Below, piece by piece: positions 1-26,197 of a stretch of 26,197 nt of DNA (position 1 is the stretch's first letter; each line of letters begins with the position of its first letter). Made by a program: the position numbers and the translations under genes. The stretch is from a virus. The DNA lies in IMG/VR virus record IMGVR_UViG_3300018868_000042, positions 1 to 26,197 of that record; one strand, written 5' to 3'. Under the pieces are notes generated by a model that had not been told where the DNA came from, searched no databases, and worked only from the letters and a program-made list of their open reading frames with translations.

Positions 1-182
1 GAACAACAAACACGGGTGGCGGTGGAGGGGGCGGAGGTATTGGTGCAAACTCAGGTAGCGGAGGATCAGGTATAATTATTATTTCTTATACTGGTAATCA
101 AAGAGGCACAGGAGGAACAATATCTTCTTCCGGTGGTTACACAATACATACATTTAATTCTTCGGGAACATTTACAGCTTAA
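1..182 (+). CDS. Glycine-rich putative adhesin, C-terminal end only (partial)
   Basis: Open reading frame entering from the left edge (first full codon at base 3) and ending TAA at 180-182. What remains is a Gly run, then a hydrophobic beta strand (GSGIIIISYTGNQRGTGG) and the closing motif GGYTIHTFNSSGTFTA. This end is shared almost residue for residue with the seven other glycine-rich genes in the window, so this is the last part of another member of the array, and the array extends left of the window. The N-terminal modules cannot be seen. By family resemblance it is a phage virion-surface or fibre-tip protein; the receptor-binding role is inferred. Confidence 0.85.
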   Translation, partial: TTNTGGGGGGGGIGANSGSGGSGIIIISYTGNQRGTGGTISSSGGYTIHTFNSSGTFTA

Positions 183-196
183 TTACGGAATAAAAA

Positions 197-1573
197 ATGG
201 CCTCTAAAAATAGAAATCTATCGGCAATGCCAACCAACACGAACTCGATGAAAGTTCCTGTTGGTAATACTGCTACCAGAGGAGCAAACACAGCAGGCTT
301 TATTAGATTCAATAGTGATCTGAATACACTAGAAGCAGCCAATGGTACTGTGTGGGCCAATGTAGGTTCAGGTTCAGCAAGTTCTGGTAGTGGAGTTTCT
401 TGGCAACCAATACAAAATACAAATTTTATTTCAGTTAAAAACAATGGATATTTGGTCAATACGGCCACAGGTAATGTTACTATAACTTTACCAACGGCGC
501 CAACTTTGGGTGATATTGTAACGATAGTTGATTATGCCGGTGTTGCAAGTGCCAATGCTTTTATACTTTATGCTGCCGGAAATAAAATTCAAGGCAACAC
601 ATTAAACGTCAATGTCCAATCAAGTGGTTCAGCATTAGGATTAGTGTATACTGATTCTACAAGAGGATGGATTCCTTATTCTGGATTTTCAACATCACCA
701 ATTGGAAATTATTCAATTAGTTATTTGATTGCTGCAGGTGGCGGTGGCGGTGGTGCTTCAGGTGGTGGCGGTGCTGGCGGCTTAATTACAGGAACAGCAG
801 TATCAATTATTCCAGGAACCGCATATGCAATTTCAGTCGGTGCGGGAGGTACTGGCAGCGGAGGCGCTGGAATTTCTGGAACAAATACCACATTTTTTGG
901 CCAAACGGCTGTTGGCGGTGGTGGCGGTGGAGGCCACGGTGTTGCTGCTACAAGTGGTGGTAGTGGTGGCGGCGGAGGTTCAGCGGCTACACCAGCTGGT
1001 GCAGCAGGAACATCAGGCCAAGGAAATTCCGGCGGTACTGGAAATGGTGCTCAAACTGATCCCTATGTGTCTGCTGGCGGCGGTGGTGCAGGTGCTACAG
1101 GAGGAAATTATTCGGGCGTATCATCAGGTAGTGGAGGAGCTGGATTAGCATCATCAATTACAGGCACATCCCTTTATTGGTGTGGTGGTGGAGGCGGCGG
1201 TTCTCAAGGTCAATTAAATCGTGGTGGTGCTAATAATGGAATTCCAGGAAATGGCGGCATAGGTGGTGGTGGAGGTGGAGCAAACTCATATGATAGTTCC
1301 GGTCGAGTGGGTTCCGGCGGAGGTTCAGCATTAAATTCTGGGGGTGCAGGCACATCAACTACATCAGCTGGTGCTATAGGAGGTAATGGCGGTGCAAATA
1401 CTGGTGGTGGCGCTGGTGGAATGGGTATCACAGTTAGCACTGCCGGTAATGGGGGTTCAGGTATAGTTGTCATTTCTTATTTTGGTCCTCAACGAGCTTC
1501 AGGTGGAACAATTACTTCTGTTAATGGTTATACTGTTCATTCTTTCTTATCATCAGGAACATTCGTAGCTTAA
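197..1573 (+). CDS. Glycine-rich putative adhesin / tail-fibre tip protein, class A
   Basis: 458 residues. Domains: N-terminal peptide MASKNRNLSA; a small module at about 19-58 (VPVGNTATRG...IRFNSDL...WANVGSGSASSG); a beta domain at about 68-170 containing VTITLPTAPTLGD and ending GWIPYSGFSTSPIGNY; a Gly-rich region at about 175-425 of repeated GGGGG runs separated by variable segments; and a C-terminal block SGIVVISYFGPQRASGG...VHSFLSSGTFVA. Alternating Gly runs and variable segments resemble the polyglycine-II adhesin gp38 of phage S16; a receptor-binding role is inferred from this and from the fibre locus. An unusual Cys lies in YWCGGGGGG (bases 1175-1201). It starts 14 bases after the preceding stop with only a weak GGAA ribosome site. 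Other members of this family: 5405, 6749, 9653, 10916, 12227 and 13816. Confidence 0.85.
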   Translation: MASKNRNLSAMPTNTNSMKVPVGNTATRGANTAGFIRFNSDLNTLEAANGTVWANVGSGSASSGSGVSWQPIQNTNFISVKNNGYLVNTATGNVTITLPTAPTLGDIVTIVDYAGVASANAFILYAAGNKIQGNTLNVNVQSSGSALGLVYTDSTRGWIPYSGFSTSPIGNYSISYLIAAGGGGGGASGGGGAGGLITGTAVSIIPGTAYAISVGAGGTGSGGAGISGTNTTFFGQTAVGGGGGGGHGVAATSGGSGGGGGSAATPAGAAGTSGQGNSGGTGNGAQTDPYVSAGGGGAGATGGNYSGVSSGSGGAGLASSITGTSLYWCGGGGGGSQGQLNRGGANNGIPGNGGIGGGGGGANSYDSSGRVGSGGGSALNSGGAGTSTTSAGAIGGNGGANTGGGAGGMGITVSTAGNGGSGIVVISYFGPQRASGGTITSVNGYTVHSFLSSGTFVA

Positions 1574-1594
1574 TGTTTCGTCACCAGATAGCTT

Positions 1595-1602
1595 AATAAA
1601 TA
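1595..1602 (+). promoter_or_regulatory. Possible T4-type late promoter box (AATAAATA)
   Basis: AATAAATA differs from the T4 late -10 consensus TATAAATA at the first base. The same TAATAAATA context occurs before the tail-tube gene. The ATG of the fibre gene is at 1608, where transcription from this box would be expected to begin, so the transcript would have no leader and no ribosome site. It may therefore be inactive, or may give a leaderless transcript. Confidence 0.35.
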
Positions 1603-1607
1603 CCATA

Positions 1608-4600
1608 ATGGCCCTCACAAGAATCCCAAGTTCCCTAGTAGCGAATACCTTTACAGCGAATACAGTTTTATTTGCTAATGGTTTAGGTTATCTTTCTAAT
1701 ACTAGTAACTTTAAATATTTCTCAGGTAACAATACAATTGCTGTTGGTGCTGTTGTTGCTGGTGGCATCGATGTAATCAGTTATACTCAAGCGGCTTTTA
1801 ATGCCGCTAATGCTGCAGGTTCTTCTGCTTATGTTCAATCAGCATATGACCAAGCAAACACAGCCACAGGTATTGCTCAAGCCGCTTTTAATTCAGCAAA
1901 CAATGTTGCACCACAAGTTCAACCAGCATTTGATAAAGCCAACTCAGCAAATGTGTTGGCACAATCTGCTTATAATTCCAGTAATGCTGTAAATCAATAT
2001 GCAGCTTCTGGTTATGCTTTAGCCAATACCAATGCTACCAACATTACATTGGTTAATCAATTTGCACAATCGGGATACAATCAAGCAAACACGGCAACTG
2101 GTATAGCTCAAGCGGCATTTAACTCTGCCAATAACGTAGCACCTCAGGTACAACCAGCTTACGATAAAGCCAACGTTGCTTACACACTAGCACAATCTGC
2201 ATACAATTCTAGTAATGCAGTCAATCAATATGCAGCTTTTGGTTATGCTTTAGCTAATACTAATGCAACCAATATTACATTAGTCAATCAATTTACACAA
2301 TCAGCTTATAACGCTGCAAATGCGGCTGGTTCTTCTGCTTATGTTCAATCAGCATTTGATAAAGCAAACTCAGCAAATTCTTTAGCACAGTCAGCTTATA
2401 ATGCGGCCAACACGGCATTATCTGGCAACACAATTCAATACTTAACAGTTAGCAAACAAACATATACTGCAACTGCCGGTCAAACAAGTTTTGCAGTTAC
2501 TTATACTCCAGGCTTGGTTACATTAGTAATCAATGGTTCTACAATTGATTCTTCTGAATATACGGCAACTAATGGTAGTGCAATTGTATTAAACAATGCT
2601 GCCAGTTTAAATGATATTGTGGACATTACTGGATTTGTTTCGGCTAACACAATTTCATCAGCATTTACAGGACCACAAGGTAATACTGGCCCAGCAGGTC
2701 CATTGTTCACAGGTAACACCACTTATCAATTAATAACAACGAACACACAAAACGCAATATCGACCTCCACAGGTGCTTTGATTGTTTATGGTGGCGCTGG
2801 TATTTCTGGTAATGTTTATTCAAATAAAATCTATACTGATGGCATCTTTTACTCTGCTAATGGATTACCATTTCAGATGGGTTCACCGGACCTAACCGAT
2901 AATTGGGCAAGGCAACAAGCTAATACTAATAACTTGGCAATCGTTGCTGTAAATCAATATGCAATGTCAGCATATTATAATGGTAATTTAAATGCTACCA
3001 GTATTACTTCCGTTAATCAATATGCTGCATCAGCATATAATACAGCAAACTTAGCATACAATACAGCAAACTCAGCATCATCCAATACAATTTACAATAA
3101 TGGCGTTAATGTAACACAGAATACTAATATCATTTATTCTACAGCAATTGCTGGTTATGCTTGGAATACGGCCAACAATGCGCATCTAAGATTAGATGTT
3201 GGTGTTGGAACTCAAGCAACTCAGAATACTAGATTAGATGGTATTGAAGGTACTAATCTCACACAGAATACCAATATTACCACGGCTAATAATGCTGCTT
3301 GGGCTGCTTATGCTGCTGGTAATACTAATGCAACCAACATCACGGCAGTAAATAATTTTGCTCAGTCAGCATATAATACGGCCAACACCAAGTTCAATTC
3401 TTCTGGTGGAAATATTACTGGTTCGGTTACTATCTCAGGTAACAACGACCTTACTGTAACAGGTAATCTATATCTTACTGGTACACAATTTGTTTCGAAT
3501 ACACAATCATTCGTAACACAAGATCCTTTATTGGTTTTAGGATTAGGAAATTATACTTCTGATGCTGTTGATATTGGATTTGCTTCACACTATAACGATG
3601 GCGCAAATGCTCACACCGGTTTAATACGAGATTACGGCACTAAAGAGTATTATTTCTTTAAAGGTTATACACCAGAACTTGATACAAACAACAATGTTAA
3701 TATCAATCATGCATCATTTTCTACAGCCAATGTTAACGCAGGATACTTTAGAGGTAATGTAATATCAAGAGGGTATGATGTTCTTGATTTTGCTCAAGCG
3801 GCATACAATTCTGCCAATAATGTGGCACCTCAGGTACAACCTGCATTTGATAAAGCCAACACTGCATCATCCAATACAGTTATTATTCAAGGTGTTGACC
3901 TTACTCAAAACACTCGTATCAATAGTATTGAAACTATTAACAACAATCAGAACACAACGATTGCTATTATTCAAGGTGTTGACTTAACACAAAATACTAG
4001 ATTAGATGGTGTTGAAGGTACAAACTTAACACAGAATACCAATATTACCACAGCCAATAATGCTGCTTGGGCTGCCTATGCTGCCGGTAATACTAATTCA
4101 ACAAACATTACCTATGTTAACCAGTTTGCTCAGTCGGCATATAATGCCGCTAATGCCGCTGGTTCTTCGGCATATGTCCAAGCCGCTTTTGATAAGGCTA
4201 ATAATGCGTTGGCCAATACGTCTGGAACCTTCGCAGGTAACTTAACCACCACAGGTAACGTCAAAGTATCTAGCACACAAGCAGCGACCTCCACAACGAC
4301 CGGTGCTTTGACTGTTTCTGGTGGTGTTGGTGTTTCTGGTAATCTTTATGCTGGTAACATTTATACCAATGGTGCTTTAATTAATAACTCTGCAGCACTT
4401 ACTGTATACAAGTATGTTGCCACAGCAGGTCAAACCACATTTAGTGGTTCTGATAGTAATGCATTAACTTTATCTTATGTTGCTTCAGCAATTTTTGTAA
4501 CACTCAACGGTGTTGTTCTTAATAATACTTTAGAATATACGGCAACTAATGGTACATCAGTAGTATTAGGAACTGCGGCTGAATTAGATGATGAATTAAA

Positions 4601-5408
4601 CATTTATTCTTTTGGTGCTTTCCAAATTGCTGATGCTTATACTTCAGCACAGGCCGATTCAAGATTCTTAACACAAGCAAATGCAATAACAGGTTATGTG
4701 TCAACTGCTAACGGGACAGCAATTAATCAATTCGCTGCCGGTGCTTATACAAATGCCAATGGTGCTAACGGATTGGCGGCAGGTGCTTTTGCATTGGCCA
4801 ATACTGCATCAGCCAACACCATCATTACACAAGGTATTGATAACACTCAAAATACCAATATTACAACGGCTAATAATGCTGCGTGGGCTGCCTTTGCATC
4901 TTCAAATACTAAGATTGCTTCGATTACCGGAACATCCAATCAAATTATTGTAACTGGTACAACTACACCAACCCTATCAACACCACAAGATATTGGAACA
5001 GCATCAAATGTTCAACATGGTTCTTTAGGTATTGGTACTGCTGCTTCTGGTACAGCAGGTGAAATTCGTGCAAGCAATAACATTACTGGTTACTATTCAT
5101 CGGATAGAAAATACAAAGAAAACATCATTGATATTCCAGATGCGTTAAATAAAGTAGATGCTATTGGTGGTAAAATGTTTGACTGGACAGATTCCTACAT
5201 ACAGGAACACGGTGGTGAAGATGGTTACTTTGTTCAAAAACGAGATTTTGGTGTCATCGCTCAAGATGTTCAAGCAGTATTCCCCGAAGCAGTAAGAACA
5301 AGAGAAGATGGTTCTTTAGCCGTAGATTATTCTAAGTTAAGTGCTTTAGCGTTTGCCGCTATTGTAGAGTTGAAAAAAGAAATAGAACAATTAAAAAATA
5401 ACAAATGA
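1608..5408 (+). CDS. Long tail fibre protein with C-terminal S74 intramolecular chaperone
   Basis: 1266 residues, the largest protein here. It starts MALTRIPSSLV, and there is no other in-frame ATG for several hundred codons. Much of it is Asn/Ala/Gln-rich repeats (AYNxANxA, LTQNTNITTANNA), probably a trimeric shaft. Two beta modules of the GQTxF type lie at about 285-343 and 934-1005, a short collagen-like GPQGNTGPAGP between them, and a QDPLLVLG domain at about 634-690. Residues 1164-1266 are a peptidase_S74 domain: SSDRKYKENI, FGVIAQDVQAVFPEAV, VDYSKLSALAFAAIVELK. In that family the Ser of the SD pair (S1165) and the Lys five residues on (K1170) form the self-cleaving dyad; both are present, so release of the chaperone before S1165 is expected. 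Its stop overlaps the next gene by 4 bases. It is the likely host-recognition fibre; attachment point unknown. Confidence 0.9.
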   Translation: MALTRIPSSLVANTFTANTVLFANGLGYLSNTSNFKYFSGNNTIAVGAVVAGGIDVISYTQAAFNAANAAGSSAYVQSAYDQANTATGIAQAAFNSANNVAPQVQPAFDKANSANVLAQSAYNSSNAVNQYAASGYALANTNATNITLVNQFAQSGYNQANTATGIAQAAFNSANNVAPQVQPAYDKANVAYTLAQSAYNSSNAVNQYAAFGYALANTNATNITLVNQFTQSAYNAANAAGSSAYVQSAFDKANSANSLAQSAYNAANTALSGNTIQYLTVSKQTYTATAGQTSFAVTYTPGLVTLVINGSTIDSSEYTATNGSAIVLNNAASLNDIVDITGFVSANTISSAFTGPQGNTGPAGPLFTGNTTYQLITTNTQNAISTSTGALIVYGGAGISGNVYSNKIYTDGIFYSANGLPFQMGSPDLTDNWARQQANTNNLAIVAVNQYAMSAYYNGNLNATSITSVNQYAASAYNTANLAYNTANSASSNTIYNNGVNVTQNTNIIYSTAIAGYAWNTANNAHLRLDVGVGTQATQNTRLDGIEGTNLTQNTNITTANNAAWAAYAAGNTNATNITAVNNFAQSAYNTANTKFNSSGGNITGSVTISGNNDLTVTGNLYLTGTQFVSNTQSFVTQDPLLVLGLGNYTSDAVDIGFASHYNDGANAHTGLIRDYGTKEYYFFKGYTPELDTNNNVNINHASFSTANVNAGYFRGNVISRGYDVLDFAQAAYNSANNVAPQVQPAFDKANTASSNTVIIQGVDLTQNTRINSIETINNNQNTTIAIIQGVDLTQNTRLDGVEGTNLTQNTNITTANNAAWAAYAAGNTNSTNITYVNQFAQSAYNAANAAGSSAYVQAAFDKANNALANTSGTFAGNLTTTGNVKVSSTQAATSTTTGALTVSGGVGVSGNLYAGNIYTNGALINNSAALTVYKYVATAGQTTFSGSDSNALTLSYVASAIFVTLNGVVLNNTLEYTATNGTSVVLGTAAELDDELNIYSFGAFQIADAYTSAQADSRFLTQANAITGYVSTANGTAINQFAAGAYTNANGANGLAAGAFALANTASANTIITQGIDNTQNTNITTANNAAWAAFASSNTKIASITGTSNQIIVTGTTTPTLSTPQDIGTASNVQHGSLGIGTAASGTAGEIRASNNITGYYSSDRKYKENIIDIPDALNKVDAIGGKMFDWTDSYIQEHGGEDGYFVQKRDFGVIAQDVQAVFPEAVRTREDGSLAVDYSKLSALAFAAIVELKKEIEQLKNNK
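1875..2336 (+). repeat. Two direct 231-bp (77-codon) repeats in the fibre shaft
   Basis: Units 1875-2105 and 2106-2336 are in exact tandem and in frame. Both read AQAAFNSANNVAPQVQPA(F/Y)DKAN and then an AQSAYNSSNAVNQYAA...NITLVNQF block. The second unit drifts at its end. A shortened third copy (about 73 bases) starts at 3792. The DNA is clearly diverged at synonymous positions, so the duplication is old. Confidence 0.85.
3219..3377 (+). repeat. Fibre-shaft direct repeat, copy 1 (copy 2 at 3987-4145)
   Basis: This segment encodes TQNTRLDGIEGTNLTQNTN followed by ITTANNAAWAAYAAGNTN and ends in FAQSAYN. It recurs 768 bases (256 codons) downstream at 3987-4145 with few amino-acid changes. A shorter third copy (NTQNTNITTANNAAWAAFA) lies at about 4840-4900. 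These are internal shaft duplications, in frame. Confidence 0.8.
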
Positions 5409-6739
5409 CAAAGAATAGAACTCTAGCCGGAATATTACCTGATGGTAACGCAATGATGGTGCCAGCAGGTAATACTGCTCAGCGCCCAGCAAATACTGCG
5501 GGTATGATTCGTTACAATACAACACTCAATACACTCGAAGCGGCTAACGGAGTATATTGGGCCAATGTAGGTTCAGGATCAGCAAGTTCTGGAGGTTCAT
5601 CATCTAATGTATCTTCATTGACATCGAATGTTTTTATTACTTCATCAAACAATGTTATTATATCAGCAAATACTGGTTTGATAGATGCATCAAATGCTTC
5701 AATTGGTTTTGTTATTCCCACAGGAACATTTACACAAAGACCAACTGCGGCAGCTAACGGAACAATTCGTTGGAACTCATCAAATAATTGGGCCGAAATG
5801 TATACAGGCTCAGCTACAGGTTGGGTTGTTCTTGCTTACGGCGGACAATATCAAATCACATATCTTGTTGTTGCTGGTGCTGGAGGCGGAGGTGGCCGTC
5901 ACGCAGGAGGTGGTGGTGCAGGAGGATTACTCACAGGTACATCTTTTGTAACACCATTGTCTACTTATTCTGTTACAGTTGGTGCTGGTGGTGCCGGTGC
6001 AACAACTCAAGGTATAACCGGAACAGTTGGTACAAATTCAACTGCAATATCATTGACTGCAATTGGTGGTGGTGGAGGCAGTTCTTGGGGTGATGGAGGA
6101 GGTCCATCAGGACCAACTTCACCATCTGTAGCTACCGGCGGAGGATCGGGTGGAGGTAGTACCAATTCTGGAGCTGGAGCAGGAACATCAGGACAAGGAT
6201 ATGACGGAGGAACCAGTAGCTCCGGCGGTTGCGGTGGTGGAGGCGGCGGCGCAGGAGGAGTAGGATCCAATACGACCGGATCAACAGGAGGACCAGGCGG
6301 TCCAGGAGTTTTATTTTCTACTGATGGATATGGTTATTATTATTCTGGTGGGGGTGGAGGAGGCGGATGGACCGTAACCGGCGGTACAGGAGGATCCGGA
6401 GGCGGCGGCGGCGGTGCTGCTGATGCGCCGCCAAGTGGTTCAGCGGCCGCAGGAGGACCAGGAGGAACCGGCGGCAGAAATGCTGGAACAGCAGGCACCG
6501 GAGGAACAGCACCAGCAAGCACAAGAGGTGGCAACGGTGGCGGCAATACCGGAGGTGGTGGAGGTGGTGGTGCACAAAACTATTCACCTTACGGATCAAC
6601 TTCTGCAGGCGGTAATGGAGGATCAGGCATTGTAATTTTTTGTTATCCTGGCACACAAAGAGGTTCTGGTGGCACAGTCACATCTAATGGCGGCAAAACA
6701 ATACACACATTTACTTCTGGTGGAACCTTTACAGCTTAA
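5405..6739 (+). CDS. Glycine-rich putative adhesin, class B
   Basis: 444 residues. The ATG overlaps the fibre stop (ATGA), so translation is probably coupled; no ribosome site is visible. N-terminal MTKNRTLAGI is followed by a VPAGNTAQRP...WANVGSG module at about 19-58. A second such module at about 103-148 (IPTGTFTQRPTAAANGTIRW...WVVLAYGG) replaces the TLPASP beta domain of class A members. The Gly-rich region spans about 152-410, with the longest Gly runs of the array, and the C-terminus is GSGIVIFCYPGTQRGSGG...HTFTSGGTFTA. Lying directly after the fibre gene, it recalls gp38 following gp37 in T2-type phages. However, the fibre has its own S74 chaperone, so adhesin attachment to it is only a possibility. 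Confidence 0.85.
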   Translation: MTKNRTLAGILPDGNAMMVPAGNTAQRPANTAGMIRYNTTLNTLEAANGVYWANVGSGSASSGGSSSNVSSLTSNVFITSSNNVIISANTGLIDASNASIGFVIPTGTFTQRPTAAANGTIRWNSSNNWAEMYTGSATGWVVLAYGGQYQITYLVVAGAGGGGGRHAGGGGAGGLLTGTSFVTPLSTYSVTVGAGGAGATTQGITGTVGTNSTAISLTAIGGGGGSSWGDGGGPSGPTSPSVATGGGSGGGSTNSGAGAGTSGQGYDGGTSSSGGCGGGGGGAGGVGSNTTGSTGGPGGPGVLFSTDGYGYYYSGGGGGGGWTVTGGTGGSGGGGGGAADAPPSGSAAAGGPGGTGGRNAGTAGTGGTAPASTRGGNGGGNTGGGGGGGAQNYSPYGSTSAGGNGGSGIVIFCYPGTQRGSGGTVTSNGGKTIHTFTSGGTFTA

Positions 6740-6748
6740 ATAATAACA

Positions 6749-9649
6749 ATGACCAAATCAAGAAACCTAGCTAAATTTCCTAAGACTTCTGCAATACAAG
6801 TGCCGAGTGGTGATACTGCTGCACGGCCATCGGGCGCAAACGGATACTTTAGATACAATACATCAACATCTTCTTTTGAAGGTTACTCTAATAATAATTG
6901 GGGTGCTGTTGGTGGTGCAATGTATGTTTCTGCTAATACAGTTTCAGATGCAAATAATATCTCAACAGGATTTTTTGGTTTACCTGCAGGTACAACAGGT
7001 CAAAGACCAGCATATAGTGCCAATGGTTATCTAAGATACAATACCACACTATCTTCATTTGAAGGATTTTCAAGTGGTGTATGGGGTTCTATTGGTGGTT
7101 CTTCTTCTGCTGGTCTGGCTGGATGGTCAGTAATTAATTCCAATTATGCTGTTGGCAACAATGTTCAATTAATTGCCAACACAACCACCGCAGGATTCAC
7201 AGTAACATTGCCTGCATCGCCTGTGTCCGGTAATACTGTTGTTATTACTGATGGTTCTATTATATCGGTTGGTTGGTCAAATAATAATGTTACTGTTGCT
7301 CGTAACGGTTCAACTATTTTAGGTTTCGCAGATGATTTAGTATTGAACATATCTCGTTCTACTACAACTTTAGTATATGATGGTGGTACATGGCAAGTTT
7401 CTTCTACTGTTGGACCAAAAGGTTCTGATGGTTCTCCAGGTGCTGCTGGTGCTAATGGTACTCCTGGTTCTGCTGGTGCTAACGGTACTAACGGTACCAT
7501 TGGTGTTGATGGTGTTGGTGCTAATGCTACACAAAGAAATTATCGATTTAATTCTACCAATAATCAAACTATATTCATTGGTACAGATGCTTACAGTCAA
7601 ACATTAAGTTATAATGTTAATGCTGTTTCTGTATATCTCAATGGTGTTTATTTAAGACCAACAGAAGATTATGTTGCTAATAATGGCACGACAATCTATT
7701 TGAATTCTGGCACATTAGCCAATGATGCTTTAGATGTTGTTTCATTCCAAAGTATGTCATTGACCGCAGCACAGAATACTATTACAACATTTGTATATAC
7801 TGCAAGCAATAATCAAACATCTTTTGGTGGTGCAGATATTAATGGTAGAACATTAGATTATAACCAAAACAATCTTTTTGTAACACTTAACGGTCTTACA
7901 CTTAGAAGTGGTGTTGATTATTTACAATCAAACACATCATATATTGCATTGACTTCTGGCGCATTAGCAAACGATGAAGTTAGTATTGTGGCCTTTGGGG
8001 CATTTCAATTACCAGGTACTGCAAACACAATAAGCAATTATTTCTATACTGCTAATTCAGGACAAACAATATTTACCGGCAATGATATTTACGGAAGTCC
8101 TTTGAGTTACAATGGCGGCAATTTAATTGTTACGAGAAACGGTTCTACTCTCAGAAACAAAATAGATTATACTGCATTAAGTGGTACATCAATTACATTA
8201 AACAATCCAGCATATGCTAATGATGAAATTGGTATTCTTACTTTTACTTCATTTATTACTTCTGCAAATACTGATTATCGTTATCTTAGTAAAATTGCTG
8301 ATGATGTTTATACTGCAAACATTACATCAACGGCTACAGGATATTTTCAAGTACCACAAGGTACTACTGCACAAAGACCTGCGGCAACTTCTGCTGGTTT
8401 AATTCGTTATAATACTTCATTAAATTCATTAGAATCAGCAAACGGAACAGCGTGGTCAAATGTAGGATCCGGTTCATCATCAAGTGGTGGTGGTGGAGGT
8501 GTTACATGGACGCCAACAGTTCAGAATACAAGTTTTATAGCAGTAAAAAATAATGGATACTTAGTAAACACCGCAACAGGAAATGTAACAGTAACTTTAC
8601 CGGCATCACCAACAGTAGGTGATAATATTACTTTTGTGGATTATGGTGGAAATTTTAGTGCTAACGCATTAATATTTTATCCTAACGGCAGTAAAATTAA
8701 TGCAAATACAATTAACGTTGCATTAACAACAAGCACAGCATCCATTGGACTTGTTTACACAGATAATAATAAAGGCTGGATTGCATACAACGGATTTCAA
8801 AGTTCACCAATTGGAAACTACAATGTTGAATATTTGATTGTCGCTGGAGGAGGCGGCGGTTCTTCTGGTTATTGCTCTGGTGGAGGTGGTGCAGGTGGTA
8901 TGTTAACTGGTGTAACCCCAATTGCTTCCGGTACAGCATATTCAATTTCAGTTGGTGCTGGTGGAACAGGTGTCACCGGTGGATCAGGTTGGCCAAATGC
9001 AAAAGGAACTAGTGGATCAAATTCTTCTTTTGCTTCATTAACATCCATTGGTGGTGGCGGCGGTGCAGGTAATAATTCAGGAAATGGATTAAACGGTGGC
9101 TCTGGTGGTGGCGGAGCCAGCGTTAGTCAAGGTGTTGGAGGATCAGGAACCGCAGGACAAGGAAATCCAGGAGGATCAAATAATAGTCAAAGTATTTCAC
9201 ATGGTGGTGGTGGTGGCGGTGGTGCAGGTGCATCAGGTGGAACAGGAACAACTGCACAAGGTGGTGATGGCGGAATAGGATTAACAACAAGTATTACCGG
9301 CACATCAACATATTATGCTGGAGGTGGTGGTGGTGGAACATATTATTATAATGGTTCTGGCTCCGGAAATGGACCGGCCGGTGCTGGAGGTTTGGGTGGC
9401 GGCGGAGCCGGAGGAAGATATTCCGGTGCTCCAGCAATAGGTACATCAGGTTCAACAAACCTTGGAGGTGGCGGCGGCGGTGGAGCAGGATTCGATTCAC
9501 CAACAATTTCTTATAATGGTGGAAATGGCGGATCTGGTTTTGTAGTTGTTCGTTATCTTGGACCACAGAGAGCTTCAGGTGGAGCAATATCGATTTCTGG
9601 TGGATACACCATACATACATTTACCGGTTCAGGAACCTTTACGGCTTAA
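6749..9649 (+). CDS. Large composite fibre protein with glycine-rich adhesin C-terminus
   Basis: 966 residues, more than twice its paralogs. Order of parts: MTKSRNLAKF; QRP-type modules at about 18-56 and 78-117 (RYNTSTSSFEGY...WGAVGG and RYNTTLSSFEGF...WGSIGG); a TLPASP beta domain at about 126-219; a collagen-like Gly-X-Y stretch at 222-257 (GPKGSDGSPGAAGANG onward); three GQTxF beta modules at about 265-501; a third QRP module at about 532-580; a second TLPASP domain at about 590-690; the Gly-rich region at about 695-925; and the shared C-terminus (HTFTGSGTFTA). From about residue 532 onward it matches the shorter class A proteins, so it looks like one of them with a long stalk added in front. 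It probably forms a longer fibre presenting the same kind of tip. The gap to the previous gene is 9 bases and there is no evident ribosome site. Confidence 0.85.
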   Translation: MTKSRNLAKFPKTSAIQVPSGDTAARPSGANGYFRYNTSTSSFEGYSNNNWGAVGGAMYVSANTVSDANNISTGFFGLPAGTTGQRPAYSANGYLRYNTTLSSFEGFSSGVWGSIGGSSSAGLAGWSVINSNYAVGNNVQLIANTTTAGFTVTLPASPVSGNTVVITDGSIISVGWSNNNVTVARNGSTILGFADDLVLNISRSTTTLVYDGGTWQVSSTVGPKGSDGSPGAAGANGTPGSAGANGTNGTIGVDGVGANATQRNYRFNSTNNQTIFIGTDAYSQTLSYNVNAVSVYLNGVYLRPTEDYVANNGTTIYLNSGTLANDALDVVSFQSMSLTAAQNTITTFVYTASNNQTSFGGADINGRTLDYNQNNLFVTLNGLTLRSGVDYLQSNTSYIALTSGALANDEVSIVAFGAFQLPGTANTISNYFYTANSGQTIFTGNDIYGSPLSYNGGNLIVTRNGSTLRNKIDYTALSGTSITLNNPAYANDEIGILTFTSFITSANTDYRYLSKIADDVYTANITSTATGYFQVPQGTTAQRPAATSAGLIRYNTSLNSLESANGTAWSNVGSGSSSSGGGGGVTWTPTVQNTSFIAVKNNGYLVNTATGNVTVTLPASPTVGDNITFVDYGGNFSANALIFYPNGSKINANTINVALTTSTASIGLVYTDNNKGWIAYNGFQSSPIGNYNVEYLIVAGGGGGSSGYCSGGGGAGGMLTGVTPIASGTAYSISVGAGGTGVTGGSGWPNAKGTSGSNSSFASLTSIGGGGGAGNNSGNGLNGGSGGGGASVSQGVGGSGTAGQGNPGGSNNSQSISHGGGGGGGAGASGGTGTTAQGGDGGIGLTTSITGTSTYYAGGGGGGTYYYNGSGSGNGPAGAGGLGGGGAGGRYSGAPAIGTSGSTNLGGGGGGGAGFDSPTISYNGGNGGSGFVVVRYLGPQRASGGAISISGGYTIHTFTGSGTFTA

Positions 9650-9664
9650 GATATGAGTAAAACA
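9611..9664 (+). repeat. Gene-junction direct repeat, copy 1
   Basis: A 54-base segment spanning the 3' end of the 966-residue gene, its stop, the 3-base spacer and the first codons of the next gene. It matches 10874-10927 at 53 of 54 positions by eye; the difference is C versus A within the GAAC(C/A)TTT stretch. It is the most similar long DNA stretch I found in the array and a natural site for homologous recombination between neighbouring genes. Confidence 0.8.
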
Positions 9665-10912
9665 TCGACACTAGCAGATATCGTTTCAGCAAATTCTACA
9701 TTGATTGTTCCTACTGGAGGCACATCAAGTAGGCCTTCAGCTAATGCTGGTTCAATTCGTTTCAATACAGATTTAGGTACATTAGAAAGTGCTAATGGAA
9801 CGGCATGGGCCAATGTGGGTTCAGGTTCAGCAAGTAGTTCTAGTGGCGGTGGACTTTCATGGCAAACAGTTCAAAATACAAGTTTTATTGCTGTTGCTGG
9901 AAATGGTTATCTTGTTAATACGGCATCATCAAATGTAATCACAACTTTACCCGCAAGTCCAACATTTGGCCAACAAATACAATTCTTAGATTATGGTGGT
10001 TACTTGAGTGTAAATGGTTTAATCATATACGCCAACGGAAATAAAATTTTAGGTAACACAGCCAATGCAACATTAACAACCAATACTTCAACAGTAGGAA
10101 TCATTTACACAGATTCAAATAAAGGATGGATTCCTTATTCTGGATTTACGACATCACCAATTGGAAATTATAATGTTGAATCATTCGTGCTTGCCGGTGG
10201 TGGAGGAAATAACTATACGGCTGGCGGTGGGGCTGGAGGATTATTATCATCTTCACTCACAGCTGTTATTCCAGGAATTTCTTATACCGTTACTGTGGGT
10301 GCTGGAGGTGCTGTTTCTGGTAGCGGAACTTCATCGAGTTTTAATAATTTAACGGCAGTAGGTGGTGGTGGCGGCCAAGATGGATCTCGTAATGCTATTG
10401 CTGGTGGTAGCGGCGGAGGTTCTAGATACTCTGATCGACCAGGAGGATTAGGAACTTCGGGACAAGGATATCCAGGTGGTGTTGGTTCTGATGGATTAGT
10501 TGCTACAACTCCTTCAGGTGGTGGCGGTGGTGCAGGAGGTACTGGAGGTAATGCAGCTGGAAGTCCAGGTTATGGTGGTGTAGGAGGAGTTGGTATTGCA
10601 TCTTCATTTAATGGATCATCAACTTATTATGCTGGCGGTGGAGCCGGTGGTGCCGATGGTGGCGGTGGCGGCAATACAGGTGGTAACGGCGGCGGCGGTC
10701 CAAGCGGTGCTTCAGGAGTAGCAGGAACTCCAGGATCAACCAACCTTGGTGGCGGCGGTGGAGGAGGTTCTGCTGGTCCAGGACAAACGGGCGGATCAGG
10801 TAGAGTTATGATTCGTTACCTTGGCGGACAAAGAGGTGTAGGTGGTACTGTTACATCATCCGGTGGTTACACAATACATACATTTACCGGTTCAGGAACA
10901 TTTACGGCTTAA
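9653..10912 (+). CDS. Glycine-rich putative adhesin, class A (shortest)
   Basis: 419 residues. MSKTSTLADI; a QRP-type module at about 19-58 (VPTGGTSSRPSANAGSIRFN...WANVGSG); a TLPASP beta domain at about 69-172 (LSWQTVQNTSFIAVAGNGY, TTLPASPTFGQ, GWIPYSGFTTSPIGNY); Gly-rich region at about 178-390; C-terminus MIRYLGGQRGVGG...IHTFTGSGTFTA. The N-terminal two domains are closest to those of the following gene (10916). The start lies 3 bases after the previous stop (TAAGATATG) with no ribosome site in range, suggesting reinitiation after termination. Function is inferred as for its paralogs. Confidence 0.85.
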   Translation: MSKTSTLADIVSANSTLIVPTGGTSSRPSANAGSIRFNTDLGTLESANGTAWANVGSGSASSSSGGGLSWQTVQNTSFIAVAGNGYLVNTASSNVITTLPASPTFGQQIQFLDYGGYLSVNGLIIYANGNKILGNTANATLTTNTSTVGIIYTDSNKGWIPYSGFTTSPIGNYNVESFVLAGGGGNNYTAGGGAGGLLSSSLTAVIPGISYTVTVGAGGAVSGSGTSSSFNNLTAVGGGGGQDGSRNAIAGGSGGGSRYSDRPGGLGTSGQGYPGGVGSDGLVATTPSGGGGGAGGTGGNAAGSPGYGGVGGVGIASSFNGSSTYYAGGGAGGADGGGGGNTGGNGGGGPSGASGVAGTPGSTNLGGGGGGGSAGPGQTGGSGRVMIRYLGGQRGVGGTVTSSGGYTIHTFTGSGTFTA

Positions 10913-10927
10913 GATATGAGTAAAACA
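10874..10927 (+). repeat. Gene-junction direct repeat, copy 2
   Basis: Second copy of the junction repeat at 9611-9664. It covers the end of the 419-residue gene, TAAGAT, and the first codons (ATGAGTAAAACA) of the 435-residue gene. Both copies keep the same 3-base spacer between stop and start. Confidence 0.8.
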
Positions 10928-12223
10928 AGAAACCTAGCTAATTCAGCACCACAATTTAATTCACTAATTGTTCCTACTGGCAATACAGCACAGAGGCCAA
11001 CTGTTACTGCCGGACAAATTCGTTTCAATACAGATTTAGGTACATTAGAAAGTGCTAACGGAGTATATTGGGCAAACGTTGGTTCTGGTTCAGCAAGTTC
11101 TGGTGGCGGAGGAATTTCTTGGCAAGCAGTTCAGAATACAAATTTTATTGCTGTTGCAGGAAATGGATATGGAGTTAATACTGCTACAGGAAATGTTGTT
11201 GTTACTTTGCCAGCAAGTCCAACCGCAGGACAACAAATTAATTTATTTGACTATGGTCAAACATTTAGTGCTAATGGCGTAATTATATATTCAAATGGAA
11301 ATAAAATATTAGGTAATACGGCAAATATAACAATACAATCTAGTGGTGCTTCGGTTGGATTAGTTTATTATGATACAATCAAAGGCTGGGTTCCTTATAA
11401 TGGATTTTCAAGTTCAATTATTGGACCTTACACATTAAGTTATTTAATTGTTGCTGGTGGTGGCGGAGGTGCTGGAGGAAGTTATCATGGCGGAGGTGGT
11501 GGTGCTGGAGGAATGTTATCTGGTTTAAATCTTTCTGTTATTCCAGGAACAGGATATTCCGTAGTTGTAGGTGCCGGAGGTGCAGGCGGACCAAGTGCAA
11601 GTGGATCTTCAGGATCAAATTCTTCACTTTATACATTAACTGCAGCATTAGGTGGCGGCGGTGGAGGAAGTTATGTGGGGCCTTTTGCTGGAGGATCAGG
11701 CGGTTCTGGTGGAGGCGGATGTGGAGCCTCTAATACAGGTGCTATTGGGCCAGCAGGAGCCGGTACAGCAGGCCAAGGAAATCCTGGAGGTTCAGGTTCA
11801 TCAAGCACCGCTCCGGCTTATGGAGGAGGAGGAGGCGGTGGTGCTGGAGCATCAGGAACAAACGGAACAGGACCGGCTGGGGGTGCTGGTGGTGCAGGAT
11901 TGCCTTCATCAATAACCGGATCTTCTACATATTATGCCGGCGGCGGCGGCGGAAGCACATATGCTTCAGCTGGTCCTGCTGGAGCTGGAGGTACTGGAGG
12001 TGGTGGAGCTGGAGGAACTCCTGGAGCAGGCGCAGCAGGAGGAACAAATACCGGGGGTGGTGGCGGCGGAGGAGAACGAGGATCTCCAACAACAGGATCA
12101 GGAGGTTCAGGTGTTGTAATTGTTTCTTATCTTGGTGGTCAAAGAGGATCCGGAGGAACTGTTACTATTTCTGGCGGCCAAACAATACATACTTTCAATT
12201 CTTCAGGAACATTTACGGCTTAA
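10916..12223 (+). CDS. Glycine-rich putative adhesin, class A
   Basis: 435 residues. MSKTRNLANS; a QRP-type module at about 19-58 (VPTGNTAQRPTVTAGQIRFN...WANVGSGSASSG); a TLPASP beta domain at about 68-171 (VVVTLPASPTAGQQ, GWVPYNGFSSSIIGPY); Gly-rich region from about 178 to 400; C-terminus SGVVIVSYLGGQRGSGG...IHTFNSSGTFTA. Residues 1-135 are close to those of the 9653 gene, while the variable segments between Gly runs differ freely. This is the pattern expected if the scaffold is kept and the exposed loops are under selection. The start is 3 bases after the preceding stop. Confidence 0.85.
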   Translation: MSKTRNLANSAPQFNSLIVPTGNTAQRPTVTAGQIRFNTDLGTLESANGVYWANVGSGSASSGGGGISWQAVQNTNFIAVAGNGYGVNTATGNVVVTLPASPTAGQQINLFDYGQTFSANGVIIYSNGNKILGNTANITIQSSGASVGLVYYDTIKGWVPYNGFSSSIIGPYTLSYLIVAGGGGGAGGSYHGGGGGAGGMLSGLNLSVIPGTGYSVVVGAGGAGGPSASGSSGSNSSLYTLTAALGGGGGGSYVGPFAGGSGGSGGGGCGASNTGAIGPAGAGTAGQGNPGGSGSSSTAPAYGGGGGGGAGASGTNGTGPAGGAGGAGLPSSITGSSTYYAGGGGGSTYASAGPAGAGGTGGGGAGGTPGAGAAGGTNTGGGGGGGERGSPTTGSGGSGVVIVSYLGGQRGSGGTVTISGGQTIHTFNSSGTFTA

Positions 12224-12226
12224 CAC

Positions 12227-13813
12227 ATGACTATCTATCAAAATAATATTGCAGGCTCAGGATTTTTACAAGGTGCCACAGGTGCTCCAGGTCCAGCAGC
12301 CAACACATTCATTCAAGAATATGAATACATTGCTACACAAGGACAAACGTTATTTTCTGGTAACGACAAATACGGTAATCCAATGTCATATGCTGCCAAT
12401 GGAATTTTTGTTGCATTGAATGGTTCTCTACTAAATGAATTAGAAGAATACTCTGCAATTAATGGCTCATCATTAACATTGAATCAAGCAGCTTCAGCAA
12501 ATGATGAATTAATTGTATATACATTTCCAGCATTTAATGTGGCTAATACATATACACAACAACAAGCCAATACGATATTTTTATCACAGGCAACAGCAAA
12601 CGGAACATTTGCATCTATAGCAAATACATATACTCAAGCACAAGCTAACACAATATTTTTAAAATTAACCGGCGGAACAATTTCTGGTAATGTAAACTTT
12701 GCCAATGGTTCAAACTTTACGGTGCCTGTAGGTAATACTGCTCAGAGGCCTGTTGCGGCTGCAGGATTCATTAGATACAATACGGATTTAAATACACTCG
12801 AATCTGCCAATGCAACGGCGTGGGCCAATGTAGGTTCTGGTTCAGCAAGTTCTGGTGGTTCATCATCAAACGTAGCATCTGTAACAGGTAATGTTTATAT
12901 TAGTTCTGCTGGAGGATTAATTGATGCTTCTAATGCTACATTAGGTTTTGTATTTCCTGCAGGAACATACGCACAAAGGCCAATTGCAACAGCAAATGGC
13001 ACTGCAAGATGGAATACAAGTAACACACAACTAGAAGTTTATGTTGGTGGTGGAATCTGGCAAGCAATTGCATACAGTAGTTATCCAGTTGCAGCATTAA
13101 TTCTTGCTGGTGGTGGAGGCTCTGCTAATTATGGCGGAGGTGGTGCAGGAGGACTTCTTTATGTTGGTTCAACTTATGTTGTTCCAGGAACTCCTTACAC
13201 CGTTACTGTTGGTGGTGGAGGAGCTGCATCATCTTCAGGATCAAATTCATCAGCAATAAATCAATCCGCTATTGGCGGAGGTGGAGGTTACGCTTCTACA
13301 TATACTGCAAGAAGCGGAGGTAGTGGCGCAGGAAACTCTTTTGGTTCGGGATATGGTGGACCAGGATCTGGTACAACTGGCCAAGGAAATCCTGGCGGCC
13401 AAGGAATGGATGGAATTTCGCAATACACTACAGGTGGTGGTGGTGGCGGCGCCGGTGCATCAGGCGGTGCAGCTTCAGGATCACAACCAGGTCCTGCAGG
13501 AAGTGGAGGCACAGGTACAGCTTATTCAATTTCCGGCACTTCAACAACATATGCTGGCGGAGGAGGTGGAGCTTCAAATGCAGGACCACAAGCTGGCGGC
13601 GGTGCTGGTGGTGGAGGTACAGGAAATAATACTGGCGGCACTAATGGTGGCACAAATTTAGGTGGAGGCGGTGGCGGTGGCGGTGGTACCGGAGGTTCAG
13701 GTATTGTAATTATTCAATATGCTGGCACACAAAGAGGTACCGGCGGAACATATACTTACACCGGCGGATATTCTATTCACACCTTCACTTCATCGGCAAC
13801 ATTTACAGCTTAA
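12227..13813 (+). CDS. Glycine-rich putative adhesin, class B, with added N-terminal stalk
   Basis: 528 residues. It lacks the SKxRNLA-type N-terminus; instead it has a short collagen-like GATGAPGPA (16-24), a GQTxF beta module at about 31-103 (IATQGQTLFSGND...SANDELIVYTFPAF), and two copies of the fibre motif TYTQxQANTIFL (108-119 and 134-145), the second followed by GGTISGNVNF. Two QRP-type modules follow at about 165-206 and 240-285, the second like that of the 5405 gene (LIDASNATLGFVFPAGTYAQ). Then come the Gly-rich region at about 295-490 and the C-terminus SGIVIIQYAGTQRGTGG...IHTFTSSATFTA. The different N-terminus suggests a different attachment point from the SKxRNLA group. The start is 3 bases after the previous stop. 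Confidence 0.85.
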   Translation: MTIYQNNIAGSGFLQGATGAPGPAANTFIQEYEYIATQGQTLFSGNDKYGNPMSYAANGIFVALNGSLLNELEEYSAINGSSLTLNQAASANDELIVYTFPAFNVANTYTQQQANTIFLSQATANGTFASIANTYTQAQANTIFLKLTGGTISGNVNFANGSNFTVPVGNTAQRPVAAAGFIRYNTDLNTLESANATAWANVGSGSASSGGSSSNVASVTGNVYISSAGGLIDASNATLGFVFPAGTYAQRPIATANGTARWNTSNTQLEVYVGGGIWQAIAYSSYPVAALILAGGGGSANYGGGGAGGLLYVGSTYVVPGTPYTVTVGGGGAASSSGSNSSAINQSAIGGGGGYASTYTARSGGSGAGNSFGSGYGGPGSGTTGQGNPGGQGMDGISQYTTGGGGGGAGASGGAASGSQPGPAGSGGTGTAYSISGTSTTYAGGGGGASNAGPQAGGGAGGGGTGNNTGGTNGGTNLGGGGGGGGGTGGSGIVIIQYAGTQRGTGGTYTYTGGYSIHTFTSSATFTA

Positions 13814-13815
13814 TT

Positions 13816-15156
13816 ATGGCAACAACAACTCAAACATTATTTGATCAAGCGAACTCAGCAATAACTGGAATTGATGCGTCATTAATCACACTTCAACAAC
13901 AGAGTGATGAATTCAATGTAGTTACTGCGGCAGCCAATACAACCATACCAACAGCCAATGGTAATGTTTCAACTACATCATCAACAGCTGCATATTATAA
14001 CAAAGCTGAATCTGATACATTATACCTTAGCACTTCTGGTGGAACAGTTACAGGAAACATAACGGCTACCGGATTCTTTTATGCTAACGGAGTATCTGTT
14101 GGTGGTGGAAGTGGTGGTGTAGCTGCAGTAAATGGTGTTGTAGATATGAGTGCTGCATATTCATCGTTAATTTTACCTAGAGGAACAACAGCACAAAGGC
14201 CATCTTTTGCGGCTAATGGAGCAATTAGATGGAATTCTTCTAATAATTGGTTAGAAGTTTATACTGGCGAAACAACGCAATGGTCGGTTCTTGCTTATGG
14301 TGGCCAATATTTAATTACTTATTTGATTGCTGCTGGTGGCGGTGGTGGTGGTAGTGACATGGGTGGCGGTGGTGGTGCCGGTGGTTATCTTTCGGGAACA
14401 ACACTCGTTACACCTGGACTTAGTTACACAATTTCTGTTGGTGCTGGTGGCGCTGGAGCTCCTGCCGGCACATATCAAAATAAAGGCATCAATGGTAATG
14501 ATAGCACAATTGGTCGGCTTGTAATAACATCAGTTGGTGGAGGTGGTGGCGGATCTGAATATGGTGGAGGACCTTATCAAGCTGGTGCTTCTGGAGGATC
14601 AGGTGGAGGTGCAGCCGGTGGTCCGGCTAGCGGTGGAGCCGGAACATCCGGCCAAGGATATCCCGGTGGCGGCAACGGAGGAATTTGGTATATGGGTGGC
14701 GGCGGTGGCGCAGGCGGCGTAGGTGCCGGTTCTGGCGGCGTAGCTACCGGAGGAATTGGAATTCAAAATTCTATTCTAGGAACAAATTATTATTGGTGCG
14801 GTGGCGGTGGCGGAGCCGGTTATTCTGTTAATGGAGGTACCGGCGGAGCTGGCGGTGGCGGTGGCGGTGCAGTTGGTTCACCTAACGGCGGTAGTGGCAT
14901 AACTACAGGAGCAACTGGCGGAGGCGGCGCCACAGTAACACAAGCAAATACTCCAGGTGGAAATGCTGGACAGTATACTGGAGGTGGCGGTGGCGGTGGC
15001 GCACATTACAACTTAACCAATCCAGGCGGTAGTGGTGGTTCAGGAATTATTGCTATTACATATGTTGGTCCACAACGAGCCACGGGTGGAACAATTACCA
15101 CCGTTAGCGGCAATCCTGTTCATACTTTTTATAGTTCCAGCACTTTCGTAGCATGA
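13816..15156 (+). CDS. Glycine-rich putative adhesin, class B, last of array
   Basis: 446 residues. The N-terminus (MATTTQTLFDQANSAITGID) is unlike its neighbours and probably helical. It is followed by the tail-fibre motif YYNKAESDTLYLSTSGGTVT (60-79), a QRP-type module at about 118-163 (LPRGTTAQRPSFAANGAIRW, then VLAYGGQY), a Gly-rich region at about 168-412 and the C-terminus GSGIIAITYVGPQRATGG...VHTFYSSSTFVA. A Cys occurs in YYWCGGGGGAGY (about bases 14788-14823), as in the 197 gene. It sits where T4 has wac (fibritin), just before gene 13, but has no fibritin-like coiled coil. Its TGA stop overlaps the late-promoter box for the neck genes. Confidence 0.85.
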   Translation: MATTTQTLFDQANSAITGIDASLITLQQQSDEFNVVTAAANTTIPTANGNVSTTSSTAAYYNKAESDTLYLSTSGGTVTGNITATGFFYANGVSVGGGSGGVAAVNGVVDMSAAYSSLILPRGTTAQRPSFAANGAIRWNSSNNWLEVYTGETTQWSVLAYGGQYLITYLIAAGGGGGGSDMGGGGGAGGYLSGTTLVTPGLSYTISVGAGGAGAPAGTYQNKGINGNDSTIGRLVITSVGGGGGGSEYGGGPYQAGASGGSGGGAAGGPASGGAGTSGQGYPGGGNGGIWYMGGGGGAGGVGAGSGGVATGGIGIQNSILGTNYYWCGGGGGAGYSVNGGTGGAGGGGGGAVGSPNGGSGITTGATGGGGATVTQANTPGGNAGQYTGGGGGGGAHYNLTNPGGSGGSGIIAITYVGPQRATGGTITTVSGNPVHTFYSSSTFVA

Positions 15157-15162
15157 TAAATA
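15155..15162 (+). promoter_or_regulatory. T4-type late promoter box (GATAAATA) for neck/packaging genes
   Basis: One mismatch to TATAAATA. It overlaps the TGA stop of the last adhesin gene and lies 22 bases before the gp13 ATG, leaving room for a short leader with the ribosome site AGAGGGA (15173-15179). Confidence 0.65.
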
Positions 15163-15184
15163 CCCTAATAACAGAGGGATTCAA

Positions 15185-15958
15185 ATGGCAACAATTTCTA
15201 GCAGACCCGATTTCAAAAACTATTGCTTACGCAGATTAGGTTTTCCCGTTATTGAGTTGAACCTTGATGACGATCAAATTGAAGATCGTATCGATGATGC
15301 ACTTCAGTATTGGCAGGATTACCATTTTGATGGTACACAGAAAGTGTATTATATCAAAGCAATTACACAAACCGATATCAATAACAAATATCTAAATTTG
15401 GCTGACGCTAAAGATGGTAGTAATAACGCCATGGATATTATTGGTGTTACTCGTATATTTCCTGTGCAAGATTCGCAGGCCACAGTTTCAATGTTTGACC
15501 TCAGATATCAGTTACGGTTAAACGAACTCTATGACTTCACCTCCGCATCATACATCAACTATACATTAACAGCACAGCATTTACGTTCACTGGAGTTATT
15601 GTTCTCTGGAGAAGTTCCTATTCGATTCCAAAGGCATATGCAGAGGTTGTATATCGATTGGGCATGGGGAGCATCCGAAGCACCAAAAGGTACCGTTGTT
15701 ATTGCCGAAGCCTATGCTAATATTGATCCGGCAATTTACAATAAAGTTTGGAACGACCGTTGGTTAAAAGAATATGCTACTGCGCTTATCAAAAGAAGTT
15801 GGGGAAATAATTTAAAGAAATTTTCTGGTATTCAATTACCCGGTGGTGTTACATTAAACGGCGATAAGATATATGAAGAAGCGGTTGGCGAAATTGAGAA
15901 ATTAGAAACTGAAATGCAAGTTGAGTATGGAGCTCCGCTAGAATTTCTGATGAACTAA
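15185..15958 (+). CDS. gp13: Neck protein gp13 (head completion)
   Basis: 257 residues; T4 gp13 is about 309. In T4, gp13 and gp14 form the neck that closes the DNA-filled head and receives the tail. The family signature is clear near the N-terminus: FKNYCLRRLGFPVIELNLDD, then IEDRIDDALQYWQDYHFDG. It continues with LRSLELLFSGEVPIRFQRHM and a Trp-rich WAWG segment, and a C-terminal region (WLKEYATALIKRSWGNNLKK, LPGGVTLNGDKIYEEA) typical of the family. It follows a late-promoter box and a good ribosome site, and begins the block 13-14-15-16 in T4 order. Confidence 0.93.
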   Translation: MATISSRPDFKNYCLRRLGFPVIELNLDDDQIEDRIDDALQYWQDYHFDGTQKVYYIKAITQTDINNKYLNLADAKDGSNNAMDIIGVTRIFPVQDSQATVSMFDLRYQLRLNELYDFTSASYINYTLTAQHLRSLELLFSGEVPIRFQRHMQRLYIDWAWGASEAPKGTVVIAEAYANIDPAIYNKVWNDRWLKEYATALIKRSWGNNLKKFSGIQLPGGVTLNGDKIYEEAVGEIEKLETEMQVEYGAPLEFLMN

Positions 15959-15959
15959 T

Positions 15960-16844
15960 ATGGCAACCAACCTCTATTTCAACAATTATAATGCTCACGG
16001 CGAGCAAAATTTAGTTGAGGATTTAATTGTGGAATCCATCAAGATGATGGGTTTTGACGCAATGTATCTTCCTAATGATAACTCACAATCTCGAGATTTG
16101 TTATATGGTGAAGATCCGGTAAAAAAATTCGAATCAGCTTTTCCTTTGGAGATGTACCTTTCTTCCGACCCATTAGATTATATTGGTAAAAAAGATTTCT
16201 TTTCTAAATTTGGGCTTGAGATTAAAGATGATGTTAATGTTATTGTATCCCGCAGAGCCTTTGCTCAAAGAGTTCCACAGAATACATTCACACGACCAAG
16301 AGAAGGTGATTTAGTTTACATTCCTTTTCTAAATGGTACTGGTGAATTGTTTGAGATTAAATTTGCTGAGCAATCCAAAGATTTTCATATGTTGGGTAGA
16401 CCTCAACCTTATTTCTATGAACTCAATCTAGAGAAATTTAAATACTCACAAGAAGTTATTGATACGGGTGTTGATGAGATTGATGCTGTTGTTACAAACA
16501 ATGCCTATACTTTAAGTTTGAATCTTGGTGTAGGATCAGGTTACTACAATATTAAAGAGGTTGTATTCCAATCGCTTGACGGAACATATGCTAATGCTTC
16601 AACTGTTGCTATCGTTCAATCGTTTATTCCATCTTCTAATACATTGACAGTAACTAATATTGCCGGAGAATTCGTTAACAATAGAATAATTCGTGGACAG
16701 TCAAGTAATGCTTATTATACATTAACAACATTTAATCCTTTAGAGGACCATTCATTCTCTGAAACATATGACAACGAACACATTTCTGAGAGTGCTAACT
16801 CAATTACAGATTTTTCGGAATCAAATCCTTTCGGTTCAATCTAA
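15960..16844 (+). CDS. gp14: Neck protein gp14 (head completion)
   Basis: 294 residues; T4 gp14 is about 256. It partners gp13 in the neck between portal and tail. The N-terminal part (HGEQNLVEDLIVESIKMMGF, then YLPNDN...RDLLYGEDP and FEIKFAEQSKDFHMLGRPQP) is the conserved family core. Residues about 199-256 form an extra beta module (VVFQSLDGTYANASTVAIVQ...NIAGEFVNNRIIRGQSSNAY) that resembles one in gp15 next door. The tail end is acidic and Ser-rich. The ATG is one base after the gp13 stop, and its stop shares one base with the gp15 ATG (TAATG). Confidence 0.92.
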   Translation: MATNLYFNNYNAHGEQNLVEDLIVESIKMMGFDAMYLPNDNSQSRDLLYGEDPVKKFESAFPLEMYLSSDPLDYIGKKDFFSKFGLEIKDDVNVIVSRRAFAQRVPQNTFTRPREGDLVYIPFLNGTGELFEIKFAEQSKDFHMLGRPQPYFYELNLEKFKYSQEVIDTGVDEIDAVVTNNAYTLSLNLGVGSGYYNIKEVVFQSLDGTYANASTVAIVQSFIPSSNTLTVTNIAGEFVNNRIIRGQSSNAYYTLTTFNPLEDHSFSETYDNEHISESANSITDFSESNPFGSI

Positions 16845-17839
16845 TGGCTAATACATCATACAATCGAATTATTAGAAAATTGGTTATTGGCTTTGGTAAT
16901 ATGTTTAAAGATATTACTTTGGTTCGGTATAATCCAAATTTATCTGAAGCTGAACGATTTATTGTTCCTATTGTTTATGCTACTAAAGAACTTTATGTTC
17001 GGCGTTTAGAGGATGATCCTCAATTAGATAAAAAAGTTCAAATGACGTTACCAAGAATGTCCTTTGAAATGTCAGGACTTACCTATGATTCTTCACGAAA
17101 ACAGAATACAAACATAAAGCAATTTTCAAAAGTTACAGGTAGTGTAGTTTCACAATACATGCCGGTGCCATATAATTTTGATTTCAACCTTTACATCTAT
17201 GTAAGAAACGTTGAAGATGGTACACAAATCATTGAACACATTCTTCCATATTTTGCACCCGATTACACCATTAAATTAAATTTAATACCTGAATTAGGAA
17301 TTGTTAAAGAAATTCCTATTATATTAAATGCAGCTACATCCGAAATTGAATATGAAGGTGATAAAAATTCTGAAACAAGGATGATTATTTGGACCCTTAA
17401 CTTTACAGTTAAAGGATTCATATTTGGTAAAACATCAACTGCGGGTCTTATTCGAACATCCATTACAAATATCTTTAGTAATATTTCGGCAGAAGATACA
17501 TTTAAGTTTAACATGACCACACCAGGTGTTGGTACTTACCAAGCAGGCGAAACTGTTTATCAAGGGTATTCAGCACAAACATCCACAGCATCAGCTAAAG
17601 TTATTTTGTGGCAGAATAATGTATTACACTTAACAAATATTAATGGTAACTTTGTATCGAGTGAGCCTATCATCGGTGTAGTTTCAAATTCAAATTATGT
17701 ATTTCAATCATATACAAGTTCTTCTACACATTATGAAAAAGTGGCTAAAATTGTTATTACTCCAAATCCAGCCAATACTGTGAACGCTAACAGTAACTAT
17801 ACATATACCACCACAATAACGGAAGCTCCTAAACTATAA
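16844..17839 (+). CDS. gp15: Tail sheath stabiliser / tail terminator gp15
   Basis: 331 residues; T4 gp15 is about 272. In T4 a gp15 hexamer caps the finished tail tube and sheath and docks to the neck. The family core is seen in NRIIRKLVIGFGNMFKDITL, VPIVYATKELYVRRLEDDPQ, LPRMSFEMSGLTYDSSRKQN and YNFDFNLYIYVRNVEDGTQI. The extra length is largely one module at about 232-288 (ETVYQGYSAQTSTASAKVIL...NINGNFVSSEPIIGVVSNS), matching in pattern the extra module in gp14. It overlaps gp14 by one base. Confidence 0.93.
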   Translation: MANTSYNRIIRKLVIGFGNMFKDITLVRYNPNLSEAERFIVPIVYATKELYVRRLEDDPQLDKKVQMTLPRMSFEMSGLTYDSSRKQNTNIKQFSKVTGSVVSQYMPVPYNFDFNLYIYVRNVEDGTQIIEHILPYFAPDYTIKLNLIPELGIVKEIPIILNAATSEIEYEGDKNSETRMIIWTLNFTVKGFIFGKTSTAGLIRTSITNIFSNISAEDTFKFNMTTPGVGTYQAGETVYQGYSAQTSTASAKVILWQNNVLHLTNINGNFVSSEPIIGVVSNSNYVFQSYTSSSTHYEKVAKIVITPNPANTVNANSNYTYTTTITEAPKL

Positions 17840-17840
17840 A

Positions 17841-18257
17841 ATGAACGAACTGAATAAATCATTATCTGAAGTATTTGATGTTGAACCAGTAAAAGAAATC
17901 AAAAAAGAAAAACTTCCAGTAGTTCAACAAAACTATGATGATCCTGATATGAAACAGGACTTGACTGATGCGTATCAACAGTCAAAAGAAAACCTACAAG
18001 CTATCATTGACCAAGGCAAAGAAGCAATGGATGAAATACTTCAGATTGCTAAGGTTGGTCAACACCCAAGAGCATTTGAGGTTTACGGTACCATTCTTAA
18101 AAACATGGTAGATGCCAACAAAGAACTATTGGCAATTCAAAAACAAATGCGTGAGATGGATGGCAAAATTAAAGAATCAACCAACACCACAATCGATAAA
18201 GCTATTTTTGTGGGATCAACCAGTGAGCTTAGTAAACTATTAAAAGGCAAATTATAA
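17841..18257 (+). CDS. gp16: Terminase small subunit gp16
   Basis: 138 residues; T4 gp16 is 164. In T4 it forms a ring that regulates the gp17 motor and helps initiate packaging on concatemeric DNA. The sequence is mostly helical: an acidic N-terminus, DLTDAYQQSKENLQAIIDQG, then QHPRAFEVYGTILKNMVDAN and KELLAIQKQMREMDGKIKES, a likely coiled coil, then the conserved end AIFVGSTSELSKLLKG. Position between gp15 and gp17 supports the call. The start is one base after the gp15 stop. Confidence 0.9.
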   Translation: MNELNKSLSEVFDVEPVKEIKKEKLPVVQQNYDDPDMKQDLTDAYQQSKENLQAIIDQGKEAMDEILQIAKVGQHPRAFEVYGTILKNMVDANKELLAIQKQMREMDGKIKESTNTTIDKAIFVGSTSELSKLLKGKL

Positions 18258-18258
18258 A

Positions 18259-19005
18259 ATGAAGTTATATGTGAATATTTGTTTTCATTATGTAGAAGAA
18301 AGATTAAAATACCTTGACAAGGTAATCAATTCCATTCAGGAAATTCCCACAAAAGAAACACTTATTATAGTTAATAGCAATGAACGCTTTGAATGTGAAG
18401 GTGTGGTTTATGTTGCTCATGGTTTAAAAGACCCATATCACCTTACATGGGAACATAAAAAGTATATGGCAGAGTTTTTAAAAACTGACTATACTCATTA
18501 TGTGTATCTTGAAGATGATATGGAAATTACCAAACAAACAATGGATTACTGGATTGAAACAAGGCAACTGTTTAAAGAAAACAATGCCAACTTCTTACCA
18601 GCAATACACCGAATAGAATATGATAATGATGGTGTTCCGTATTCATTAGATTGTACCAAAAAAATTAACTTTATAAATCTTCAAAAAGTAATGATTGGTG
18701 ATCAAGCATTTGCTTCTTTACCTGAACCCTATCAAGGTATGTTTATTATGGACCGAGAGTTGGTTCAAGAACACATGAACACACAATCATATTATATTGG
18801 CCAAAACAGAGGTTATGGCATTAGAGAGTCGGCTAATTTAGGAAATATGTATGAAAATATTCCTGATGGGTTTAATCACCGAGCATTGGTGCCTTTAGAG
18901 AAATTTGAAAGATGCTGGGTTCATCATAATTCTAATAACTATCAAGCCAACCTAAATACTCCACATGCTAAAATAAAAGTAGAAGAATTATTTAATGGCA
19001 ACTAA
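18259..19005 (+). CDS. Glycosyltransferase-like protein inserted between terminase genes
   Basis: 248 residues, not part of the T4 16-17 unit. It starts with a hydrophobic strand (MKLYVNICFHY), has a second strand LIIVNS (35-40), and then HYVYLEDDMEI with the acidic EDD at 85-87. A strand ending in an acidic DxD-type triplet at this position is the usual metal/nucleotide-sugar site of GT-A glycosyltransferases. Later features include MFIMDRELVQEH, YGIRESANLGNMYENIPDGF and a His-rich CWVHHNSNN. Lack of a signal peptide or membrane segment suggests a cytoplasmic enzyme. Possible targets are phage DNA bases, virion proteins such as the glycine-rich fibres, or host glycans; none is shown by the sequence. 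It overlaps gp17 by 11 bases, so it belongs to the same transcript. Confidence 0.6.
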   Translation: MKLYVNICFHYVEERLKYLDKVINSIQEIPTKETLIIVNSNERFECEGVVYVAHGLKDPYHLTWEHKKYMAEFLKTDYTHYVYLEDDMEITKQTMDYWIETRQLFKENNANFLPAIHRIEYDNDGVPYSLDCTKKINFINLQKVMIGDQAFASLPEPYQGMFIMDRELVQEHMNTQSYYIGQNRGYGIRESANLGNMYENIPDGFNHRALVPLEKFERCWVHHNSNNYQANLNTPHAKIKVEELFNGN

Positions 19006-20677
19006 ATTAAAAGAATCGTATCGTGACAACCCCCTACTCAAACGGGTAGGTATTAATGTTAACTTTACGGAAGATCAGGTACAAGAATACATTAAGTGTG
19101 CTAGAGATCCAGTATACTTTACCAAATACATTAAAATTATTACACTAGATGAAGGTGTAACTGAATTTAAAATGTATGACTTTCAAGAAGAAATGATTGA
19201 AACATTCCATAAAAATCGTTTCGTCATTATGAAATGTCCTCGTCAGGTTGGAAAAACAACCACCACGGTTGCTTATCTTCTTTGGACTATTCTATTCCAA
19301 GATTCACAAACTGTTGCTGTTCTTGCTAACCGAGGTGAAACTGCTCGTGGTATTCTAGGCAAATTACAATTGGCTTATGAGAATCTACCTATGTGGTTAC
19401 AACAAGGTGTGGTGGAATGGAACAAAGGTCGTGTGGAACTAGAGAATGGTTCTGTAATCATTGCTTCTTCAACATCATCTTCAGCCGCTCGATCAGGATC
19501 ATTTAACATTGTATTCTTGGACGAGTTTGCTTTCGTACCAGGAAATATTGCCACAGATTTCTTTACATCAGTATATCCAGTTATTACTGCTGGTACCAAA
19601 ACAAAGATTATTATTGTATCGACTCCAAACGGAATGAATTTATTCTATAAGATTTGGACGGATGCGGTCAATAAGAAAAACAATTATGTTCCGTTTGAAG
19701 TTCATTGGTCTATGGTCCCCGGTCGTGATGAGGTTTGGAAAGAAGAAACAATCCGTAACACTTCAGAACACCAGTTTCGGCAAGAGTTTGAAACTGAATT
19801 TCTAGGTTCTAGTAATACACTTATCTCTGGTCAGAAGTTACAACAACTGGTTTATAAAGATCCAATTGCCCAGCACGACAAGGTGATGATCTATGAACAC
19901 CCTATTAAAGAAGATACAGAAAAACTCAAAGACCACCTGTATTGCGTTACCGTTGACGTATCAGAAGGTCGGAACTTGGATTGTTCAGCATTTTCAGTTT
20001 TTGACATATCTTCAACGCCATATCGTCAAGTGGCCACATATAAGAGTTCGTCAATATCTCCTATATTATTTCCAACCGTAATTCATAATGTAGCCAGAAT
20101 GTATAATGATGCTTATATTTTGGTTGAAATTAATAATAATCCTCAAGTGGCTGACATTATTCACCAAGATTTGGAATATGAGAATCTTTGGAAGATATTT
20201 ACAGGTAACAAAAAACCACAACAACTGCATTCAGGATTTGGCCGTGGAGTCCAAATGGGTGTCAAAATGTCGCCTGCGGTCAAACGAGTTGGCTGTTCAA
20301 ACCTAAAGACCTTGATTGAAGGTGATAAGTTACAAGTAGTTGATTTTGATACCATTTCAGAATTAACCACCTTTGTGGCCAACAAGACCTCGTTTGCCGC
20401 TGAAGGCGATGCTAACGATGACATGGCCATGACACTAGTGTTGTTTGCGTGGGCAGCAACACAGAAATATTTTAAAGAAATTGTCAACCACGACATAAGA
20501 AAACAAATTCAATTGGAGAACATGAACCAATTGGATGACGAAACACTACCAGCCCCAATCATTGAAACAGGATTAGAAAGAGAGAATCTTGAGGTTATTG
20601 ATGGAGATGTATGGGAAATTGCGGATGGCGGTGAAGTTTATGCTGGATTTATTCGAGAATCGATGAAGAATCTCTAA
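18995..20677 (+). CDS. gp17: Terminase large subunit gp17 (packaging ATPase and nuclease)
   Basis: 560 residues; T4 gp17 is 610. It pumps DNA through the portal and cuts the concatemer. ATPase: Walker A at about 81-90 (CPRQVGKTTT, K87), Walker B at about 172-178 (IVFLDEF, D176 and E177), coupling motif VSTPNG at 208-213. Nuclease (RNase H fold): VDVSEG with D321, VEIN with E378, and DANDD with D475/D476, matching the T4 acidic triad in order. All key residues are intact. The start ATG lies inside the end of the glycosyltransferase-like gene. Downstream is the late promoter region for the sheath. Confidence 0.97.
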   Translation: MATKLKESYRDNPLLKRVGINVNFTEDQVQEYIKCARDPVYFTKYIKIITLDEGVTEFKMYDFQEEMIETFHKNRFVIMKCPRQVGKTTTTVAYLLWTILFQDSQTVAVLANRGETARGILGKLQLAYENLPMWLQQGVVEWNKGRVELENGSVIIASSTSSSAARSGSFNIVFLDEFAFVPGNIATDFFTSVYPVITAGTKTKIIIVSTPNGMNLFYKIWTDAVNKKNNYVPFEVHWSMVPGRDEVWKEETIRNTSEHQFRQEFETEFLGSSNTLISGQKLQQLVYKDPIAQHDKVMIYEHPIKEDTEKLKDHLYCVTVDVSEGRNLDCSAFSVFDISSTPYRQVATYKSSSISPILFPTVIHNVARMYNDAYILVEINNNPQVADIIHQDLEYENLWKIFTGNKKPQQLHSGFGRGVQMGVKMSPAVKRVGCSNLKTLIEGDKLQVVDFDTISELTTFVANKTSFAAEGDANDDMAMTLVLFAWAATQKYFKEIVNHDIRKQIQLENMNQLDDETLPAPIIETGLERENLEVIDGDVWEIADGGEVYAGFIRESMKNL

Positions 20678-20680
20678 ATA
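20673..20680 (+). promoter_or_regulatory. Secondary late-promoter-like box (TCTAAATA)
   Basis: Two mismatches to TATAAATA. It overlaps the gp17 stop codon, 9 bases before a better box (20689-20696). It could be a second start site for the abundant sheath transcript, or chance. Confidence 0.3.
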
Positions 20681-20688
20681 CGGTCTTA

Positions 20689-20696
20689 CATAAATA
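20689..20696 (+). promoter_or_regulatory. T4-type late promoter box (CATAAATA) for tail sheath
   Basis: One mismatch to TATAAATA, in the 73-base gap before gp18. It leaves a leader of roughly 50 bases with a strong ribosome site AAGGAG at 20737-20742, 8 bases before the ATG. Confidence 0.7.
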
Positions 20697-20750
20697 TTAT
20701 CATGGTATATTAACTGCCACAAATAACATCATATTCAAGGAGATAAAAAA

Positions 20751-22463
20751 ATGGCATTCCAAATCTCTCCAGGCGTAAATGTATCCGAAATCGACCTTAC
20801 AACGGTTGTTCCTTCGGTACTAACTACGGCCGGTGCTTTCGTTGGAGCTTTTTCGTGGGGTCCAACAAATAGTAGAGTTACACTCGATAGCGAAATTACT
20901 CTTGCTAGCCGTTTTGGCAAACCAGATAGCAATAGTTTCGTTTCATTCTTTACCGCAGCAAGCTTTTTAGCTTATGGTAATAATCTTAAAGTTGTTCGTG
21001 CTGTTAACGCCAACTCTAAAAATGCTGATTCCAATACTTCTTCATTGAATACACAAGTTGGAACAACGGCCGCATATGAAAATACATTCTTAAATGCAAA
21101 CTCAGGTAGTCAATACGGTCCTTTTATGGCTCGTTATCCTGGTTCTTTAGGCAATTCAATAGCTGTTTCAATAATTGATGCTGGTGCAACATTCAGCACC
21201 TGGACAGTTAACGGTATAAACATATCTGGTTATTTTAACGGAGCACCAGGAACATCTTCACAAGCAACACAAGTTGGTGGTGCAAACGATGAAGTGCATA
21301 TTATTGTTACTGATGCTAATGGTTTATTTACAGGTACAAAAAATACTGTATTAGAAGTTTGGCCATACCTTTCAAAAGGTTTAGATGCTACCGATTCATT
21401 AGGAAATTCAAATTACTATAAACAAGTAATTATGAATAGTTCCAAATATGTCCAGGCAATTGATCCAGTTGATTATGCAAACACAGTAGCTACTTGGGGT
21501 CGCACATTGGCAAACACCAATTTTGCTACAGTTTCAAGTGCTGTAACATCAACACTATCTGGTGGTTCTGATGCGGCTGTTACTGATGCTAACTATTCGA
21601 CTGCTTGGGGTCAATTTGTAAGTGCTGATGAATCTGAGGTTTCTTTAGCAATTACAGGTCAAGCAACTATAACAGTTCAACAATATGTTATTGATAATGT
21701 GGCAGAAGCTAGAAAAGATTGCGTTGCTTTTATTTCTCCTCCTTCAGCTAACGTTATTAACCAAGCTGGAAACGAAACTAGTAACATTCTAGCATGGAAT
21801 ACTGCCTTGGCACGTTCTTCTAGCTATACTGTTGCTGATAGTGGTTGGAAATATATGTTTGACAAATACAACAACACATATCGTTATATTCCATTGAATG
21901 CTGATATTGCTGGTTTGTGTGTTAACACCGACAATGTTCGTGATCCTTGGTTCTCTCCTGCTGGATTTAGCCGTGGTAATCTAAAGAACGCTGTTAAGTT
22001 GGCATGGAATCCAAACAAAACCGACCGTGATAGTTTGTATGCAAAAGGTATCAATCCAGTAACAGCATTTGCCGGTCAAGGTATTGTGTTGTATGGTGAT
22101 AAAACATTACAAGCTAAACCTTCTGCTTTTGATCGCATTAACGTCCGCAGATTGTTTATTGTGTTAGAGAAAGCTATTGCTACTGCTGCTAAGTTCTCAT
22201 TGTTTGAATTTAACGATGAGTTTACCCGTGCTCAGTTTGTTGCATTAGTAACTCCATTCTTGCGTGATATACAAGGTCGCCGTGGTATCTATGACTTCCG
22301 TGTTGTTTGTGATACTACAAATAATACAGACCAAGTTATTAGTTCTAACCAGTTTGTTGGCGACATTTATATTAAGCCTGCTCGCTCTATCAATTTCATA
22401 CAGTTAAACTTTGTTGCCGTTAGAACGGGTGTTGACTTTACTGAAGTCGTTGGTAAATTCTAA
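20751..22463 (+). CDS. gp18: Contractile tail sheath protein gp18
   Basis: 570 residues; T4 gp18 is 659. It polymerises around the tail tube and contracts on infection. The N-terminus MAFQISPGVNVSEIDLTTVV with VGAFSWGPTNSRVTLDSE and RFGKPD is the sheath signature. The conserved C-terminal domain includes RINVRRLFIVLEKAIATAAK, FLRDIQGRRGIYDFRVVCD and the end FIQLNFVAVRTGVDFTEVVG. The shorter length relative to T4 probably reflects smaller surface domains in the middle. It has the strongest ribosome site in the window and its own promoter, as suits a protein made in many copies. Confidence 0.96.
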   Translation: MAFQISPGVNVSEIDLTTVVPSVLTTAGAFVGAFSWGPTNSRVTLDSEITLASRFGKPDSNSFVSFFTAASFLAYGNNLKVVRAVNANSKNADSNTSSLNTQVGTTAAYENTFLNANSGSQYGPFMARYPGSLGNSIAVSIIDAGATFSTWTVNGINISGYFNGAPGTSSQATQVGGANDEVHIIVTDANGLFTGTKNTVLEVWPYLSKGLDATDSLGNSNYYKQVIMNSSKYVQAIDPVDYANTVATWGRTLANTNFATVSSAVTSTLSGGSDAAVTDANYSTAWGQFVSADESEVSLAITGQATITVQQYVIDNVAEARKDCVAFISPPSANVINQAGNETSNILAWNTALARSSSYTVADSGWKYMFDKYNNTYRYIPLNADIAGLCVNTDNVRDPWFSPAGFSRGNLKNAVKLAWNPNKTDRDSLYAKGINPVTAFAGQGIVLYGDKTLQAKPSAFDRINVRRLFIVLEKAIATAAKFSLFEFNDEFTRAQFVALVTPFLRDIQGRRGIYDFRVVCDTTNNTDQVISSNQFVGDIYIKPARSINFIQLNFVAVRTGVDFTEVVGKF

Positions 22464-22469
22464 TAAATA
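22462..22469 (+). promoter_or_regulatory. T4-type late promoter box (AATAAATA) for tail tube
   Basis: One mismatch to TATAAATA. It overlaps the gp18 TAA stop (22461-22463) and lies 24 bases before the gp19 ATG. Ribosome site AGGAGA at 22482-22487. Confidence 0.6.
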
Positions 22470-22493
22470 ATACAACGATATAGGAGATTACAA

Positions 22494-23036
22494 ATGGCAT
22501 TCAACGTAGCAGAATTTAGAGCGAATATGATTGGTGACGGTGCCCGTCCCAATTTATTTCAAGTATCCTTAACTTTTCCAACAATTGCCGCCAACGGACA
22601 AGCTTCTAGCCAAAAAGCAACATTTATGGCTAAAGCTGCTCAGTTACCTGGTTCAACAATAGGTCAAGTTCCTGTGTATTACTTTGGTCGTGAACTGAAG
22701 TTTGCAGGTAACAGAACCTTTGCTGATTGGACATTGCAGATTATCAATGATGAAGATTTCACGATTCGTAACTCTATTGAATCTTGGATGAATTCGATTA
22801 ACAGCCACTCAAGCAATGTTCGTTCTCCGGGTGCTCAAAGTCCATCTTCATACACGGTAGATGCAACGGTTACTCAGTATGGAAAAACTGGTAATTCTTT
22901 GAAAACTTACAAATTTGTTGGAATGTATCCACTCGATTTGGCACCAATTGATTTAGATTGGTCGTCAAACGACACTATTGAAGAATATGCAGTAACATTT
23001 GCATATCAATGGTGGGAAGCTGATACAACAAATTAA
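22494..23036 (+). CDS. gp19: Tail tube protein gp19
   Basis: 180 residues; T4 gp19 is 163. Hexamers stack to form the inner tube through which DNA passes. Family features are GDGARPNLFQVSLTFP near the N-terminus, AKAAQLPGSTIGQVPVYYFG, RELKFAGNRTFADWTLQIIN, then DEDFTIRNSIESWMNSINSH and the C-terminal AVTFAYQWWEAD. It lies directly after the sheath gene as in T4 and is followed by an intrinsic terminator, so sheath and tube form a separate high-expression unit. Confidence 0.95.
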   Translation: MAFNVAEFRANMIGDGARPNLFQVSLTFPTIAANGQASSQKATFMAKAAQLPGSTIGQVPVYYFGRELKFAGNRTFADWTLQIINDEDFTIRNSIESWMNSINSHSSNVRSPGAQSPSSYTVDATVTQYGKTGNSLKTYKFVGMYPLDLAPIDLDWSSNDTIEEYAVTFAYQWWEADTTN

Positions 23037-23050
23037 TTTTATTATTCTAC

Positions 23051-23086
23051 GGGGAGAACTTCGGTTCTCCTCATTATGTTTTTTTT
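23051..23086 (+). terminator. Intrinsic (rho-independent) terminator after tail tube gene
   Basis: Stem 23051-23059 (GGGGAGAAC) pairs with 23064-23072 (GTTCTCCTC), including one G-U pair, around a UUCG tetraloop closed by C-G, an especially stable loop. Six bases later comes a run of eight T (23079-23086). It lies 14 bases after the gp19 stop and would end the gp18-gp19 transcript. Confidence 0.9.
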
Positions 23087-23104
23087 GAATTGGATTAAAA
23101 TACT

Positions 23105-24766
23105 ATGGCAAATAAATTCTCACTTTTCGGTTTTACTATTGCTCGGAACAAGGATGAAGAAACCAAGTCCGTGGAGCAATCCTTTACGCCGCCGGCAAAC
23201 GATGATGGTGCACTCACCATTACTTCTGCTGCTTATTATGGTACCTATGTTGATCTTGACGGCACAGCAAAAAATGATGTAGAACTTATTTCTCGTTATC
23301 GTGAAATGGCTATGCAACCAGAAATTGAGTCAGCAATTGATGATATTATTGGCGAAGCCATTTGTCAAGATGACGATGGTAAGATTATTAAAATAATTCT
23401 GGACGATTTAAAGCAACCAGATAAGATTAAAAATGCCATCAGAACCGAATTTAATACCGTTCTAAGGTTGTTAAATTATAACAACATGGCTCAAGATATC
23501 TTCCGTAGATATTATGTTGATGGTAGGATGTTTTATCACATCATTATCGACCGCACAAAGCCAATGGAAGGCATCAAAGAATTAAGATATATTGATCCAC
23601 GAAAATTAAGAAAAATTCGTGAGGTCAAGAAGCAGAAGGATGAAAGAACTGGCGTTGAAATGATGGATTTAATAAATGAATATTATATTTTTAATGACAA
23701 AGTTACCACAGGTTCTTCACAAAATTTTGGTCCAATAGGTGTTCGTATTACGGTAGATTCTATTATTTCCGTAGTATCTGGCCTAATGGATTCTCGCAGA
23801 GCAATGGTGTTATCGTATCTACATAAAGCAATTAAACCTTTAAACCAATTAAGGATGATTGAAGATGCTACTGTCATTTATCGTATCAGTCGTGCTCCCG
23901 AGCGCCGTATTTTCTATATTGATGTGGGCAATTTACCTAAATTAAAAGCGGAACAATATCTCCGTGATATTATGGTTAAGTATAAAAACAAACTGGTCTA
24001 TGATGCATCGACCGGTGAAGTTCGTGATGACCGTAAACATCTTTCCATGTTGGAAGATTTTTGGTTACCTCGCCGTGAAGGTGGAAAAGGTACAGAAATT
24101 ACTACATTACCTGGTGGTCAGAACCTAGGTGAGTTGGAAGATGTTAAATACTTTGAGAAGAAACTATATAAGGCTCTTAATGTTCCAGTTTCAAGGTTAA
24201 ATCCTGAAACTTCTGGTTTTTCTCTTGGTCGTTCCAATGAGATTACCCGTGACGAATTAAAGTTTGCAAAGTTTGTAGATCGGTTGCGTAATAAGTTTGC
24301 CGATATGTTTGACCAAGCAATGCGGATTCAATGTGTTCTCAAAGGTATTTGTACCAATGAAGAATGGGATGAATTCAAAGAAAACATTCATTACGATTTT
24401 ATTAGAGATAATAACTTTAGTGAATTAAAAGAAGCAGAATTAATGACCAATCGTTTGACTTTATTGCAATCGGTTGATCCTTATACTGGTCGTTATTTTT
24501 CTCAATCGTGGATTCAGAGAAACGTATTACGTTTATCCGATGATGAAATTAAATCCATGGAAGGTGAAATTGCTGACGAGAAAGAAGCTGGTTTAGGTTT
24601 ACCTGTAGGTGTTATGAATGATGTGGCACAACAACAGATGATGGCTAATGTTCCACAACAGCCAGGTAATCCGTTGGATATGAAACACGCTTTGGAGTTA
24701 CAGGATAAACAAGCTAGTCAGCAAAAAGAAGAAACAACCATTACTAGATTAAAAAGAATATTATAA
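23105..24766 (+). CDS. gp20: Portal vertex protein gp20
   Basis: 553 residues; T4 gp20 is 524. A dodecamer at one head vertex that initiates head assembly and is the channel for DNA packaging by gp17. The conserved core is clear: EIESAIDDIIGEAICQDDDG, MFYHIIIDRTKPMEGIKELR, YIDPRKLRKIREV, APERRIFYIDVGNLPKLKAE, then KYKNKLVYDASTGEVRDDRK and LNVPVSRLNPE. The C-terminal tail is Gln/Met-rich (VAQQQMMANVPQQPGNP) and probably flexible. It starts just after a strong terminator, with only a weak TTGGAT ribosome site and no clear late-promoter box. Confidence 0.96.
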   Translation: MANKFSLFGFTIARNKDEETKSVEQSFTPPANDDGALTITSAAYYGTYVDLDGTAKNDVELISRYREMAMQPEIESAIDDIIGEAICQDDDGKIIKIILDDLKQPDKIKNAIRTEFNTVLRLLNYNNMAQDIFRRYYVDGRMFYHIIIDRTKPMEGIKELRYIDPRKLRKIREVKKQKDERTGVEMMDLINEYYIFNDKVTTGSSQNFGPIGVRITVDSIISVVSGLMDSRRAMVLSYLHKAIKPLNQLRMIEDATVIYRISRAPERRIFYIDVGNLPKLKAEQYLRDIMVKYKNKLVYDASTGEVRDDRKHLSMLEDFWLPRREGGKGTEITTLPGGQNLGELEDVKYFEKKLYKALNVPVSRLNPETSGFSLGRSNEITRDELKFAKFVDRLRNKFADMFDQAMRIQCVLKGICTNEEWDEFKENIHYDFIRDNNFSELKEAELMTNRLTLLQSVDPYTGRYFSQSWIQRNVLRLSDDEIKSMEGEIADEKEAGLGLPVGVMNDVAQQQMMANVPQQPGNPLDMKHALELQDKQASQQKEETTITRLKRIL

Positions 24767-24769
24767 ATA
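24762..24769 (+). promoter_or_regulatory. T4-type late promoter box (TATAAATA), perfect consensus
   Basis: Exact match to the T4 late -10 box. It contains the gp20 TAA stop (24764-24766) and is 19 bases before the ATG of the gp67-like gene; ribosome site GGAG at 24777-24780. It drives the head-core cluster. Confidence 0.8.
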
Positions 24770-24788
24770 TTTGATTGGAGAATAAAAA

Positions 24789-24986
24789 ATGACAGATACA
24801 ACTAGAAATATTATAGATTACGCACAAGATGAAAATGCAATTGGTTTCAAAGATGCGTTATATGCTTCCATTCATGATAAAGTGACAGCACATATTGAAG
24901 CACAGAAACAACAAGTGGCTCAAAGATTAATTGAACCACAACAAGATTCAGTAGAGGCCGAGGATCCGCCAGTTGAAAACTCTTAA
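24789..24986 (+). CDS. gp67: Prohead core protein, gp67-like
   Basis: 65 residues; T4 gp67 is about 80. In T4 it is a minor component of the internal scaffold core, degraded by the gp21 protease during head maturation. The helical segment FKDALYASIHDKVTAHIEAQ followed by KQQVAQRLIEP and an acidic end (DSVEAEDPPVE) has the same layout as T4 gp67: a short amphipathic helix, then an acidic tail. LIE at 47-49 fits the (L/I)-x-E pattern cut by T4 gp21. Position directly after gp20 is as in T4. Its end overlaps the next gene by 14 bases. Confidence 0.7.
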   Translation: MTDTTRNIIDYAQDENAIGFKDALYASIHDKVTAHIEAQKQQVAQRLIEPQQDSVEAEDPPVENS

Positions 24987-25194
24987 ACAGTTTATGGCCG
25001 AAGGCCACCATCAAGAAAAACAAATGGATCCTCCAAATGTTTTGATTATGAAACGTAAGTCAATTAGGCAATTTCCTAATGGCCAACGGGTGGCATTATA
25101 CTATGTGGATAAGATTAATAAATATGTAACAGTACCTTATACTGCGATGCAATGGGGTTCAACATCTCCAACGTCATCGGCAACGGAAGAATAA
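24973..25194 (+). CDS. Small protein of unknown function in head-core cluster
   Basis: 73 residues. The start is TTG at 24973, with GAGGAT (24960-24965) well placed upstream. The in-frame ATG at 24994 has no ribosome site, so TTG is preferred. The N-terminus MKTLKQFMAEG resembles the short amphipathic leaders common in T4-like head proteins, including the gene at the right edge. The body reads IMKRKSIRQFPNGQRVALYY followed by VDKINKYVTVPY, probably beta-rich, with a Ser/Thr tail. No family recognised. Its place between the gp67-like and gp68-like genes suggests a head or core component. Confidence 0.65.
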   Translation: MKTLKQFMAEGHHQEKQMDPPNVLIMKRKSIRQFPNGQRVALYYVDKINKYVTVPYTAMQWGSTSPTSSATEE

Positions 25195-25208
25195 TAATAG
25201 GATAAAAA

Positions 25209-25727
25209 ATGGCTATTTCAAATACAATACAAACGATAATCGATACTCAAAAACGCACAGTCATTAAGCGTGTTGGTATTATTGATACTGATGAAAATGA
25301 AACCGTTATTATTGATCCTAGAACACTATCTAATTGTTTAAATGCCAACGGTGCTTTTTATCAAGCTGGCAATACAACAGCTCCAGGTTTTGCTAACTCC
25401 GCTTTTACTGTTGCTCGGGTTTTGGCTTCGGTTGATGCTGAAGTTGGACATCTACAAATCAAATGGCAAGGTACAACTTCATCGGCAACATTGTTTGCTT
25501 TAGGTGTTGGTTCAACCGATACCAATCCAGCATATCAATTTCCTGTAATAGGAAACAATGCTGTTGGACCTACAGGTAACCTAACAATTAAATCGGTTGG
25601 TACAACAACCAACGCAGCATATACAGTAATTATTGAACTACATAAGAATGGACAGTATTTCAATGGTGGCCAATTGAATGATCCAGCAGCATTTAACTAT
25701 CCTCCTTATGGTAATTTGAACACATAA
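25209..25727 (+). CDS. Unrecognised protein in head-core cluster, possibly structural
   Basis: 172 residues, good start with AGGA at 25199-25202. N-terminal IQTIIDTQKRTVIKRVGIID is followed by a mostly beta-strand body rich in Thr, Asn, Gly and Ala (DPRTLSNCLNANGAFYQAGN, HLQIKWQGTTSSATLFALGV, YTVIIELHKNGQYFNGGQL). No signal peptide or membrane segment. The composition resembles phage virion surface or decoration proteins, but no specific family is recognised. T4 has no gene here (67 and 68 adjoin), so it is an insertion in the T4 order. The next ATG shares its last base (TAATG). Confidence 0.7.
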   Translation: MAISNTIQTIIDTQKRTVIKRVGIIDTDENETVIIDPRTLSNCLNANGAFYQAGNTTAPGFANSAFTVARVLASVDAEVGHLQIKWQGTTSSATLFALGVGSTDTNPAYQFPVIGNNAVGPTGNLTIKSVGTTTNAAYTVIIELHKNGQYFNGGQLNDPAAFNYPPYGNLNT

Positions 25728-26164
25728 TGAGTGGGTTTGTTTCTAAACTTCTATCTAATAACCTTGTAGAAGCTAAGAATGTGTTAGATGCAAGAATTAA
25801 AGAATTGGTTAATGAGAAAATTAACCAATTAAAGTTGCGTTTGGCAGCTGAGGTATATGAAGGCTGTGGTGTAGAAGTTGATTTTGTTGTAGAAGAATTA
25901 TCTGAAGGCAATATTTTACGAATGGGTCGAACCAAAATGATTCGGGTTCGGATTCGTAGGGGTAAGGTCCAAAGAAGGGTTAAGAAGTCGGCTGTTGCGG
26001 GTTATGTAATGCGTGGTGGTAGATTAACACGGATGACTTCAATGGAACGCAGGCATCGCAAGATGGGTGCCAGAAGGTCGAAGTTTAAAAGGCGTGCCAA
26101 ATTAAGGCAGTCACTAAGAAAAAGAAGAATGTCTTTACGAAAAAGAACGGCAATGGGACTATAA
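25727..26164 (+). CDS. gp68: Prohead core protein, gp68-like, with very basic C-terminus
   Basis: 145 residues; T4 gp68 is about 141. The helical N-terminus (LVEAKNVLDARIKELVNEKI, NQLKLRLAAEVYE) is laid out like the gp67-like helix at 24789. After an acidic middle (VEVDFVVEELSEG) comes a strongly basic segment from about 65 to the end: MGRTKMIRVRIRRGKVQRRV, GGRLTRMTSMERRHRKMGAR and LRQSLRKRRMSLRKRTAMG. About 40% of the last 80 residues are Arg or Lys. Position before the gp21-like start supports gp68. The basic tail may bind DNA, the acidic scaffold or the portal; this is inference. Confidence 0.65.
   Translation: MSGFVSKLLSNNLVEAKNVLDARIKELVNEKINQLKLRLAAEVYEGCGVEVDFVVEELSEGNILRMGRTKMIRVRIRRGKVQRRVKKSAVAGYVMRGGRLTRMTSMERRHRKMGARRSKFKRRAKLRQSLRKRRMSLRKRTAMGL
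25803..25830. other. Perfect 10-bp inverted repeat inside the gp68-like gene
   Basis: AATTGGTTAA at 25803-25812 and its exact complement TTAACCAATT at 25821-25830, with an 8-base loop. It lies within codons for the N-terminal helix and has no T-run after it, so it is not a terminator. Confidence 0.6.
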
Positions 26165-26197
26165 TGAAACTCATTAAAGAAATTAACGAAACAGTAA
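26164..26197 (+). CDS. gp21: Probable prohead protease gp21, N-terminus only (partial)
   Basis: Only eleven residues are visible (MKLIKEINETV) before the window ends. The ATG shares one base with the preceding TAA (TAATG). In T4 gene 21, the protease that processes the head scaffold, follows gene 68. A start of the type MKLIxExxE is, as far as I recall, common for gp21 in marine T4-like phages. The call rests mostly on position. Confidence 0.5.
   Translation, partial: MKLIKEINETV

Follow-up and report, generated by a model that had tools for sequence, protein, structure and literature searches.

Does a row of closely similar glycine-rich genes next to the neck genes of a T4-like phage encode a repertoire of receptor-binding tips and, if so, are these tips carried together on one virion or kept as alternatives? 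The locus that raises this question lies in a virus record of 26197 bases, analysed over its whole length and here called the window. It is a fragment of a T4-like phage that includes the genes from gp13 to gp20, and its terminase is approximately 55% identical to cyanophage terminases. The source is an uncultured T4-like (Kyanoviridae-related) bacterial virus from water.

The glycine-rich gene array and its position

Seven complete glycine-rich paralogues and one partial one occupy positions 1-15156, just 5′ of gp13 (Table 1). A preliminary description of this DNA had counted eight such genes in a row, one of them partial. The count stands, with the partial gene ending at 182, and the genes do form a tandem set, but the row is interrupted by the S74 fibre gene C, which separates the second from the third glycine-rich gene. 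Gene C passes the cut-off of PF13884 (Peptidase S74) with an E-value of 5.5e-15.

A six-frame pattern search of the window for H[TS]Fx[SG][SG][GAS]TF[VT]A-stop gave eight copies, all on the plus strand and each ending a glycine-rich ORF. The closing block described earlier as common to the genes is therefore present in all eight, although in its strict SSGTFxA form in only three of them. All seven complete proteins pass the curated cut-off of Pfam PF21722 Gly_rich_2 (24.3 bits), with scores of 34-66 bits and E-values of 3e-8 to 5e-18, and all seven match phrog_2295. By BLASTP, F and G are 63% identical over 180 aa and E and F 62% over 185 aa, and the genes of the array also align with one another in DNA (blastn). 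Closing blocks, Gly_rich_2 matches and BLASTP/blastn alignments together show, at the level of sequence, that the genes are paralogous. As the set runs to the contig edge, the true size of the array may exceed eight.

The window itself begins inside the array, and the order of the preceding genes was read from the longer contig of a relative (L091) whose gp13 is 90% identical. There, a gp8-like gene is followed by a DUF4815 (VrlC-like) gene, fibre genes, eight glycine-rich genes, and gp13. We take DUF4815 to be VrlC. The preliminary description had the genes fill the place of T4 genes 10-12 and wac, which is loosely right in view of this order. According to the available text of PMC7029224, the host recognition cluster of pelagimyophages is non-syntenic and lies between VrlC and the neck genes, the same position as the array has by the L091 order. 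This hypervariable cluster, known from both pelagi- and cyanomyophages, is where the array sits. Adhesin-like tips and their location in a host-recognition region are supported, while receptor binding itself is the putative part of the earlier proposal. Fibre genes, one of them with an XD1-type match, also lie 5′ of the neck genes in the cultured Pelagibacter phage Mosig.

Table 1. Positions of the genes, closing blocks, and late promoter motifs in the window.
Feature	Position	Strand	Description
Gene A (partial)	1..182	+	C-terminal end of glycine-rich tip protein; closing block IHTFNSSGTFTA
Gene B	197..1573	+	458 aa; head, XD1-like domain, glycine-rich tip
Gene C	1608..5408	+	1266 aa; fibre with C-terminal S74 intramolecular chaperone domain
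Gene D	5405..6739	+	444 aa; head, glycine-rich tip; start overlaps stop of C
Gene E	6749..9649	+	966 aa
Gene F	9653..10912	+	419 aa; head, XD1-like domain, glycine-rich tip
Gene G	10916..12223	+	435 aa; head, XD1-like domain, glycine-rich tip
Gene H	12227..13813	+	528 aa; one ~90-aa beta repeat (as in C, E), head, glycine-rich tip
Gene I	13816..15156	+	446 aa; distinct stalk, glycine-rich tip
Closing blocks 1-4	144-182, 1535-1573, 6701-6739, 9611-9649	+	Pattern search
Closing blocks 5-8	10874-10912, 12185-12223, 13775-13813, 15118-15156	+	Pattern search
ATAAATA before gene C	1596..1602	+	T4/cyanophage-type late promoter motif
ATAAATA before gp13	15156..15162	+	Late promoter motif; marks end of the C-I unit
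Anchor block	15185..24766	+	T4-like neck/tail/packaging: gp13, gp14, gp15, gp16, (glycosyltransferase-like ORF), gp17, gp18, gp19, gp20

Stalks and repeats

The alignment of the paralogues revealed common blocks that occur in differing combinations. One of them is a head of about 50 aa, '..VPxGNTAQRP..AGxIRxNTxLxTLEsANG..WANVGSGS'. A profile of B, E, F, and G matches residues 74-178 of CBA120 TSP4-N with an E-value of 5.5e-11, and protein E alone does so with 5.3e-12. These residues of TSP4 comprise a tetraglycine linker and XD1, a domain common to T4 gp9 and gp10 (PMC8825819). The matches show that the stalk XD1 is homologous to that of CBA120 TSP4, with the sequence evidence confined to B, E, F, and G; in fold it resembles T4 gp10/gp9. 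No XD1 was recognised in D, H, and I. The head, considered as a possible counterpart of the baseplate anchor domain of branched tailspikes, aligns with TSP4 residues 48-77, just before XD1, a match that is not significant by itself.

Protein E is composed, in order, of a head, an XD1-like domain, a short collagen-like stretch, three beta repeats of about 90 aa, a second head with XD1, and a glycine-rich tip. Such repeats are also found in H (one) and in C (two). Those of C, E, and H weakly matched the N-terminal pair of a K1 depolymerase (a single hit, E-value 0.0013), which suggests that they may be XD2/XD3-type branching domains, and E is perhaps a candidate for the hub of a branched complex. 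The AlphaFold2 model of E residues 1-690 has a pLDDT of 46, too low for use. An antibody, the sole hit in a single-sequence PDB search with the E repeats (E-value 0.1), was rejected.

Variability and predicted fold of the tip

In the alignment of the seven complete tips, the mean entropy was 0.24 bit for the 84 glycine columns versus 1.45 bit for the 162 other columns. As the entropy is low in the glycine columns and high between them, constant glycine runs alternate with variable segments, as had been noted before.

The fold of the tip was assessed with an AlphaFold2 single-chain model of G and Foldseek. The model has a pLDDT of 81 overall and mostly above 90 in the tip, and together the two programs distinguish an N-terminal stalk from a compact glycine-rich tip. 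TSP4-N was the best match to the model (1.8e-7), and further matches were the Bxb1 tail-tip chain (3e-3), T4 gp10 (3.7e-3), and T4 gp9 (4.2e-3). The match to the Pam3 fibre is moderate, with an E-value of 1.3e-2 and a probability of 0.98 over 252 columns, a TM-score of 0.42 by target, and an rmsd of 6.6; the glycine-rich domain of ALK/LTK matched weakly. Gp38 was absent among the 46 fold matches. Judged by the model, the nearest solved relatives of the tip would be the Pam3 fibre and the Bxb1 tail-tip chain, not gp38. The comparison with gp38 made in the preliminary description therefore finds no support if meant as descent; the gp38 family was rejected as ancestor on the fold search and on the architecture, in which the tips are fused to stalks of their own. 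A PDB search with a wide tip alignment returned mainly kelch-repeat designs, which had matched the head motif 'NTxLNxxExY..W' and were judged to be chance or compositional hits.

The tip family is common, since a library of viral models contained 205 matches to the G model at E-values of at most 1e-3. Among the matches listed, most are named 'Glycine-rich domain-containing protein' of uncultured phages. The family spans very different proteins, including those of algal giant viruses. Six records from cultured phages match protein G, all via head and XD1 only and none via the tip. On three other contigs (L189 7358-9868, L204 9239-11713, and L208 2-2359), three glycine-rich tips follow one another within a single protein instead of being spread over separate genes.

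Exchange of tips among related phages

The locus was compared among 44 viral contigs anchored by gp13 and reaching at least 7 kb upstream of it, some of which may be from the same virus. By the profile used, the tip was found in 10 of the 44, and six or more tips only in L090 and L091, so the gene set is not constant among relatives. Both gene number and tips differ, in place of the constant, conserved set whose possibility the preliminary description had raised.

Several pairwise comparisons locate the differences. Gene B and its counterpart in L091 are approximately 97% identical in nucleotides over codons 60-179, yet they have different tips; the identity drops at residue 179, where the first glycine run starts (max-chi-square permutation p=0.0005). 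Conversely, gene I and its counterparts in L087 and L093 have tips that are 95-98% identical on stalks with an identity of 60-65%, and against L093 the dS is 0.27 for the tip, 1.03 for the stalk, and 1.12 for gp13. In L087, gp13 and the gene I tip are close to those of the window, while the stalk and gp14 are far. The low dN of the gene I tip (0.013-0.03) indicates that it is conserved once acquired, and its 95-98% identity points to variation by block replacement, not by continuous drift between the glycine runs. Over 7.3 kb, L090 and L091 have an identity of 94%, yet they diverge in one gene, starting near residue 120 and continuing as far as the last ~10 codons, where the identity returns to 100%. 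In L087, the first ~50 residues of the S74 fibre C are joined to a glycine-rich tip, a fusion that ties the glycine-rich proteins to the fibre set, and in L090 and L091 the head of gene D carries a different, non-glycine C-terminus. The comparison of these contigs shows tips exchanged as cassettes between related phages. Exact repeats of 20-42 nt between the genes of the window, mostly in heads and closing blocks, could serve as sites for this exchange.

Other sources of the variation were considered and rejected. Recent tandem duplication as the sole origin does not agree with the window tips of B, D, E, H, and I, which are often closest to tips of relatives; the tips of E and G and those of F and H pair within the window. 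A diversity-generating retroelement was discarded after no reverse transcriptase (RVT_1) was found in seven related contigs, which are incomplete genomes. An invertible switch was discarded as well, with just two imperfect inverted repeats of 24-25 nt and no long one in the array.

Small proteins with the head of the glycine-rich array and a non-glycine C-terminus ending in '..SIWKIV/SIWTVI' were observed in L164 (7662-8012 and 9898-10434). Proteins with this ending alternate with the tip genes in L090 and L091; they may be either partner proteins or another type of tip.

Ten glycine-rich tip genes are present in L188 and six in L193; in the stretch examined, neither contig gave a match to the T4-like block of the window. 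Arrays of glycine-rich tips thus recur in environmental phages. The ten tip genes of L188 (2736-19513) stand amid other fibre-like ORFs and are the largest such set found.

Apparent late expression

The cyanophage late promoter is NATAAATA, of which ATAAATA is the core (PMC2984593). The window contains six copies of ATAAATA, all on the plus strand; five precede a gene by 12-91 nt, and one lies where gp20 ends. Their count is not above chance, but their strand and placement are unlikely by chance, as approximately 7% of the window lies that close 5′ of a start. As the motif occurs before gene C and before gp13 and nowhere between, genes C-I form one apparent late unit. Joint production of C-I is also favoured by the small intergenic gaps (2-34 nt) or, in one case, a 4-nt overlap. 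A scan for sigma-70 promoters gave fewer sites than in shuffled sequences and was uninformative. None of the seven complete glycine-rich genes is disrupted, and every one of them has a start codon and a stalk of its own.

Comparison with known receptor-binding systems

A close parallel is the tail fibre gp24 of cyanophage Pam3 (PDB 7ypx, 7yfw; PMC9608196), likewise a single-chain fibre, with a TNF-like and a glycine-rich distal domain. As here, a conserved glycine stem carries variable distal loops, and the fold match is moderate. In Pam3, the fibre has a domain of this kind as its distal part, for which receptor binding is proposed (PMC9608196). Pam3, however, has a single fibre of this type, whose stalk is alpha-helical, whereas the present phage has eight paralogues with XD1-type beta stalks in four of them. 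Pam3 also has a separate fibre chaperone, in contrast to the array, where gaps of at most 34 nt leave no space for a chaperone gene.

The branched tailspike complex of CBA120 and other Ackermannviridae (TSP1-4; PMC8825819, PMC11414711) likewise has several receptor-binding proteins per locus, with T4 gp10-like modules in their N-termini and modular exchange of the binding parts, as here. Those proteins are beta-helix depolymerases and fewer in number; the present ones have glycine-rich tips, and XD2/XD3 are at most suggested in them. The adsorption complex of Alcyoneusvirus RaK2 (PMC10253068) likewise has many fibres (about ten), with gp10-like domains proposed for branching, but its receptor-binding domains and genome type are different. 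The gp38 of T-even phages (S16, PP01; PMC12892980) is a receptor-binding tip with glycine-rich motifs alternating with hypervariable loops, as here. It is, however, a separate protein on gp37, composed of a beta-helix and a polyglycine II sandwich, whereas here the tip is fused to its own stalk. The host recognition clusters of pelagi- and cyanomyophages occupy the same place, are non-syntenic, and contain several fibre genes; the available text of PMC7029224 does not describe them as arrays of glycine-rich paralogues. In sum, the family, the type of locus, and the modularity are already known, and the size of the array and the combination of stalk and tip are new.

Proposed function of the array and alternative explanations

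We consider it probable that the array encodes modular receptor-binding adhesins that are displayed together and diversified by recombination. Each protein has an N-terminal attachment or stalk part and then a compact tip, in which glycine-rich strands are predicted to make a sandwich and display the variable loops; these loops would be expected to contact host surface receptors. Genes C-I would be transcribed together from the late promoter, and several different tips would probably be present on one virion, perhaps in a branched complex. Over evolutionary time, tips are replaced as cassettes by recombination between phages. One crossover falls within the stalk or at the stalk/tip junction, the other in the closing block, and the repertoire thereby changes without making the attachment parts incompatible. 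For these proteins we infer receptor binding, trimerisation, co-display, and a hub role of E. The preliminary description had offered two possibilities, all tips on the virion or alternatives supplied by recombination. Both seem to apply: C-I look co-transcribed and intact, which would agree with co-display, and tips are exchanged between phages. A bolder version, which we regard as rather doubtful, would have one virion with at least eight different glycine-rich tips in a branched gp9/gp10-like complex, E as its hub, and tips swapped through short homologies at the stalk/tip junction and the closing block. If true, aquatic T4-like phages would possess a plug-in system of receptor binding by which host recognition could be broad or could shift.

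The array could instead be mainly a reservoir, with one or few adhesins used per virion or host and the rest stored or selected in turn. Such a use would agree with the cassette replacement of tips among relatives, the exact repeats concentrated in heads and closing blocks, and the T-even gp38 as an adhesin of the alternative type. Silent cassettes, however, should be missing a start or a stalk, and every complete gene has both; C-I lie in one apparent late unit, and neither an invertible segment nor, in the seven related contigs, a reverse transcriptase was found. We therefore consider a reservoir unlikely. Somewhat harder still to accept is that the glycine-rich C-terminal domains serve in trimerisation, capping, or decoration (for instance, of whiskers or the baseplate) and have no part in receptor binding. 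The databases name the family only 'glycine-rich domain', it occurs in proteins as different as those of algal giant viruses, and the closing block is strongly conserved, all of which would fit. This explanation is at odds with the position in the host recognition cluster, the high variability confined between the glycine runs, the exchange of tips on conserved stalks, and the precedent of Pam3.

It is very improbable that the S74 fibre C bears these proteins at its tip as detachable adhesins of the gp38 type. The alternation of glycine runs and variable segments does resemble gp38, and the S74 fibre lies inside the array, but every protein has its own stalk (with XD1 in B, E, F, and G), the fold search gave fibres of Pam3 and Bxb1 and no gp38, and S74 is itself a C-terminal fibre-folding domain. 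Hardly any weight can be given to an assembly artefact that collapsed or joined fibre genes of several phages. The record is indeed one metagenomic contig of 26 kb, but the independent contig with 90% identical gp13 has eight glycine-rich genes at the same place, another has at least six, and L087 and L093 confirm that gene I adjoins the neck genes.

The locus makes it testable whether aquatic T4-like phages carry many receptor-binding tips at once. The natural swaps have clear borders, so that the tip boundaries for binding tests can be read from the sequence. For hundreds of environmental phage proteins, 'glycine-rich domain-containing' is the only name, with function largely unassigned, and the locus links this domain to modular stalks in a host-recognition cluster.

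Other variable loci near the block

Between gp16 and gp17, a 248-aa ORF (18259-19005) with an 'LEDDME' motif appears glycosyltransferase-like by eye and gave no Pfam or PHROG match. It is found at the same place in some relatives (e.g., L008, L009, L011, L016, and L031) and is absent in others, which points to the gp15-gp17 stretch as an insertion hotspot. The C-terminal part of gp15 (residues ~208-296; within 15960-17839 of the window) matches the corresponding part of phrog_460, a head-closure family that also covers gp14, and the gp8-like and VrlC-like proteins of L163 (3631-11328) match the same region of phrog_460. These matches suggest that one extra domain may have been added to several structural proteins. 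Finally, the ORF 3′ of gp20 (25209-25727) is either ~68-78% or ~30% identical in most relatives, while the flanking genes are uniformly similar, and it looks like a gene with two exchangeable alleles.
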